A stretch of 64,000 bases of DNA from Sphingomonas faeni (GTDB taxonomy: Bacteria; Pseudomonadota; Alphaproteobacteria; Sphingomonadales; Sphingomonadaceae), in assembly GCF_030817315.1 (NCBI RefSeq), contig NZ_JAUSZF010000001.1:1534501-1598500 (forward strand). The letters are read 5' to 3'. Shown here piece by piece: positions 1 through 64,000 of the stretch. Position 1 is the stretch's first letter. Each line of letters opens with the position of its first letter. A model generated the notes under the pieces. The model had not been told where the DNA came from, ran no database searches, and saw nothing but the letters and a program-made list of their open reading frames with translations. Both the position numbers and the translations under genes were made by a program.

Positions 1-960
1 GCCGAAGCGACGGCGCGCACCGTTGACCTGGCCGATGCCGGTGCCGCGCGGCAAGGTCGTGACCTGGCCGGTACGGCCGAGCGTCGCGAGCGAAGCGATC
101 GACGCGGCGCGCGTTGCTGCATCAGGATCGTTCGGATCGAGCGTGTTGAACGGCTCGGTCGAGATCGTGTCCTGGCTGAATACCGTCTTCTGGTACGACG
201 CGCTGACCAGCACGCCGATCTCGCCAATGCCGGTATTCCAGCGATCGCTGAGCAGCACCGACGCGGTCGGCTGGCTCTTGCGCGCGAGGTCGTAATACGT
301 GTTCGCCACGCCTGCCGAAATCTTGAAGCCGTCGAAGTCGAACGCCTTGCGGGTACGAAGGTTGATCGTGCCGCTAAGCTGATCCTCGATCAGGTCCGCC
401 GACGGGTTCTTGTAGACGTCGATGCCGGCGAGCAACTCCGAAGGAATGTCCTCGAGGCTCAGCGACGTACCGGTGCCGCTGGCCGTGAAGATGTCGCGGC
501 CGTTGAGCTCGGTGCGGACCTGCGTCAGGCCGCGGATCGCGACCGAACTGCCTTCGCCATAGTTGCGCGTGACCTGGATACCCGAGATGCGCTGCAGCGC
601 CTCGGCGACGTTGCGATCGGGCAGCTTGCCGATGTCCTCCGCGACGATCGAGTCGACGATCTGGTCGGAATTGCGCTTGATCGCCTGTGCGCTGCGAAGG
701 CTGGCGCGCACGCCGGTCACGACGATATCGTCGCCGCCGGGTGCGGCGGCCGCCTCGACGCCCTGCCCCTGGTCGCCGCTGGGGGCCGTGTTCGCACCGC
801 TGGCCGACTGCGCCGCTGGCGCGACCTGGCCATCGGCGACCGGCGTCGCGGACGTCGCATCCTGTGCGAAGGCAGCAGGGATCAGGCCGAACGCGAGTAC
901 GGCGGCGGAGGACCCGGCGAGCAGGCGAAGCGCGATCTCGCGCTGCGAACGGATGAACAT
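1..960 (-). CDS. TonB-dependent receptor, N-terminal part (runs off the window)
   Basis: This is the first 320 codons of an outer-membrane TonB-dependent receptor; the rest lies before position 1. The ATG at 960 opens a signal peptide (MFIRSQREIALRLL..., cleavage near AFAQ). A linker rich in Ala, Gly and Gln follows, then a TonB-box-like DDIVVTG and a plug domain with KLPDRNVAEALQRISGIQ and VAIRGL. The style matches the large receptors of Xanthomonas, Caulobacter and sphingomonads that import oligosaccharides. It is divergent from the esterase and fucosidase genes, so it probably imports the glycan those enzymes act on. Xyloglucan oligosaccharide as substrate is inferred from the neighbours only. 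Family assignment is firm. Confidence 0.93.
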   Translation of the reverse strand, partial: MFIRSQREIALRLLAGSSAAVLAFGLIPAAFAQDATSATPVADGQVAPAAQSASGANTAPSGDQGQGVEAAAAPGGDDIVVTGVRASLRSAQAIKRNSDQIVDSIVAEDIGKLPDRNVAEALQRISGIQVTRNYGEGSSVAIRGLTQVRTELNGRDIFTASGTGTSLSLEDIPSELLAGIDVYKNPSADLIEDQLSGTINLRTRKAFDFDGFKISAGVANTYYDLARKSQPTASVLLSDRWNTGIGEIGVLVSASYQKTVFSQDTISTEPFNTLDPNDPDAATRAASIASLATLGRTGQVTTLPRGTGIGQVNGARRRFG

Positions 961-1310
961 GATAATCCCTTTCAACACATCGAATGGCACGCCGCGTCAT
1001 CGCAATCGCGCCGATTGCTTCCCGGGACGTTCATTCCGGGCGCGCGGTTTCCCGCCTCTAGTTTCGATGGCACGGCTCGGATCGTTCGACCCTGCCCGTT
1101 CCCTCCTTCGACCTTTGAAGTCGGCGATAGCGCCAACGGCCTTGATTTGTCATATCACGCAAATCGGTATTTGAAAGAGTATTTATGATAGATCGACGCG
1201 GCCTCCCCCGTCACGACACCCCGATCCTTGCAGACGATCGTATAACTTCCTGCTAAATTCGGTCGCATTTAGTATTGTCAGACAACACCTGGTCGGAAAC
1301 GGTAACAGAT
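961..1310. other. Divergent intergenic region between receptor and esterase
   Basis: These 350 bases hold no convincing gene. They must contain the promoters for the leftward receptor and the rightward esterase. The only clear structure is a perfect 11-base palindrome near the right end, listed separately. The stretch from about 1140 to 1270 is AT-rich for this genome, as expected for promoters, but I could not assign -35 and -10 boxes with confidence. Confidence 0.6.
1275..1285. promoter_or_regulatory. Candidate operator TTGTC-A-GACAA
   Basis: The sequence TTGTCAGACAA is a perfect palindrome with a one-base centre, 25 bases before the esterase ATG. Its form resembles sites bound by FCD-type GntR regulators, which is family knowledge rather than proof. 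Its position between receptor and esterase suggests local control of one or both transcripts. No GntR gene lies in the window. Confidence 0.4.
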
Positions 1311-2135
1311 ATGATCAATTCACGATTTGTCGGTAGCGTGGGCGCTGCGTTGATCGGCGCGCTGTCAGTGCAGGCCGGGATCGCGCAGACGGTCGTGCCC
1401 GGCGACCCCTATGCTGCCGACCCGGTCGGCATCGTCGCCGATCCATGTCCGGCGCATCCAAAGCCTGCGGATGGCGCGGGCTGGGACGCATGGAAATTGC
1501 ATATGCTCACGCGCGATTTCGGCCAGCTGTGCCGGTATGCCGCGCAGAACGTCGCGCTCGCCACGTCCGGCGCGAAGGTCCGCGTCGTGTTCATGGGCGA
1601 TTCGATCACCGACAATTGGATCGGTGCCGATCCGACGCTGTTTACCGATGGCCTCGTCGATCGTGGCATCGGTGGCCAGACTACGCCGCAGATGCTCGTC
1701 CGCTTCCGCGCCGACGTGCTCGCGCTGAAGCCGCTCGCCGTTCACATCATGGCAGGCACCAACGATATCGCCGGGAACACCGGGGCGGCGACGATCCAGA
1801 CCGTGCAGGGCAATATCGAGACGATGGCCGAACTCGCGCGCGCGCATGGCATCAAGGCGATCCTCGCCTCGACGCCCCCCGCCGCCGCCTTCCCCTGGAG
1901 CCCGGCGATGAAACCCGCGCCTCAGATCGTCACCTTTAACGCATGGCTGCGCGGCTATGCGGCGAAGAATGGCTTCACCTATGTCGATTACCACGCCGCA
2001 CTCGCCGGCCCGGACGGCGGCATGAAGCCGGGGTATGCCACCGACGGCGTCCACCCGACGCCGCAGGGCTATGCCGTGATGAAGCCCTTGGCGCTGGCTG
2101 CGATCGCAAAAACTCTTGGCGGGAAAACCAAATGA
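1311..2135 (+). CDS. Secreted SGNH/GDSL esterase, probable carbohydrate acetylesterase
   Basis: This 274-residue protein has an N-terminal signal peptide (MINSRFVGSVGAALIG..., ending near GIAQ), which supports the ATG at 1311 over an upstream TTG at 1275 that lies inside a palindrome. SGNH-fold motifs are present: block I VVFMGDSITDNW with the nucleophile Ser, GGQTTPQML (block II Gly), MAGTNDI (block III Asn) and DGVHPTPQGY with the catalytic Asp and His. The stop overlaps the fucosidase ATG by four bases (ATGA), so the two are co-translated. Next to fucosidase, xylosidase and galactosidase genes, the best guess is removal of O-acetyl groups from xyloglucan side chains. The substrate is inferred. 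Confidence 0.85.
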   Translation: MINSRFVGSVGAALIGALSVQAGIAQTVVPGDPYAADPVGIVADPCPAHPKPADGAGWDAWKLHMLTRDFGQLCRYAAQNVALATSGAKVRVVFMGDSITDNWIGADPTLFTDGLVDRGIGGQTTPQMLVRFRADVLALKPLAVHIMAGTNDIAGNTGAATIQTVQGNIETMAELARAHGIKAILASTPPAAAFPWSPAMKPAPQIVTFNAWLRGYAAKNGFTYVDYHAALAGPDGGMKPGYATDGVHPTPQGYAVMKPLALAAIAKTLGGKTK

Positions 2136-3760
2136 TGGATTTCAACAGGCGGTCGGTCCTCGCCGGAATCGCGGCGCTCGGCGCGGCACGTGGAGCGGTA
2201 GCGCAAAGCCCGATGGGTCTGGCCGCCGGGCCGGTGCAGCCCAACTGGCCTTCGTTGGTGAACGCGTACCGCTACCCCGACTGGTTCCGCGACGCGAAGC
2301 TCGGCCTATGGTCGCATTGGGGCCCGCAATCGGTGCCCGAACAAGGCGATTGGTACGGCCGGTTCCTGTATATGCAGGGGCATCCGATGTACGAGCATCA
2401 CCTGAAGACGTACGGCCATCCGTCGAAGACCGGCATGATGGACATCCAGAACCGCTGGACCGCGGACCGCTGGGATCCCGACGCGCTGATCGAACGCTAC
2501 AAAAAGGCCGGGGCGAAATACTTCATGTCGCTCGCCTGCCATCACGACAATCTCGACTGCTACGACAGCCGGTATCACGCGTGGAACTCGCTCCGCGTCG
2601 GCCCGAAGCGCGACATCGTAGGCATCTGGGAAAAGGCGGCGCGGAAAGCCGGCCTCAGGTTCGGCGTCTCGAACCATGCCGCGCACGCCTGGCACTGGTA
2701 CCAGACCGGCTACGCCTATGATCCGACCGGCCCCCTGAAGGGCGTGCGCTACGACGCGTCCACGCTCCGCAAGGCGGACGGCAAGGGCAAATGGTGGGAC
2801 GGCCTCGACCCGCAGCAGCTCTACACCGGCGCGCACATGGCCGCGCCCGACGGCATCGACAGCATCGCGGCGATGAACGACTGGCACGACAAGAACGACG
2901 GCCAGTGGATGGAGCACGGCCCGAAGAACGCGCCCGGCTATGCGGCGAAATGGCTGCTCCGCCAGACCGACCTGATCGACAAGTACAAGCCGGACATGGT
3001 CTATTTCGACGATTACGAGCTTCCGTTCGGGCCGATTGGGCTGGAATCGCTCGCCGACTATTACAACCGCTCGATCCAGTGGCACGGCAAGATCGACGTC
3101 GTCCTCACCGCGAAGAAGATCCAGCCGAGCCACCGCTTCGGCTTGGTCGAAGACGTCGAGCGCGGCTACACCGACCATATCTGGGACGAGCCGTGGCAGA
3201 CGGACACGTGCCTGGGCGACTGGTTCTACAACGTCGCCCGCCTCCGCGACAAAAGCTACAAGAGCGCGCCGGAAGTCATCCAGCGGCTGGCCGACGTCGT
3301 GTCGAAGAACGGCAACCTGCTGCTCTCGGTGCCGCAACCCGGCGACGGCTCGATCGACAGCGAGGTCGAGCATATCCTCGACGGCATGACCGACTGGGTC
3401 GCGATCAACGGCGAAGCGATCTTCGGCTCGCGCCCGTGGCGTCGCTATGGCGAGGGTCCGACGATCCTGCCGACGGGCATGCAGAACGAGACGGTGAAGC
3501 CGTTCACCGCGAAGGACATCCGGTTCACGACCAACAAGGGCGCGCTGTATGCGCTCTTCCTCGGCTGGCCGGAGGGCGCGGCGACGATCGGCTCGCTGGC
3601 GCGCTCGGTGAACAGCGGCGTGGTCGAACGGGTTACGCTGCTCGGTGGCGGCGTGATCGCGCACAAGCAGGATGCAAGAGGCCTGCTTGTGACGATCCCG
3701 TCGAACACGCGCGGGAGGTTCGTGCCCGTACTGAGGCTAGAAGGCCGCGGGCTGACCTAA
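2132..3760 (+). CDS. GH29 alpha-L-fucosidase
   Basis: The product is 542 residues. It starts with a twin-arginine-like leader (FNRRSVLAGIAALGAARG, then AVAQ), so export to the periplasm is likely. The catalytic domain has the GH29 layout: YPDWFRDAKLGLWSHWGPQS near the start, GAKYFMSLACHHDNLD, GLRFGVSNHAAHAW, and PDMVYFDDYELPFG around residues 287-300, where one Asp should be the nucleophile. The C-terminal part resembles the usual GH29 beta-sandwich. It is translationally coupled to the upstream esterase. With the GH31 and GH35 genes nearby it probably removes terminal L-fucose from fucosylated xyloglucan. The family call is firm; the substrate is contextual. Confidence 0.92.
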   Translation: MMDFNRRSVLAGIAALGAARGAVAQSPMGLAAGPVQPNWPSLVNAYRYPDWFRDAKLGLWSHWGPQSVPEQGDWYGRFLYMQGHPMYEHHLKTYGHPSKTGMMDIQNRWTADRWDPDALIERYKKAGAKYFMSLACHHDNLDCYDSRYHAWNSLRVGPKRDIVGIWEKAARKAGLRFGVSNHAAHAWHWYQTGYAYDPTGPLKGVRYDASTLRKADGKGKWWDGLDPQQLYTGAHMAAPDGIDSIAAMNDWHDKNDGQWMEHGPKNAPGYAAKWLLRQTDLIDKYKPDMVYFDDYELPFGPIGLESLADYYNRSIQWHGKIDVVLTAKKIQPSHRFGLVEDVERGYTDHIWDEPWQTDTCLGDWFYNVARLRDKSYKSAPEVIQRLADVVSKNGNLLLSVPQPGDGSIDSEVEHILDGMTDWVAINGEAIFGSRPWRRYGEGPTILPTGMQNETVKPFTAKDIRFTTNKGALYALFLGWPEGAATIGSLARSVNSGVVERVTLLGGGVIAHKQDARGLLVTIPSNTRGRFVPVLRLEGRGLT

Positions 3761-3819
3761 GCCTGCCACCGCTACCCCGCCAAGACGACCGCGAGGGAGC
3801 CATCACCACCATATCGCCC

Positions 3820-3923
3820 CACCCCGGCGAAGGCCGGGGCCCAATTGGAAAGGTCGTAGTAAACAAAGCGATGCCCGCCGTTACCACCGTCCCTCAATTG
3901 GGCCCCAGCCTCCGCCGGGGTGG
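3820..3923. repeat. Palindromic intergenic repeat, family A
   Basis: A hairpin-forming half (CACCCCGGCGAAGGCCGGGG followed by CCCAATTGG) is mirrored about 50 bases later by CAATTGGGCCCC and CCGCCGGGGTGG. Related copies occur at 13566, 18983, 19215 and 39650. It lies between the convergent fucosidase and xylosidase genes, where it could also act as a transcription barrier. Confidence 0.8.
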
Positions 3924-3950
3924 TGCCCTGAGCTTTCGATCCACCACTCC

Positions 3951-4031
3951 GTCATCCTCGGCTCGACCCAGGATCCAGAGCCAAACAGCGCATCGTCCGT
4001 AGCTCTGGATCCTAGCTTTCGCCGGGATGAC
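3951..4031. repeat. Palindromic intergenic element, family C
   Basis: This element has nested inverted repeats: an outer GTCATCC/GGATGAC pair (3951-3957 and 4025-4031) and a perfect 12-base inner pair, AGGATCCAGAGC (3970-3981) with GCTCTGGATCCT (4002-4013). It directly follows a family A repeat in the same 369-base gene-free gap (3761-4129). Its sequence differs from families A and B. I see no gene in the gap. Confidence 0.7.
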
Positions 4032-4129
4032 GCAGAGATCATGCCCACGGTAGCCCAGTGAAATTGAATCGCCTCAGACCCGCCGTTCTGCAAGACGGAG
4101 GGCGGTCCCAGGCGAGACCGCCCAATCCC

Positions 4130-7018
4130 TCACCGAGCCGGCCGCTTAACCTCCACCGCAGCCCCACGATAAACGACCGAAGCATCCCCCGTCCCATCAA
4201 GATCCAGCGGACGCCCAGCCGTCATCCAGCGCACCCGTACCGTCCGGCTGGCAGGCATCGCCTTATACCCCTGCCCTTCGCGAGCCCCGAGCGTCACCAC
4301 CCCGGTCGCATCGTCATACGTCACCGGGATCCGGCTATACGCGCCGCCACGATACTGCTCGCTAGTGCCGTCATCCTCGTACAGCCCGAAGCTCCCGTTC
4401 GCGCCCGGATAGACCGCCAGCGTCAGCGGTGCGTCGGGCTTCTGGTCGACATATTGCGTGACCGGCCCCATCGGCACGATCGCGCCGGCCTTCACGAACA
4501 GCGGCATCCGTTCATACGGCGCCGCGACGGTCACGCTCTGTCCGCCGCGATACGCCTGACCGGTGTTGAAGTCGTACCAGACCGTAGCGCCCGGCAGATA
4601 CACCGAGCGAGACCGCGCGCGATATTCGGTCACCGGCGCGACGAGGAAGCTGTCGCCGAACAGATATTCGTCGTTCACCTTCCGCGCCTGCACATCGTTC
4701 GGATAATCCATCACGAGGCCGCGCATGATGCTGCCGTCCTTGAACCACGTGTCCGCCGCGACCGTGTAGATATACGGCATCAGGCGGTAGCGAAGCTGGT
4801 CGTACCAGACCATCGAGTTGCGCATCGGCGACCCCTCGGGCGAAATCTCGTAGATCTCGCGGTACGGGCTCTCGCCGTGGCTGCGGAACAGCGGGCTGAA
4901 CGCGCCGAACTGGAACCAGCGCAGGTTAAGCTCGCGCCACTCGTCGAGGTTCGCCGCGGTCGGCGTCTTGCTCGCATAGCGATCCTCCAGCGCGAAGCCG
5001 CCGATATCGTGCGTCCAGTTCGGGATGCCGGACATCGAGACGTTCACGCCCGCCGAAATCTGCGCGCGCAGATCGTACCAGCGGCTCGCGACGTCGCCCG
5101 ACCACACTGCGGCGCCCTCGCGCTGCAACCCGCCGAACCCCGACCGCGTCAGGATGAACGGACGGACGTCGGGCTTGAACTGCCGCCAGCCGTCATAGAC
5201 CGCGCCGACATGCACCAGCGGATAGCTGTTGAAATACTGCGCAGCCGGTCCCGCGGCAGTCGGGCCCATAGTGGCGATCCGCTCGGGAATCGACAGGTTC
5301 GAATGAATATCGGGCTCGCTCGCATCGAGCCACCATGCGTCGGTGCCGATCTTCGCGAGGCTGTCCTTGATCTGCCGCCAGTAGATCGTCCGCGCTTCGG
5401 GCGCATAGGGATCGTAGTCGGTGTTCAGATAGCCCGGCCCGACCCAGTCCTTGTTCCCGTAATCGAGGTTGCCGCGATAGGTGTAGCCCTTCGCCGCCAG
5501 CTCCTTGTAGTTCTCCGTGGTCGGATAGAATTTCGGCCAGACCGAGATCATGAAGCGCGCGTTCATGTCGTGGATCTTGTCGATCATCTTCTGCGGCTCG
5601 GGGAAGCGCGCCTTGTCGAACGCGTGGCTGCCCCACGCATTCTCCGGCCAGTAGAACCAGTCCTGGACGATGTTATCGAGCGGGATCTTCAGGTCGCGGT
5701 ACTTCTTGACGACGTCGACGACCTCGTCCTGCGTGTTGTAGCGCTGGCGCGACTGCCAGAAGCCATACGCCCATTTCGGCATCATCACGGCCTTGCCGGT
5801 GAGCGAGCGATAGCCCGCGACGACCTCGTCCATGTCCTTGCCGGGCACGTACCAATAATTGACCGACTTCGCGATATCGCTGGTGAACCACACCGAATGG
5901 CGATCGGGCGCCGCCAGGGGATTATTGTGGAGCAGCGCGATATACCCCGCGTTGGGCTCCCACTCGATCCGCACCGCGACGCGCTTGCCCTTGGTCATCG
6001 GCAGGTCGAAATTCGCGTACCAGGGGTTCCAGTTCTGGCGCCAGCGGTTCAGCACCTCCTTGCCGTCCGCGAACACCTTGAAATAGCTCGAGCCGTAGAG
6101 CTGGAACTTGTGCACGCCGCTGACGTCCGGCGTCACGTCGCCGGTCCACACGACCTTCTGCGTCTCGACCGCATTGCCCGCGGTGTTCTGCCCGCCTGTC
6201 GCGGCGACCGTCTGGGCCTTGGCGGCGGCGGGCCACTTCGCCTGATCCTTGATATACTGGTAGTTGATCGACGCTTCCTGCTGCGTCACCGCGAGCCGGT
6301 CGCCGAGATAATATTGCGCCGTAAAACCCGGCTTGCCGCCGCTCGTCACCTTCAGGCTATCTGTGCCGACCAACGAATAGGGCCGCGGATTACCGAAGCG
6401 GGTGATGCCGTCATTGTCCCACAACAGGCCGTAATTCTTCGTCGAGACGACGAACGGGACGGCGATGTCCATGTTGTGCTGCGCGAGTTCCACGTCCTCG
6501 CCGTTGTAATCCATCTGCGCGTTCTGGTGTTGGCCGAGACCGTACAGCCCCTCGTCCGTGCCGCGGTTGAACTGCTGCGAGGCGACCACGAACGGCTTCC
6601 CGTCTGCACTCGTCTTGACGAACGCAGGCGCCGCGGCCTGATCGAGCACGACCTTCCCCGCAGCATCGAGGAACCGCACGCGGCCAGTCTTCAGATCGAC
6701 CTCGGCGGTATCGCGCGCGGTCGCGACGAGAACGCGCTTGCCCTGCTGCGTGACCGTGTACTGACCCGCGACCGGCGGCGTTGGCACCATCAGGCTCGGC
6801 GCGGTCGTCGTGCGCGTCGGGCTCGCGACGACATGGATGATCCCGTCCCCGTGCACCGTCACCTCGACCCAGCCCGCCGGGCCGCTGGAAGGCACAACGC
6901 CGATCCCGCCCGTGATCTTCTCGAAACCGCCCTTGGCCACCTGTCCTTGCGCAAGTGCCGGGGTAAGTGCGCTGCCCGCGAGCAGCACCGCGAAACCGAA
7001 AGCCTTCATCATCGTCAT
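4130..7018 (-). CDS. GH31 alpha-xylosidase with PA14 insertion
   Basis: The protein is about 962 residues. Three ATGs cluster at the start (7018, 7012, 7009), all leading into a signal peptide (MKAFGFAVLLAGSALTPALA, then Q). A GH31 N-terminal beta-domain is interrupted at roughly residues 265-375 by a PA14-like module (VWTGDVTPDVSGVHKFQLYG, RWRQNWNPWY). The (beta/alpha)8 barrel follows with WWLDASEPD near residue 561, which holds the nucleophile Asp, and then HDIGGFALEDRY. The PA14-in-GH31 architecture matches the alpha-xylosidases of xyloglucan loci such as Cellvibrio Xyl31A. It should release xylose from xyloglucan oligosaccharides in the periplasm. The gene lies 29 bases after the GH35 gene, so the two form an operon. 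Confidence 0.93.
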   Translation of the reverse strand: MTMMKAFGFAVLLAGSALTPALAQGQVAKGGFEKITGGIGVVPSSGPAGWVEVTVHGDGIIHVVASPTRTTTAPSLMVPTPPVAGQYTVTQQGKRVLVATARDTAEVDLKTGRVRFLDAAGKVVLDQAAAPAFVKTSADGKPFVVASQQFNRGTDEGLYGLGQHQNAQMDYNGEDVELAQHNMDIAVPFVVSTKNYGLLWDNDGITRFGNPRPYSLVGTDSLKVTSGGKPGFTAQYYLGDRLAVTQQEASINYQYIKDQAKWPAAAKAQTVAATGGQNTAGNAVETQKVVWTGDVTPDVSGVHKFQLYGSSYFKVFADGKEVLNRWRQNWNPWYANFDLPMTKGKRVAVRIEWEPNAGYIALLHNNPLAAPDRHSVWFTSDIAKSVNYWYVPGKDMDEVVAGYRSLTGKAVMMPKWAYGFWQSRQRYNTQDEVVDVVKKYRDLKIPLDNIVQDWFYWPENAWGSHAFDKARFPEPQKMIDKIHDMNARFMISVWPKFYPTTENYKELAAKGYTYRGNLDYGNKDWVGPGYLNTDYDPYAPEARTIYWRQIKDSLAKIGTDAWWLDASEPDIHSNLSIPERIATMGPTAAGPAAQYFNSYPLVHVGAVYDGWRQFKPDVRPFILTRSGFGGLQREGAAVWSGDVASRWYDLRAQISAGVNVSMSGIPNWTHDIGGFALEDRYASKTPTAANLDEWRELNLRWFQFGAFSPLFRSHGESPYREIYEISPEGSPMRNSMVWYDQLRYRLMPYIYTVAADTWFKDGSIMRGLVMDYPNDVQARKVNDEYLFGDSFLVAPVTEYRARSRSVYLPGATVWYDFNTGQAYRGGQSVTVAAPYERMPLFVKAGAIVPMGPVTQYVDQKPDAPLTLAVYPGANGSFGLYEDDGTSEQYRGGAYSRIPVTYDDATGVVTLGAREGQGYKAMPASRTVRVRWMTAGRPLDLDGTGDASVVYRGAAVEVKRPAR

Positions 7019-7047
7019 CCCTTTGATATCGCCGAGCTTCGCGCTCG

Positions 7048-8694
7048 TTATTTGTAGCTGCCCATGGTCACCTTCAGGATGACCGGTGTGATGAGGTTGA
7101 TCCCGTAATCGGTCTGGTCGCCGTTCCACACGCGGCTCATCACCCAGCGCCCATCGACCACGCGCCCCTCCTCGACGCGGAATACCGAGCCGTTCTTGGG
7201 TCCGCCCTTGGCAGTCCCGAAGTTCAGCCGGACATGATCGCCGACCACGAGGAACTCGTTCGGCGACAGATGCGCGACCGCAACACCGCCGACCGCTTCC
7301 TTCGCCCAGACGGGGGGCTCGGACTTGATCCAGGTCCAGTCCTTCTGCCCGAACTGCCACTCGCCATAGCTCGTGCCGATCGTCCAATCGCCCATCGTGA
7401 TCGACTGAGCCGGGGCCTGGCCCGCGCCATCTTCGGGTTTGGCCGCACCCCAGGTCGGATGTTCGAACGCGATCTTCGCCCAGTCACGCGCCATCGTCGC
7501 CAGCGCACCGTATTTCAGCCCGATCGCATCGAGCGTCTCGTCGTCGAGCACCTTCGCCCCCAGCGGGTAATTGAAATACCCGGTGTCATCCATGCCGAAC
7601 GGCGCATAGCCGATCGCGCCGCGTCCCAGCGCCGCCCAAAAGAACCGCGCGAACTCCTTCGCGTTGCCGATCTCGGGGACCATCAAAGCATTGTCGGGCC
7701 GCGCATACGCATCGAGATACAGCGCGACGTGCCCAGCATCGCGGTCGTAGATATCCGGCGCCTGAAAATCGAGCGCAGGCGCCGCCGCCTTCCAGATATC
7801 CAGCACGTCCTGCTGCGGCCCCCCGCTCGCCACCCCGGTCGGGTCGGGCACGTTCGACGGCCCGGCGAGCGATGCGTTGACGTACATCGGCAACGGCTTG
7901 ATCGCCTTCCCAGCCGCCGCGATCTCGTCGACGAAACGCGCGGTATGCCAGGTGTTGAACGCGCGATCCGCCTGCGCCCCGAACATCTGCGTCCAGCTTC
8001 CGCCTGGCTTCTTCAACGCCTTCGCCAGCTCGGCGGGCACGGGCTTGGCAAACACCGCATTGGCCTGAGCCCCATAATCGCGCGGCGAGCGATAGCTGCC
8101 GACCTCGTTCTCCGGCTGTACCATGATCACCGTGTTCTGCGGATCATGCGCCTTGAGGTACTTCATCACCTCGACGAACGCGCGCTTGTCCGCCTCCAGC
8201 GTCGCGCGGAACATCGGCGAATGGACGTAATGATCCGTGCCGTCCTTCATCTTCATTCGCGGGAAGCGCTTGTTGTCAGCCTTGAACCAATCCGGCGTGT
8301 AGCCCGGCGACGTGTTCTTCCACGTCCCGAACCAGAGCAGCACGACGCGCTTGTCGTGCGCCCGCGCCTGGTCGAGCAGCGTCTGCAGGAAGCTGAGGTC
8401 GAACTTTCCCTCGACCGCCTCGACCTGCTGCCAGGCGATCGGGATCTCCACCGTGTTCGCATGGATGCGGTCGAGCATCGGCCACACCTGCGGCAGTGCG
8501 GACGCGTAGTTGCTGCTGTTGTTGACCTGCGCGCCGAGCATCAGGAACGGCGCCCCATCGACCATCAGCGCATGACGGCCGCCCTTGGTGACGATCCGCG
8601 GCGTCTCGGTAGCGGTCTGCGCGGACGCGATGCCGGCAATCATCGATGCCGACAACGCCAGCCCGGCGAGCGCGCGTTTCATACGAACCATCAT
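7048..8694 (-). CDS. GH35-type beta-galactosidase (DUF5597 C-terminus)
   Basis: The 548-residue product begins at the ATG at 8694, eight bases after an AAGGA ribosome site, and has a signal peptide (MVRMKRALAGLALSASMIAG..., ending IASAQ). The barrel carries QPENEVGSY near residue 194 as the acid/base and VPEIGN near residue 340 as the likely nucleophile. The N-terminal GAQVNNSSNYASALP and the C-terminal part (IGTSYGEWQFGQ, FRVEEGRVVDGRW) fit the DUF5597 group of GH35-like enzymes. It is the first gene of the GH35-GH31 operon. Beta-galactosyl removal exposes xylosyl residues to the GH31 enzyme, so the pairing is biochemically sensible. Confidence 0.9.
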   Translation of the reverse strand: MMVRMKRALAGLALSASMIAGIASAQTATETPRIVTKGGRHALMVDGAPFLMLGAQVNNSSNYASALPQVWPMLDRIHANTVEIPIAWQQVEAVEGKFDLSFLQTLLDQARAHDKRVVLLWFGTWKNTSPGYTPDWFKADNKRFPRMKMKDGTDHYVHSPMFRATLEADKRAFVEVMKYLKAHDPQNTVIMVQPENEVGSYRSPRDYGAQANAVFAKPVPAELAKALKKPGGSWTQMFGAQADRAFNTWHTARFVDEIAAAGKAIKPLPMYVNASLAGPSNVPDPTGVASGGPQQDVLDIWKAAAPALDFQAPDIYDRDAGHVALYLDAYARPDNALMVPEIGNAKEFARFFWAALGRGAIGYAPFGMDDTGYFNYPLGAKVLDDETLDAIGLKYGALATMARDWAKIAFEHPTWGAAKPEDGAGQAPAQSITMGDWTIGTSYGEWQFGQKDWTWIKSEPPVWAKEAVGGVAVAHLSPNEFLVVGDHVRLNFGTAKGGPKNGSVFRVEEGRVVDGRWVMSRVWNGDQTDYGINLITPVILKVTMGSYK

Positions 8695-8868
8695 CAATCC
8701 TTCTTGGTGAAGACGGGTCCGCAGCGAATGCCCCCCGCCGATCGGTGCCGGGATACGCCTGGCCATGGGGCTACGCGTGGGAATGTCGTCACGTCCGACA
8801 CATCATCGCTGCCATCCGGTCCGAGACCGAACACAGGCGCTATTGGTCCTTCAAGGACGAGGGCGGGT

Positions 8869-8882
8869 GATATCGGTACCAC
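8869..8882. promoter_or_regulatory. XylR-like operator candidate upstream of GH35-GH31
   Basis: Read on the minus strand this is TGGTACCGATATCA, a LacI-type near-palindrome around a central CG. Its 13 bases GGTACCGATATCA match 11 positions of the GKTANCGCTMMCA pattern shared by the three better sites in the xyl cluster. It lies 175 bases before the GH35 start. Co-control of glycosidases and xylose genes is inferred. Confidence 0.4.
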
Positions 8883-9058
8883 CTGAATCAAGGGGCCGAG
8901 GCGGTCGCGTTGCGTTTCATCGATCATACCCCTCCCCGTCTCCCGCCACGCGTGTCTGTGTTGACCGCGAATGTCATTTGTAAGATTAATGGCGTGGTTT
9001 TACGGATCGTGCAAGTCGGTCGGCTGCCGTTCGGCGAAACCGCGTTGCGATTGGGGAC

Positions 9059-9096
9059 TTGACGCTGCCGCTACGCAGCATACGGTACCGCTAACA
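9059..9096 (+). promoter_or_regulatory. Candidate xylX promoter with XylR operator
   Basis: TTGACG at 9059-9064 is followed after 16 bases by TACGGT at 9081-9086, a plausible but weak sigma-70-like promoter. The sequence GGTACCGCTAACA at 9084-9096 overlaps the -10 and matches the operator pattern found before xylD and xylR/xylA. A repressor there would block transcription. A GGAGGGG ribosome site follows at about 9102. Confidence 0.5.
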
Positions 9097-9116
9097 AATC
9101 TGGAGGGGATTACATC

Positions 9117-10283
9117 GTGGAGATCGCATTCGCATCGGCTGGGGCATTGCCCGCCGATTGGGAACAGGCGGCATTGCTCGGCCGAGTCGACCTGGGCGAC
9201 GGCCCGACGCCGGTAATCGTTCGCGGTGGTCGCGTGTATGACATGTCCGCCGTCGCACCGACAGTCGCCGATCTGATCGCTGGCGGGAATTTCGACACCG
9301 CTGCCGGCTCCGACCTCGGCGCCCTCGACGACCTGAAACTTTCACCGGCAGCCGACGCGAAGACGCGCTTGTTGAGCCCGATCGACCTCCACGTCGTCAA
9401 GGCATCGGGCGTTACCTTCGCGGTGTCCGCACTCGAACGCGTGATCGAAGAGCGCGCTCGCGGCGACGCGTCGGCCGCGACCGCAGTCCGCGCCCGCCTC
9501 GAAGAGCGCGTCGGCGGCAGCATCCGCTCGGTCGTGCCCGGCTCGCCCGAAGCCGCCGCGCTGAAGGCCGCGTTGATCGAAGACGGCATGTGGTCGCAAT
9601 ATCTCGAGGTCGCGATCGGCCCCGACGCGGAGATCTTCACCAAGAGCCCGACGCTGTCGACGATCGGCTGGGGTGGCGAGATCGGCATCCGCTCCGACTC
9701 CACCTGGAACAACCCCGAACCGGAAGTCGTGCTCGTCGTCGACAGCACCGGCAAGACGGTCGGCGCGGCGCTCGGCAACGACGTCAACCTGCGCGATTTC
9801 GAGGGGCGTTCGGCGCTCCTGCTCGGCAAGGCCAAGGACAACAACGCGTCCTGTTCGATCGGGCCGTTCATTCGGTTGTTCGACGACACTTTCGGCATGG
9901 ACGACGTTCGCGCCGCGCAGATCGCACTGACGATCGAAGGCGCTGACGGCTACCGCCTCGAAGGCAGCAGCTCGATGGACCAGATCAGCCGCGATCCCGA
10001 GGAACTCGTCCGCCAGGCGATGAGCGAGCACCAATATCCCGACGGCTTCGTGCTGTTCCTCGGCACGCTGTTCGCACCGACGCAGGACCGCGACGAGCCG
10101 GGTCGCGGTTTCACGCACGCGGTCGGCGACATCGTCACGATCTCGAACCCGAAGCTCGGCGCGCTCGTCAATCCGGTGACGACGTCGAAGGACGCGGCAC
10201 CGTGGAATTACGGGATCGGCGACCTGATGCGGAACCTCGCGAGCCGGGGCCTACTCGGGCATACCAAGAATCAAGGGGCGTAA
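9117..10283 (+). CDS. xylX: 2-keto-3-deoxy-D-xylonate dehydratase (FAH family)
   Basis: The 388-residue protein starts at GTG after a strong GGAGGGG site. It belongs to the fumarylacetoacetate-hydrolase-like fold. DAEIFTKSPTLSTIGWGGEI and WNNPEPEVVLVVD (about residues 169-206) carry the acidic metal ligands typical of sugar-acid dehydratases. It dehydrates 2-keto-3-deoxy-xylonate to 2-oxoglutarate semialdehyde in the Weimberg pathway, as the Caulobacter XylX protein of similar size does. It heads an operon with xylB, four bases downstream, then xylC and a sugar porter. The complete pathway around it makes the call strong; an L-arabinose role for the same intermediate cannot be excluded. Confidence 0.9.
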   Translation: MEIAFASAGALPADWEQAALLGRVDLGDGPTPVIVRGGRVYDMSAVAPTVADLIAGGNFDTAAGSDLGALDDLKLSPAADAKTRLLSPIDLHVVKASGVTFAVSALERVIEERARGDASAATAVRARLEERVGGSIRSVVPGSPEAAALKAALIEDGMWSQYLEVAIGPDAEIFTKSPTLSTIGWGGEIGIRSDSTWNNPEPEVVLVVDSTGKTVGAALGNDVNLRDFEGRSALLLGKAKDNNASCSIGPFIRLFDDTFGMDDVRAAQIALTIEGADGYRLEGSSSMDQISRDPEELVRQAMSEHQYPDGFVLFLGTLFAPTQDRDEPGRGFTHAVGDIVTISNPKLGALVNPVTTSKDAAPWNYGIGDLMRNLASRGLLGHTKNQGA

Positions 10284-10286
10284 CGC

Positions 10287-11072
10287 GTGTTGCAGAAGAC
10301 CGAAATGGCCGACCAGACGGCGATCTATCCAAGCCTGAAGGGCAAGCGCGTCCTCATTACCGGCGGCGCATCGGGGATCGGCGCCGGTCTGGTCGAGGCG
10401 TTCGCGCGTCAGGGCGCGCATGTCGCGTTCGTCGACATGGCCAAGGACGCCGCGGAGGCGCTGATCGAGACGCTGACGCCCGACGTCGCGACCGCGCCGA
10501 TATTTCTGCCGCTCGACCTGCGCGACATTGACGCGCTGAAGGCCACGGTCGCGACGATCGAGGATCGGCTCGGCGGGATCGACGTGCTCGTCAACAATGC
10601 CGCGAACGATGATCGCCACACGATCGAGGAAATCACGCCCGCCTATTGGGACGAGCGGATGGCGACCAACCTGCGCCATCTGTTCTTCACGGGCCAGGCC
10701 GTGGTGCCGTCGATGAAGCGCGCCGGCGGCGGCGTGATCCTCAATTTCGGCTCGATCTCGTGGCATCTCGCGCTGCCCGAACTGCTTATCTACCAGACCG
10801 CCAAGGCCGGCATCGAGGGCATGACTCGCGCGATGGCGCGCGATCTCGGCGGCGACGGCATCCGCGTCAACACGATCGTCCCCGGCAACGTCGAGACGCC
10901 GCGCCAGCTCAAATGGTACACGCCCGAAGGCGAGGCTGAGATCATCGGCGCACAGTGCCTCAAGACCCGCGTCCAGCCCGCGGACGTCGCGGCGCTGGTG
11001 CTGTTCCTCGCGTCGGACGATGCACGGATGTGCACCGGCCACGACTATTTCGTCGATGCCGGGTGGCGCTAA
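10287..11072 (+). CDS. xylB: D-xylose 1-dehydrogenase, SDR family
   Basis: This 261-residue short-chain dehydrogenase has the NAD-binding VLITGGASGIGAG near residue 20, VNNAAND, and an active-site YQTAK near residue 168. I chose the GTG at 10287 because AAGGGG lies eight bases upstream; an ATG at 10305 is also possible and keeps the whole domain. It would oxidise D-xylose to xylonolactone in the cytoplasm. It follows xylX by four bases and precedes xylC by two, so all three are co-translated. Related SDRs oxidise arabinose or galactose, so specificity is inferred from the pathway context. Confidence 0.88.
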   Translation: MLQKTEMADQTAIYPSLKGKRVLITGGASGIGAGLVEAFARQGAHVAFVDMAKDAAEALIETLTPDVATAPIFLPLDLRDIDALKATVATIEDRLGGIDVLVNNAANDDRHTIEEITPAYWDERMATNLRHLFFTGQAVVPSMKRAGGGVILNFGSISWHLALPELLIYQTAKAGIEGMTRAMARDLGGDGIRVNTIVPGNVETPRQLKWYTPEGEAEIIGAQCLKTRVQPADVAALVLFLASDDARMCTGHDYFVDAGWR

Positions 11073-11073
11073 G

Positions 11074-11976
11074 ATGAGCCACGAGGTTCCCGTCGAGAGC
11101 CCCGTCGAAATCAGGGCGGAAAGCATCTGCGATGTCGGCGCGACGCTCGGCGAGGGCCCGATCTGGATCGCGCGCGATGCAGCGCTCTGGTTCGTCGATA
11201 TCAAGGCACCGTGCGTGCACCGGTTCGATCCGGCGACGGGAACGCTCGACACCTGGGAAGCGCCAGACCAGGTCGGCTGGATCATTCCGGCGGACGATGG
11301 CGGGTTTCTCGCAGGCGTCCGTGGTGCCCTTCACCGGTTCGATCCGGCGACCGGCGCTTTCGACCAGATCGCGGTGGTCCACGCCGAGACTCCCGGCAAT
11401 CGCCTCAACGATGCCGCGCGCGATCCCACCGGCCGCGTATGGTTCGGGACGATGGACAATGCCGAGTCCGAGGACACCGGCCACGTCTATCACTGGCATG
11501 ACGGTGAACTGACCAAGACGGACATCCCGCCTGTCGCGATCACCAATGGCCCCGCGATCTCGCCCGACGGTCGGACGCTCTATGCGGTCGATACGCTCGG
11601 CAAGCGGATCGACGCCTACCCGATCGACGCGGCCGGTACGGTCGGCGAGCCCCGCCCTTTCTTGACGATCGGCCCCGACGACGGTCATCCCGACGGCGCA
11701 ATCTGCGACTCCGAAGGTGGCGTCTGGGTCGGGTTCTTCGGCGGTTGGGCGGCACGCCGGTTCGCGCCGGACGGCACCTGCACAGACATCGTCCGCTTCC
11801 CGGTCGCGAACATCACCAAGATCACGCTCGGTGGCCCCGACGGTCGCACCGCCTATGCGACGACCGCAGCCAAGGGACTCGACGACGAAGCGCTCGCGGC
11901 CCAACCTCTGGCCGGAAACCTGTTCACGTTCCGCGTCGCCGTTCCCGGCGTACCGGTCGAACCGATTACCCTGTAA
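11074..11976 (+). CDS. xylC: Xylonolactonase, SMP-30/gluconolactonase family
   Basis: The 300-residue protein has the SMP-30 six-bladed propeller signature: TLGEGPIWIA with the metal-binding Glu, NRLNDAARDPTGRVWFGTMD, ITNGPAISPDGRTLYAVD and HPDGAICDSEGGVWVG. It should hydrolyse xylono-lactone to xylonate, the step after XylB. The ATG follows the xylB stop by one base. Close relatives act on several sugar lactones; the operon position argues for xylonolactone. Confidence 0.9.
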   Translation: MSHEVPVESPVEIRAESICDVGATLGEGPIWIARDAALWFVDIKAPCVHRFDPATGTLDTWEAPDQVGWIIPADDGGFLAGVRGALHRFDPATGAFDQIAVVHAETPGNRLNDAARDPTGRVWFGTMDNAESEDTGHVYHWHDGELTKTDIPPVAITNGPAISPDGRTLYAVDTLGKRIDAYPIDAAGTVGEPRPFLTIGPDDGHPDGAICDSEGGVWVGFFGGWAARRFAPDGTCTDIVRFPVANITKITLGGPDGRTAYATTAAKGLDDEALAAQPLAGNLFTFRVAVPGVPVEPITL

Positions 11977-12034
11977 TGAACCCCATTTTACGACAAACGT
12001 CGCCGTCAGAGCGCCGTCACGGAGAGGAAAACCA

Positions 12035-13450
12035 ATGACTATTGCGGCAGAATCCGCGCCCCAAGTGAACCGCGCCCTGATTGCGATGATCGTCATCGTC
12101 GCGACCATCGGCGGGTTTATGTTCGGCTATGACTCGGGCGTGATCAACGGCACGCAGGCAGGCCTCGAAAGCACCTTCGCGCTGTCGTCGCTCGGTACCG
12201 GCTTCACCGTCGGCGCGATCCTGATCGGTTCGTCGGTCGGCGCGTTCATGGCCGGGCGGCTTGCCGACAATCTCGGCCGTCGCAACGTGATGATGATCGC
12301 CGCCGTGTTGTTCATCATCAGCGCGCTCGGCGCAGGTGCCGCAACGTCCGCGACGATGTTCGTGCTCGCCCGCATCATCGGCGGCCTCGGCATCGGCGCC
12401 GCCAGCGTGCTCGCCCCCGTCTACATCTCCGAAGTCGTCCCTGCGAACGTTCGCGGCCGGCTTTCGAGCGTGCAGCAGATCATGATCATCACCGGCCTGA
12501 CCGGCGCGTTCGTCGCCAACTGGTATCTAGCCCGCATCGCCGGTTCGTCGACCGCGTTGTTCTGGCTCGATTACCCGGCATGGCGCTGGATGTTCTGGAT
12601 GCAGGTCATCCCGGCTGCCGTGTATCTCGCCACGCTGTTCCTGATCCCCGAAAGCCCGCGCTTCCTGGTGCTCAAGGGCCGGTACGACGAAGCACAGGTC
12701 GTTCTCACGCGCCTGTTCGGTGCCGCAGAGGCAACGCGCAAGGTCGCTGAGATCCGCGGCTCGCTGTCGGTCGACGCGCACCGCCCGAAGCTGTCGGATC
12801 TGATCGACAAGGCGAGCGGCAAGATCCGCCCGATCGTCTGGACCGGCATCGGCCTCGCGATCTTCCAGCAGTTCGTCGGCATCAACATCGTGTTCTACTA
12901 CGGTTCGGTGCTGTGGCAGTCGGTCGGCTTCAGCGAGAGCGATTCGCTGCTCATCAACATCCTGTCGGGCTCGCTGTCGATCATTGCCTGCCTGCTCACC
13001 GTCGCACTGGTCGACAAGATCGGCCGCAAGCCGCTCCTGCTGATCGGTTCTGCGGGCATGACCGTTGCGCTGACGATCGTCGCGATCTGCTTCGCCAGCG
13101 GCGCGATCGTCGACGGTTCGCTGCGACTGTCCGACCAGAACGGCCTGATCGCGCTGATCGCGGCCAACGCCTATGTCGTGTTCTTCAACCTGAGCTGGGG
13201 CCCGATCATGTGGGTGATGCTCGGCGAGATGTTCCCGACCCAGATCCGCGGTTCGGGTCTGGCAGTCGCCGGCTTCGCGCAGTGGTTCGCCAACTTCGCG
13301 ATCTCGGTGAGCTTCCCGACGATGGCGATCTCGCTCGGCCTGTCGCTGACCTACGGCTTCTACGCCCTGTCCGCGTTCGTCTCGTTCTTCTTCGTCTGGA
13401 AGATGGTCTCGGAAACCCGCGGCCGCGAGCTGGAAGACATGGTAGGTTGA
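12035..13450 (+). CDS. xylE: Sugar porter family MFS transporter, probable xylose importer
   Basis: The 471-residue inner-membrane protein shows twelve hydrophobic segments and sugar porter motifs: GYDSGVINGTQ in helix 1, GRLADNLGRRNVM between helices 2 and 3, PESPRFLV before the central loop, QQFVGINIVFYYG in helix 7, and DKIGRKPLLLIG. The start at 12035 follows GGAGAGG. It ends the xylX-B-C transcript after a 58-base gap and should bring free xylose across the inner membrane. Motifs cannot separate xylose from glucose or arabinose, so substrate rests on context. Confidence 0.88.
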   Translation: MTIAAESAPQVNRALIAMIVIVATIGGFMFGYDSGVINGTQAGLESTFALSSLGTGFTVGAILIGSSVGAFMAGRLADNLGRRNVMMIAAVLFIISALGAGAATSATMFVLARIIGGLGIGAASVLAPVYISEVVPANVRGRLSSVQQIMIITGLTGAFVANWYLARIAGSSTALFWLDYPAWRWMFWMQVIPAAVYLATLFLIPESPRFLVLKGRYDEAQVVLTRLFGAAEATRKVAEIRGSLSVDAHRPKLSDLIDKASGKIRPIVWTGIGLAIFQQFVGINIVFYYGSVLWQSVGFSESDSLLINILSGSLSIIACLLTVALVDKIGRKPLLLIGSAGMTVALTIVAICFASGAIVDGSLRLSDQNGLIALIAANAYVVFFNLSWGPIMWVMLGEMFPTQIRGSGLAVAGFAQWFANFAISVSFPTMAISLGLSLTYGFYALSAFVSFFFVWKMVSETRGRELEDMVG

Positions 13451-13459
13451 TGCTAACCG

Positions 13460-13488
13460 GCGGACCGCGGCCCCGGCTCGCGGTCCGC
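13460..13488 (+). terminator. GC-rich hairpin after the sugar porter
   Basis: GCGGACCGCG (13460-13469) pairs perfectly with CGCGGTCCGC (13479-13488) across a nine-base loop. It starts ten bases after the transporter stop. There is no U-tract, so termination efficiency is uncertain. Confidence 0.5.
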
Positions 13489-13565
13489 TGGATAAGGGCA
13501 GCTCACCTCAGCAGCCCCTTAGGACGGTAGGACGGGCCAAAAGCCGCCTACCACCTAAAATCACT

Positions 13566-13677
13566 ACCCCGGCATAGTCAGGGGCCCAGTTGGCAAGGCC
13601 GAAGTAACGGCGCGCCCCCTCCGCCAGCAAACGCTCCCCACCTAAGCCCTGGCCCCCGCCGGGAGGTGCGCCCAAGG
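13566..13677. repeat. Degenerate family A palindromic repeat
   Basis: An eroded copy of the family A repeat (CCCAGTTGGCAAGG on one side, CCCCCGCCGGGAGGTG on the other) sits in the 408-base convergent gap 13451-13858 between transporter and xylD. An open frame crossing it on the minus strand has no domain features. I see no gene in the gap. Confidence 0.55.
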
Positions 13678-13858
13678 CGACACCCACCACGACTTGAGTG
13701 GCGGTCATAGATCGACGGCATGGGGAGACCAGCGCGTGCCGGGTGGACGGGCAACAGGCCATGGCGAGCATATCGAAAAGCTCAGCCTTGGCGGCCTTAC
13801 GCCAGATCACGATCGCTTGATGGACGAGAGGCGAGGCACCAGGCCCCGCCCCCAAACC

Positions 13859-15637
13859 TCAGTGGTTATGCCGAGGCGTCTTCGCCGAAATCCCGCGATA
13901 CTTCACCGCGAAGTCCAGTACGCCGCCTTCGGCCAACTGCCCGGTCTTCTCGCGGTAGAGTTCTTCCCAAGGCGTATTGCTCTCGGGCACCGGGGGCAGC
14001 CCCTCGCCCTTGCGCCGCGCGATCTCATCGGGCTCGACCAGCGCATCGCAAGTGCCCGCAATCAGATCGATCCGGATCACGTCGCCCGTCCGGATCCACG
14101 ACAACCCGCCGCCAACCGCGCTCTCCGGCGAGACGTTCAGGATCGAAGGGCTGTCCGACGTCCCAGACTGCCGTCCATCCCCCAGCGTCGGCAGAGCCAG
14201 CACGCCGCGCTGGATCAGCGCGTCAGGTGGCTGCATGTTGACGACTTCCGCCGAGCCCGGCCAGCCGATCGGCCCCGCGCCGCGGATGACGAGGATACAG
14301 CCCTCGTCGATGTCGAGCGCAGGATCGTTGATCCGGTGGTGATAATCGTCCGACCCCTCGAACACGATCGCCCGCGCCTCGAACCGATCTTCCGCGCCCG
14401 GCGCCGACAGATAGCGCGCACGGAACGCCGCAGAGATCACCGAGGTCTTCATGATCCCGAAATCGAACAGATTGCCCTTGAGCACCAGGAAGCCTGCGCG
14501 CTCCATCATCGGCGCGTCGAACGGCTTGATCATCTCGCGGTCGCGCGTCTCGCGCCCCGCGATGTTCTCGCCGATCGACCGCCCCGTCACGGTCAGGCAA
14601 CTCGTGTCGAGCTTCCCGCCCGCGATCAGTTCGTGGAGAACCGCGGGAACGCCGCCCGCCCGGTGGAACCGCTCGCCGAGATACTTCCCCGCAGGCTGCA
14701 TGTTCACCAGCAACGGCAGGTCGTACCCATGATCCGACCAGTCCTCCGGATACAGCGTCACGCCGGCATGCTGCGCCATCGCCATGATATGCGGCTGCGC
14801 GTTGCTCGACCCGCCGATCGCGCTGACCACACGGATCGCGTTCAGGAAGCTCTCGCGCGTCAAAATCTTTGACGGCCGCAAATCCTCATACGCCATCTCG
14901 ACGATCCGCCGCCCGGTCTCGTACGCCATCTGTCCGCGCTCGCGGTACGGCGCGGGAATCGCCGCGCACCCGGTCAGCGACAGCCCCAGAGCTTCGGCGA
15001 CCGCGTTCATCGTCGACGCCGTGCCCATCGTATTGCAATGCCCAGCCGACGGCGCGCTGTCGGTGGCGCGGTTGAGGAACTCCTCCTCGTCGATCTCGCC
15101 CGCCGCCAGCTTGCGCCGGCTACGCCAGATCACGGTGCCCGACCCGACCAGCTCGCCATCATGCCACCCATCGAGCATCGGCCCGCCCGACAGCACGATC
15201 GCCGGAATATCGACGGTCGACGCCGCCATGATGCCCGACGGCGTGGTCTTGTCGCAGCCGGTGGTCAGAACGACCGCGTCGATCGGATAGCCGTACAGCG
15301 TCTCGACCAGCCCCAGATACGCCAGGTTGCGATCGAGTGCCGCAGTCGGCCGCCGGCAATTCTCGAAGATCGGATGGACCGGAAACTCCATCGCGATACC
15401 GCCCGCATCACGGATCCCGTCCCGAGTCCGCTTGGCGAGCTCGAGATGGATGCGGTTGCACGGCGAAAGGTCGCTGCCCGACTGCGCGATGCCGATGATC
15501 GGCCGGCCCGAGCGCAGCTCCGCCGGGGTCAGCCCGTAATTCATGAAGCGTTCGAGATAGAGGGCGGTCATGTCCGACCGGGCGGGATCGGCGAACCAGT
15601 CGCGCGATCGAAACGGCTTCACCGGTACACGGTCCAC
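13859..15637 (-). CDS. xylD: D-xylonate dehydratase, IlvD/Edd family
   Basis: This 592-residue enzyme starts at GTG 15637 behind AGGAGAG. It has three cysteines in IlvD/Edd Fe-S positions: Cys60 (SDLSPCN), Cys128 (TTGCDKTTPSG) and Cys201 (SAGHCNTMGT). C-terminal dehydratase motifs include NLFDFGIMKTS and TLGDGRQSGTS. It converts xylonate to 2-keto-3-deoxy-xylonate. It lies 80 bases after xylR on the same strand, with an operator-like element in between, so it may be read both with xylR and from its own promoter. Pentonate rather than branched-chain function is supported by length and neighbours. Confidence 0.92.
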   Translation of the reverse strand: MDRVPVKPFRSRDWFADPARSDMTALYLERFMNYGLTPAELRSGRPIIGIAQSGSDLSPCNRIHLELAKRTRDGIRDAGGIAMEFPVHPIFENCRRPTAALDRNLAYLGLVETLYGYPIDAVVLTTGCDKTTPSGIMAASTVDIPAIVLSGGPMLDGWHDGELVGSGTVIWRSRRKLAAGEIDEEEFLNRATDSAPSAGHCNTMGTASTMNAVAEALGLSLTGCAAIPAPYRERGQMAYETGRRIVEMAYEDLRPSKILTRESFLNAIRVVSAIGGSSNAQPHIMAMAQHAGVTLYPEDWSDHGYDLPLLVNMQPAGKYLGERFHRAGGVPAVLHELIAGGKLDTSCLTVTGRSIGENIAGRETRDREMIKPFDAPMMERAGFLVLKGNLFDFGIMKTSVISAAFRARYLSAPGAEDRFEARAIVFEGSDDYHHRINDPALDIDEGCILVIRGAGPIGWPGSAEVVNMQPPDALIQRGVLALPTLGDGRQSGTSDSPSILNVSPESAVGGGLSWIRTGDVIRIDLIAGTCDALVEPDEIARRKGEGLPPVPESNTPWEELYREKTGQLAEGGVLDFAVKYRGISAKTPRHNH

Positions 15638-15670
15638 TGCAAACTCTCCTGAACGCGGTCTATTGTCTTA

Positions 15671-15683
15671 TGGGAGCGCTACC
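15671..15683 (-). promoter_or_regulatory. XylR operator candidate before xylD
   Basis: Read on the minus strand, GGTAGCGCTCCCA lies 34 bases before the xylD start and fits GKTANCGCTMMCA exactly. It is nearly symmetric around the AGCGCT core, as LacI-family operators are. It resembles the xylose-responsive motif I recall for Caulobacter xyl promoters. Confidence 0.55.
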
Positions 15684-15717
15684 GCGACGATCGTCGGTCG
15701 GTCAAGCGCCTGTACGG

Positions 15718-16809
15718 CTACACATGAACGCGCGACGGCGGTCGGCGGCGCGGCGCGGCGTCGGACTGACGACGCACCAGCGTATAATCGAGCACGACAT
15801 GGCCGTTCGCATCCTGGCCGCCACTGCGACGATTGAAGATCGCCGACACGAGCAGCTCGACCGCCGCGCGCGACATGTCGGCGATCGGCTGGTGGATCGT
15901 CGTCAGTTCGGGCCAGATCGTCGTCGCCAGCGCGCTGTCGTCGAACCCGCACACCGTCAGGTCGCCTGGCACGTCGAGACCGCGACGGTGCGCGACCGCG
16001 ACGCTCGCCGCCGCCATGTCGTCGTTGCTCGCGAAGATCGCGGTGGGCGGGTCCTTCGCATCGAGCAGTTGTTCCGCACCGTCGAGGCCCGAGCGATAGG
16101 TGAACAGGCCACCGACCACGAGCGACTCGTCGGGCGCCAGACCGGCATCGGCGATCGCCGCCAGATACCCCTCGTGACGCAGGCGGCTAGCGGTCTGGTT
16201 CGGGTTGCCGATGATGAACCCGATCCGCGAATGGCCCAGTTTCACAAGATGTTCGGTCATCGCACGCGCCGCTTCGAAATCGTCGATCGTCACGGCGGCG
16301 GACCCGTCCGGCGGCGATCCGGTCGCCACGACGACGGTCGGCACGCCGGCCTCCGTCAGCACGTCGAGCACCGCGCGCGAATCGCACAGCGGCGGCGGCA
16401 GGATCACGCCGTCGATCCCGCTCTCGATCATGTGCCGCGCCACCTCGATCTCGTGGTCGCCGATGTCGCATTTCTCGACGATCAACTGCACGTCGCTGCG
16501 GCTCGCCTGTTCCAGGCTGCCGACCAGGAACTCGCTCAGATACGCCGCGCTCGGGTTGCTGTAGAGCAGGCCGATCCGCATCTGCCCGCCCCCGGCCAAG
16601 CTCCGCGCGGCCCGGTTGGGCGCATAGCGCAACGTGTCGATCGCGGTGTTGACCGCCTCGCGCGTCGCCTCGCGGACCTTGGCCTCGCCGTTGATGACTC
16701 GCGAAACGGTCATCGGTGAAACGCCTGCGAGAACCGCGACGTCGGAAATCGTGGGTGCGCCGCTTCTGCGGCCCGAAGTGTTGCGCGGCTTGCGCGTGGC
16801 GAGGCTCAT
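15718..16809 (-). CDS. xylR: LacI-family xylose regulator
   Basis: A 363-residue repressor with an N-terminal LacI helix-turn-helix (ISDVAVLAGVSPMTVSRVIN), hinge region (RYAPNRAARSL) and periplasmic-binding-like effector domain (IGLLYSNPSAAYLSE..., GHSRIGFIIGNPNQTA, CGFDDSALATTIWPELTT). I chose the ATG at 16809; an upstream ATG at 16848 would add 13 unconserved residues and overlaps an inverted repeat. It sits between xylD and xylA, divergent from xylA, as expected for the local repressor. Effector identity (xylose or a pathway intermediate) is inferred. Confidence 0.88.
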   Translation of the reverse strand: MSLATRKPRNTSGRRSGAPTISDVAVLAGVSPMTVSRVINGEAKVREATREAVNTAIDTLRYAPNRAARSLAGGGQMRIGLLYSNPSAAYLSEFLVGSLEQASRSDVQLIVEKCDIGDHEIEVARHMIESGIDGVILPPPLCDSRAVLDVLTEAGVPTVVVATGSPPDGSAAVTIDDFEAARAMTEHLVKLGHSRIGFIIGNPNQTASRLRHEGYLAAIADAGLAPDESLVVGGLFTYRSGLDGAEQLLDAKDPPTAIFASNDDMAAASVAVAHRRGLDVPGDLTVCGFDDSALATTIWPELTTIHQPIADMSRAAVELLVSAIFNRRSGGQDANGHVVLDYTLVRRQSDAAPRRRPPSRVHV

Positions 16810-17261
16810 GCTGCGCTTTTTAGCAGGTGATTGCGATATTATCAGCATGCAATCGCAAATGCCGTGGTCGTATACTCAGAGAAGATCGGCTCCGGTGGGT
16901 TCGCACTTGCGTGTTATCGCTCCCAATATTAGTCGGACAACCGAGTTGCGCTGCCGTATGATGCGGATCTTCGGCCGGGCCTGTATAGGCACACTGGGCA
17001 CAAACATAACGGGCGAAGGGAAGAGGAACGCGTGCGACACGATCTGATCCGTCCTCTCGCCCAGGGCCTCGGCGGCGATGTCATATTGCCGTCCGCGAAC
17101 GGTACTACGGTCTGGAACATGACCCGCATGCGCCCCACATTGGATCAAGGGCCCAGGAATGATAGCGCGACCTTCATTGCGCGCGCGCATCCCCGCCGAC
17201 GATTTCCCGACGCTCTGCCGTTCCGGCCTGCGCGTCCCTCGATTTGACTTGGAGAACTGAC
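16810..17261. promoter_or_regulatory. Divergent xylR/xylA region with XylR operator at 16912-16925
   Basis: This 452-base region separates xylR and xylA. TGTTATCGCTCCCA at 16912-16925 fits the operator pattern shared with xylX and xylD. No gene was recognised. A ribosome site TTGGAGAAC precedes the xylA ATG. The long distance from the operator to xylA (about 340 bases) suggests it mainly serves xylR, or that xylA has a long leader. Confidence 0.5.
16831..16858. promoter_or_regulatory. Inverted repeat TTGCGAT...ATCGCAA before xylR
   Basis: TTGCGAT (16831-16837) and ATCGCAA (16852-16858) form an inverted repeat with a 14-base spacer, just before the preferred xylR start. It differs from the GKTANCGCTMMCA element. 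It could be an autoregulatory or unrelated regulator site. Confidence 0.3.
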
Positions 17262-18815
17262 ATGGACGGTACCTTCCCGATCGGCGCACGCGCCGTAGAC
17301 AGCGACGTCACCTTCCTCGCGATCGATCCGTCGGCCGATGCGAAGATCGAGCCCGCCTTCGCGGTATCGAGCGAGGCCGACGTCGCCGAGGCGTGCAAGC
17401 TCGCCGAAGCAGCGTTCGACACCTTCCGCGAGACCGACCCCGAGACCCGCGCGAAATTCCTCGAGACGATCGCCGACGAGATCGAGGCGATCCACGATCC
17501 GCTCGTCGCCCGCGCTATTCAGGAGAGCGGCCTCCCCCGCCCGCGCCTCGAAGGCGAACGCGGTCGTACCACCGGGCAGCTCCGCCTGTTCGCGAAGCAC
17601 CTCCGTCAGGGCACCTGGGCCTCGGTCGTCATCGACGAAGCACAGCCCGAGCGTAAACCCGCCCCCCGTCCCGACCTGCGCCAGCGCCGCATCGCGGTCG
17701 GCCCGGTCGCGGTGTTCGGCGCCTCGAACTTCCCGCTCGCCTTCTCGGTCGCTGGTGGCGACACCGCGTCGGCACTCGCCGCCGGTTGCCCGGTCGTGGT
17801 CAAGGGCCATCCCGCGCATCCCGGCACGTCGGTGATGGTCGGCAAGGCGATCCAGACCGCGGTCGCCAAGTGCGGCCTGCCCGAGGGCGTGTTCTCGCTG
17901 GTCCAGGGTCCGGCGAACGAACTCGGCGCGGCTCTGGTCAAGGACGCACGCATCAAGGCGGTCGGCTTTACCGGTTCGCGCGGCGGTGGCCTCGCGCTCG
18001 TCGCACTGGCCGCGGCCCGTCCCGAGCCGATCCCGGTCTATGCCGAAATGAGCAGCGTCAATCCGGTACTCCTGTTCCCGGCCGCCCTCGCGGCGCGCGG
18101 CGAAGCGCTCGGCAAGGCCTATGTCGGTTCGCTGACGATGGGTTCGGGCCAGTTCTGTACGAACCCGGGCATCGTCATCGCCGTCGATGGCCCTGAGCTC
18201 GATGTTTTCGTCGAAGCAGCCGCTGCCGCACTGGGTGAGGCTGCACCACAGGTCATGCTGACCCCGGGCATCTACGCCAGCTACGACAAGGGCGTCGCGG
18301 CGCTTGCCGGTCACGACGCAGTCGAGACTGTCGCCCGCGGCACCGAGGCCGAGGGCGCAAACCGCGGTCGCGCGGCTTTGTTCTCGACCACCGGCAAGGC
18401 GTTCGTCGCCGACCCGGCGCTGTCGCACGAAGTGTTCGGTGCAGCCTCGATCATCGTCCGCTGCGCCGATCTGGCCGAGGTCCGCCAGGTCCTCGAACAG
18501 GTCGAAGGCCAGCTGACGATCACGCTCCAGATCGACGAGGGTGACTATTCCGACGCTGCGGCACTCGTGCCCGTGCTCGAGCGCAAGGCCGGTCGCATCC
18601 TCGCGAACGGCTGGCCCACGGGCGTCGAAGTCGCACCAGCAATGGTACACGGCGGCCCCTTCCCCGCCACCTCGGACCCGCGCACGACCTCGGTCGGCAC
18701 GGCGGCGATCGAGCGCTTCCTGCGCCCGGTCTGCTACCAGGACCTCCCCGACGCGCTGCTCCCCAAGGCCGTCAAGCACGACAACCCGCTCGGCCTCCCG
18801 CGCACCGAGGGCTGA
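17262..18815 (+). CDS. xylA: 2-oxoglutarate semialdehyde dehydrogenase
   Basis: This 517-residue aldehyde dehydrogenase has the NAD-binding segment [20 protein letters not shown], a general-base Glu262 ([10 protein letters not shown]) and nucleophile Cys299 ([11 protein letters not shown]). The sequence is typical of ketoglutaric semialdehyde dehydrogenases, which oxidise 2-oxoglutarate semialdehyde to 2-oxoglutarate, the last Weimberg step. The ATG at 17262 follows TTGGAGAAC. It is transcribed alone, away from xylR. In Caulobacter the gene lies inside the xyl operon; here it is split off. Confidence 0.92.
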
Positions 18816-18878
18816 TCGACTCGGGATGATAAGACAGAGGGCGCTCCCGTATTCCGTACGGCAGCGCCCCCTTCCTTG

Positions 18879-18931
18879 TTCTCCCGCAAAGGCAGGAGCC
18901 CACCCTGCCCCCCCCGCCTCCGCGGGGAAAC
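18879..18931. repeat. Palindromic repeat, family B, copy 1
   Basis: TTCTCCCGCAAAGGCAGGAG is mirrored by CGCCTCCGCGGGGAAAC. This is the first unit of a B-A-B-A array filling the 624-base gap 18816-19439 between xylA and the histidine kinase. No gene lies in the gap. Confidence 0.7.
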
Positions 18932-18982
18932 ATGCTGGAGATCGTTTCCACTCCCGCTCCCGCCCCCACACCACCCCAACAC

Positions 18983-19084
18983 CACCCCGGCGAAGGCCGG
19001 GGCCCAGTTGGAAAGGTGGCAATAATAGGGGGGCAACGCTCCATTAGCGACGTCACCCAATTGCCCCCGGCCCCCGCCGGGATG
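18983..19084. repeat. Palindromic repeat, family A, copy in array
   Basis: CACCCCGGCGAAGGCCGGGG plus CCCAGTTGG opens the unit and CACCCAATTG with CCCCCGCCGGGATGG closes it. It is nearly identical along its length to the unit at 19215, pointing to recent duplication or conversion. Confidence 0.75.
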
Positions 19085-19113
19085 GCTTACGTACGACAGC
19101 CCCCTGCCCCTTG

Positions 19114-19167
19114 TTCTCCCGCGAAGGCGGGAGCCCAGTCTGGATCCCCGCCTTCGCGGGGAAACAT
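19114..19167. repeat. Palindromic repeat, family B, copy 2
   Basis: TTCTCCCGCGAAGGCGGGAG is mirrored by CCCGCCTTCGCGGGGAAAC, a well-preserved family B unit between the two family A copies. Confidence 0.75.
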
Positions 19168-19214
19168 ACTGGAGGTCGTTCCCCCCCCGCCCCGCCCCCA
19201 CACCACCCCAACAC

Positions 19215-19317
19215 CACCCCGGCGAAGGCCGGGGCCCAATTGGAAAGGTGGCAATAATGGGGGAAAGCGCTCCATTAGCAACGTCACCCAATTGGGCCCC
19301 GGCCCCCGCCGGGGTGG
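19215..19317. repeat. Palindromic repeat, family A, second copy in array
   Basis: CACCCCGGCGAAGGCCGGGG plus CCCAATTGG pairs with CCCAATTGGGCCCC and CCGCCGGGGTGG. It ends about 120 bases before the histidine kinase start. A short run of CCTCCACG direct repeats follows at about 19354. Confidence 0.75.
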
Positions 19318-19439
19318 GGCTGGGGTGGTGCCGGGATATGGCTGGATGCCCGCCTCCACGCCTCCACGCCTCCACGCCCCCCTCCCCCACACCACCCCAA
19401 ATCATTGACACGCGCGCGGCACATACCCACTAGTCCGGC

Positions 19440-22400
19440 ATGACAACCCCTGGCTCGTCGCGCACCATTTCCCTGCCGTCCGATCTCGGCAGCTACATCG
19501 ACGAATTGACCGACGGAGGGCATGGCGACGTCGCCGCCATCGTCCGCACCGCGCTCGAACAGATGCGTGACCGTGACTCCGCATCGTCCGCGCCACCGGA
19601 AATCCTGGTCGGCGGTGGCGAATGCGGCTTGCTCGTCCGCCAGCGCGACTGGAGCGCGACGTCGCTCGGCCCGATCGACTCCTGGCCCCCGGAACTCCGC
19701 GTTACGCTTGCCAATATTCTCCACTCACCCGTAGCCAAGGTCGTGATGTGGGGCCCGGAGCACATCATGCTCTACAACGACAGCTACCGCGCCGTCGCCG
19801 GTGATCGCCATCCCGCGGCACTCGGCAGCCCGGTCGCGACCGCGTTCCCCGAAGTCTGGGACTGGAACCGCGCCGTTCTCGAAGCCGGCCTGCGCGGCGA
19901 GACCGTGGCCTACCGCGACCAGCCGATCCTGTTCCAGCGTCCCGATGGCCCGGAAACGCTGACGCTCGACCTGTTCTACACGCCCGTCTACTGCGCCGGC
20001 GGCCCTACCGGCAGCATCGTCGGGGGCGTCCTCTGCACGATGGTCGACAATAGCGGTCGCGTCGAAGCCGAACACCGCCTCGCCGCGAGCGAAGCCGAAC
20101 TGCGCCGCGTCACCGACGCCGTGCCGATGCTCATCGCGTACGTCGATCGCGACCACGTCTATCGTCTCGCCAACGCGCAATATGACGAATGGCTCGGCGT
20201 CTCGCCCGAGGCGATGATCGGCAAGCCCGTCCGCGAGGTGCTAGGCGAGGCGGTCTACCAGGATCGCCGCCCCTCGTTCGAGCGCGCGCTGGCTGGCGAG
20301 AGCTTCATCGCGCAGACCGTGTTCCCGCACCGCGACGGCCGCCCGCGCCGCGCGGAGTTCCGCTACGTGCCGCATACCGTTACGGACGGCTCGGTCGCCG
20401 GCATCTACGTGCTCGGCATCGACGTCGAGGAGCGTGCCGAACGCGAGGCGGCACTCGGCATCAGCAACGGCCGGTTCCGCACCGCGATGGATGCGGTCCA
20501 CGGCGTCCTCTGGACCAACAGCCCCGACGGCCGGATGGTCGGCGAACAGCCCGGCTGGGCTGCGTTGACCGGCCAGTCGATCGACGAATACCAGAATTTC
20601 GGCTGGGCCGACGCGATCCATCCCGACGATGTCGCATCGACGATCAAGGCCTGGACCGCCGCTGTCCTGGGCAAGTCGATGTTCGTCTTCGAACACCGCG
20701 TCCGTCGGCATTGCGGCGCATGGCGCACCTTCGCCGTACGCAGCCTGCCGATCTTCGACTCCGCCGGCGACATCGTCGAATGGGTTGGTGTCCATACCGA
20801 CATCACGCACCAGCGCGCTGCGGAAGCCGCGCTCCGCGAGCAGGCCGAGGCGCTCGCCCGTCAGGTCCGCCACCGCGAGCGCGCCGAGGATCAGCTCCGC
20901 CAGCTCAACGAAACGCTGGAGGCACGCGTCATCGCCGAGATCGGCGAACGCCGCGAGGCCGAGGCCAAGCTCGCCCAGTCGCAGAAGATGGAAACCGTCG
21001 GAAAGCTCACCGGCGGCGTCGCGCACGACTTCAACAACTTGCTCCAGGTCGTCTCGGGCAATCTCCAGCTGCTCGGCAAGAACCTCGCCGGCAACGAGCG
21101 TGCCGAGCGCTGGGTCGCCAACGCGATGGCCGGCGTCACGCGCGGGTCGAAGCTCGCCTCGCAGCTGCTCGCGTTCGGGCGGCGCCAGGCGCTCGAGCCG
21201 AAGGTCGTCAACGTCACGCGGTTCGTGCGCGGGATGGACGACATGCTGCGCCGCGCGATCGGCGAAGGCGTGGAGATCGAGACCGTCGTCGGCGGCGGCC
21301 TCTGGAACACCTTCATCGACCCTGCCCAGATCGAGAACGCCCTCCTGAACCTCGCGATAAACGCCCGCGACGCCATGGACGGCCAAGGTAAGTTGACGAT
21401 CGAACTAGGCAATGCGCATCTCGACGACGCCTATGCGCGCAGTCACGACGAAGTTGAGGCGGGGCAATATGTCCTTCTCGCAGTGTCCGATACCGGCAGC
21501 GGCATGAGCCCCGACATCATCGAGAAGGTGTTCGAACCGTTCTTCTCGACCAAGGGCGAGGGCAAGGGATCAGGCTTGGGCCTGTCGATGGTCTACGGCT
21601 TCGTCAAACAGTCCGGTGGCCATGTGAAGATCTATTCCGAGGTTGGCGAAGGCACCACGATCAAGCTCTACCTCCCACGCGCGATGGAGAGCGAGGATTT
21701 CGAGGTCGTTGCCGATGCCGGTCCGATTTGCGGCGGCACGGAAACGGTATTGGTGGTCGAGGACGATGACGAGGTCCGTGCGACGGTCGTCGAGTTGCTG
21801 ACCGACCTCGGCTACAGCGTGCTCAAGGCGGTCGATGCGGCCAGCGCACTGAACGTGGTCGAGAGCGGCGTACCGATCGACATCCTGTTCACCGACGTGG
21901 TGATGCCCGGAACGCTGAAAAGCCCTGAGCTTGCGCGGAAAGCCAAGGAGCGGTTGCCGAACCTCGCGGTGCTGTTCACCTCTGGTTATACCGAAAATTC
22001 GATCGTCCACGGCGGCAAGCTCGATGCCGGGGTCGACCTGTTGTCGAAGCCGTATGCGCGTGAGGCGCTGGCGCGGAAATTCCGCGAAGTGCTTACCAAT
22101 AGGCAGCGCAACGATGCTCCTGCCGCCAAGATCGCGCGCGATGCGCGTATCGAGGCCGAGCGCCGGCTCGACGCATCGGCGCGACGCACCGTGCTGCTGG
22201 TCGAGGACGACGAGATGATCCGCGCGAACACCGCCGAGATGCTGCAAGGCAGCGGCTTCGTGGTGGTTGACGCGGCGAGCGCGGAGGACGCGATGACCGC
22301 GCTCCAGACCGTGCCGATCGACGCGCTGGTGACGGACATCAACCTGCCGGGCGTATCGGGCCCGGACTTCGCCCGCACCGCGCGCGCGCTGCGGCCTGGC

Positions 22401-22574
22401 GTTGGGATCGTTTTTGCGAGCGGTGACATTGGATCGGTGCAAGGCGATATGGACGCAATCATGCTGGAGAAGCCGTACGGGCTGGATGCGCTGGCGGCGG
22501 CCGTGCTGGCATCGCTGGGGGAGACAGCGCTGGCGGAACCGCTGGCGGCGGACCGGGTGGACTCGCCGGAGTAG
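19440..22574 (+). CDS. Hybrid sensor histidine kinase with ParD/CopG-like N-terminus and two receiver domains
   Basis: This 1044-residue protein lacks obvious membrane segments. In order: a ribbon-helix-helix-like stretch at residues 6-46 (RTISLPSDLGSYIDEL, then AAIVRTALEQM), a PAS-like domain at about 58-205 (LGPIDSWPPELR), a PAS domain at about 220-335, a PAS_3-like domain at about 340-460, a coiled coil, a HisKA domain with the phospho-acceptor in GGVAHDFNNLLQ near residue 528, an HATPase_c domain (NLAINARDAMDG; GSGLGLSMVYGFVK), and receiver domains with phospho-Asp near residue 818 (FTDVVMPG) and 965 (TDINLPG). No partner regulator adjoins it. The signal is unknown. No strong ribosome site precedes the ATG, so an alternative start within 50 codons is possible. 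Confidence 0.9.
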   Translation: MTTPGSSRTISLPSDLGSYIDELTDGGHGDVAAIVRTALEQMRDRDSASSAPPEILVGGGECGLLVRQRDWSATSLGPIDSWPPELRVTLANILHSPVAKVVMWGPEHIMLYNDSYRAVAGDRHPAALGSPVATAFPEVWDWNRAVLEAGLRGETVAYRDQPILFQRPDGPETLTLDLFYTPVYCAGGPTGSIVGGVLCTMVDNSGRVEAEHRLAASEAELRRVTDAVPMLIAYVDRDHVYRLANAQYDEWLGVSPEAMIGKPVREVLGEAVYQDRRPSFERALAGESFIAQTVFPHRDGRPRRAEFRYVPHTVTDGSVAGIYVLGIDVEERAEREAALGISNGRFRTAMDAVHGVLWTNSPDGRMVGEQPGWAALTGQSIDEYQNFGWADAIHPDDVASTIKAWTAAVLGKSMFVFEHRVRRHCGAWRTFAVRSLPIFDSAGDIVEWVGVHTDITHQRAAEAALREQAEALARQVRHRERAEDQLRQLNETLEARVIAEIGERREAEAKLAQSQKMETVGKLTGGVAHDFNNLLQVVSGNLQLLGKNLAGNERAERWVANAMAGVTRGSKLASQLLAFGRRQALEPKVVNVTRFVRGMDDMLRRAIGEGVEIETVVGGGLWNTFIDPAQIENALLNLAINARDAMDGQGKLTIELGNAHLDDAYARSHDEVEAGQYVLLAVSDTGSGMSPDIIEKVFEPFFSTKGEGKGSGLGLSMVYGFVKQSGGHVKIYSEVGEGTTIKLYLPRAMESEDFEVVADAGPICGGTETVLVVEDDDEVRATVVELLTDLGYSVLKAVDAASALNVVESGVPIDILFTDVVMPGTLKSPELARKAKERLPNLAVLFTSGYTENSIVHGGKLDAGVDLLSKPYAREALARKFREVLTNRQRNDAPAAKIARDARIEAERRLDASARRTVLLVEDDEMIRANTAEMLQGSGFVVVDAASAEDAMTALQTVPIDALVTDINLPGVSGPDFARTARALRPGVGIVFASGDIGSVQGDMDAIMLEKPYGLDALAAAVLASLGETALAEPLAADRVDSPE

Positions 22575-22590
22575 AGTCAGTCGCAACCGA

Positions 22591-22619
22591 ACGATCCTCC
22601 CCGCCAAGGGGAGGATCGT
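22591..22619. terminator. Strong hairpin between histidine kinase and aceA
   Basis: ACGATCCTCCCC (22591-22602) pairs perfectly with GGGGAGGATCGT (22608-22619) around a five-base loop, 17 bases after the kinase stop. The genes converge here, so it may work in both directions. No U-run follows. Confidence 0.6.
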
Positions 22620-22733
22620 CGGAAGAACCACCTGTTTCCGCGAACAGTCCTGAAGCGAAGCTTAGCGCCCCAGCAAAGCCGCGTGGTCGGACGTGGCTTT
22701 TGGCCCCGCCGGCCGGGCCTGCCGCGGGTCCGC

Positions 22734-22753
22734 GCCGGAGCTGTCGCTCCGGC
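22734..22753 (-). terminator. Hairpin just after aceA stop
   Basis: GCCGGAGC (22734-22741) pairs with GCTCCGGC (22746-22753) around a four-base loop, six bases beyond the isocitrate lyase stop. It is the probable aceA transcript end. Confidence 0.5.
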
Positions 22754-22759
22754 TTGGCG

Positions 22760-24355
22760 TCAGGCCGCGAACTGATTCATAGTATTGTGCGCGCCGCCAG
22801 CCTTCAGAGCAGCCTCACCCGCGAAATACTCCTTATGATCGTCGCCGAGATCGGAGCCAGACATGTTCTGGTGCTTCACGCAGGCGATCCCCTCGCGGAT
22901 TTCCTTGCGCTGGACGCCCTTCACATAGCCGAGCATTCCCGCATCCCCGAAATACTCCTTGGCGAGGTTGTCGGTCGAAAGCGCCGCCGTGTGATACGTC
23001 GGCAGCGTGATCAAATGGTGGAAGATCCCCGCCCGCTTTGCCGAGTCCGCCTGGAAGGTGCGGATGCGTTCGTCGGCCTCGTCGGCAAGCGTCGTGCCAT
23101 CATAATCGACACTCATCAAACGCGCGCGATCATAGGCCGAGACGTCCTCGCCCGCAGCCGACCATGCATCGAACACCTGCTGGCGGAAGTTCAGCGTCCA
23201 GTTGAACGACGGAGAATTGTTGTAGACGAGCTTGGCGTTCGGAACGACCTCGCGGATGCGGTCGACCATGCCGGCGATCTGCTCAATGTGCGGCTTCTCG
23301 GTCTCGATCCACAGCAGGTCCGCGCCGTTCTGTAGCGATGCGATGCAATCCATCACGCAGCGATCCTCGCCGGTCCCCGCACGGAACTGGAACAGGTTCG
23401 ACGGCAGGCGCTTCGGACGGAGCAGCTTGCCGCCGCCGTTGAGAATAACGTCGCCGTTCTGCGCGGTGGCGGGGTCGATCTCCTCGCAGTCGAGGTACGA
23501 ATTATACTGGTCGCCGAGATCGCCCGCCTTTTTGCTGACCGCGATCTGCTTGGTGAGGCCGGCGCCGAGCGAGTCGGTACGCGTGACGATAATGCCGTCC
23601 TCGACGCCGAGTTCGAGGAACGCGTAGCGGCACGCGCGGACCTTCGCGAGGAAGTCCTCGTGCGGCACGGTGACCTTGCCGTCTTGGTGCCCACACTGCT
23701 TCTCGTCGCTGACCTGGTTCTCGATCTGGAGGGCGCACGCCCCCGCCTCGATCATCTTCCGTGCGAGTAGGTACGTCGCCTCCGCATTGCCGAAGCCCGC
23801 ATCGATGTCGGCGATGATGGGCACGACGTGCGTCTGGTGGTTCTCGATCGCGTTCAGCAGGCGCTGTTCCTCGATCGCGTTACCGGCGGCGCGTGCCGCA
23901 TCGACATCGCGGAACATCATGCCGAGTTCACGCGCATCGGCCTGCCGCAAGAAGGTGTAGAGTTCCTCGATCAGAGCGGGCACGCTGGTCTTCTCGTGCA
24001 TCGACTGGTCCGGCAGCGGGCCGAATTCGCTCCGCATCGCCGCGACCATCCAGCCCGACAGGTAGAGATACCGGCGATCGGTCGTGCCGAAATGTTTCTT
24101 GATGCTGATCATCTTCTGCTGCGCGATGAACCCGTGCCAGCAACCGAGCGACTGCGTGTAATGCGCCGGATCCGCGTCATAGGCGGCCATGTCCTTGCGC
24201 ATAATTTCGGCGGTATAGCGTGCGATGTCGAGCCCAGTGGTGAACCGGTTCTGGAGCCGCATGCGCGCGACGGACTCGGGCGAGATCGCGTCCCACGTAC
24301 CGTTCCGGTCGGCAATGAGGTTGGTCAACTGGGCGATGTGCGTCTGGTAGGTCAC
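22760..24355 (-). CDS. aceA: Isocitrate lyase
   Basis: The 531-residue enzyme starts at GTG 24355 behind GAGGATC, giving MTYQTHIAQL. It belongs to the long isocitrate lyase class, like the 531-residue Pseudomonas enzyme. The catalytic segment reads DEKQCGHQDGKVTVPHEDF, with the active Cys near residue 220, and PIIADIDAGFGNAEAT binds Mg and glyoxylate. It splits isocitrate into glyoxylate and succinate for growth on acetate or fatty acids. Malate synthase is not in the window. It is transcribed alone; the 255-base upstream gap (24356-24610) has no gene and must hold its promoter. Confidence 0.96.
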   Translation of the reverse strand: MTYQTHIAQLTNLIADRNGTWDAISPESVARMRLQNRFTTGLDIARYTAEIMRKDMAAYDADPAHYTQSLGCWHGFIAQQKMISIKKHFGTTDRRYLYLSGWMVAAMRSEFGPLPDQSMHEKTSVPALIEELYTFLRQADARELGMMFRDVDAARAAGNAIEEQRLLNAIENHQTHVVPIIADIDAGFGNAEATYLLARKMIEAGACALQIENQVSDEKQCGHQDGKVTVPHEDFLAKVRACRYAFLELGVEDGIIVTRTDSLGAGLTKQIAVSKKAGDLGDQYNSYLDCEEIDPATAQNGDVILNGGGKLLRPKRLPSNLFQFRAGTGEDRCVMDCIASLQNGADLLWIETEKPHIEQIAGMVDRIREVVPNAKLVYNNSPSFNWTLNFRQQVFDAWSAAGEDVSAYDRARLMSVDYDGTTLADEADERIRTFQADSAKRAGIFHHLITLPTYHTAALSTDNLAKEYFGDAGMLGYVKGVQRKEIREGIACVKHQNMSGSDLGDDHKEYFAGEAALKAGGAHNTMNQFAA

Positions 24356-24556
24356 GGGCGATCCTCGTCTGCTGCGATGATCGTCGTGTAGCTTATTTAC
24401 ACCTGCCAACTCAGTTAGCGACGTATTATAGGGGTATCGGTGTCACGAACGCCGTTATAGCTATGTCCATCTGTAACGTTCTTGACAACATCTTCTACTC
24501 AGTCGCAACAACATCCTAATTCAGATTAACACCCCGCTTTTCATTACCAAAACCCC

Positions 24557-24582
24557 GGAACATTCATTCTCCCGATGCTGTT
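24557..24582 (+). promoter_or_regulatory. EcfG (general stress sigma) promoter
   Basis: GGAAC at 24557-24561, a 17-base spacer and TGTT at 24579-24582 match the GGAAC-N16/17-CGTT consensus of alphaproteobacterial EcfG promoters, with one change in the -10. It ends 28 bases before the ATG at 24611 and overlaps an earlier in-frame ATG at 24575, which rules that start out for this transcript. Confidence 0.7.
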
Positions 24583-24610
24583 GAACAGGCTTCGCAGCTT
24601 GGAGACCATC

Positions 24611-25192
24611 ATGACCGAAAGCGATCCCAGAGACGATGCTCCGTTAAGTGCTTCCAAGCGACGCGACGCCGTCGCGGACGCGACGCAGGACTTGGCCGAC
24701 GGTAAGGGCAGCAGCATCGTTGCGCGCGCCGTAACGATCAACCGCCCTGTCGGCGAGCTGTTCGCCTATTTCCGAGACTTCGCGAACCTTCCGACCTTCA
24801 TGGAGAATGTCGAGCGCATTGAAGTCCTCGATCAGCGTCGCTCGCACTGGGTAGTCAAGGGCCCCGCCGGCAAGTCCTATGAATGGACATCGGCCGTCAC
24901 GGACGAAGTGCCGGACCGGCTGATCGAATGGTCGTCCGAAGACGGCGCAGACGTCCCGAACAGTGGCCGTGTCGAGTTCCGCGATGCCGGCGCCCGTGGC
25001 ACGGTCGTGACTGCCACGATCCTGTACGATCCGCCGGGCGGCGCGATCGGCAAGCTGATCGCGAAGATGTTCCAGCGCGAGCCCGCAATCCAGGCGCGCC
25101 GCGACCTGCGACGTTTCAAGCAATTGATGGAAACCGGCGAGATCGCGACCGCCGCGATGAACCGCAAGCAGCATGAAGAGGAGATGGCCTGA
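24611..25192 (+). CDS. SRPBCC family protein (cyclase/dehydrase-like)
   Basis: This 193-residue protein starts at the ATG behind TTGGAGA. After a charged N-terminus it has a START/SRPBCC fold typical of coenzyme Q-binding COQ10-like and cyclase/dehydrase proteins: [21 protein letters not shown] helix-grip opening (seen as [14 protein letters not shown]), [31 protein letters not shown], and a C-terminal helix ([17 protein letters not shown]). Its ligand is unknown. The stop overlaps the next start (TGATG). Proteins of this type are common in sphingomonad stress regulons, matching the EcfG promoter. Confidence 0.8.
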
Positions 25193-26370
25193 TGCGCGCT
25201 CTGGCATGGCACGGTAAGCACGACGTCCGCGTCGATACCGTCGACGATCCCGAAATCGTCAATCAACGCGACTGCATCATCAAGGTCACTGCGACCGCGA
25301 TCTGCGGATCCGACCTGCATTTGTACGACGGCTATATCCCGACGATGCAGGCCGGCGACATCCTGGGCCACGAGTTCATGGGCGAAGTCGTCGAGGTCGG
25401 TGCGAAGTCGACGTTGAAGAAGGGCCAGAAGGTCGTTGTCCCGTTCACGATCGCGTGCGGCAGTTGTTACCATTGCGGCAAGCATCAGTACTCGGCGTGC
25501 GACAACGGCCTGCCCGCCGACAATCAGGACATCGCGCAGGAAATCTATGGACAGCCGATGTCCGGCCTGTTCGGCTACAGCCACATGACTGGCGGCTATG
25601 CGGGCGGCCAAGCGGAATATGTCCGCGTGCCGTTCAGCGACGTTGGTCCGATCGTCATTCCCGACGGCGTCGACGACGAGAAGGTGCTGTTCCTGTCGGA
25701 CATCCTGCCGACCGGCTGGATGGCGGCAGAGAATGCGCAGATCGAGCCGGGTGATACCGTCGCGGTCTGGGGCTGCGGTCCGGTTGGGCTGTTCGCGGTG
25801 CAATCGGCGTTCCTGATGGGTGCTGAACGCGTCATTGCGATCGACCATTTCCCGCACCGATTGGAGCTCGCCAAGAAATTCGGCGCCGAGACGATCAACT
25901 ATGAGGAAAGCGCCGTCTACGAGGCGCTGATGGTCATGACTGGCGGGATCGGTCCCGATGCGGTGATCGACAGCGTCGGCCTGGAGGCGCACGGCTTCTT
26001 TGTCGACAACGTAATCGACCAGATCAAGGCGTCGACCTTCCTCGGCACCGATCGGACGCATTCCATCCGTCAGGCGATCATCGCGTGTCGCAAGGGCGGG
26101 CGGGTGTCGATGCCTGCGGTGTACGGCGGGTTCGTCGACAAGTTCCCGCTCGGCGCCTTCATGGAGAAGGGTCTGACGCTCAAGACCGGTCAAACTCACG
26201 TCCAGCATTACATGCCCGCGCTGCTCAACGCGATCATGGAAGGCAAGATCGACACGACCTTCCTGATCTCGCACCGCATGGATCTGGAGGACGCGCCCAA
26301 GGGCTACGACATGTTCAAGAACAACCAGAACGAAGTGACGAAGGTCGTGCTGAAGCCCGGCTTCAACTGA
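25192..26370 (+). CDS. Zinc-dependent alcohol dehydrogenase
   Basis: The 392-residue protein is a medium-chain dehydrogenase of the formaldehyde-dehydrogenase-like group. Catalytic zinc ligands are Cys38 (ICGSDLH), His60 and Glu61 (GHEFMG). Structural zinc cysteines are Cys89, 92, 95 and 103 (CGSCYHCG...SAC). The NAD-binding [15 protein letters not shown] begins the Rossmann part. It is coupled to the SRPBCC gene and followed by an SDR gene after 12 bases. The substrate is unknown; detoxification of an aldehyde or alcohol during stress is a reasonable inference. Confidence 0.87.
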
Positions 26371-26382
26371 GGATATCTGACA

Positions 26383-27168
26383 ATGGCTGATAAATTCGCA
26401 ATCATCACTGGCGCCTCGACGGGCATCGGCTTCGAACTCGCCACGCTTGCCGCAAAGGATGGCTACGACATCCTGGTCGTAGCCGACGAAGCCTTGATCG
26501 AAGCGGCGGCGCGGGACTTCAAGCAGTTCGGCACCGACGTACAGGCGGTCCAGGCCGACCTCTCGACGATCGAAGGTGTCGACCAACTGCTAGCGGCAAC
26601 GAACGGCCGGACGGTCAATCTGGTCTGCGCCAATGCCGGACGCGGGCTCGGCCAGGCATTCCTCGACCAGGACCTCGCGGAATGGCGCAAAGTGGTCGAC
26701 ACCAACGTCGTCGGTACGGCGTATCTGTTGCAGAAAATCCTGCCGCCGATGGTCGCGCGCAACGCGGGCAAGGTACTCGTGACCGGATCGATCGCAGGGT
26801 ACATCCCCGGTGCGTTCCAGGCGGTCTACAACGGCACGAAGAGCTTCGTCGACAGCTTCGTCGCGGCGATCCAGAACGAGATCAAGGATGCGGACGGCGT
26901 CACGCTAACCAACCTGATGCCCGGCCCGGTCGATACCGAGTTCTTCGACCGCGCGCACATGATGGACACCGATGTCGGTACCGATCCGAAGAAGAGCGAT
27001 CCGGCCGACGTCGCCAAGGACGGCTGGGACGCGCTGATGTCCGGCAAGGCGGCCGTCGTATCCGGCTGGAAGAACAAGATTCAGTCGTCGATCGCCAACG
27101 TAACGCCGAACGCCGTGCTCGCCGAGATGCACCGCAAGATGGCCGAACCCGGCACCGCGAACGACTGA
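26383..27168 (+). CDS. SDR family oxidoreductase, stress operon
   Basis: A classical 261-residue short-chain dehydrogenase with FAIITGASTGIGFELA at the N-terminus, CANAGRG, a catalytic Ser in VTGSIAGYIP and YNGTK. C-terminal residues (WKNKIQSSIANVTPNAVLAE) resemble SDRs that go with the same SRPBCC/ADH sets. It lies third in the EcfG-preceded operon. The substrate cannot be told from sequence. Confidence 0.87.
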   Translation: MADKFAIITGASTGIGFELATLAAKDGYDILVVADEALIEAAARDFKQFGTDVQAVQADLSTIEGVDQLLAATNGRTVNLVCANAGRGLGQAFLDQDLAEWRKVVDTNVVGTAYLLQKILPPMVARNAGKVLVTGSIAGYIPGAFQAVYNGTKSFVDSFVAAIQNEIKDADGVTLTNLMPGPVDTEFFDRAHMMDTDVGTDPKKSDPADVAKDGWDALMSGKAAVVSGWKNKIQSSIANVTPNAVLAEMHRKMAEPGTAND

Positions 27169-27193
27169 CTTAAATTCAACAGGAGAGAAGACC

Positions 27194-27679
27194 ATGACAC
27201 GATTTCTGACCGCCGCCGCGCTGATCGCGCTGCCGATCGCCGCCGTTTCGGCCCAAGCGCCGATGCCTGCGTCGACCTATGTGATGAAGGCCGGTGCCGG
27301 CGACCTGTACGAGAAGACGTCGAGCCAGATCCTGCTCGAGACGACCACCAATCCGAAGCTCAAGAGCTTTGCGCAGATGATGATCGCCGATCACACGAAA
27401 AGCACCGAAGACGTGAAGGTCGCGGCGATGGCGGCGAACGTAAAGGTCGCACCGCCGAAGCTCGATCCGATGGGGGCCAAGAACGTCGCGGCACTCCGCG
27501 CAGCGAAGGGTACGGCGCGCGACCGGCTGTACGTGACGCAGCAGAAGGCGGCACACGCCAAGGCACTGACGTTGCAGCAGGGCTATGCGGCAAAGGGCAC
27601 CGTACCGGGCTTGAAGACGGTTGCGGCCGGGATCGTGCCGGTCGTTCAGACGCATATCACCGAACTGCAGACGATGTAA
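27194..27679 (+). CDS. DUF4142 exported protein
   Basis: The 161-residue protein has a signal peptide ([20 protein letters not shown], then QAP) and a DUF4142 four-helix, ferritin-like body ([43 protein letters not shown]). It should lie in the periplasm. The ribosome site AGGAGAG precedes the ATG, 25 bases after the SDR stop, so it probably ends the stress operon. DUF4142 proteins often occur in stress regulons; their biochemical role is unknown. Confidence 0.85.
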
Positions 27680-27803
27680 TCGCACGCGGTTCGGTTTGAT
27701 TGTCGGATACAGTCGGCGCCTGCCTCGAAAAGCTGGCGCCGTTCTGCATTGGAGACGCCCATCAGTCTGGAAAGCTATCCCCTCCCCCGCTAGGTCTGGC
27801 GCC

Positions 27804-29474
27804 ATGGAAACCGATATCGCCATCGCTCGCAGCGTCGCCCTGCGCCCTATCGCCGCCATCGCGGACAGCCTGCACATTCCCGACGAGGCGATCGAGCCTT
27901 ACGGTCGGTACAAGGCGAAGATCTCGCTCGAATGGCTGAACGCGCGCAAGTCTTCGGCGAACGGCAAGCTCATTCTCGTCACGGCGATCAATCCAACCCC
28001 GGCAGGCGAAGGCAAGACCACCACCTCGATCGGGCTTGCCGACGCGCTGCGCCATACCGGGCGCAAGGCGGTGCTGGCGTTACGCGAACCATCGCTCGGA
28101 CCCTGCTTCGGCACCAAGGGCGGCGCGACCGGCGGCGGGCGCGCGCAGGTCGCGCCGATGGAGGACATCAACCTCCACTTCACCGGCGATTTCCACGCGA
28201 TCACGGCCGCGCACAACCTGCTGGCGGCGATGATCGACAACCACATCCACTGGGGTAACGCGCTCCAGATCGACGTGCGCCGCGTGGTCTGGCGGCGCGT
28301 GCTCGACATGAACGATCGGGCGCTTAGGGATATCGTCCAGTCGATCGGTGGCGTCGCCAACGGCTATCCGCGCGAGTCCGGCTTCGACATTACCGTCGCG
28401 TCGGAGGTGATGGCGATCCTGTGCCTCGCCGACGGGCTCGCCGACATGGAGCGACGGTTGGGCGATATCGTCGTCGCCTACACGCGTGACCGCACGCCGA
28501 TCACTGCACGCGACCTGAAGGCCGATGGCGCGATGGCCGTGCTGCTGGCGGAGGCGATCAAGCCCAACCTCGTCCAGTCGCTCGAAGGCACGCCCGCCTT
28601 TCTGCACGGCGGCCCATTCGCCAACATCGCTCACGGCTGCAACTCGGTAATCGCAACGCGCGCCGCCCTGTCGCTTGGGGATTACGTCGTGACCGAAGCG
28701 GGCTTCGGCGCGGACCTCGGTGCGGAGAAGTTCTTCGACATCAAATGCCGTCAGGCGGGGCTCGCTCCCGACGCGGTGGTGATCGTTGCGACCGCACGCG
28801 CGCTGAAGATGAACGGCGGTGTCGCCAAGGCTGACCTGGGGCGTGAAGACGTGGACGCAGTACGCCGCGGTGCGGTCAACCTCGTCCGCCACATCGAGAA
28901 CATCCGTCAGTTCGGCGTGCCCGCGGTCGTCGCGATCAACCATTTCTACACCGACAGCGACGCGGAAATCGCCGCGATCGTCGAAGCGGCGGCGCAGCAT
29001 GGTTCGCGCGCGATTCTCTGTCGGCATTGGGCGGAGGGCGGCGAAGGTGCGGTCGAACTGGCCGATGCGGTTGCCGAACTGTGCGACACGCATGGCGGCG
29101 GGTTCGCGCCGATCTACGGCGATGAGCTGTCGCTGTTCGACAAGATCGACACCGTCGCGCGTCGCATCTACCGCGCCGAACACGCGGTCGCGGAGCCGAG
29201 CGTGCTGGCGCAGTTGAAGCGCTGGGAAGATGCTGGCTACGGCCACCTGCCGGTCTGCCTCGCGAAGACTCAGTATAGCTTCTCAACGGACCCCGCCCTG
29301 CTCGGCGCGCCGACCGGACACATCGTGCCGGTGCGCGAGGTCCGTCTCGCAGCGGGTGCCGGGTTCGTGGTCGCGATCTGCGGAGAGATCATGACGATGC
29401 CGGGCCTGCCGCGGATTCCAGCGGCGGAAGCGATCCGGTTGAACGACGAGGGCCTGATCGAAGGACTTTTCTAA
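27804..29474 (+). CDS. fhs: Formate-tetrahydrofolate ligase
   Basis: This 556-residue enzyme makes 10-formyl-THF from formate, THF and ATP. It shows the P-loop [11 protein letters not shown] at about residues 65-73, [37 protein letters not shown] and [16 protein letters not shown], all hallmarks of the family. The ATG at 27804 is chosen because homology starts there ([17 protein letters not shown]). It stands alone after the stress operon. With the formate dehydrogenase-like module about 15 kb downstream, formate may feed C1 metabolism, but that link is inference. Confidence 0.95.
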
Positions 29475-29486
29475 ATACCCTACAAT

Positions 29487-29506
29487 CCTCCCTCGTCAGG
29501 GGGAGG
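29487..29506. terminator. Weak hairpin between fhs and the amidotransferase gene
   Basis: CCTCCC (29487-29492) pairs with GGGAGG (29501-29506) across eight bases, shortly after the fhs stop, in a 137-base convergent gap. It may be a terminator or a fragment of a GGGGAG-type repeat. Confidence 0.3.
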
Positions 29507-29611
29507 TGGATGGCATTTGCCAGACGGAAGGGAACACGCGAAACGCCGGTCCCGTATCCCCCCTCCGTCACCTTTGGTGCCACCCTTTGCGGGGGGTATC
29601 CGAAGCCGCCT

Positions 29612-31498
29612 TTACCCGAACATCCGCTTCATCGAGCGTTCGAGCATGACGAACTGCCACAGTGTACGCCCATGCTCGGCGCGACCCATCCGGTGCTCGT
29701 CGGCGATCCGCGCGATCGTCGCCATGTCGAACCACCCGGTCTCCCCCAGCGTGCGCGACTTGGCGAGCGCGGTCGCCTCCCCCGCCAGCGCGCCGCGGAA
29801 CCAGGCGCTGATTGGCGTCACGAAGCCCATCTTCTGCCGATAGAGGATGTCGCGCGGCAGATACGGCTCCATCGCCTTCTTCATCAGCCATTTTCCCTCG
29901 CCGTGCCGCAACCGCATGTTGGCGGGCAGCGTCGCGCAGAACTCGACCAGGCGGTGGTCGAGCAACGGCTCACGCGCCTCGAGGCCGACCGCCATGCTGG
30001 TGCGGTCGACCTTGGTGAGAATATCGCCGGGCAGCCAATGCTTGATGTCGGCATATTGCGCGCGGTCGATCGCGTCGCGCGCCGGAGCGTTCGCCATCGT
30101 CGCGACATAGCGGTCTTCGGCGCGGTACCCACCGAGCTTCGCGCGTGCGCCTCCGTTGAACAACTGCGCGCGCAGTTCCGGCGTGGTGACGCCGACCGAG
30201 CGAGCATAGGCCTCGCCGCCACCCTGCGCGAGTGCGAGCAGCGTCGACTTAGCGCGAAGCGGCCGCGGCGCCCAGTCGGCCTTTGGATACCAGCGCCCGA
30301 GCGTACCGAAGACGTCGGCGCGGAGATGCGAGGGCAGCAAGCCGCGGACGCGCTCCTCGACCGACTGGAACTTGTAGCGGCGGTATCCGGCGAGTGCTTC
30401 GTCCGCACCGTCCCCGGACAGCGCGACGGTGACGCTTTCGCGAGCCAGCGCACAGACCTGATAGGTGGCGAGCGCGGAGGCATCGGCGAAGGGTTCGTCG
30501 AAGCTCGCGACCAGCGTATCGATCAACCCGAAATCACCTGATGCGACGACGCGCTCGCGGTGATCGGTCGCGAAACGGCGCGCGACCGTGTTGGCATAGC
30601 TGCGTTCGTCGTGCCCGGCCTCGTCGAACCCGATCGTGCAGGTGCGAACCGCCTTCGGGCTAGCCTCCGCCATAAGCGCAACGACCGCGGAGCTATCTAC
30701 CCCGCCCGACAGGAACGCGCCGAGCGGTACGTCGGCGACCATTCGCGAGCGCACGCCCGTGCGCATCCGGTCGACCAGTTCCTCGCCCAGCGTCTTGGCG
30801 GAACCAGTCGCGCGGTTGGAGAAGTCGATGTCCCACCATTTGCGCGGCTGCGGTACAGACTTGCCGCGCTCGACCAGCAGGAAGTGCCCCGCAGCAAGCT
30901 TCTTCACGCCCGCGACCATGCAGGAATCATCGGGCACGTACCCGAACGCCAGGTAATCCTCGACCGCGCCGAGATCAGGTACCCGCCGGAGCTGCGGATG
31001 CGCGAGCAGGCCCTTCAACTCGGACGCGAACGCCAGCGATCCGTCCGCCAGCTCGACATAGTGGAGCGGCTTCACGCCCATCCGATCGCGCGCGAGGAAC
31101 AGCGTGTGCGCAGCGGTGTCGTGGATCGCAAAGGCGAACATCCCGTTCAGCCGATCGAGCATCGACGGCCCCCAGGCGCGCCAGGCGTGCAGCAGGACTT
31201 CGGTGTCACCCGCTGTGCGGAAAATCGCGCCCTTTGCGGTCAGTTCGTCGCGCAGTTCGGCGAAGTTATACACCTCCCCATTATAGGTGATCGTCAGCGA
31301 GCCGTCGGACATAGGCTGCGGCGAACCTTTGAGGTCGATGATCGACAAGCGGCGATGGCCGAGGCCGACACCAGGTGCGGTCCAGATGCCATCGCCGTCC
31401 GGCCCACGGTGCGACAGCGCGGCGATCATCGCATGGACGCGGTTCGGGTCGACCGGCTTAGGCGTACCCGGATGGAAGATCCCGGCGATGCCGCACAT
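29612..31498 (-). CDS. Exosortase-A-associated amidotransferase (asparagine synthase-like)
   Basis: The 628-residue protein starts MCGIAGIF, so Cys2 can act as the glutaminase nucleophile. The N-terminal GATase domain (HRGPDGDGIW, GLGHRRLSIIDL, TYNGEVYNF) is followed by an ATP-PP synthase domain (FLSGGVDSSAVVALMAEAS, LSGDGADEALAGYRRYKFQ). The whole resembles the PEP-CTERM/XrtA-associated amidotransferase family rather than housekeeping AsnB. It probably amidates a sugar in an exopolysaccharide. The reading frame is intact, yet the exosortase gene directly upstream is ruined, so its original partners may be gone. Confidence 0.9.
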   Translation of the reverse strand: MCGIAGIFHPGTPKPVDPNRVHAMIAALSHRGPDGDGIWTAPGVGLGHRRLSIIDLKGSPQPMSDGSLTITYNGEVYNFAELRDELTAKGAIFRTAGDTEVLLHAWRAWGPSMLDRLNGMFAFAIHDTAAHTLFLARDRMGVKPLHYVELADGSLAFASELKGLLAHPQLRRVPDLGAVEDYLAFGYVPDDSCMVAGVKKLAAGHFLLVERGKSVPQPRKWWDIDFSNRATGSAKTLGEELVDRMRTGVRSRMVADVPLGAFLSGGVDSSAVVALMAEASPKAVRTCTIGFDEAGHDERSYANTVARRFATDHRERVVASGDFGLIDTLVASFDEPFADASALATYQVCALARESVTVALSGDGADEALAGYRRYKFQSVEERVRGLLPSHLRADVFGTLGRWYPKADWAPRPLRAKSTLLALAQGGGEAYARSVGVTTPELRAQLFNGGARAKLGGYRAEDRYVATMANAPARDAIDRAQYADIKHWLPGDILTKVDRTSMAVGLEAREPLLDHRLVEFCATLPANMRLRHGEGKWLMKKAMEPYLPRDILYRQKMGFVTPISAWFRGALAGEATALAKSRTLGETGWFDMATIARIADEHRMGRAEHGRTLWQFVMLERSMKRMFG

Positions 31499-32957
31499 CT
31501 AGCGCATTCCCGCAGCGTGATCCGCGACCGGCGCGATAGGCCCGAGCGCGGCGAGGAAGCGTGTGATCGGGCGCGGGTCGGCGCCCTCGACCGAGAGGTG
31601 GATCGCTACCGCGCGTTGCGGGCCGCCGAACAGTCGGGCCTTCATCGTTTCGATCTTCACCAGCGTTTCGTCCTGCGTGGTCGTGTCGGCGACCCGGTAC
31701 CACGTCGCGACGATCCGCTCTACGGGTCCGGGCGCCGTGATCCGCATGACGCTACCGGCTGCGATTTCGGGTAGATCGGCGACGCGAACCCAGCGATCTT
31801 CCTCGCGCAGGACGCCGGTCCCGTATGCGATCAGTTCCTTGCCCTCCTGCTGGCTGCCGAACACCGCGATGCTCATGTCGACCCGCGCACCCGACACATC
31901 AGCATAGCGGCCGAACAGATAATGGTCCCGCCGGGGTAATAGGGCGCCCAGGGCGCGCGCGTGCTGATCGGAACGCGGTGCCAGCCAGAAACGTCCGGCA
32001 AGTCGATATGCGCATGCAGCGGCTGCGCGCGACCCGCGATCGCTGCGCTCCAGGCCGGGAACGCCCCTACCGTAGCGAGCACCAGCGCAGTGGCGATGGC
32101 GAGATCGGTCCGGTGCCTCGGTATGGCCTGAAGACGCGCGGGATCGAACGCAGGATCATCGGGCGCGCGATCGAACCAGCGCCAGCCGATCGCCAGCACG
32201 CCCGCCATGACGAGCGCGAAGAACACCCATCCATAGACGATGTGGTCGATCCCGGTCGCCGCTTCTACCGAGGTGAGGTCCGCCGCCCAGATAGTCCGAA
32301 CGCGCGGAGGTCATTGGCGATGACGGGGAGGATGATCGAGACCGCGAGGAACACCGCGCAGCGCTTCCACGACACGAAGCACAGGTTGGCGACGAGCACT
32401 CCGAACGCAACCATCGCAATGACGAACTTGGCGCCCGAACAGGCTTCCGCCACCTCGAAATAATAGCGGCCGGCGTGGATCACGCACGCCGTAGACTACC
32501 GCTGGTACGCCGACCAAATGGAGCAACGGCATGACGATCGCGACCGTCACGGTCTGCAACGGCGGTTTGAGACCTTCGCCGATCGGCACGGGAAAAACGC
32601 GTAGGCGAGCGGGAAGAGCAATGCTCGCGCGACATTGGGGGCCAAGGATGGCGAGGATCGCGCCTTGCAGCATCATGACGAGCCCAAGCTGGCGCGCGAA
32701 CCCGACGGAGGCGGCGTCGCCCATCAGTCAGCCGAAACCCCCGACCGCGAGCCCAGGCCACCAGCCGGCCGGCGTGAGCGGGCGAGTTCGGCACGGCGTT
32801 GCCAAACGAGCCATGCAATCACTGGGCCGATGAAGAGGCAGTGCCCGAAGGTGGTGCTCGTCCACCAGATATGCGCGAGATCGGCGACGTCGCTTCAAAA
32901 CGTCAGCAGGATCAGCGCCGCGACGACCGCAAGCGCGAGCGCGTGACGACGCCACAC
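31499..32957 (-). pseudogene. xrtA: Exosortase A (XrtA) with EpsI-like C-terminus, disrupted
   Basis: Pieces of a membrane exosortase are spread over several frames. From the GTG at 32957: WRRHALALAVVAALILLTF, an in-frame TGA (32895-32897), IWWTSTTFGHCLFIGPVIAW, a frame change, WWPGLAVGGFG and another TGA (32728-32730), then ARQLGLVMMLQGAILAILG and PLLHLVGVPAVVYGV. A further frame has VAEACSGAKFVIAM with the catalytic Cys and IANDLRAFG with the Arg. Another frame has IDHIVYGWVFFALVMAGVLA with the His. The last frame holds an EpsI/DUF3485-like tail (VDMSIAVFGSQQEGKELI). At least two nonsense codons and about four frameshifts mean no working protease/transpeptidase. Confidence 0.85.
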
Positions 32958-32959
32958 GG

Positions 32960-33345
32960 TCAAACCGGAAGGCCGAGCAGCGCGTCCAGCGGCCCGAGGC
33001 GTGCGTCCCAACCGTAACGGCGCATGACCTGCGCACGCGCCGATTGCCCGAGCGTTGCAGCGACGTCGGGGGCTTCGAGCAACTCGCAGATGCGGTCTGC
33101 GAACTCCTGCGTGGTCGTGGCGACGAGGATCGTGTCGGCATGGTCGATGCCTTCGGCCGCAGCTGTCGAGGCGACCGCCGGCCTCGCCATCGCCTCGAGC
33201 ACCTTGTTCTGGATGCCGCGCGCGAGTTTCAGCGGCGCGACACAAACGTCCGCGGCGTCGAGCCAGCCGCGGACATCATCGACCTTGCCGGTGACGGTGA
33301 CGTGATCGCTAGCCAGACCCCGCACGGCGGATGGCGACCGCCCTT
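32960..33345 (-). pseudogene. Glycosyltransferase remnant (exosortase-A-associated type), C-terminus only
   Basis: Only the last ~115 residues of a GT4-like sugar transferase survive: HVTVTGKVDDVRGWLDAADV, then APLKLARGIQNKVLEAMARP and AQVMRRYGWDARLGPLDALL before the stop. The family is normally close to 400 residues. The 5' part has been deleted, and the remnant abuts a truncated FemAB gene near 33340. It has no start of its own. The usual gene order (FemAB, transferase, exosortase) supports the identity. Confidence 0.75.
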
Positions 33346-33999
33346 CCCTCGAGGCGAACCGTGAGAACACCCGCGTCCATAACACCCGCAACGCTTCGGA
33401 AAAGTTTGGTGGGAAAAACCGGCGTACCGAGATTGCGAACCGACTCGGCGTAAACGCGGTAATGCTCGGCGAGCAGCTTCCGATGACGATGTCCAAGCCA
33501 AAACCGAGCGCGCGGCGGACTTCGGCACGCTGCTTCCGGGGAATCGCGAGCAGTTCCGCATCACCGTCCGCTGCCAGATCGCGAACGAAGCCTATATAGC
33601 TCGTGTCGTTACTATCCCAGCTATTCGGCGCAGGGCCTCACCGCAATTCTACCGAGGCGCAGCCGATCCGCAGCGCAAGGTTCCAAGCCCCCACCGACAA
33701 CTCTTCGACCGCGTCACCCGGTACGCCGCCATCAACGCGAACCCGGTCGAAACCAGTGCGCGCCCGAACATGGACGAGCGCATTTCGGTCAATGGCAGAA
33801 CGCCGACGATCGCCCCTTCGCGCTCCGAAACCAGATAGTGCGCACGCTGGCCGCAACCGTCCTGCACCGCGAGGCTCCAAGCCGGCAGGTGAAACGGCGT
33901 GCCGCCGTCGGTAACCTCGACGAACGCCGTGATGCGCGCGCATTGAGCCGGATCGCGAAGGTCCACTTCGCGCACGCCGACGGGCATCGGCGCGGTCAC
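33346..33999 (-). pseudogene. FemAB-like protein (XrtA/PEP-CTERM-associated), frameshifted and truncated
   Basis: The N-terminus begins at GTG 33999, overlapping the deacetylase stop. It reads GVREVDLRDPAQCARITAFV, TPFHLPAWSLAVQDGCGQRA and VGVLPLTEMRSSMFGRALVS. The frame is then lost. Later segments appear in other frames: SYIGFVRDLAADGDAELLAI, RKQRAEVRRAL and AEHYRVYAESVRNLGTPVFP. The C-terminal half of the acyltransferase domain is missing where the glycosyltransferase remnant begins. FemAB-like proteins add amino-acyl groups to cell-surface polymers; this copy cannot. Confidence 0.75.
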
Positions 34000-34797
34000 G
34001 CCAGTCGGACCGCTTCGCGTGCGACGACCGTATCCACCCGGCCCCATGCATGTCGATCGAGCAACCCGAGGAGCTTGCCCGCCATCGCCCCCAAACGCGA
34101 ATAGTCACGAAACTTCGTGCGCATTGGTGCCGCCGCGACACGCGGTTGCGCAGGGTCGATCTCCCACGGGTGGAAGTAGGACATCGCCGGACGGTCTTCC
34201 TGGTTGACCTGGCGTACCGCGAAGTCGGTGATCGCCGCCGGGAGCAGACGGAAGAACCCGCCGCCGGTGGCCAGCTTGAGCTCGCCGAACTTGGCCACCG
34301 TCACCGGGACTTCGATCAACGCGCTGTCGGCAAGCGGCTTGAAGCCATAGCACGGCGTGTCGAGCCAGCCATAATGATCGTGCTTCAACGGCGCGACGCT
34401 GGAGGAATAGTCATAGCCCGCCTCGGCCAGTTCGACATGCGCCCAAGGCGTACGCTGGTCGATCGAGAAGCTCGGCGCGCGATACCCCGTGACCTTCGTC
34501 CCCGCTGCGTCCTCGATCGCGGCCCGAGCACGCGCAAGGTCCGCGCGAAACACGTCGGGCGTCATCGTGAAGATGCGCTGGTGATCCCAGCCATGGCTGG
34601 CAACCTCAGCGCGAAGAACGTCGCCTCCGTATCGCGCTCGGCGAACAGCGCCAGGACCGCATCGGTGTTCGCCTCGACCCGGGTCTGGAGCGAGTCCCAG
34701 TCAGCCTTGTCGATGACCTTTCGAACGCGCCGACCTGAAACCACTCTTCAACATCGACCGACATACTATTGATAACGGGGCCACTGAGAACAGCCAT
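33996..34797 (-). pseudogene. Polysaccharide deacetylase (XrtA-associated), frameshifted
   Basis: From the ATG at 34797 the frame reads INSMSVDVEEWFQVGAFE, containing the catalytic Asp motif. It then shifts to KADWDSLQTRVEANTDAVLA and RDTEATFF. It shifts again, with part of the expected central segment missing, to the long final frame TPDVFRADLARARAAIEDAA...GYRAPSFSIDQRTPW...MSYFHPWEIDPAQPR. The metal-site and C-terminal motifs are recognisable. The last 189 codons form an open frame that automatic annotation could mistake for a complete gene. Confidence 0.8.
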
Positions 34798-34798
34798 A

Positions 34799-35872
34799 TT
34801 ACGCGGCATCATGCCAAGCTGCGACGCCACGGATAGGCGCATATTCCGGCTTTTCGTTGTCGCTCTCGACCCAGTCGACCAGCAGCGTCAGCACGCGGCG
34901 GAGCGCCTTGTCCTGCATCTCCACACGTGCCTCCAGTTCGGCAAGCCGCTCCTCGACCGCAGGATCGGTGCGCGGCATAGTCCCACGCAGCGCACCGACC
35001 GGTTCGGGCGATGCGTCCGCAACGCGCGCACCCTTGCCCTTGTCGTTCGCGAGCACCGGCAGGTCGCCCTCCAGATCGCGCTGGATCGTCCGGACCGCGT
35101 CGCCGTCGATCACCGAGAGCTCGTCGATCGCGGCGTGCAACATTACCCGCCCCGCCAACTGGTTCAGGCGACGCGGCACGCCCGCCGACCCTGTAAAGAA
35201 CGCTGCGAACGCGTCATCGGTGAAGTCGGGGTTACCCGTCCACCCGACCACCGTCAGGCGGTGCGTGAGATACTCGGAGACCTCATGCTCTTCCATCGGA
35301 TCGAGATGATGGATCGCAATCACCCGCTGGCGGAGCTGTTCTAGGCGATCCGAGCCATGCAACCGGTCACGGAACTCGGGCTGGCCAAGCAGCACGATCT
35401 GCAACAGCGCGTGGCCGCCCGCCTGGAAGTTCGACAGCATCCGCAGTTCTTCGAGCGCATTCACGGGCAAAGCCTGCGCCTCGTCGACGATCAGCAGAGT
35501 GCGCTTGCCGGTCCGTGCGACCGAATGTAGCCCGCGCTCGATCGCGGTGAGCAGTTCGGCCTTGCTCAGCCCGGCCGGATCGACGTTCAGGTCGGTGGCC
35601 ACGATCCGCAGCAGGTCGTCCGCCTCAATCGCGGTCGACACGAGCTTGATCGCGTTCAGCCGCTGGTGGTCGATCGTGTCCATCAAATGGCCGACCAGCG
35701 TCGTCTTTCCCGCGCCGATATCGCCGGTGATGACGATGAAGCCCTCGCCCTGCGCCAGGCCATAGCCGAGATACGCCATCGCCTTGCGGTGGGTGGCGGT
35801 CTCGAACCAGAATTTGGGATCGGGGGTAAGCTGGAAGGGCCGACCCGTCAGTCCGTAATGTTCGTCGTACAT
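34799..35872 (-). CDS. XrtA/PEP-CTERM-associated AAA ATPase (ExeA-like)
   Basis: The 357-residue protein begins MYDEHYGLTGRPFQLTPDPK at ATG 35872 after GAAGGCGAG. Walker A is GDIGAGKTT (about residues 50-58), Walker B LLIVDEAQ (Asp130-Glu131), and GSAGVPRRLNQLAGR is the sensor-2-like region. Proline-, glutamate- and acid-rich sequence follows. This is the ExeA/GspA-like ATPase found in exosortase-A polysaccharide clusters. It is intact although the genes on both sides are damaged. Its job in the native system is thought to be secretion or assembly control; no precise function can be given. Confidence 0.88.
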   Translation of the reverse strand: MYDEHYGLTGRPFQLTPDPKFWFETATHRKAMAYLGYGLAQGEGFIVITGDIGAGKTTLVGHLMDTIDHQRLNAIKLVSTAIEADDLLRIVATDLNVDPAGLSKAELLTAIERGLHSVARTGKRTLLIVDEAQALPVNALEELRMLSNFQAGGHALLQIVLLGQPEFRDRLHGSDRLEQLRQRVIAIHHLDPMEEHEVSEYLTHRLTVVGWTGNPDFTDDAFAAFFTGSAGVPRRLNQLAGRVMLHAAIDELSVIDGDAVRTIQRDLEGDLPVLANDKGKGARVADASPEPVGALRGTMPRTDPAVEERLAELEARVEMQDKALRRVLTLLVDWVESDNEKPEYAPIRGVAAWHDAA

Positions 35873-35885
35873 CTGCTGCTCGCCT

Positions 35886-37130
35886 TCAGAACTGGTACCG
35901 CGCACCGATCAGCGCCTGCGCCGACCAGTCGTTGTCGAGGTCGCCGACCTTGAAGCTGTAAAGTCCAAGCGACGCGGTTGTGCCAAATCGCCCGAAATTA
36001 TGGAAATACGTCCCTGTCCCGCCATAGGACCATATGCCGATATCGCCGGGGATGTCGTCTACCCCGCTATCATAATAGTTGACGAACAGGTCGGCGTTGA
36101 CCCCGGAAACCCGGGTGAGCCTGCCGGTGTAGAATAGCTGGCCATAATAGCTCTCGTCGTCGAGGCCGGTGACGACCAGTCCGGGCGCAAGCCGTGGTGC
36201 ATACAGCTTGCGGTTCGCATAGCCTATGCCTGCGCCCCAGGTGGAACGTCCGCGGGTCGCGCTGATCACGCCGTCGATCCCGCGTGCGCGGTAGCTGGCG
36301 GTCGAGATCGACTGGAACACGTCGTTGAGGCAGCCGCCCGGTTGCGGACCGCTGGAGCCGAACAAGCAGCCGTTGAACTGCTGGCCGAAGCCCTGCTGGT
36401 TGCCGGTCAGGAAGCTCTTCGGCAGATTGCGGATGCCGGTCCGGAGCTGCCGGCCGAAGGTCTGCACGCCGTCATACACATTGACCGCGACGCCTACCGA
36501 TTGCGACGCCTGATAGGTCGCGGTGCCGGTGTAGCTGAGCGATCCGTAGCGGCGCCCGACATGCCCCTCCACCGAAGTGCGGCGATTGGGGCGCCAGACG
36601 ACGCCGGCGTCGTAATAGATGCCGTCGGTGCGATAGGCGACGCGACGCGGCGATGCCCCGTCGGTGACGAAGCGGCCGTCGCGATCGAGCACTGGCGTAC
36701 CGCTAGCATCGACGACCGCGTCCTTCTGGCTCGTCTCGATCTTCTCGTAACCGACGCCGGCGGTCAGTGCGACATAGGGCGAGATCGGCTGGAGTATGTC
36801 GCCGCGACCGTAATAACCCTCGTAGCGTTGCTTCAGCTGGCTGGCGGTCTCGCGATCATAGGCGCCGCTTAAAGTGATGCCGAACGGAGCGATCGCACCG
36901 GGACGTACCGAAGCGCTGGCGGTCATGGTGTTGCCGATCGGGTTGCGCCAGACGAAGATGTTGAGCTGGTCGAGCGGCCCGATTACGTACTCCTCGCCCG
37001 GCAATTCCTGGTTCGCGACGAATGCCGCAGGCAGCAACTGGGGACGCGTACCGGTGGTCGTGCAGGCACCGAGCTTGGTCGCGACGAGGCCTCGGGTCAG
37101 CAGGGACTGCGATACAGATCCGGAACGCAT
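35886..37130 (-). pseudogene. Deletion fusion: export protein N-terminus joined to outer-membrane beta-barrel C-terminus
   Basis: The ATG at 37130 opens a lipoprotein-like Wza/GfcE start (RSGSVSQSLLTRGLVATKLG, then ACTTTG and GEEYVIGPLDQLNIFVWRNP). Right after this the polysaccharide export domain stops. The frame continues as a beta-barrel protein (SGAYDRETASQLKQRYEGYY, YDAGVVWRPNRRTSVEGHVG, ending NDWSAQALIGARYQF), as found beside the XrtA-associated ATPase. In related clusters the rest of the export gene, a chain-length determinant and a tyrosine kinase lie between. A deletion near 36945 seems to have removed them while keeping frame. The 414-codon fusion is open but unlikely to work as either parent. 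Confidence 0.75.
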
Positions 37131-37266
37131 GGGCAACTTTCCTGGCGCCGCACCATCCATCGGTTGCTGACGGGCGGCTAGCTCAGCCTTCGCGATGCAA
37201 GTAACAGGTGAAGATAGCGTTAGGAGCGCGCCCAACCACGCACCGCCAAGGCACTGCAACTGCGCC

Positions 37267-38493
37267 TTATATCGCAGTAACGATCTCGGCGGCTGGTGGA
37301 TGCCCGAGAAACGCGGTCGGGCTGGCACTCGCCCCGTATGCGCCCGCCATGAAGATCGCGATGAGGTCGCCGACTTCGACCGGCGGGAGAGCGATCTTGT
37401 CACCGAGCCGGTCGAGCGGAGTACAGAGCGGACCGACGACGGACACGGTGTCCGCAGCCTCCTGGCCCATCCGCGCGGCGACCGCGATCGGATAGTTGCG
37501 GCGAACGACGGTGCCGAAATTGCCACTCGCCGCGAGTTGATGGTTCAGGCCGCCGTCGACAACGACGAAGGTCTCGCCTTGGCTCTCCTTCACGTCGATG
37601 ACGCGGGTCAGGTAGACGCCCGCCTCCGCCACGAGCCAGCGCCCGAGTTCGATTGCGAACCGCGTTTCGGCAAGGATTGCAGGACGGGATGCCAGCGCTT
37701 CGGCCAGCGCACCGCCGACCCGTTCGACGTCGAGCGCCACGTCCCCCGCAAAATACGGCACGCCAAAACCGCCGCCGAGATTGACGAGCGGCGGCGCGAC
37801 GCCCGACTCGTCCGCCAACCGTGCCGCGAGCGCGATCGTCGCCGCCTGCGTCTCGACGATCGCACCGGCATCGAGCGCCTGGCTGCCAGCATAGATATGA
37901 AAGCCGCGCCAGTCCGCGCCCGCCGCGACGACCGCCTTCACGAGCGCCGCCGCGCGCACGGCATCAACCCCGAACGGCGAAGCACGCCCCCCCATCCGCA
38001 TGCCCGAGCCGCGGAGTTCGATATCGGGATTCACGCGTACCGCCATGCGCGGCGTGAGGCTGAGCCGGTCGCCGATCGCGAACGTCCGCGCCGCTTCGCC
38101 TTCGGATTCAACGTTGAGCGTCGCACCGGCGGAAATCGCTGCAACGAGTTCGTCGTCACGCTTGCCGGGCCCGGCAAAACTGATCGAAGCCGCTGGCTTG
38201 ACTGCGAGCGCCTTGGCGAGTTCCCCCGAGGAAGCAACGTCGAGCCCGTCGACCAGCGGAGCGATGGTGGTCAGCAAGTCGGCATGCGGATTCGCCTTGA
38301 TAGCATAGTGCAGATCGATCGCCGGCATCGCCGCGCGAAATCGCGAGATGCGGGCGGCTACTACCGCCATGTCGTAGACGAACAGCGGTGTGTCGCCGGC
38401 GTGCATGGCCCAATCATCAGCCGCTCGGCCTGCGATGACTAACGCGTCTGTCTGCGCAGCAAACTCGGGAGGAAGAGCACCGATCGGTTTCAT
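37267..38493 (-). CDS. PLP-dependent decarboxylase, exosortase A system-associated
   Basis: This 408-residue alanine racemase/ornithine-DAP decarboxylase-fold enzyme starts at ATG 38493 behind GGAGGGGAG. Lys66 in LHYAIKANPHADLL should bind PLP. Other family marks are VDGLDVASSGELAKAL, HIYAGSQALDA, LGGGFGVPYF, AIELGRWLVAEAGVYLTRV and VVGPLCTPLDRLG. It is the type of decarboxylase fixed next to the acyl-CoA ligase and ACP in exosortase-A loci. It follows the ligase gene, from which it is separated by a palindromic repeat. The frame is intact; the substrate is unknown. Confidence 0.88.
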   Translation of the reverse strand: MKPIGALPPEFAAQTDALVIAGRAADDWAMHAGDTPLFVYDMAVVAARISRFRAAMPAIDLHYAIKANPHADLLTTIAPLVDGLDVASSGELAKALAVKPAASISFAGPGKRDDELVAAISAGATLNVESEGEAARTFAIGDRLSLTPRMAVRVNPDIELRGSGMRMGGRASPFGVDAVRAAALVKAVVAAGADWRGFHIYAGSQALDAGAIVETQAATIALAARLADESGVAPPLVNLGGGFGVPYFAGDVALDVERVGGALAEALASRPAILAETRFAIELGRWLVAEAGVYLTRVIDVKESQGETFVVVDGGLNHQLAASGNFGTVVRRNYPIAVAARMGQEAADTVSVVGPLCTPLDRLGDKIALPPVEVGDLIAIFMAGAYGASASPTAFLGHPPAAEIVTAI

Positions 38494-40163
38494 GACGCAC
38501 TCCCCTCCATGTTCCCCCGCGAAAGCGGGGGCCCAGACTGGACGCCCGCCTTCGCGAGGGAACAAGTTCTTACCTCAGCCGCGATGGCAGACCTATCCAG
38601 CTTCCCATTGGCATTACCCGGTAATTCATCCCGCCAGAGATACGCGCCGGGCTGCATGAAGCTAGGCAGTGCCGTCCGTAACCGCGCCCGCAACGCCGCC
38701 TCGCCGTTCGCGTCCCCGGCCAGCATCACCACGATCGCCTGCCCCAACCGCTCGTCCGGCACCCCAACCGCAACCGCCTCGCGCGCCTCGCCACCCGCCA
38801 GCACAGCTTCCTCCACTTCCAGCGGGCTGATCCGATTCCCGGCGCTCTTGATCATCTCGTCATCGCGCCCAACGAATCGCAAAAGCCCGTCCTCGCCCTC
38901 GACCACGGTATCCCCCGACCACACCGCCATGCCGTTGCCATCAGGTGCCGGCCGAAACCGCTGCGCCGTCCGCTCCACATCCCGCCAATAGCCTCGCGCA
39001 ACGAGCGGCCCAGCGTGCACCAGCTCCCCCGCCTCGCCCGGCGCGGCGCGCGTGCCGTTGGCCTTCACCACCAAAACCTCGGCAAACGGTATCGCCCGCC
39101 CCATCGCATCGGGATGCGCATCGATCAGCGCGGGATCGAGATAGGTCGATCGGAACGCCTCGGTCAGCCCATACATCGCGTACACATCCGCCGCCGGAAA
39201 CCGCTCCCGAAGCCCGTGCACGAGTCGCGGCGTCAGCGCGCCGCCAGAGTTGGTCAGCCGCTTCAACCGTGCCGCAGTCTCCGCCGGCCAGTCCGTCTCC
39301 AGCAGCTGCACCCACAAGGGCGGCACCCCCGCGAGCGTCGTCGCCCCGACCCGCTCGACCGCCTTCACCACGTCGCGCGCAACCAGATAATCGAGCGGCG
39401 CCACTGACGCCCCCGCCGCCCAGGTCGAGAACAGCTGGTTCTGGCCATAGTCGAACGAAAGCGGCAGCACGCCGAGCACGCGGTCTTCGGGCTCCAGCTT
39501 CAGATAATGCGCTACCGAGATCGCCCCCAGCCATAAATTCGCATGGCTGAGCATCACGCCTTTCGGTCGGCCGGTGGAGCCCGAGGTATAGAGGATCGCT
39601 GCGAGGGTGTCGGGATCGGCATCCGAAGGCCCCATCGTCTCTCGCTCGCGGTTCCCCAACGGAGGCCAGGGCCCAGTTGGGAGAACCATCGTAACAGCAC
39701 GTTGCGCGACACCATCGGCATCATCCCAACTGGACCCCGGCCTTCGCCGGGGAACCAACGGAAGGTCCGCCTCGTCGACGATCGAACACCCATCCGGAAC
39801 GTCCCCCTCGTTTAGCGTCCCAGCCCGCGCCCCCTGCGTCACCAGCAACCGCGCCCCGCTATCCCCAAGAATATGCGCAACCTGCGCCCGCCGCAGCAAC
39901 GGATTGACCGGCACATGCACGAGCCCCGCCCGCGCCACCGCCAATGGCATCAGGCACGCGGCGCGCGTCTTGGGCAGCCACGTGGCCACCCGATCGCCCG
40001 CCAACAGCCCCCGGCCGGCAAGCCACCCCGCCAGCGCCCCGACCCCAGCCTCAAGCTCGGCAAACGTCATCGCGCCGGTCTTGTCGACCAGCGCAACGGC
40101 GTCGGGCGCACCACGCAACGCGATGTGGTCAATGGGGTATGGCTTGGGGTCGAGCGCGATCAT
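38490..40163 (-). CDS. Acyl-CoA ligase (AMP-forming), exosortase A-associated, with two repeat-encoded segments
   Basis: The 557-residue ANL enzyme begins MIALDPKPYPIDHIALRG. AMP-binding motifs are intact: AAILYTSGSTGRPKGVMLSH, YAMYGLTEAFRSTYL, LRFVGRDDEMIKSAGNRISP and NANGKLDR. Two stretches look foreign. Residues about 136-172 (LVPRRRPGSSWDDADG onward) are encoded by a complete family A repeat. The last ~25 residues (SLAKAGVQSGPPLSRGNMEG) come from a family B repeat that has replaced the natural end. Both leave the frame open. The internal insert sits in a loop just before the P-loop, so the enzyme may still fold. It probably loads an acyl group onto the neighbouring ACP. Confidence 0.87.
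   Translation of the reverse strand: MIALDPKPYPIDHIALRGAPDAVALVDKTGAMTFAELEAGVGALAGWLAGRGLLAGDRVATWLPKTRAACLMPLAVARAGLVHVPVNPLLRRAQVAHILGDSGARLLVTQGARAGTLNEGDVPDGCSIVDEADLPLVPRRRPGSSWDDADGVAQRAVTMVLPTGPWPPLGNRERETMGPSDADPDTLAAILYTSGSTGRPKGVMLSHANLWLGAISVAHYLKLEPEDRVLGVLPLSFDYGQNQLFSTWAAGASVAPLDYLVARDVVKAVERVGATTLAGVPPLWVQLLETDWPAETAARLKRLTNSGGALTPRLVHGLRERFPAADVYAMYGLTEAFRSTYLDPALIDAHPDAMGRAIPFAEVLVVKANGTRAAPGEAGELVHAGPLVARGYWRDVERTAQRFRPAPDGNGMAVWSGDTVVEGEDGLLRFVGRDDEMIKSAGNRISPLEVEEAVLAGGEAREAVAVGVPDERLGQAIVVMLAGDANGEAALRARLRTALPSFMQPGAYLWRDELPGNANGKLDRSAIAAEVRTCSLAKAGVQSGPPLSRGNMEGSAS
38510..38564. repeat. Family B palindromic repeat overlapping a gene end
   Basis: TTCCCCCGCGAAAGCGGGGG is mirrored by CCCGCCTTCGCGAGGGAAC. 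Read on the minus strand it supplies the last codons of the acyl-CoA ligase and ends at the ribosome site of the decarboxylase gene. Confidence 0.75.
39650..39756. repeat. Family A palindromic repeat inside the acyl-CoA ligase gene
   Basis: GGTTCCCCAACGGAGGCCAG with GGGCCCAGTTGG at one end pairs with CCCAACTGGACCCC and GGCCTTCGCCGGGGAACC at the other. It is translated in frame as part of the ligase, an unusual place for an intergenic-type repeat. Confidence 0.8.
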
Positions 40164-40256
40164 GCGGCCCTGATAGCGCCAAGCCCCCATCGCGCGAACC
40201 CGTTGCCGAATTCACCCCCACACGCTAGCGCAGCCCGGTTCGTAACGGTTCAGGCG

Positions 40257-40535
40257 ATGCTCGTGATCTTCGAAGGTACTTCCCAAGTCGAAACGACGGT
40301 ACGCGCCGTCCTCGCCGACATCCTCGGCCTCAGCGCCGACCGAGTCGCGACGTTCACCGCCGACACGCCGCTGTTCGGTGCGCTGCCCGAACTCGATTCG
40401 ATGGCGGTGGCGAGCGTGCTCACCGAACTCGAGGACCGGCTCGGCATCCTGATCGAGGACGACGAGATCGACGGCGAGATGCTCGAGACATTCGGCGCGC
40501 TCGTCCAGTTCGCCGCGGGCAAGGCGCTGGTCTAA
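40257..40535 (+). CDS. Acyl carrier protein, exosortase A-associated
   Basis: The 92-residue acidic protein has the ACP four-helix pattern with the phosphopantetheine attachment Ser48 in ELDSMAVASVL. DILGLSADRVATF precedes it and EDRLGILIEDDEIDG follows. It is divergent from the acyl-CoA ligase and heads the rightward half of the cluster, before two ruined hydrolase genes. The frame is intact. It is distinct from the fatty-acid synthesis ACP and probably carries an acyl or aminoacyl group from the ligase. Confidence 0.85.
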   Translation: MLVIFEGTSQVETTVRAVLADILGLSADRVATFTADTPLFGALPELDSMAVASVLTELEDRLGILIEDDEIDGEMLETFGALVQFAAGKALV

Positions 40536-40563
40536 CCCTGACCGGGGTCTAGCCTCCGCCGGA

Positions 40564-41232
40564 ATGACCGGCCTCCGCTTCGATACCTATGACTGGCCCG
40601 GCGGACGCGAAGCCATGCTGCGATTCGGCCCCGACACCGGCCTGATCGTCATCACCGCCCCCCCCTGTTCGAAGAAGCGAACCGCACCCGCCAGTTCGCC
40701 TGCACGATCCTCCGCGCGCTCGCGGATCACGGCATCGGCAGCGTACTCCCCGACTTCCCCGGCACCGGCGAGGGTGTCGTGGCAGCAATCGACGCCAAAC
40801 TGTCCGACCAGCGCTAGGCCTATCGCGAACTAACGCAACCGCTTGGCGCCCATAGCTACGCGCTTTCGATAAGAAGCGCGCGCTACTCGATACCGACGCC
40901 GACCTCGCCGGCCGCTGGCACCTCGCTCCGCAAACGGGCGCAGACTCATCCGCGACCTGGAACGCACCCGCGCCCATTGCGGGTAAGTCCGGCCAGGGGG
41001 ACGAGTATGCCGGCAACAGCCTGTCGACCGAGATGCTCGCCGAACTCCGAGATGCCGTGCCGTGCGAGGGCGGACGGTACCGCGTCGTCCGCCTGGACAC
41101 CGATTCCCTACCCGCCGATGCAACCTACGCCGGATCGCCGCTCTGGCGTCGGTCGAAACCCGGCGCAATATCGCATTGGCACAGCAGCTTGCAGCCGATA
41201 TCGCACATTGGATAGCACCATTCGAAGGCTGA
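40564..41232 (+). pseudogene. Hydrolase 2, exosortase A system-associated, frameshifted
   Basis: It begins well (MTGLRFDTYDWPGGREAMLR, then FGPDTGLIVIT) but loses frame near 40660. The next parts lie in another frame (FEEANRTRQFACTILRALAD, HGIGSVLPDFPGTGE) and hit a stop at 40815. Later fragments (AGRWHLAPQTGA, DEYAGNSLSTEMLAELRD, APLWRR-like and ADIAHWIAPFEG before a TGA at 41230) are recognisable in further frames. The nearly full length with many indels points to decay in place. The product would have been an alpha/beta-hydrolase-like protein. Confidence 0.75.
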
Positions 41233-41986
41233 TCGGGTTCGCGTGCGAAGGCGAAACGCTTGCCGCTACGTTGGACGATGCACCCGGCACGACCGGACTG
41301 CTCATAGTCTCCGGCGGCAACGAAATCCGCAGCGGCCCACACCGCGGAATGGTAATGATAGCCCAACGCCTGGCCGCGACTGGCACGCCCGTATTCCGCT
41401 ATAACAGCCGCGGCGTAGGAGACTCTACGGGCGATAACGGTGGCTTCTTGAGCGCCAAGCTCGACCTGATCGCAGCTGTCGCCGCGTTCCGGAACGTAGC
41501 CCCGCATGTCACCCGCCTGATTGGCTTCGGCAATTGCGACGCAGCCAGCACGCTGGCGCTGTTCGGACGGTCGGCCGGCTTCGACAAGGTCGTTCTCGCC
41601 AACCCCTGGGTCATCGAACCGATCGACGACATCCCCCCGCCGCCGCCATCCGGCACCACTACCGCACAGCGTCGCGAGACCTGGCGACATGGCGCCGAAC
41701 GCCGTCCGGAAAGTAAGATATCACAAGATATACCAAGGGCTTGTTGAGGGTCATTCAGACTGGTGAGGAAAGCCGAAACCTGCTATCCGGCCCGGTCCTG
41801 ACCGCGATCGCAGCTTTGCAAACCAACGCCGCCGTCATCCTGGCCCGCGGCGACGCGACTGCCATGGCCTTCGCAGCGGCGGCCGGCACCGCCGTCCCGT
41901 CAGTGACGATCGACACCGACTCGCACAGCTTCACCGGTCCGGCGGCCGCCGCGCTGGAGACCGCACTTAGGCGTAACCTGGCCTAA
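41208..41986 (+). pseudogene. Hydrolase 1, exosortase A system-associated, frameshifted
   Basis: A TTG at 41208, overlapping the previous gene, leads into IRRLIGFACEGETLAATLDD, TGLLIVSGGNEIRSGPHRGM, FRYNSRGVGDSTGDNGGFLS and VLANPWVIEPIDD, a clear alpha/beta-hydrolase of the exosortase-A type. Around 41640-41740 the frame changes twice (an AAIRHHYRTASRDLATW segment, then LRVIQTGEESRNLLSGPVLT). The last part (AAVILARGDATAMAFAAAAG, TIDTDSHSFTGPAAAALETA) reaches a stop at 41986. Both early and late halves are well preserved, so inactivation may be more recent than for the exosortase. Confidence 0.75.
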
Positions 41987-42008
41987 TCTTCTTTCGCGAT
42001 AACGCCCG

Positions 42009-42977
42009 TTATTCAGCGGCTTCGGCGAGTTCCGCGAACTCGGCCGCCGCCAGGAAGCGCTCGGCGTCCAGCGCCGCCATGCAACCCGTCCCAGCCGCCG
42101 TCACAGCCTGCCGATACACCTTGTCCGCGACGTCGCCGCACGCGAACACGCCCTCGACGCTGGTCCGCGTCGAGCCGGTCTCGACCGAGATATACCCATC
42201 CGAATCGAGATCGATATGCCCACGGAACAGCTCGGTCGCCGGATGGTGCCCGATCGCGACGAATCCCCCGTCGACCGCGAGCCGCGAGCGCTCGCCGGTC
42301 ACAGTGTCCTCGAGCTCAAGCGCGACCAGCCCCGCGTTGCCGCCGCCATCCACGAACTCGCGGACCTCTTTGTTCCACAGCACCGTCACGCCCTTGTGCG
42401 CGAACAGCCGCTCCTGGAGTATCTTCTCCGACCGGAGCGAATCGCGGCGGTGGATCAGCGTCACGTCGGGCGAGTGGTTGGTGAGGTAAAGCGCCTCCTC
42501 GACCGCAGTGTTGCCGCCGCCGATGACGGCCACCTTCTTGCCGCGATAGAAGAAGCCGTCGCAGGTCGCGCAGGCGCTGACGCCCTTGCCCTTCATCGGC
42601 TCCTCGCTGTCGATCCCGAGCCATTTCGCCTGCGCGCCGGTCGCGATCACTAGCGTATCGCCCTCGTAAACGTCGCCGCTGTCGCCGATCAGACGAAACG
42701 GGCGGCTGGTCAGGTCGACTTGGACGATCGTATCCCACATCATCCGCGTGCCGACATGCTCGGCCTGCGCCTGCATCTGCTCCATCAGCCACGGGCCCTG
42801 AATCACGTCCTTGAAGCCGGGATAGTTCTCGACGTCGGTGGTCGTGGTCAGCTGGCCGCCGGGCTGTATGCCCTGCACGACGATCGGTGCCATCCCGGCA
42901 CGCGCGCCATAGATCGCGGCAGAGAGCCCGGCGGGGCCCGAGCCGAGGATAAGCATCCGTGTGGTATGGGTAGTCAT
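42009..42977 (-). CDS. trxB: Thioredoxin-disulfide reductase
   Basis: The 322-residue flavoenzyme starts at ATG 42977 after AAGGAAC. It has the FAD-binding LILGSGPAGLSAAIYGARAG, the redox pair Cys136-Cys139 (SACATCDGFF), the NADPH-binding VAVIGGGNTAVEEALYL and a C-terminal FAD motif EGVFACGDVADKVYRQA. It reduces thioredoxin in the cytoplasm with NADPH. It is divergent from the molybdoenzyme gene across about 127 bases. The frame is intact, so the decay of the preceding cluster stops before it. Confidence 0.96.
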   Translation of the reverse strand: MTTHTTRMLILGSGPAGLSAAIYGARAGMAPIVVQGIQPGGQLTTTTDVENYPGFKDVIQGPWLMEQMQAQAEHVGTRMMWDTIVQVDLTSRPFRLIGDSGDVYEGDTLVIATGAQAKWLGIDSEEPMKGKGVSACATCDGFFYRGKKVAVIGGGNTAVEEALYLTNHSPDVTLIHRRDSLRSEKILQERLFAHKGVTVLWNKEVREFVDGGGNAGLVALELEDTVTGERSRLAVDGGFVAIGHHPATELFRGHIDLDSDGYISVETGSTRTSVEGVFACGDVADKVYRQAVTAAGTGCMAALDAERFLAAAEFAELAEAAE

Positions 42978-43104
42978 TGGAGTTCCTTGGAGATTCGAGA
43001 CTGCATCTAGTGGATGCGCGCCCAGATTTGAACCGCCGGTAAATCTGTCGCGCCTGCATCGAAAGCTTTGCCGCTTCGTTGGGGCTATAAAAGCGGAGAT
43101 GAGC

Positions 43105-45393
43105 ATGAGCGACGACCGGACCGTAGAGATCGAGGACTACACGGCACCAGCAGGCGGCTGGGGCTCGATGAAGTCGCTTGTGGAAATTTCCGTCCGCGAA
43201 AAGGTCGGGCCGGAAGTGATCCGCGAACTCACGCGGCAGAACAAGCCAGATGGCTTTGCCTGCGTGAGTTGCGCGTGGGGCAAGCCCGCGCACCCGCATG
43301 TCGCGGAGTTTTGCGAGAACGGAGCGAAGGCGACCGCGTGGGAACTGACCTCGTTCCGTGTCACCCCCGCATTCTTCGAGCAGCATACCGTTAGCGAACT
43401 GCTGAGCTGGAAGGATTACGATCTCGAACAGGCCGGGCGCCTGACGCATCCACTGAAATACGATCCGACCACCGACAAATACACCGCGTGCAGCTGGGAC
43501 GAGGCTTTCGCGGGAATCGGTGCCAAGCTGAAGACCTACGACCCGACCAAGGTCATTTTCTATGCCTCGGGTCGCGCCAGTCTCGAAACGTCATACATGT
43601 ATAGCCTGCTCGCGCGGATGTACGGCAGCCACAACCTGCCCGACAGCTCGAACATGTGCCACGAGACGACCTCGGTCGGGCTAAAGTCCGCGATCGGCTC
43701 GGCGGTCGGCACCATCCATCTCTCCGACTACGAGAAATGCGACGCGATCTTCTACTTCGGGCAGAATCCGGGCGTGAACAGCCCGCGGTTCCTGCACCCC
43801 TTGCGCGATTGTGCGAAGCGCGGGGTCGAGATCGTCGTGTTCAATCCGCTCAAGGAGCGCGGGCTGGAGAAATTCCAGGATCCGCAGAACCCGATCGAGA
43901 TGGTGACGGGCAAGTCGACGCCGATCGCCTCGCAATATCACCAAGTGAAGACCGGCGGCGACGTCGGCGCGATCATGGGGATGTGCAAATATCTGATCGA
44001 GGCGGATGACAACGCCAAGCGGATCAACGGTCTCCCCGTGCTCGACCATGCGTTTCTCGCCGAGCATACGACCGGCTTCGAGGCATTCGCCGAAGTCGCG
44101 CGCGCGACCGACTGGGCGACGATCGAGCATGAGAGCGGCCTAGCCCGCACCGAGATCGAGGCGGCGGCGAAGGTCTATGCCAAGTCGAAGGCAGTGATCG
44201 CAGTGTACGGCATGGGCCTGACCCAGCATGTCGGTGGGATCGACAACGTCCACATGGTCGTCAACCTCATGCTGCTGCGTGGCAACATCGGCAAGCCCGG
44301 CGCGGGCATGGGCCCGGTCCGCGGTCACTCGAACGTTCAGGGCCAGCGTACCGTCGGGATCACGGAGAAGCCCGAACTCGCGCCGCTCGACAAACTCGCC
44401 GAGCAATACGGGTTCGAGCCGCCACGCGAGAAGGGCTGGGACACGATCGAAGCGTGTGAGGCGGTGCTCGACGGCAGCGCGCAAGCATTCATCGGCCTCG
44501 GCGGCAATTTCGTCCGCGCGATCCCGGATCACGCGCGGATGGAGCCGAAATGGCGCGGCCTCGACTTGACGGTCCATATCGCGACCAAGCTCAACCGTTC
44601 GCACCTGTTGCCCGGCGAGACGTCGTATCTGCTCCCCTGCCTCGGCCGAATTGAGACGGATATGCAGGGCACCGGGCCGCAGAGCGTCTCGATCGAGGAT
44701 TCGTTCAGCCAAATCTACGGATCGAAGGGCAAAGCGACGCCGGCCGCCGAGACGCTGCTGTCCGAGCCAGCGATCGTCGCGGGGATCGCCAAGGCGACGC
44801 TCGCGCCCAATCCGAAACTCGACTGGGACGCATGGGTGCGGGATTATGCGCGCGTTCGCGATGCGATCGAGGTGACGTATCCCGAACTGTTCAAGGACTA
44901 TAACGCGAAGATGTTCACGCCCGGTGGCTTCTGGAAGGGTGTGCCCGCCGCGCACCGCGAGTGGAAGACCGAGAGCGGCAAGGCGGAGATCAACGTGCCG
45001 CAATCCCTCAACGTCACCGGGTTCGAGGAGGCGGAGGGCCGCTTCCGATTGATGACGCTGCGATCGAACGATCAGTTCAACACGACCGTCTACGGCTATC
45101 ACGACCGCTTCCGCGGCGTGAAGGGCACGCGTGACATCGTCTTCATGAACCGCAGCGACATGATCCGGATGGGGATCACCGACGGCGACGACGTCGACCT
45201 GGTCGGCGATGCGGGCGGCAATTCGGATCGCCGTCTCAACAAGCTGCGCGTGGTCGAATATTCAATCCCAGAGGGCTGCGTCGGTGCCTATTACCCCGAG
45301 AGCAACCTGCTCATGCCGGTCGCGCACCATGCCCGCGAAAGCCATGTGCCGGCGGCGAAATCGGTGCCGGTACGGATTGAGAAGACGCGCTGA
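43105..45393 (+). CDS. FdhF/YdeP-family molybdopterin oxidoreductase (copy 1)
   Basis: The 762-residue protein starts at an ATG six bases after GGAG; an ATG at 43099 sits on the ribosome site itself. Cys53, Cys56 and Cys70 (CVSC...EFCENG) may hold an Fe-S cluster. SNMCHETTSVGL (Cys185-His186) aligns with the Sec/Cys-His pair of formate dehydrogenase H, so Cys185 is the likely Mo ligand. MGLTQHVGG, RGNIGKPGAGMGPVRGHSNV and PCLGRIETDMQGTGPQSVS are typical of YdeP-like proteins. No signal peptide is seen, so it is cytoplasmic. The mobA and fdhD genes follow in overlap. The reaction is unproven; formate oxidation is a guess from neighbours. Confidence 0.88.
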   Translation: MSDDRTVEIEDYTAPAGGWGSMKSLVEISVREKVGPEVIRELTRQNKPDGFACVSCAWGKPAHPHVAEFCENGAKATAWELTSFRVTPAFFEQHTVSELLSWKDYDLEQAGRLTHPLKYDPTTDKYTACSWDEAFAGIGAKLKTYDPTKVIFYASGRASLETSYMYSLLARMYGSHNLPDSSNMCHETTSVGLKSAIGSAVGTIHLSDYEKCDAIFYFGQNPGVNSPRFLHPLRDCAKRGVEIVVFNPLKERGLEKFQDPQNPIEMVTGKSTPIASQYHQVKTGGDVGAIMGMCKYLIEADDNAKRINGLPVLDHAFLAEHTTGFEAFAEVARATDWATIEHESGLARTEIEAAAKVYAKSKAVIAVYGMGLTQHVGGIDNVHMVVNLMLLRGNIGKPGAGMGPVRGHSNVQGQRTVGITEKPELAPLDKLAEQYGFEPPREKGWDTIEACEAVLDGSAQAFIGLGGNFVRAIPDHARMEPKWRGLDLTVHIATKLNRSHLLPGETSYLLPCLGRIETDMQGTGPQSVSIEDSFSQIYGSKGKATPAAETLLSEPAIVAGIAKATLAPNPKLDWDAWVRDYARVRDAIEVTYPELFKDYNAKMFTPGGFWKGVPAAHREWKTESGKAEINVPQSLNVTGFEEAEGRFRLMTLRSNDQFNTTVYGYHDRFRGVKGTRDIVFMNRSDMIRMGITDGDDVDLVGDAGGNSDRRLNKLRVVEYSIPEGCVGAYYPESNLLMPVAHHARESHVPAAKSVPVRIEKTR

Positions 45394-45905
45394 CCGACAC
45401 GAATATCCTTGGCGTCGTATTGGCTGGTGGGCGATCGTCCCGGTTCGGTTCGGACAAGGCACGGGCGATGTTTCGAGGGCGTACGCTTTCCGAGCATGCG
45501 CGAGATTTGCTGGTGCCGTACGTCGATACGGCGGTCATCGTTGGCAGAGACGGCCCGATCGCCGACCTCCCCGGCCCCGATCTCGGCCCTTTGGGCGGGA
45601 TCGCCGGAGCGCTGTCCTATGCCGGCGAACGGGGTTTCACGTCGGTCCTGACGATCGCATGCGACATGCCGGTGCTGCCCGATGGTTTGCTGGCGGCGCT
45701 CGCACGGGGAGCGCCCGCCTATTGCCCGGATGCGCCGGTGCTCGGCCATTGGAATACCGCGTCGATAGAGGCTTTGCTTGAGCATATCGCGACATCGCCA
45801 CGCCGCTCGGTTCGCGGTTGGGCGGCGGCGATCGGCGCCGTGCCGATCGCTGCGCCCGCGCCGATCCTCAACATTAATACGCCGGAAGACATCGCCGCCC
45901 TATGA
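45390..45905 (+). CDS. mobA: Molybdenum cofactor guanylyltransferase
   Basis: The product is about 171 residues and attaches GMP to Mo-molybdopterin. The nucleotide-binding LAGGRSSRFGSDKARA, GPLGGIAGALSYA and CDMPVLPDGLL are clear MobA motifs. The start is unusual. No ATG or GTG exists between the last upstream stop and the motif. A CTG at 45390 overlapping the previous TGA keeps the first beta-strand (NILGVVLAGG), whereas the TTG at 45420 would cut it off. I use 45390. It lies between the molybdoenzyme and fdhD with four-base overlaps. The C-terminus is short compared with the ~190-residue E. coli protein. Confidence 0.83.
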   Translation: MTDTNILGVVLAGGRSSRFGSDKARAMFRGRTLSEHARDLLVPYVDTAVIVGRDGPIADLPGPDLGPLGGIAGALSYAGERGFTSVLTIACDMPVLPDGLLAALARGAPAYCPDAPVLGHWNTASIEALLEHIATSPRRSVRGWAAAIGAVPIAAPAPILNINTPEDIAAL

Positions 45906-46693
45906 CGACCTCCCGCACGCTGCCGATCAAGATCCTTCGCCCTGATTCGGTCACCACGGGAGACCGAACGATCGCAGTCGAGGTGCCCGTCGCGATCGAG
46001 ATCGATGGGCTCGGCTATGCGGTGATGATGATGACACCCGCCGATCTCACCGAGTTCACGACCGGGTTCCTGCTGACCGAGCGGCTGGCCGACAGCGCCG
46101 AGGACGTGCGCGACATCGACGTGTTCGAGGCCGAGGCGGGCTGGATCGTCCGCGTCGGCCTGTCCGAGCGGTGCAAGGGGCGCATTCACGACCGTGTCCG
46201 TCATCGGACCAGCGACACGAGTTGCGGGCTGTGCGGAATTTCCGGGCTCGAACAGTTACGCAAACCCGTCCCGCACACGCCGCCAAAGCCTGACACGTCC
46301 GTAAGCGCGCTTTTTGCCGCACTGGGTGGGCTGCGCACGCATCAGCCTCTCAACGCCGCTACGGGCGCCATTCATGCGGCGGCTGCGTGCGACCGCGAAG
46401 GCCGGATCATCGCTGCCTATGAGGACGTCGGTCGCCACAATGCGCTCGACAAGCTGGTTGGTGGCGTGGCGATAAAGCGCCATGCGATCGACGGGTTCAT
46501 CCTCGTCACCTCGCGGATCAGTTTCGAGATGGTCGACAAGGCTTTGATTGCCGGCGCGCCGATGCTGATGGGCATCTCCGCACCGACGAGCCTGGCGATC
46601 GAGCACTCGCGCGCGCACGGTTTGACACTGCTCGCGCTCGCCCGCAGCGATGCGATCCTGGTGGTCAACGATCCGTGGGACCTCTTCGCCTAG
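45902..46693 (+). CDS. fdhD: Formate dehydrogenase sulfurtransferase accessory protein
   Basis: The 263-residue FdhD protein carries the conserved CxxC pair Cys108-Cys111 (TSCGLCGISG), which passes sulfur to the molybdenum cofactor of formate dehydrogenases. Other marks are MMMTPADLTEFTTGFLLTER, YEDVGRHNALDKLVGG and VTSRISFEMVDKAL. Its ATG overlaps the mobA stop. Since FdhD serves formate dehydrogenase-type enzymes, its coupling to the YdeP-like gene suggests these enzymes carry a sulfido-ligated bis-MGD cofactor. Confidence 0.95.
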   Translation: MTTSRTLPIKILRPDSVTTGDRTIAVEVPVAIEIDGLGYAVMMMTPADLTEFTTGFLLTERLADSAEDVRDIDVFEAEAGWIVRVGLSERCKGRIHDRVRHRTSDTSCGLCGISGLEQLRKPVPHTPPKPDTSVSALFAALGGLRTHQPLNAATGAIHAAAACDREGRIIAAYEDVGRHNALDKLVGGVAIKRHAIDGFILVTSRISFEMVDKALIAGAPMLMGISAPTSLAIEHSRAHGLTLLALARSDAILVVNDPWDLFA

Positions 46694-46720
46694 CCGCACG
46701 CAGTGCGGCCAGGCGAAGAG
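46682..46720. terminator. Long bidirectional hairpin between fdhD and the FNT channel
   Basis: CTCTTCGCCT (46682-46691) pairs perfectly with AGGCGAAGAG (46711-46720). Inside, CCGCAC (46694-46699) pairs with GTGCGG (46703-46708) around GCA. The nearly 18-base-pair stem includes the fdhD stop codon and lies four bases from the convergent channel gene. It probably ends both transcripts. Confidence 0.65.
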
Positions 46721-46724
46721 TAGC

Positions 46725-47513
46725 TTACTTCGCGGCGAGAACCGCGTCGGTCTTTGCAGCGGCTAGGTAACCGCCGACGACGAATACCAACCCGCCGATA
46801 ATGTTGCCGACGCTGACGATCGCAAGATTGCGGACCATCCCGGTGATGTCGATCGAAGGGTTCGGCACCATCAGTCCGAGCGTCAATGCGGTCATGTTGG
46901 CAACCGAATGCTCGAACCCGGCCGCGACGAAGGCGAGTAGGATCCATGCCATTGCGATACACTTCGCAGCGTCACCCGTCATGCGGGCAGCGGTCCAGAT
47001 TGCCAGGCACACCAGCCAGTTGCAAAGGACCGCACGTGCAAGCAATGCGACCGCACTCGCCTCGACCTTGTGCTGGACATAGGCATGGAACATCGTGTCC
47101 GCGTTGGCGAACACGGCGCCGCCGCCGCCAGCCGCGAACACTGCCGACAGGATTAGTCCACCGATCAGATTACCGATCCAGACGACGGCGGTCAGCTTTA
47201 CGGCCTCCGCGACGGTGATCGTCCGCTTTGCGAGACCGAAGCCGAGATACATCACATAGCCGGTGAACAGCTCGGCGCCCGCGAACACGGTCAGGATCAA
47301 CCCGAGTCCGAAGGTCGCGCCCATTACCAGCGGGCGCACGCCCGGTTCGAGCCCCGACCCGGTGCTGAGCGCGAGGATCATCGCGATGCCGATATATGTA
47401 CCCGCGAGGATCGCGCCGGCGAAAAACCCTGCCGGAGAGCGCCGAAGCGCCTCCGCCTTGGTTGCGGCAAGGGTAGCGTAGGTGTCGATCGTCGACGTGT
47501 AACCGGTGCTCAT
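46725..47513 (-). CDS. Formate/nitrite transporter (FNT family)
   Basis: The 262-residue membrane protein has six hydrophobic segments. FNT signatures are AGAILAGTYIGIAMILAL in helix 1, FGLGLILTVFAGAELFTGYV in helix 2, and GFEHSVANMTALTLGL, which carries the central His of the channel. GNIIGGLVFVVGGYL ends the protein. Its ATG overlaps the stop of the second molybdoenzyme gene, so the two are co-translated. This favours formate as the cargo, though NirC-type nitrite channels look alike. Confidence 0.9.
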   Translation of the reverse strand: MSTGYTSTIDTYATLAATKAEALRRSPAGFFAGAILAGTYIGIAMILALSTGSGLEPGVRPLVMGATFGLGLILTVFAGAELFTGYVMYLGFGLAKRTITVAEAVKLTAVVWIGNLIGGLILSAVFAAGGGGAVFANADTMFHAYVQHKVEASAVALLARAVLCNWLVCLAIWTAARMTGDAAKCIAMAWILLAFVAAGFEHSVANMTALTLGLMVPNPSIDITGMVRNLAIVSVGNIIGGLVFVVGGYLAAAKTDAVLAAK

Positions 47514-49882
47514 GCGTCAATTTTGCTTTTCTGGCCGACGATCCCCGCGCGCACCACGCCACGATCCGAACCCATGTCGGCCGCCGCGGGACGGACGGTC
47601 ACCGGAATGGATTTATACGAGGGCGTGAAGCTTTGCGGATCGTGATCCTCGAGCGCGATCAACGGCTGCGTCTCGGGGTAATAGGATGCGACGCACCCGT
47701 CGGGCAGCGCATAGCGAACCAGCATCAGCTTCTGCACGACGCGATCGGGCCGCGCGAACTGAAGCGCGGTGGCGATATCGACGACGTCGCCCTCCTTATG
47801 CCCAAGCCGTGCCATGTCCCGCTCGTTCATGAACAGAATGTCGCGGCGTCCGAACACGCCGCGATAGCGATCGTCGAGGCTGTAGACAGTCGTGTTGTAC
47901 TGGTCGTGCGCACGCAATGTCGTCAGTCGCAGGACGGTCGGATCGCCAACGGTCTCGTCCTCCTCGACGCCCTTGGCGACGATGAAGTTCGCCTTGCCGC
48001 TGTCCGTCTTCCACTCGCGCATCGCCGCCGAGTTCGGGAGGTGGAAACCACCCGGCTTGCGGATGCGTGCGTTGTAATCGGCAAACGCGGGGAACACCGC
48101 TTCGATCTTGTCGCGGATCAGGCTGTAGTCGCCGACATAGGCATCCCAGTCGATTGCGATCGGCGCGCGGCCCTTGGCAGCAAAGGTGGCCTTGGCGATC
48201 TCGCCGACGATCCAGATTTCCGACTTCACGTTCTCGCCCGGTGGCATGAGGAAGCCGCGCGAGGCGTGGACCATCGACATCGAATCCTCGACCGTTACCG
48301 ACTGCTGGCCGGTCGCCTGCATGTCGAGTTCGGTCCGCCCCAGGCACGGCAACACGTAGGTCGCCTTCGCCATCAGCAACTGCGTGCGGTTAAGCTTTGT
48401 GGTGATGTGGACCGCGAGATCGAGGTTGCGGAAGCCCTCCGCGCAGGCCTGCGGATCGGACGAGGCGATTGCGAGATTGCCACCGAGGCAGACGATCGCC
48501 TTGGCCTTGCCGTCGCGCATCGCGGCGATGCTCTCGACCACCGAATGGCCGTGCTCGCGCGGTGGCTCGAAGCCGAATACGTCGCGCATGTTGTCGAGCA
48601 GCATCGGCATTGGCCGCTCGGTGATGCCGACGGTGCGGTCGCCCTGGACGTTGCTGTGGCCACGAAGCGGACAGATGCCCGCGCCGGGGCGGCCCATGTT
48701 GCCACGGAGAAGAAGCAGGTTGGCGATCTGCTGGACGTTGGTGGTGCCGGTGCGATGCTGGGTGACGCCCATGCCGTAGCAGCAGATAGCTGCCTTCGAC
48801 TTCGAATAGGCGAACGCGACCTCTTCAAGATCACTACGCGAAAGCCCGCTGGAGCGTTCGATCTCCGCCCATTCGGTGGTCGCGAGGTCCGCGATATAAT
48901 CGTCAAGCCCGGCGGTATGCTCGGCGATGAACGCGTGATCGAGCGCGCGTTCGCCGCCCGATACCTTGGCCGCCTCGTCGAGTGCGACCAGCGCCTTGGC
49001 GATGCCCTTCAGCGCCGCCGCGTCGCCGCCGACCTTCACCTGGTAATAGCTGCTGGCGATCGGGGTGGCCGACATCGTCGCCATCTCGACGACGGACTGC
49101 GGCGATTCGAAGCGTTCGAGCGAGCGTTCCTTGAGCGGGTTGAAGACGATGATCTTGCCGCCGCGCTTCGACACTTCGCGCAAGGTCGCCATCATCCGCG
49201 GATGGTTGGTGCCGGGATTGTGGCCGATCGACAGGATCAGGTCGGCGTGATCGAAATCCTCGAGGCTGACCGTGCCCTTGCCGATGCCGATCGACTTGGG
49301 CAGCCCGACCGAAGTCGCCTCGTGGCACATGTTCGAGCAATCGGGAAAGTTATTGGTGCCGTACAGCCGGACGAAGAGCTGGAACAGGAAGGCAGCTTCG
49401 TTCGAGCAGCGCCCCGAGGTGTAGAACTCCGACTGGTTTGGATCCGGCACGGCGGCGAGGCCAGCGCCAATCTCGCGCATTGCCTCGTCCCAACTCACGA
49501 CCTCATAGTGATCGGTCGCGGCGTTGTAGCGGAGCGGCTCGGTAACGCGGCCCTGATCCTCGATCCAGTGATCGCTCTGCTTCCAGATGTCGGACACGCT
49601 ATGCGCGGCGAAGAAATCAGCGCCGATCGTCTTGGCGGTAGATTCCCAGGCAACGGCCTTGGCCCCATTCTCACAGAATTCGAAGGAGGAGGTATGTTTC
49701 GGGTCGGGCCAGGCACAGCTGGGGCAATCGAAGCCGTCGGGCTGGTTCGACTTGAGCAACGTCTGGCCACCGCGCACGACGATCTGTTGCGCCTTCAGCG
49801 AAACGGCGACCGCTTTGAGCGCTCCCCATCCGCCGGCCGGACCCGTGTAATCGGCGATCCCATCAGGGCGTTTCTCACGCAT
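47510..49882 (-). CDS. FdhF/YdeP-family molybdopterin oxidoreductase (copy 2)
   Basis: The 790-residue paralogue of the enzyme at 43105 shares its domain order: Cys53, Cys56 and Cys70 (CPSC...EFCENG), SNMCHEATSVGL with Cys186-His187, GMGVTQHRTGTTNVQQ, RGNMGRPGAGICPLRGHSNV and PCLGRTELDMQATGQQSVT. It lacks a signal peptide. It is followed directly by the FNT channel gene and faces the first copy across mobA-fdhD. The two copies differ enough to suggest old duplication and separate roles. The reaction is unproven. The ATG at 49882 opens where the paralogues begin to align. Confidence 0.88.
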   Translation of the reverse strand: MREKRPDGIADYTGPAGGWGALKAVAVSLKAQQIVVRGGQTLLKSNQPDGFDCPSCAWPDPKHTSSFEFCENGAKAVAWESTAKTIGADFFAAHSVSDIWKQSDHWIEDQGRVTEPLRYNAATDHYEVVSWDEAMREIGAGLAAVPDPNQSEFYTSGRCSNEAAFLFQLFVRLYGTNNFPDCSNMCHEATSVGLPKSIGIGKGTVSLEDFDHADLILSIGHNPGTNHPRMMATLREVSKRGGKIIVFNPLKERSLERFESPQSVVEMATMSATPIASSYYQVKVGGDAAALKGIAKALVALDEAAKVSGGERALDHAFIAEHTAGLDDYIADLATTEWAEIERSSGLSRSDLEEVAFAYSKSKAAICCYGMGVTQHRTGTTNVQQIANLLLLRGNMGRPGAGICPLRGHSNVQGDRTVGITERPMPMLLDNMRDVFGFEPPREHGHSVVESIAAMRDGKAKAIVCLGGNLAIASSDPQACAEGFRNLDLAVHITTKLNRTQLLMAKATYVLPCLGRTELDMQATGQQSVTVEDSMSMVHASRGFLMPPGENVKSEIWIVGEIAKATFAAKGRAPIAIDWDAYVGDYSLIRDKIEAVFPAFADYNARIRKPGGFHLPNSAAMREWKTDSGKANFIVAKGVEEDETVGDPTVLRLTTLRAHDQYNTTVYSLDDRYRGVFGRRDILFMNERDMARLGHKEGDVVDIATALQFARPDRVVQKLMLVRYALPDGCVASYYPETQPLIALEDHDPQSFTPSYKSIPVTVRPAAADMGSDRGVVRAGIVGQKSKIDA

Positions 49883-50063
49883 ATTCGTGTCTCCCGTAAG
49901 GTCAGGCCCACGCGGGCACCGAATACGCGACGCGACGGCTGACCGTTAACCCAGGGCAATAGAACGGCATTTTCCTATTGCGAAGACGAGTTTCCCGCAC
50001 TCGGTGATCGGTTGCGTCTGTCTGCGGATAGCGGGCGGACGACGCATCACGCTAAGTCCGAAA

Positions 50064-50140
50064 TGGTAGCGAAGGAGGGACTTGAACCCCCGACCCCAGG
50101 ATTATGATTCCCGTGCTCTAACCAACTGAGCTACTTCGCC
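50064..50140 (-). tRNA. tRNA-Met (CAT)
   Basis: The 77-base gene folds as a complete cloverleaf with encoded CCA. The D-arm is AGCTCAGTTGGTTAGAGC. The anticodon stem CGGGA/TCCTG encloses ATCATAA with anticodon CAT, and the T-arm is GGGGGTTCAAGTCCCTC. The first acceptor pair is G-U. The A-arm sequence resembles elongator rather than initiator tRNA-Met, which would have three G-C pairs there. Confidence 0.93.
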
Positions 50141-50206
50141 GTACCGTCCGTCAGGGAAGCGTTCTTCCCTGCGAGGCGCGGCCTATAGGAAGCGGTTTCG
50201 AGGCGG

Positions 50207-50722
50207 TCAAGCGAACATGTGCCGGGAAATCGCTTCCCACGGTCCGCCGCGGTACCACCACGCGCCTAGACCGGCGATTTCGACGTCCTTCGGGACAAAA
50301 TCGCGTTGCAAATTGCCGAGCAAAAGCTTGGCAACTTGCGGGCTGACCTTGTTCTGGATCGTGACGTGCGGTCGCCAACCGCCGGCGTCCTGCGGGGTGA
50401 GCATGCCGGTGAACGCATCTGCGAGCCGCGCGCGGATGCCGACGAGCTCGGGGGACTCGATCCGGTAGGCGACACCGCGGCCGAGCGACATCAGTCCGCC
50501 GATCCGCGCCTGCGGGGCACGGATGCCACGCGTTTCCTGGTTGAGTCGGTGCTTGAGTTCGTCCAGTCCCGAGGGGGGCAGATGATGGAACAGCGTAAGA
50601 TGCGCGTCGAGTTGATTGCGCTCGGGCCGAAAATGCTCGCGGCGCATGGCATCAAAGAACGCCGTGTCTCGCCGTCCGAACAGGGCGGTAACGATGATGG
50701 GGGCGGGTCCCGTATCGGTCAC
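50207..50722 (-). CDS. 2'-5' RNA ligase family protein (2H phosphoesterase)
   Basis: About 171 residues with two HxTx motifs, HLTLFHHLP and HVTIQNKV, that define the 2H phosphoesterase fold of ThpR-like proteins. I take the GTG at 50722; a TTG at 50728 is equally open and overlaps the kup stop. Translational coupling to kup is likely. These proteins usually hydrolyse cyclic or 2'-5' phosphodiester bonds in RNA, but the actual substrate here is unknown. Confidence 0.82.
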   Translation of the reverse strand: MTDTGPAPIIVTALFGRRDTAFFDAMRREHFRPERNQLDAHLTLFHHLPPSGLDELKHRLNQETRGIRAPQARIGGLMSLGRGVAYRIESPELVGIRARLADAFTGMLTPQDAGGWRPHVTIQNKVSPQVAKLLLGNLQRDFVPKDVEIAGLGAWWYRGGPWEAISRHMFA

Positions 50723-50724
50723 GT

Positions 50725-52656
50725 TCAAATCTCGATCTGGCTGCCGAGTTCGACGACGCGGTTGGTCGGCAGGCGAAAGAACTCCATCGCGCTTTCAGCG
50801 TTGCGCAGCATCCACGCGAACAGCTTTTCTCGCCACAGCATCATGCCCGGATTGTCCGAGGCGAGCAGCGTCTGGCGCGACAGGAAGAAGCTGGTGTCCA
50901 TCATCTTGAAGTCCGCACCGCAAGTATGAACCTGCCGTAGTGCTGCGGGTACGTCCGCGTCTTCCATGAAGCCGTAGCGCAGGATAAGCCGGTGGAAGCC
51001 GTCGCCCAGTTCCTCGCGTACCGCACGATCGTGAGCAGGCCAGTAAGGCTGGCCGACGATCTTCACGGTCAGCAGGATAACGCGCTCGTGCAGCACCTTG
51101 TTATGCTTGAGGTTGTGGAGCAGCGCGTGCGGCACACCGTCCGCGGTCGAGGTCATGAACACGGCGGTCCCCGGCACCCGCGAGGCGGAACTGGCGGCCG
51201 ACCCAATAAAGACTTTTATCGGCATCGCGGCCTCGCGCATCCGGTCGATCATCAACTGCCGCCCCTTCGACCAGGTCGTAAGGAAGGTGAAGATGATGAA
51301 GCCGACCAGCAGCGGGAACCAGCCGCCCGCTGGAACCTTGGTCAAGTTCGCCGCGAAATAGGCGCCATCGACGGTGAAGAAGATCGCCAGCAACGGGATC
51401 GCCGCGATCTTCGGCCAGTTCCAGAGGCGGAACAGCACGACGCCGAGCAGGCAAGTGTCGATGAACATCGCGCCGGTCACCGCGATTCCGTACGCGCTCG
51501 TCAGGTTCGACGAGGTGCGGAAGAACAGTACCAGCAGGATCACCATCACCATCAGCGCCCCGTTGACGAGCGGGATGTAGATCTGGCCGGCGGTCGAGGC
51601 GCTTGTGTGCTCGATCCGCAGGCGCGGGATAAAGCCGAGCTGGATCGCCTGCTGCGTCACCGAGAACGCACCAGAGATGACTGCCTGCGATGCAATCACC
51701 GCGGCCATCGTCGCGAGGATAACGAGCGGAAGCTGGAGGCTTTCGGGGGCAAGGTTGTAGAATGGGCTGACCAGCGCGGCCTGGCCATCACGGAACAGCA
51801 GTGCGCCCTGCCCCATATAGTTTAGGATCAGCGCGGGAAGCACGAAGAACAGCCAGGACAGGCCGATCGGCTTGCGCCCGAAATGCCCCATGTCAGCATA
51901 CAGCGCCTCGGCACCGGTGACCGCGAGCACGACCGAGCCGAGCGCCAGGAACGCACGCTCCGGATCGATGATGAAGAACTCGACCGCGTAATGCGGCGAT
52001 AGCGCCCAGAGCACGCCGGGGGTCTGGACGATGCTGAGGATACCGAGCACCGCGATGACGCTGAAATACACCAGCATGATCGGGCCGAAGACGAGGCCGA
52101 TCCGCGCGGTGCCGCTCTTCTGCACCCAGAATAGCGCGATCAGGATGACGATCACGATCGGCAGCACCAAGCCGGCGAAGGCGGGTGCGGCGACGGCCAG
52201 GCCCTCGACCGCGGACAGCACCGAGACCGCGGGCGTGATCATGCTGTCGCCGTAGAACAAAGCGGTCGCGAACACGCCGAGCAGGATGATGCCCTTGCTC
52301 CAGCGCTTTGTTTTGGTCTTGCCCGAGACGAGCGCGAGCAAGGCGAGGCTACCGCCCTCGCCCTTGTTGTCGGCGCGCATGATGATGATGACGTATTTGA
52401 CCGTCACGACGATCATCATCGACCAGAACATCAGGCTGATGACACCCATGATGTGCGCCGCGTCGAGCGCTAGCTTGTGGTGGCCGGCGAAGGTTTCGCG
52501 GAAGGCGTAGAGCGGGCTGGTGCCGATATCGCCGAAGACGATGCCGATCGCCCCGAAGGCGAGCTTCAGCATGCCGTCGGAATGGTGATGCCCCGTCTCG
52601 AGATCGAGATTGGCGGGTGGCACGGTCGAAGCCGCGGCGGTCTGATCGACGCTCAC
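50725..52656 (-). CDS. kup: Low-affinity potassium transporter Kup
   Basis: The 643-residue membrane protein has about twelve hydrophobic segments and the Kup signature [17 protein letters not shown] at the start of helix 1. [36 protein letters not shown] and [14 protein letters not shown] follow. The C-terminal cytoplasmic domain is present to the end. It imports K+ with protons. The GTG at 52656 is chosen because it precedes a typical short acidic N-terminus. The 228-base upstream gap holds a small palindromic repeat. Confidence 0.94.
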
Positions 52657-52808
52657 TGGACGGTGAATCGACCCGGAAGTGCAGCAATCATCATCGAATT
52701 TCCGATTTCACCCTGTGCCCCAATCGCGGCATTTAGCATGAGGGGTAGAGGGCGGCAACGGCGAGGCGACTAGCATGGATTAACCGGGATTGGTCGGGCC
52801 CTGCCGTT

Positions 52809-52826
52809 CTCCTGCGAACGCAGGAG
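52809..52826. repeat. Short family B-like hairpin upstream of kup and Lrp
   Basis: CTCCTGCG (52809-52816) pairs with CGCAGGAG (52819-52826) around AA, followed by CCCAG as in family B. A weaker mirrored half near 52860-52875 suggests an eroded full unit. It lies between the kup start and the end of the Lrp gene. Confidence 0.5.
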
Positions 52827-52884
52827 CCCAGGGTAACGGGCGCTACCGTTGTTGGCCCTGAATTCCTGCATCCGCAGTAAAACG

Positions 52885-53325
52885 CTAACGGGTGACGACC
52901 TCGCGGATCACGAAATGCGAGGCGAGCCGCGTCACGCCCGGCAATTGCGATAACGTCTCGCGGTGGATGCGCTCGAACGTCTCGCCGTCGCGAATCTCGA
53001 CATGGAGCATGTAATCCGCCTCGCCGCTCATCAGGAAACATTGCACGACCTGCGGGCAGTCGACGATCTCCGTCTCGAACGCCGCCATCGTCTCCTTCCG
53101 CTGATCCCGGAGCGTAACGTTGACGAGGACGATGCTCGGGTCCCCGCGTGCCGCGCGGGACAAGACGGCGCGGTAGCCGGTGATCGCGCCGCTCTCCCGC
53201 AGTTGAGCGACCCGTCGATGCGCGGCACTTGCTGACAGGCCAACCGCGTCGCCGAGTTCGGCGCTGGTCAGGTCGGAATTGGCAGCGAGCAGGTCTAGAA
53301 TCCTGCGTTCGATCGTAACGCTCAA
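52885..53325 (-). CDS. Lrp/AsnC family transcriptional regulator
   Basis: The 146-residue protein starts at TTG 53325 (SVTIERRILDLL). It has an N-terminal helix-turn-helix (LTSAELGDAVGLSASAAHRR VAQL pattern) and a C-terminal RAM domain (VQCFLMSGEADYMLHVEI, FVIREVVTR). It is divergent from alanine dehydrogenase across 127 bases, the common arrangement for a local activator that senses alanine or a related amino acid. Control of that gene is inferred. Confidence 0.88.
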   Translation of the reverse strand: MSVTIERRILDLLAANSDLTSAELGDAVGLSASAAHRRVAQLRESGAITGYRAVLSRAARGDPSIVLVNVTLRDQRKETMAAFETEIVDCPQVVQCFLMSGEADYMLHVEIRDGETFERIHRETLSQLPGVTRLASHFVIREVVTR

Positions 53326-53363
53326 GATTTTCTCGTTTTGACAGCGATGGATGCACGTATCTT

Positions 53364-53434
53364 GCAAACGCGCTATCGTATCGAAACGAGTTTGCGAACC
53401 CTTCCCGTCCAAGGCGCGCTACTATCGCGCAAAC
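53364..53434. promoter_or_regulatory. Three GCAAAC motifs between lrp-like gene and ald
   Basis: GCAAAC occurs at 53364-53369 and 53429-53434, and its complement GTTTGC at 53390-53395. The first two form an inverted pair (TTGCAAAC with GTTTGCGA) about 20 bases apart. Spaced half-sites over about 70 bases fit the way Lrp octamers wrap DNA. They are candidate binding sites for the divergent Lrp protein. Confidence 0.45.
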
Positions 53435-53452
53435 GATAATGGAGTGGAATCA

Positions 53453-54559
<1,107 letters not shown>

Positions 54560-54562
54560 CAG

Positions 54563-54587
54563 GGAACGGATACGGAACATGGGTGTT
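54563..54587 (+). promoter_or_regulatory. EcfG promoter before the DUF3072 gene
   Basis: GGAAC at 54563-54567, a 16-base spacer and TGTT at 54584-54587 match the EcfG consensus with one change, the same variant as at 24557. It starts just after the ald stop and ends 22 bases before the small gene. Confidence 0.65.
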
Positions 54588-54609
54588 GGACAGGAGAAAG
54601 GAATTTCCA

Positions 54610-54828
54610 ATGTCCGACACCCCAAACCCCAAGTCCGAACCGTTCTCGAACGCCGAGAAGGATCCAGACGACTGGACCACCGGCGATGAGAAGATGACCG
54701 GTGCACAGGCGAGCTACCTGAAGACGCTGTCCGAAGAAGCGCACGAGGAATTCGACGAGACGCTGACCAAAGCGGATGCGTCGAAGAAGATAGACGAACT
54801 GCAGTCTAAGACCGGCCGCGGGCAGTAA
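54610..54828 (+). CDS. DUF3072 small protein
   Basis: This 72-residue, highly charged cytoplasmic protein (SDTPNPKSEPFSNAEKDPDD, then MTGAQASYLKTLSEEAHEEF) belongs to DUF3072, short proteins with no known activity. A strong AGGAGAAAGG site precedes the ATG. The EcfG-like promoter directly upstream suggests general stress induction, separate from ald. Confidence 0.83.
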   Translation: MSDTPNPKSEPFSNAEKDPDDWTTGDEKMTGAQASYLKTLSEEAHEEFDETLTKADASKKIDELQSKTGRGQ

Positions 54829-54845
54829 GCCCGTTAACCCGTCAT

Positions 54846-54862
54846 CCTGGGTTTGGCCCAGG
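54846..54862. terminator. Hairpin after the DUF3072 gene
   Basis: CCTGGG (54846-54851) pairs with CCCAGG (54857-54862) around TTTGG. A T-rich stretch (ATTATTTTT) follows at 54871. It can terminate the DUF3072 transcript and lies at the end of the convergent ccm operon. Confidence 0.55.
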
Positions 54863-54871
54863 GTGGCGGAA

Positions 54872-55516
54872 TTATTTTTGGCCTGCGTTCGACGTATCCT
54901 GCATAGCCAGAAAGCGATCCAGCAAAGCGAGCCGCGTGGCAATCTCACCGCGGTACGAAATGTCAGCCGGCGTCAGCGCCAACGCCTTCGCCCAATACGG
55001 CCGAGCCGTCGCGAACTCTCCCGCCCGCACATACGCCAGCCCCAGGAAGAACGGTGGTGCCGGATGCTTCGGCGCCAACCGACTCGCTTGTTGGAAAGCA
55101 AACAGGGCCGGCGGCGAAACCTGATTGCCGTCATGCGCTGCCAGTGCATTGGCAAGCCCTGTCCACAGCACCAGACTCTTCGGCGCGATTCGGATCCCGC
55201 CGAGCAAAACCTGCACCGCCGCACGCCGGTCACCGATCCGCGTCATTGCGTCCGCTGCGACCAGATACGCCGCCGCACCCGTATACCGTTCGAGCATCTG
55301 GTCGCGCAGTTCGAGCATCGCGTCATCGTCCGGCGTCGGTACCAGTCCGGTCGATACCGCATCACCGGCAAGCCCCGGCTGCCCCTGCCACGCATATCCC
55401 GCCGCACCGAGCATCAGCGCGGCCGCAACCATCGTCCACAGAACGCGGTTCACCTTCAGCACCGCAAGCAGCGCGAACGCCACCGCCCCGATCACGCCGA
55501 GCCATACATATCCCAT
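54872..55516 (-). CDS. CcmI/CycH-like TPR protein of cytochrome c maturation
   Basis: The 214-residue protein has two N-terminal membrane segments (GYVWLGVIGAVAFALLAVL and VLWTMVAAALMLGAAGYAW) followed by TPR helices (YLVAADAMTRIGDRRAAVQV, LGLAYVRAGEFATARPYWAK). It matches the C-terminal, TPR-bearing part of CcmI/CycH, the apocytochrome chaperone. The ATG overlaps the ccmH stop, and it is the last gene of the ccm operon. It is shorter than classical CcmI. Confidence 0.85.
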   Translation of the reverse strand: MGYVWLGVIGAVAFALLAVLKVNRVLWTMVAAALMLGAAGYAWQGQPGLAGDAVSTGLVPTPDDDAMLELRDQMLERYTGAAAYLVAADAMTRIGDRRAAVQVLLGGIRIAPKSLVLWTGLANALAAHDGNQVSPPALFAFQQASRLAPKHPAPPFFLGLAYVRAGEFATARPYWAKALALTPADISYRGEIATRLALLDRFLAMQDTSNAGQK

Positions 55517-55905
55517 CAGCGCACCCTCCGCCGAAAGCTCGACCGCGCGATCCAGCCGCCGATCACGAGTAGCAGGATCGGCGCGAGCCACAGCGGCCAA
55601 GTCAGCCCAGATAGAGGCGGGTCGTAGGTCACGTAATCACCATAGCGCGCGATCAGCCAGTCGCGGATCGACGCCGGTGTCTCCCCCCGCTCGATCCGCT
55701 CGCGGACGAGTGCACGCATGTCTGCCGCCATGTCCGCATCGCTGTCGGCGATCGACTGGCCTTGGCAGACGAGGCAGCGCAAGGTTTCCATCAGCGCGCG
55801 AGCCGAAGCTTCCTTGGCAGGGTCGGCAAGTTGGACGTTGGCATAATGGGCTGGTGGCGTGACCGGCTGGGCGACGGCTGGCGCAATACAGAGCAACAGC
55901 GCCAC
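55516..55905 (-). CDS. ccmH: Cytochrome c maturation protein CcmH
   Basis: The 129-residue protein has a short signal peptide (MALLLCIAPAVAQ) from GTG 55905. The thiol motif is Cys44-Cys47 (LRCLVCQGQSIADSDADMA). A C-terminal membrane anchor (LWLAPILLLVIGGWIA) ends it. It reduces apocytochrome thiols before heme attachment. The ribosome site GGAGG lies in a GGGGAG-type repeat, and an upstream in-frame extension is repeat-encoded and probably not translated. The stop overlaps the TPR gene start. Confidence 0.92.
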   Translation of the reverse strand: MALLLCIAPAVAQPVTPPAHYANVQLADPAKEASARALMETLRCLVCQGQSIADSDADMAADMRALVRERIERGETPASIRDWLIARYGDYVTYDPPLSGLTWPLWLAPILLLVIGGWIARSSFRRRVR

Positions 55906-55910
55906 AAGAA

Positions 55911-56022
55911 CCTCCCCTCCCGCTCGCGGGAGAGGTCGGAGGAGGGCATGACGCGGGCGCGCGCTTGGCAAGGGACAAGAAGCCCCTCCCCTAACCCCAC
56001 CCGCAGGCGGAAGGGGAATTAG
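55911..56022. repeat. GGGGAG-type inverted repeats between ccmG and ccmH
   Basis: Two GC-rich inverted segments occur: CCTCCCGCTCGCGGGAGAGG near 55915-55935, and CCCCTCCCCTAACCCC with GGCGGAAGGGG near 55983-56017. This repeat separates genes of an otherwise overlapping operon and supplies the ccmH ribosome site. Confidence 0.45.
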
Positions 56023-56033
56023 CTTACGCCCCC

Positions 56034-56561
56034 TCACCGTGCGTCCTTCACGGCTTGCACGATCTCCGCCACATTCTCAGGCCGGATATCGCCGATGATC
56101 TGCTTCACGACGATCCCACGGCCGTCGATCACGAATGTCTCCGGCACGCCCGAAGAACCTAACGCCAGTTGGACTTGGCTAGCCCTGTCGCTGCCGATGC
56201 GCTCGTACGGATCGCCGTTACGGCGCAGGAACCCAGCAATAGCCGGCGCGGTGTCGCGGATCGCGATCGCATCGATCGGCACGCCCATCGCCTTCAATCG
56301 CATCAATTGCGGCGCCTCGGCGATGCACGGAATGCACCAGCTCGCAAACACGTTGAGCAACCGCGGCTTACCCTGCCGGAACGACGCGCTGGTCAGGCCC
56401 GGCTTGCCGGGGATCATCGCCGGCAGTGCGAAATCGGGGAGCGGCTTGCCGACCATCGCCGACCGAACCACCTTCTCGGCAGGCCGGAACAGCCCGCTCG
56501 CCACCACCGCAAACAGCAGTGCGAAGATCGCCAGCGGCGCCCAGAGTGCGAACCGCTTCAT
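56034..56561 (-). CDS. ccmG: DsbE/CcmG thiol-disulfide oxidoreductase
   Basis: The 175-residue protein is anchored by one N-terminal segment (RFALWAPLAIFALLFAVVA) and has a thioredoxin domain with the redox pair Cys76-Cys79 (VFASWCIPCIAEAPQL) and GVPETFVID. It reduces partner thiols in the periplasm during cytochrome c maturation. Its ATG overlaps the ccmF stop (ATGA). Confidence 0.95.
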   Translation of the reverse strand: MKRFALWAPLAIFALLFAVVASGLFRPAEKVVRSAMVGKPLPDFALPAMIPGKPGLTSASFRQGKPRLLNVFASWCIPCIAEAPQLMRLKAMGVPIDAIAIRDTAPAIAGFLRRNGDPYERIGSDRASQVQLALGSSGVPETFVIDGRGIVVKQIIGDIRPENVAEIVQAVKDAR

Positions 56562-58472
56562 GCCCAGTACGCCCGTATCGCCGCCCGCCGCTCGCGCCGC
56601 ACCCGGCCGAGCAGCGACAGCATCCCACCCAGCGCAATCAGCACACCGCCGAACCAGATCAGCGTCACGAACGGCTTCCACCACAGCCGAAGCTGCCACC
56701 GCCCCTGCCCATCCGGCTGGCCGAGCACGGTGTAGAGTTGACCGTCGAGTACCGTCAGGATCGCGGACTCGTTGGTGCTGGTCGGCGGGTTCGCGAAAAA
56801 GCGGAGCTGCGGGCGCAGGATGCTCGTGCTGTCCCCACGCGTTGCGGTCAGCCGTGCTTCGAGCGCCGACCAGTTCTCGCCAATCACCGGCGAGATGCCG
56901 TCGAGGGTCACCGTGTAGGGTCCAACGCGTGCCGGTTCACCGGCACGCACCGCGAACAGCGTCTCCTTGGTAAAGGCGCTGTCCGACGCCATCCTCAGCG
57001 AGGCTGACTGCGATACCGAGATGCGCGATGACCATGCCGTAGGTGAACAGCGGCGTTCGCTTGAGGTTGCGCTTCCACAAGGGAGCGACACTGGCGATGG
57101 CTAGACCGGCGGCCAGCGACAGCCCTGCCCAGGGGAGCCAACCCGGCCACACGATCAACAGCGCAAGCGCCGCCGCTACCGTCGCGCCGATCGGCAGCAT
57201 GATGCGCCGGAGCACTGCCTTCGCATCGTCACGCCGCCAGCGCAGCAAAGGCCCGACCGCCATCACCGCGACCAGCAGCAACGCGATCGGGCCCGCTGCC
57301 TTATTGAAGAACGGAGGGCCCACCGACAGTTGGACGTCGAAGCTTGCCGCGACGATCGGGTACAGCGTGCCGATCAGGACGATGCCGAGGATCACCGACA
57401 ACAGCAGGTTGTTCGCGACCAGCCCGCCCTCGCGGCTGACCGGATCGAAGGTCGTGCCAGCGCGCACGGTGCCGATCCGCGCGGCGAACAGCGCCAGCGC
57501 GCCGCCGATGTAGATCGCGAGCAGCGCTAGGATAAACGCGCCGCGCTCCGGATCGACAGCGAAGGCATGGACGCTCGTCAGGATGCCCGAGCGCACCAAA
57601 AACGTGCCGATCATCGACATCGAGAACGCGACGACCGCTAGCATGATCGTCCACGCGCGCAGGCCGTCGCGCGTCGCTAGCACCGTCACCGAATGAAGCA
57701 GCGCAGTCGCGGCAAGCCATGGCATCAGCGAAGCGTTCTCGACCGGGTCCCAAAACCACCAGCCGCCCCAGCCGAGCTCGTAATACGCCCAATACGATCC
57801 GGCGGTGATCCCGAGCGTCAGGAATATCCACGCGATCAATACCCAGGGCCGCATCGCCTTGGCGAACGCCGGCCCGACATCGCGCGTGACCAGTGCACCA
57901 ACGGCAAACGAAAAGGCGACCGAGAGGCCGACATACCCCGTGTAGAGCGTTGGCGGATGGAACGCCAAGCCCGGGTCCTGCAACAGCGGGTTGAGCCCGA
58001 GGCCGTCGGGCGCTGCGGGATTGAGCCGCGCGAACGGGTTCGAGGAGAACAGCAGGAACGCGTAGAAGCCGAGTGCGATCGTCGCCTGTGCGCCCAAGGT
58101 CGCGGTCAGCGTGCGTTCGGGTAGCGAGCGTTCGAAGATCGCCACCGCGCCACCGGCGAGCCCGAGGATCGTGACCCAGAGCAGCATTGAGCCTTCGTGA
58201 TTCCCCCATGCGCCAGCGAACTTGTAGAGCCACGGCTTGGCGGAATGACTGTTCTCGACGACCAGCTTCACCGACATGTCGGAGTGGAGGAACAGCTCGA
58301 TCAGGAGCGCCATCGCCAGCAGCGCCAGCAGCCCCTGGACGATCGCCACAGGTCGTACGGCCGCCGCCACATCATCACGCCCGCCCGCGATAGCGATCGC
58401 CGCCATGACCAACTGCAACGCCGCCAGCGCGCCTGCGAACCACAGCGCGGCGAGACCTGCCTCTGCGATCAC
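56558..58472 (-). pseudogene. ccmF: Heme lyase CcmF with a one-base frameshift
   Basis: From ATG 58472 the protein shows CcmF heme-handling motifs: WGNHEGSMLLWV, HPPTLYTGYVGLSVAF and the tryptophan-rich ELGWGGWWFWDPVENASLMP. After HLGIAVSLA the frame is lost and ends at 56937. The expected continuation MASDSAFTKETLFAVRAGEP through LRLWWKPFVTLIWFGG lies in another frame to 56558. Removing the single T at plus-strand position 56995 joins both parts into a normal 637-residue CcmF. It is either a sequencing error, a recent mutation, or a split gene. All neighbouring ccm genes are intact and overlap normally, so an error or very recent change is most likely. Confidence 0.85.
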
Positions 58473-58915
58473 TGCTTGGCGTCCGGTTCGAGCGTCTTGG
58501 TCTCGTGCATCTTGCCGGCCATTTCCGGCGGCATGTACTTTTCGTCGTGCTTGGCGAGCAAATTCGACGCGGCGAAGCTGCCGTTGGGCTGGAACTGGCC
58601 CTCGGCGACGACGCCCGATTTCTCGCGGAACAGGTCGGGGACGATCCCCGCGAAGACGACCGGGGTGGTCGCCCGTCCATCGGTGACGATGAAATGCACG
58701 GTGATGCCGTCCGTAGCGCGCTTTACCGACCCACCTTCGACCATCCCGCCGAGCCGTACCGCGCGACCGAGCGGAAGCCCGTCGCGGCGAACGTCGGAAG
58801 GCGCGTAAAAGAACGCCGCCTGATCCTTCAATGCGGACAGCGCGAGCAGACCCGCGACGACGACCGCACCCAGCGCCAGGAGCGCGAGCGTCAGGCGTTG
58901 ATGCTTGGCCTTCAT
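58469..58915 (-). CDS. ccmE: Heme chaperone CcmE
   Basis: The 148-residue protein has one N-terminal anchor (LTLALLALGAVVVAGLLAL), an OB-fold domain and the heme-binding His123 with Tyr127 (LLAKHDEKYMPPE). It carries heme from CcmC to CcmF. Its stop overlaps the ccmF start and its start overlaps the ccmD stop. Confidence 0.96.
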   Translation of the reverse strand: MKAKHQRLTLALLALGAVVVAGLLALSALKDQAAFFYAPSDVRRDGLPLGRAVRLGGMVEGGSVKRATDGITVHFIVTDGRATTPVVFAGIVPDLFREKSGVVAEGQFQPNGSFAASNLLAKHDEKYMPPEMAGKMHETKTLEPDAKQ

Positions 58916-59016
58916 CGCTCGGCTTTCCGCATCGCGAGATAGCTCAGCAATGCGGCGATCGCACCGCCCCCCAGCGTCACGACATAAGCGGCGGTCACGA
59001 ATGGCCAGGGATTCAT
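58912..59016 (-). CDS. ccmD: Heme exporter protein CcmD
   Basis: This 34-residue protein (NPWPFVTAAYVVTLGGGAIA, then ALLSYLAMRKAER) is a single membrane helix with a basic C-terminus. That is the CcmD pattern, and it is exactly placed between ccmC and ccmE with four-base overlaps at both ends. CcmD links CcmE to CcmABC. Confidence 0.9.
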   Translation of the reverse strand: MNPWPFVTAAYVVTLGGGAIAALLSYLAMRKAER

Positions 59017-59750
59017 GCGCGGGCCATCCTGCGCATACGGGCTTCGGTCTTCGTTATGGCGAGCATCGTCCGCATCCGCATCAAGACGATCCCGGCGAAC
59101 ACGAACGTGAACCCGGCCAGCATGATCGGCAGCGGCCACAGGATCGAGCCATCGATCGTCGATTGCGTGAGGCCAATGCTCGGCCCCTGGTGCAGCGTGT
59201 TCCACCACACCACCGAATAGCGTATGATCGGCAACAGCACCGATCCGGCGATCCCGTACAGCGCAGGCACGCGACCGTCGCCGCCACGGTCAGCATCGGC
59301 CTTCGCCAGCGCCATGTAGCCGAGATAGACGAAGAACAGCAGCAGCATCGATGTCAGTCGGCCGTCCCATTGCCACCAAGTTCCCCAGGTCGGCCGCCCC
59401 CAGATCGAGCCGGTCATTAGGCACAACGCGGCGAACACCGCCCCCGGCAGCGCGATCGCGCGCGCCGCCACGCTGGCGAGCGGGTGGCGCCAGACGAGGA
59501 ACATGATGCTGGAGATCGCGATCCCGCTCCACCCGCCCATGCCGAGCCAAGCGGCAGGCACGTGGATGTAGAGGATACGAACCGTCTCGCCCTGGAGGTA
59601 ATCCGGCGGGGTTTGCGTCAGGCCCGCCCAGCAGCCCAGCACGATCAGCGCGACGCCGGCCCAGAAAAGCGCTGGCGTCAACGGCTTGGCGATCTTCAGG
59701 AAGCGCGCGGGGTTTGCGAAGGCGTGTAGGGTGGCCACTGGGACACCCAT
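59013..59750 (-). CDS. ccmC: Heme exporter protein CcmC
   Basis: The 245-residue membrane protein has six segments and the tryptophan-rich heme motif WGRPTWGTWWQWDGRLTS, flanked by the His residues of YIHVPAAWLGMG and WWNTLHQGPSI. It loads heme onto CcmE. It is the first ccm gene here; ccmA and ccmB are not in the window. No strong ribosome site precedes ATG 59750, and a GTG at 59738 is an alternative start. Confidence 0.94.
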   Translation of the reverse strand: MGVPVATLHAFANPARFLKIAKPLTPALFWAGVALIVLGCWAGLTQTPPDYLQGETVRILYIHVPAAWLGMGGWSGIAISSIMFLVWRHPLASVAARAIALPGAVFAALCLMTGSIWGRPTWGTWWQWDGRLTSMLLLFFVYLGYMALAKADADRGGDGRVPALYGIAGSVLLPIIRYSVVWWNTLHQGPSIGLTQSTIDGSILWPLPIMLAGFTFVFAGIVLMRMRTMLAITKTEARMRRMARA

Positions 59751-59776
59751 TATGGCAAGTCATCGCGGACTTAAAG

Positions 59777-59908
59777 CCCCTCTCCCGCCGGGGAGAGGGA
59801 GGGACCCGCCGCACTTGCGGTGGGAGGGTGAGGGGAAGTGAGGCTGGGATCGCCCCAACCACCCTCATCCGGCAATTCATGCCACCTTCTCCCCGCCGGG
59901 GAGAAGGA
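59777..59908. repeat. GGGGAG-type palindromic repeats between leucine dehydrogenase and ccmC
   Basis: CCCTCTCCC (59778-59786) pairs with GGGAGAGGG (59791-59799). A second hairpin, TTCTCCCCGCCGGGGAGAA, closes the region near 59889-59907. They fill the 160-base gap and could reduce read-through from the dehydrogenase gene into ccmC. Confidence 0.55.
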
Positions 59909-59910
59909 TG

Positions 59911-60960
59911 TCAGCGGCCGATCAGACGCTTTGCGATCGAATCTGCGACATCCGACGCCGGCTCGCCCGAACGGTCGCTTTCGTCCCAAACCTGGATAAG
60001 CCGCTCCGGGATCCGCGCGATCCGCGCCTTAACCTCGGCCTCGTCACCCTGCCCGAGATATTCGAGCCCGACATTGATGATCCCGCCCGCGTTGATGACG
60101 TAGTCCGGCGCATACAGGATACCGCGTGCATGAAGCCGCGCGCCGTCCTCGCGCACGCTCAGCTGGTTGTTCGCACCGCCCGCAACGACCTTCGCCTTCA
60201 ACGCCGCGATCGACATCTCGGTCAGGATAGCACCCAGCGCGTTCGGGCTGAATATATCCGCCTCGGTCGTCAGGATCGCCTCGGCCGCTACCGCCGTCGC
60301 GCCGAGTTCACCGGCGAGCTTCTGCGCACGGCCCTCGTCGACATCCGCCAGCGTCAGCACAGCGCCGTCCTTCGCCAGCAACCGCGCAAGCCCGCCGCCG
60401 ACCGAGCCGACACCCTGGATCGCGACGCGCACGCCCTTCATGTCGGTCGCACCGAGACCGCGAGCCGCCGCCGCCTTCACGCCCAGATAGATGCCGAGCG
60501 CAGTGTACGGCCCGGGATCGCCACCCGCAGCGCCGCTCGCGACCGGCAGGCCGGACACGTAGCGCGTCTGCGTGGCGATCACCTTCATCCGCTCTTCGGA
60601 CATGCCGACGTCTTCCGCCGTCACATAGCGTCCACCGAGCGAATCGACCGCGCGACCGAACGCTTCGAGCTGTGCCGTCGTGATGACGTCGCCTGGCTTC
60701 GCCGCAAGGACCACGCCCTTGCCACCGCCAAGCTCCAGGCCCGCCATCGCATTCTTGAAGCTCATGCCGCGCGACAGGCGCAGCGCATCGGTCACTGCGC
60801 GCCCGTTATCGGCGTAATGCCAGAACCGCGTGCCGCCAGCCGCCGGCCCGAGCTTGGTCGAATGCAGCGCAATTACCGCGCGCAGGCCCGATTCGGGATC
60901 GGTGAAGGCATGTACGCCCTCGTGGTCGTCGAAATCGGGAAGGTCCCAAACCGCTGTCAT
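59911..60960 (-). CDS. Leu/Phe/Val-type amino acid dehydrogenase
   Basis: The 349-residue enzyme has the Glu/Leu/Phe/Val dehydrogenase fold. LGPAAGGTRFWHY and LELGGGKGVVLA contain the catalytic Lys region, RYVTAEDVGMSEERM follows, and VAIQGVGSVGGGLARLL binds NAD. Size and sequence fit leucine dehydrogenase rather than hexameric glutamate dehydrogenase. It deaminates branched-chain amino acids to keto acids. The ATG follows AGGAG. Exact substrate preference cannot be read from sequence. Confidence 0.9.
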   Translation of the reverse strand: MTAVWDLPDFDDHEGVHAFTDPESGLRAVIALHSTKLGPAAGGTRFWHYADNGRAVTDALRLSRGMSFKNAMAGLELGGGKGVVLAAKPGDVITTAQLEAFGRAVDSLGGRYVTAEDVGMSEERMKVIATQTRYVSGLPVASGAAGGDPGPYTALGIYLGVKAAAARGLGATDMKGVRVAIQGVGSVGGGLARLLAKDGAVLTLADVDEGRAQKLAGELGATAVAAEAILTTEADIFSPNALGAILTEMSIAALKAKVVAGGANNQLSVREDGARLHARGILYAPDYVINAGGIINVGLEYLGQGDEAEVKARIARIPERLIQVWDESDRSGEPASDVADSIAKRLIGR

Positions 60961-61071
60961 CGCCGGCTCCTGAGGAGGAATAAAATTACCGGGAGGCGAA
61001 ATATTATTTTCCGGCCGGTTTTACCAGCCCAAAGCGCCCTCATTGCGGGGGCTTACGAAAATAAGGGAAAA

Positions 61072-61149
61072 TGGGGCGACCGACGGGACTTGAACCCGCA
61101 ACATCCGGCATCACAAGCCGACGCTCTAACCAATTGAACTACGACCGCC
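61072..61149 (-). tRNA. tRNA-His (GTG)
   Basis: A full cloverleaf with acceptor GCGGTCG/CGGTCGC, D-arm AGTTCAATTGGTTAGAGC, anticodon GTG in the loop TTGTGAT, T-loop TTCAAGT and encoded CCA. A G at the -1 position (61149) faces C73, the canonical histidine identity pair. Many other alphaproteobacteria lack this pair. Confidence 0.93.
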
Positions 61150-61214
61150 GCGTAGGCGTCGCCCCCTAGCGGGGGTCAGCGCCTTCCGTCAACCGCCGAC
61201 TTGCAAAAAACCTG

Positions 61215-61940
61215 TCAAAAACGTCCTTCGATGGCGAGTTGATACCCGTTCGGCCCACGCACGAAGCCGGCCTGTTCGAGCTTCTGGACCGCCAGCGGAT
61301 CGGACGGACTCAGCGACAATTCCGCGCGATAGGTTCCCGCCCCTTCGATCCTGAGCGCGATGCTCTCGGTCCCGGCCTGGCTCGCCAACGGGAGAAGCAA
61401 CGCGGTACCATCGCAGCGCGCGGTGCCGCTGACCGACTGCGGCAAGGTGATCCCGCCGACGTCGCCCGCCAGCGTCGCCCGGACGCGCCCCTCGGCAGCC
61501 TCGCACTGGCCGTCGCGGAAGCGGACCGACACGTCGTCGAGATCGAGCGCGGTAACGGGCACCGGTGCGAACAGCCGCCCCGTCGCGACGGTAGCGGTCA
61601 TGTGATCGACGCCGAAGCCGTGGCGACTAACGCTTGCCGAACCGCGCAACGGTTTGGCGGACACCGATTCGGGACCGGTAAAGACGATCGTCGCGCGGCC
61701 GACCAGCAACGGCAGCGGCGACAACCGCGCGTGAAGGTTCCCAAGCGCTAGATCGCCGAACCGCGCCTCGGTCAGCGTCGCGCCCCAGATCGTCCCCGAC
61801 ACGCGCCGCGCGACCAGCCCCTCGTCGCCGACCCCGACCCAGCCGAGCACCGCACGCATCGGCAGGAACACGATCAACGCGATCAACAGCATCCCGCCGA
61901 ACAGCGCGGCGGGGCCGGTGCGTAGCCGTATCCGCCTCAT
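61215..61940 (-). CDS. gspN: Type II secretion system protein N
   Basis: The 241-residue protein has one N-terminal membrane segment (AALFGGMLLIALIVFLPMRA) and a periplasmic beta-rich domain (SGTIWGATLTEARFGDLALG, VSGTARCDGTALLLPL) typical of GspN. It overlaps the gspM stop. It is the last gene of the secretion run seen here. Confidence 0.85.
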   Translation of the reverse strand: MRRIRLRTGPAALFGGMLLIALIVFLPMRAVLGWVGVGDEGLVARRVSGTIWGATLTEARFGDLALGNLHARLSPLPLLVGRATIVFTGPESVSAKPLRGSASVSRHGFGVDHMTATVATGRLFAPVPVTALDLDDVSVRFRDGQCEAAEGRVRATLAGDVGGITLPQSVSGTARCDGTALLLPLASQAGTESIALRIEGAGTYRAELSLSPSDPLAVQKLEQAGFVRGPNGYQLAIEGRF

Positions 61941-62413
61941 GCCGCGCGCGCCTTCAACGTGAGCGCGACAGCGACGGTCTTGTCACCCTTGTCGGTCATC
62001 GCCACCGAATCGACGAGGATGCCGAGCCGTTCGAGCCGCGCCAGCCACGCGGTTAGCGCTGCAGGGCGCGCGGATTGGATACCGACCCGAACCCGGCTCG
62101 CCCCATCCTGATCGAGCGAGGCGAGCGCGAACCCGGCCTGGTCTGCCTCGGCGCGCACGACGTCGGCCAGCGTACCGGTCAACGGCGTCGCGCGCGCCCG
62201 CTGGATATCGCGCAACGTCGCGACCTGCGCTCGCGTCTCGCCGAGCCGCGTAACGGCGTCGGCATGACGCTCGCGGGCGCTCGACAGGCCATCGCCGACC
62301 GGGCGTATGATCACGGCCCACAGCAACGTCAGCACCGCGAGCGCAGCCATTGCGAGCAGCAGCCGCCGCTCCCTGAGCGAGCGCCCTTCGAACCACGTCT
62401 TCAGTCCGGTCAT
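61937..62413 (-). CDS. gspM: Type II secretion system protein M
   Basis: The 158-residue protein has a short cytoplasmic start (WFEGRSLRERRLLLAM), one membrane helix (LAVLTLLWAVIIRPV), a coiled segment and a ferredoxin-like periplasmic domain (LTAWLARLERLGILVDSVAM). This is the GspM pattern. It overlaps gspL and gspN and partners GspL in the inner-membrane platform. Confidence 0.87.
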   Translation of the reverse strand: MTGLKTWFEGRSLRERRLLLAMAALAVLTLLWAVIIRPVGDGLSSARERHADAVTRLGETRAQVATLRDIQRARATPLTGTLADVVRAEADQAGFALASLDQDGASRVRVGIQSARPAALTAWLARLERLGILVDSVAMTDKGDKTVAVALTLKARAA

Positions 62414-63495
62414 CGTCCGCTCTCCGGGCTGATCGTTAGTTCACCCGTCACGCGACCGGCCGCCGCCTGGAACACGCCCGCGCGGACCGAAAAGCCTGCG
62501 TCTTCGAGCGCCCGCTTCAGGTCGGTCGCCAGCGCTTCGCGCTCAACCGCCACCGACAGGCGCAGGTCGCCGTTCGCCTGGAAATCGAGCGCGGTGACTT
62601 CGGTGCCCGGCGTCGCGCGTATCGCCGCGAATACTGCCGCAGTCGTGTTGGTGAACCCGAGCCCCGGCCCCCGCACGCGCGACAGGCGCTCGTCGAGCTG
62701 CCGATCCGCGTCGACCACCGTCTCGCCGCGCGGCAGGCCGGTTACCGCCACGGTGTTCGCCTCAGCTTCCAGAGCGTCGGCACCGAAGCTGTATTTGGCG
62801 ATACGGACCAGCGAGATCGCCAACGTCACCGCCAGGATCGTCAGCGACAACAGTGCCAGTCGCCGGATCAGCCCCCAGTCGATCGCGAACCGTCGCCGTC
62901 GTGCGAATGGTCCCTGCCGCAGATCGAGAGGCGGTGACGCAACCGCAGCAACGATGGCGGCCTCCAATGTCTCACGGCCAGTGGTAGTCGGCGCGCTGCC
63001 GCCGGTTACCAACTCGGTCAGCCGTGCCTCGTCGGCAAATCCGCTCGACGTGCCGCGCACCACGCCGCTGCCGGCGAGTTCAGCACGCGCATATCCTTCA
63101 TCAGGCCGTGGCAGGAGCATCGGCGCGGGAATGACCGAGACGGGATCGACACCCGCCTCGGCGAGCATTCGCAGCCAGTCGCGCATCGTCGCGGCGCCGA
63201 CGACACCAATCGGCCTGTCGCTCGCGCCTTCGTCCCCGACCGCGACATGCAGTTCGGCAAGCGGCGACGCGCTCGCCTCACTGGCGAGGATCCGCGCGGC
63301 CGCCGTCGCCTGCGCCGCCGATCGCGACGGCAGTTCCGCCCAGTGCAGCGTCACCGCATCGGCGGGCGCCACGGCGATCGTCTCGTCGTCGATCGCATCG
63401 GGGATACCCTCCCCCTCCCCGACCACGCGCGCATCGACGACGCGCATCCAGCGATATCCGGTCTCGCCGGCAGGGAGGAACAGTAAGGTCGTCAT
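62410..63495 (-). CDS. gspL: Type II secretion system protein L
   Basis: The 361-residue protein starts at ATG 63495, overlapping the gspK stop. It has an actin-like cytoplasmic domain (VTLHWAELPSRSAAQATAAA, HVAVGDEGASDRPIGVV, VIPAPMLLP), one membrane helix near residue 225 (LALLSLTILAVTLAISLV) and a periplasmic domain. GspL anchors the GspE ATPase to the membrane. Confidence 0.9.
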   Translation of the reverse strand: MTTLLFLPAGETGYRWMRVVDARVVGEGEGIPDAIDDETIAVAPADAVTLHWAELPSRSAAQATAAARILASEASASPLAELHVAVGDEGASDRPIGVVGAATMRDWLRMLAEAGVDPVSVIPAPMLLPRPDEGYARAELAGSGVVRGTSSGFADEARLTELVTGGSAPTTTGRETLEAAIVAAVASPPLDLRQGPFARRRRFAIDWGLIRRLALLSLTILAVTLAISLVRIAKYSFGADALEAEANTVAVTGLPRGETVVDADRQLDERLSRVRGPGLGFTNTTAAVFAAIRATPGTEVTALDFQANGDLRLSVAVEREALATDLKRALEDAGFSVRAGVFQAAAGRVTGELTISPESGR

Positions 63496-64000
63496 GATGG
63501 CTCGCCCCATTGCCGCGATACGAGCTGCGCGGGAAGTCGGTTCGCGTCGATCAGCGCACGTTCCTGCATTTGCGTAGTGCCTAGCGTCACGTCGATATCG
63601 AGCGTGAACCATGTCGACAGCATCTGCGCATCGACTCCAGGCGCTATATTCGCCGCACCTAGCAGCGACGCACCCTTCTGCAACTCGTCGATGGTCGCAT
63701 AACCCTGCACCGGTCGCCGCAGCAGCAATTGCTGCGCGCCCCCGACCGACAGCGTATCGGGATACATCATCGCCAACAGCACGCTCTGTTCGGGCAGCAG
63801 CGTGTTGACGTTGATCGGCGAAGGCCTGGCGAATGGCAACGTGCAGATCCACGGCCGGATCTTCGCGTAGATATCCGGCGTCATCCCGGCGATGGCGCGC
63901 AGTTCGCTGGGGTCGCTCATCAGCGTGCTGGCCGTGCGATACGCTGGATCGCGACCGAGATACGCGCCGTCCTCGGCCCCCATCGGCTGCTGGTCCTGAT
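63492..64000 (-). CDS. gspK: Type II secretion system minor pseudopilin GspK (C-terminal part)
   Basis: The gene runs off the window, so only the last ~169 codons are visible. PSELRAIAGMTPDIYAKIRP and SPINVNTLLPEQSVLLAMMY are typical of GspK, the large pseudopilin at the pilus tip, including its saposin-like alpha domain. The 3' end overlaps gspL (ATGA). The prepilin signal lies outside the window. Confidence 0.88.
   Translation of the reverse strand, partial: QDQQPMGAEDGAYLGRDPAYRTASTLMSDPSELRAIAGMTPDIYAKIRPWICTLPFARPSPINVNTLLPEQSVLLAMMYPDTLSVGGAQQLLLRRPVQGYATIDELQKGASLLGAANIAPGVDAQMLSTWFTLDIDVTLGTTQMQERALIDANRLPAQLVSRQWGEPS

Follow-up and report, generated by a model that had tools for sequence, protein, structure and literature searches.

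In a Sphingomonas genome of the S. faeni group, the whole exosortase A (XrtA) sorting circuit is in all likelihood being lost: the enzyme is decaying with its exopolysaccharide (EPS) export operon and its sole apparent target, and the genes still open at the locus probably belong to a separable module. The observations behind this reading are the lesions in the locus, a deletion in the gene of a candidate substrate, the co-occurrence of that protein with XrtA, the conservation of its tail, and the recurrence of an acyl carrier protein (ACP)-ligase-decarboxylase group without adjoining EPS export genes.

Decay of the XrtA locus

The known XrtA/PEP-CTERM exopolysaccharide locus is the EpsH system in the account of Haft et al. 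(2006; PMC1569441), and its NCBIfam set comprises TIGR03109, TIGR03027, TIGR03007, TIGR03018, TIGR03015, TIGR03006, TIGR03019, TIGR03087, TIGR02914, TIGR03108 and TIGR03098-3100. The ancestral set consists of two hydrolases, ACP, ligase, decarboxylase, export protein, chain-length protein, kinase, outer-membrane protein, ATPase, deacetylase, FemAB, glycosyltransferase, XrtA and amidotransferase. In the window (the whole 64,000-nucleotide stretch analysed), gene identity and order were established with NCBIfam profiles and by tblastn of two intact loci. Lesions were counted mainly against the intact locus of S. faeni ERG1.4 (G095), with G023 as the second reference. Genes or remnants of 13 of the 15 members lie in the ancestral order, the chain-length and kinase genes being deleted:

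29612..31498, minus strand: XrtA/PEP-CTERM system amidotransferase (TIGR03108), open, 628 aa; 894 bits in NCBIfam, cut-off 816.9; no frameshift or stop versus G095 or G023
31499..33000, minus strand: xrtA (exosortase A plus EpsI) pseudogene; TIGR03109 only as four pieces below the cut-off, the EpsI end still matching TIGR02914
32963..33343, minus strand: glycosyltransferase (TIGR03087) remnant consisting of roughly the final third; tblastn query residues 282-409 of 411, deletion joint near 33331
33333..33984, minus strand: FemAB-like (TIGR03019) pseudogene, C-terminus deleted; three frames and a stop by tblastn, two frame-shifting indels and one stop versus G095
33999..34776, minus strand: polysaccharide deacetylase (TIGR03006) pseudogene; three frames by tblastn, one frame-shifting indel and a 58-bp deletion versus G095
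34799..35905, minus strand: XrtA-associated ATPase (TIGR03015), open, 368 aa; 319.6 bits, slightly below the cut-off of 324.5, over profile positions 1-267 of 269; no frameshift or stop versus G095 or G023
35886..37526, minus strand: in-frame fusion of the N-terminal part of the export protein with the C-terminal part of the outer-membrane protein (tblastn); NCBIfam matches only 35 residues of TIGR03027
37267..38565, minus strand: PLP decarboxylase (TIGR03099), open, 432 aa; 525.9 bits, cut-off 478.45; no frameshift or stop versus G095, one frame-shifting indel flagged versus G023 though the frame is full-length
38490..40190, minus strand: acyl-CoA ligase (TIGR03098), open, 566 aa; 605.1 bits, cut-off 592.35; no frameshift or stop versus G095, two frame-shifting indels flagged versus G023 though the frame is full-length
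40203..40535, plus strand: ACP, open, 110 aa; 95% full-length match to the Leaf230 ACP, weak NCBIfam ACP match
40576..41226, plus strand: hydrolase 2 pseudogene; tblastn segments in three frames, the frame changing three times, and a stop; five frame-shifting indels and one stop versus G095
41208..41986, plus strand: hydrolase 1 (TIGR03100) pseudogene; two frames and a stop by tblastn, two frame-shifting indels and one stop

The amidotransferase lies just beyond the stretch covered by the first-pass annotation.

Measured against intact orthologs, 10 of the 15 genes are damaged by about 24 lesions, and five (ACP, acyl ligase, decarboxylase, ATPase and amidotransferase) are open. The first-pass annotation had described an XrtA/PEP-CTERM polysaccharide locus in decay, with six or more members broken, five open and at least two large deletions, and this description holds, gene order and identity being supported by both NCBIfam and tblastn. 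The larger deletion, about 3.65 kb against G095 or 3.69 kb against G023, has its joint near position 36939; it removed the end of the export gene, the whole chain-length and tyrosine-kinase genes between the two halves of the fusion, and the start of the outer-membrane-protein gene. The smaller, about 1.22 kb with its joint near 33331, truncated femAB at its 3' end and removed the greater part of the glycosyltransferase gene.

In place of a single open frame above the curated TIGR03109 cut-off of 208 bits, xrtA yields four pieces scoring 44-72 bits. Relative to G095 it carries six frame-shifting indels and two in-frame stops; frameshifts and two stops, both given as TGA, had been noted earlier, and the stop codons listed within the TIGR03109 pieces are TGA and TAG. 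Judged from its sequence, the gene is an XrtA pseudogene and not a working enzyme. With the enzyme broken and the candidate substrate gene deprived of its start and N-terminal domain, a functional XrtA system was not found in this genome.

In G095, G023 and G033, all 14 reference locus genes each occupy one open frame at coverage 0.91-1.0, except the G033 xrtA, which covers 0.80 of an overlong reference. Nine named close relatives each have one XrtA match above the cut-off and no stops. Because the locus is undamaged, gene for gene, in three close relatives, and the flanking genes are mostly full length, the damage is real, lineage-specific decay.

The genes that remain open

To judge from gene neighbourhoods, the five open genes (ACP, acyl ligase, decarboxylase, ATPase and amidotransferase) are probably a biosynthetic module that can exist apart from the rest of the locus. 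In other lineages the first three, with or without the ATPase and amidotransferase, are grouped without EPS export genes. Reduced loci were located via the ligase, which makes its presence in them a given; the ACP and decarboxylase stand beside it in all 12 that have it, and eight of these also lack hydrolases or show other losses. The open genes of the genome under study resemble the residual set of S. abaci, although the amidotransferase there has only 47% identity and could be a paralog. This likeness suggests a module, less strongly than the evidence on decay and substrate argues for those readings, and a function and product for the module are presumed.

It is possible, though on the whole unlikely, that the five genes are open only because the decay is recent, and that they are already functionless and will be lost too. 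Codon-position patterns do not set the open genes apart from the broken ones when gene-specific rates are taken into account, and with only seven gene-level events counted, all of them would spare the open genes by chance with a probability of about 0.05. The third-position share of window-specific changes is 72% in the open genes (65% for G095, 76% for G023), 56% in the broken genes (57% and 66%) and 89% in three flanking genes (82% and 83%), a pattern compatible with recent decay that does not separate broken from open genes beyond what intact relatives show. Against this, none of the roughly 24 lesions falls in the open 35% of the ancestral coding length (p about 3e-5 on the assumption of independent lesions), and the ACP and decarboxylase stay with the ligase in those 12 loci. 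The five members earlier noted as open are so, but may not be merely "not yet hit", as they are grouped without EPS export genes elsewhere.

A candidate substrate encoded outside the locus

Sphingomonas genomes with XrtA usually carry a single copy of a gene, unlinked to the XrtA locus, for a candidate substrate of about 300-400 aa. The protein has a conserved hydrophobic N-terminus (MSVRMALAKLCAC-CGGA--GGGAVHVAE), a long Ser/Gly repeat and a nearly invariant C-terminal tail (PAPVPAPPM-LLFG-helix-RKRF). PVPAPPM, an Ala-rich stretch and an R-K/R/Q-R-F end are common to 24 of 24 aligned rows; these were found by tail match and chosen by tail pattern, so they show uniformity and are not an unbiased sample. 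Of the 29 loci entered into this alignment, L162 was dropped (wrong frame picked), and L156, L166, L167 and L171 yielded no row under the pattern.

The architecture is that of a PEP-CTERM signal, with a Pro motif, a hydrophobic stretch and a basic C-terminal end. P0001 nevertheless scores 15.3 bits against a cut-off of 16 for TIGR02595 and 15.5 against 20.7 for PF07589, and five full-length relatives score 12.5-16.5 bits or do not match the PEP-CTERM profiles. Two homologs, P0005 and P0009, have VPEPS-type tail ends with PF07589. The tail may act as a divergent PEP-CTERM signal, and XrtA would then cleave the Ser/Gly-rich protein; the target of XrtA in Sphingomonas is most likely this one unlinked protein with a sub-threshold tail. 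A full-length search, which scored the 7990 candidates with most words in common, gave 34 hits, those named being "hypothetical". A literature search returned no paper joining exosortase, PEP-CTERM and Sphingomonas, and matches to PEP-CTERM plus Sphingomonas concern other organisms by title. The candidate substrate appears to be a previously unnoticed protein.

In the genome under study the gene lies 203 kb from the XrtA locus, around C1:1363400-1363900, and a deletion of about 535 bp has taken away its start codon and N-terminal domain. The deleted segment corresponds to G023 592497-593031 and spans the entire N-terminal match (592561-592890); comparison with G095 agrees, the match at 39375-39707 falling inside a gap at 39128-39765. 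Decay is under way in both the enzyme and its apparent substrate.

Co-occurrence of the candidate substrate with XrtA

Among 267 Sphingomonas genomes, each at least 90% complete, XrtA exceeds the cut-off in 227, only a different exosortase is found in 34, and four have no match; the remaining two are the genome under study, with XrtA pieces, and G083, with a split gene. The substrate N-terminal domain is present in 226 of the 227 XrtA genomes, in none of the 34 with the second exosortase alone and in two of the four without a match; G083 has it and the genome under study does not. These counts were read by hand, unlisted negatives being obtained by subtraction, and are consistent with a tally of 229. 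The tail, counted in the same way, occurs in 218 of the 227 and none of the 34. For 226/227 versus 2/38, Fisher's test gives p = 7e-41 with kinship among the genomes ignored. The exceptions are G066 and G245, which have the protein but no detectable XrtA, and G013, where XrtA is present and the protein absent; assembly gaps are possible.

On a tree of 50 named genomes at least four changes are seen, interpreted as losses. A tree pair test, in which a reduced-locus label stood as proxy for XrtA, found three pairs with the association, none against and two without difference (p = 0.25, from few informative pairs).

The locus might be decaying while the Ser/Gly-rich protein is a structural EPS partner, lost with the EPS system and not as an XrtA substrate. 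EPS export genes and the protein are both damaged in the genome under study, and the protein is missing from 8 of 11 genomes with reduced loci. This account is nonetheless improbable. In the EPS locus of S. trueperi the glycosyltransferase gene is followed directly by the amidotransferase gene with no XrtA between them, and no match to the substrate N-terminal domain was found in that genome, so an EPS operon without XrtA in its usual place goes with absence of the protein. Three reduced-locus genomes (L104, L119, L125) carry the protein, and G116 and G118, by position seemingly two of these three, have XrtA elsewhere. The PEP-CTERM-like tail, and the VPEPS tails of two homologs, also speak for a sorting substrate. 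The presence of the candidate substrate follows XrtA and not the EPS operon, XrtA absence in S. trueperi being judged at the EPS locus.

Canonical PEP-CTERM proteins and the second exosortase

The second Sphingomonas exosortase, of the same enzyme superfamily as XrtA, scores about 127-147 bits against TIGR03109 (127-142 among seven listed of the 34 genomes that have it alone). All 34 have at least 10 PEP-CTERM matches, and canonical PEP-CTERM proteins are absent from 125 of the 173 genomes with XrtA above the cut-off as their only exosortase. In Sphingomonas, these proteins accompany the second exosortase rather than XrtA.

In the genome under study there is no PF07589 match above the cut-off. 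A whole-genome TIGR03109 search (E <= 0.001, which a very distant exosortase could escape) gave four fragments, all in the locus; no exosortase, including the second type, matched elsewhere. The first-pass annotation had proposed looking for PEP-CTERM proteins and a second exosortase as a check on decay; neither was found, but the outcome is not diagnostic. Since most XrtA-only Sphingomonas also have no canonical PEP-CTERM proteins, their absence is not proof of lost sorting, and the predicted loss of canonical PEP-CTERM sorting as a consequence was rejected on the 125 of 173. It is likewise highly improbable that this XrtA formerly served canonical PEP-CTERM proteins that are all now gone, as the earlier view and the zero PF07589 matches would have it, when the XrtA-only genomes without a match include G023, G033, G072 and, by subtraction, G095.

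Sequence quality

Matches in the window were found for 43 of 70 G023 ORFs; the 27 unmatched are the two deleted chain-length and kinase genes and 25 beyond the shared stretch. Counted as outside the locus, with the amidotransferase included, are 33 matched ORFs, 30 of them full length; of the other three, one is truncated at the window edge and two reach 77% and 87% coverage. Two kb-scale deletions, lesions confined to the locus beside neighbours that are mostly full length, relatives in which the orthologs are intact, and damage to a second gene elsewhere make sequencing error a very unlikely source of the lesions, as had been judged earlier for the exosortase. Single-base indels are frequent among the lesions (judged from the assembly), but that the breaks are assembly or sequencing errors is scarcely credible: base-calling errors do not account for the stop codons or for losses of about 3.65 kb, 1.22 kb, 535 bp and 58 bp, the open genes other than the ACP have no frameshift or stop versus G095, and assembly error was rejected on the large deletions, the stops and the full-length orthologs outside the locus.

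Proposed mechanism and relation to known systems

The candidate substrate would be exported and then anchored in the inner membrane by its tail, where XrtA would cut it near the PVPAPP region; the cut protein may be handed on towards the EPS or the outer surface. Either the EPS export genes or XrtA would have broken first, and the partner genes would have decayed because they were then functionless.

The EpsH/XrtA locus of the original description (PMC1569441) agrees with the ancestral locus reconstructed here in its genes and in their order, and it links a sorting enzyme to EPS genes. The present locus differs in that 10 of its 15 genes are broken or gone, and XrtA in Sphingomonas is paired with one sub-threshold substrate, mostly with no PEP-CTERM family. 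PEP-CTERM proteins (PF07589/TIGR02595) share with the candidate substrate a Pro-rich C-terminal motif, a short hydrophobic helix and a basic end, but the tested Sphingomonas tails read PVPAPP, fall below both curated cut-offs and usually occur once per genome.

XrtA-class enzymes usually have many targets. Dedicated one-enzyme one-target sorting pairs exist among exosortases and archaeosortases, and were reportedly described by Haft and colleagues in 2012. As in those pairs, Sphingomonas XrtA apparently has one target; unlike them, the target is not encoded beside the enzyme, and the enzyme is of the XrtA class.

A broader view appears reasonably likely: Sphingomonas XrtA would be largely a one-substrate enzyme, with an overlooked, unlinked Ser/Gly-rich surface protein as its target, whose tail has drifted from VPEP to PVPAPP below detection. 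Joint loss would have been completed at least four times and be in progress in the genome under study, and the ACP-ligase-decarboxylase(-ATPase-amidotransferase) module would repeatedly survive as an XrtA-independent pathway.

In the original description, lone low-scoring PEP-CTERM matches were left out of account because they might be noise or remnants (Haft et al., 2006; PMC1569441). The present case suggests that such matches can be a real, sole substrate. A decaying genome points to the missing XrtA target in Sphingomonas without recognisable PEP-CTERM proteins, and offers a candidate one-enzyme one-substrate system, in harmless bacteria, that would allow direct tests of cleavage and release and of what the EPS genes contribute.

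Lineage-Specific Decay of the XrtA Locus

The first-pass annotation described a decaying locus for exosortase A (XrtA; NCBIfam TIGR03109) and its linked exopolysaccharide (EPS) genes, a description borne out by comparison with intact close relatives: in the Sphingomonas faeni-group genome (G000), 10 of the 15 ancestral genes are damaged and five are open. In the window, G000:C1:1534501-1598500, genes and remnants keep the ancestral order (tblastn with the complete loci L040 and L041; family names are from NCBIfam). Hydrolases 1 and 2, the export, chain length, tyrosine kinase, outer-membrane protein, deacetylase, FemAB, and glycosyltransferase genes, and xrtA-epsI are damaged, while ACP, ligase, decarboxylase, ATPase, and amidotransferase remain open. 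Besides two large deletions there are small lesions; the total is approximately 24, a sum that varies with the alignment.

Lesions in G000 relative to S. faeni ERG1.4 (G095)
xrtA: 6 frame-shifting indels, 2 stops
hydrolase 2: 5 frame-shifting indels, 1 stop
hydrolase 1: 2 frame-shifting indels, 1 stop
femAB: 2 frame-shifting indels, 1 stop
deacetylase: 1 frame-shifting indel, 58-bp deletion

Two further stretches of the window:
35886-37526 (-): open chimeric ORF of 546 aa, in which a 3.65-kb deletion fuses the start of the export protein and the end of the outer-membrane protein in frame; gene callers might annotate it as a gene
42961-46693 (+): adjoining the decaying locus, an intact FdhF/YdeP-type molybdopterin oxidoreductase gene, then two open ORFs, presumably mobA and fdhD (names from reading the sequence)

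By ligase, the nearest named relatives are S. faeni ERG1.4 (91%) and then the Leaf230/PP-CE strains (85-87%). All 14 reference genes occupy a single open frame in each of ERG1.4 and two other close relatives (G023, G033). When the lesion count made against G095 is repeated with G023, one indel in the decarboxylase and two in the ligase are flagged as well, in ORFs that are open. In a scoring that took in the window, G023, G033, and 88 other loci, 91 targets in all, most genes are intact in complete loci inside the fetched stretch; hydrolase 1 and ligase in L044 and the kinase in L075 are exceptions, each reading in two segments. Coverage of the ATPase or kinase reference is just 72-81% in a few loci, and the flank of the fetched stretch truncates most glycosyltransferases. 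XrtA scores over cut-off in nine named close relatives, and outside the locus 30 of 33 window orthologs are full length. On these alignments, the decay is real and lineage-specific.

XrtA lies in pieces below cut-off in two of 267 genomes, G000 and G083. The G000 gene has stops and deletions; that of G083 (L181, G083:C1:2733000-2752999), a single-contig genome in which the scored neighbours are open, shows three changes of frame and no stop, and may be a second, fresh, XrtA-first loss or an assembly error. In G286, xrtA is split by a contig end.

A Candidate Substrate of XrtA

The top sub-threshold match in G000 to the PEP-CTERM profile PF07589 (17.1 bits) falls at the end of P0001, an ORF rich in Ser and Gly. 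This tail has a match in 222 of 267 genomes, at one place or sometimes two, and in the 24 relatives read out it closes a protein of 292-400 aa whose N-terminus is conserved. All 24 aligned proteins, chosen by tail pattern, end in PVPAPPM, an Ala-rich stretch, and R-K/R/Q-R-F. Because this tail is uniform and two homologs, P0005 and P0009, which belong to the same N-terminal family as judged by eye, have VPEPS tails that match PF07589, it looks like a sorting signal.

A separate N-terminal profile, A1, has matches in 229 genomes. Of the 227 genomes in which XrtA scores over cut-off, all but G013 are among them (226); the other three are G083, G066, and G245. It matches neither G000 nor any of the 34 genomes with the second Sphingomonas exosortase alone; unlisted negatives were deduced by subtraction, in agreement with the tally of 229. 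The candidate is present in G066:C17 (L211) and G245:C1 (L212), in both of which searches for XrtA and for a close XrtA-type amidotransferase found nothing, reflecting either enzyme loss with an orphan substrate or assembly gaps.

On either side of a gap at the candidate gene, G000 and G023 align without interruption at 87-88% identity. G000 lacks a counterpart of G023 592497-593031, with the joint at G000:C1:1363536, and has a shorter Ser/Gly repeat as well. The missing stretch contains the whole N-terminal match from the start codon on (G023 592561-592890); what remains, 203 kb from xrtA, is an ORF of 103 codons that lacks the N-terminal segment.

Loss of XrtA had been expected to abolish PEP-CTERM sorting. 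The G000 genome indeed has no PF07589 match over cut-off, but neither do 125 of the 173 genomes with XrtA and no other exosortase match, so that the lack of matches is no evidence that sorting was lost. Among the other 48, the count is 1-4 in all but three, which have 5-7; these few matches may include the candidate's own tail. All 34 genomes with the second exosortase alone have at least 10 matches each, and 28 of 54 with XrtA plus another exosortase match have at least five (tallies transcribed by hand and summed; the resulting 129 positive genomes agree with the total of the search itself). Against a simple rule stand G245 (23 matches) and G153 (7), neither with any exosortase match, and the incomplete XrtA-only genomes G007 (16) and G012 (23).

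The Candidate Follows the Enzyme

Fifty named genomes were examined, out of 80 loci found, and 37 have the candidate. The 13 without it comprise eight of 11 reduced loci and five of 39 others, all five from the S. trueperi/pituitosa/azotifigens group. As far as the fetched stretch extends, the EPS genes of this group are complete, and its operons (L210, L084, L090, L098, L099, L101) look whole. In S. trueperi itself, however, the amidotransferase comes immediately after the glycosyltransferase and xrtA is missing from its place between them (tblastn gave weak partial matches only); thus, at this locus of S. trueperi, polysaccharide genes can outlive the exosortase. The remaining three reduced loci (L104, L119, L125) have the candidate, and XrtA lies elsewhere in G116 (coordinates same as the genome of L119) and G118 (consistent with that of L104). 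A ligase and decarboxylase tree requires at least four changes of the candidate, which we read as losses, with G000 a further one. Judged from these distributions, its presence follows XrtA rather than the EPS genes. The tree also includes L069 (QDFQ01000001.1), titled Arthrobacter sp. TPD3018, a typical Sphingomonas locus that groups within Sphingomonas; the record is probably misnamed or contaminated.

A Probable Separable Biosynthetic Module

ACP and decarboxylase lie beside the ligase in all 12 reduced loci scanned (L067, L074, L078, L104, L111, L114, L115, L118, L119, L122, L125, L046), which were found through the ligase and contain it by construction; two short stretches without ligase (L184, L185) were scanned as well. 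In Sphingomonas abaci (L111) the hydrolases are gone, and what is left is ACP, ligase, decarboxylase, ATPase (68%), and an amidotransferase that may be a paralog (47%), the same set that is open in G000; S. rubra (L122) keeps all of it except the ATPase. Assuming independent lesions, approximately 24 of them would all miss the open 35% of coding length with a probability of about 3e-5; for seven gene-level events the figure is about 0.05. Codon-position counts speak neither for nor against selection. ACP-ligase-decarboxylase occurs without adjacent EPS export genes in several lineages (L067, L074, L078, L111, L114, L115, L118, and L122); it likely constitutes an independent pathway.

Most likely, the EPS/XrtA circuit, in which XrtA would process the candidate substrate, became dispensable in the G000 lineage. 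The enzyme, the export genes, and the single candidate substrate would be decaying together, while a separable module with a putative biosynthetic function would be retained.
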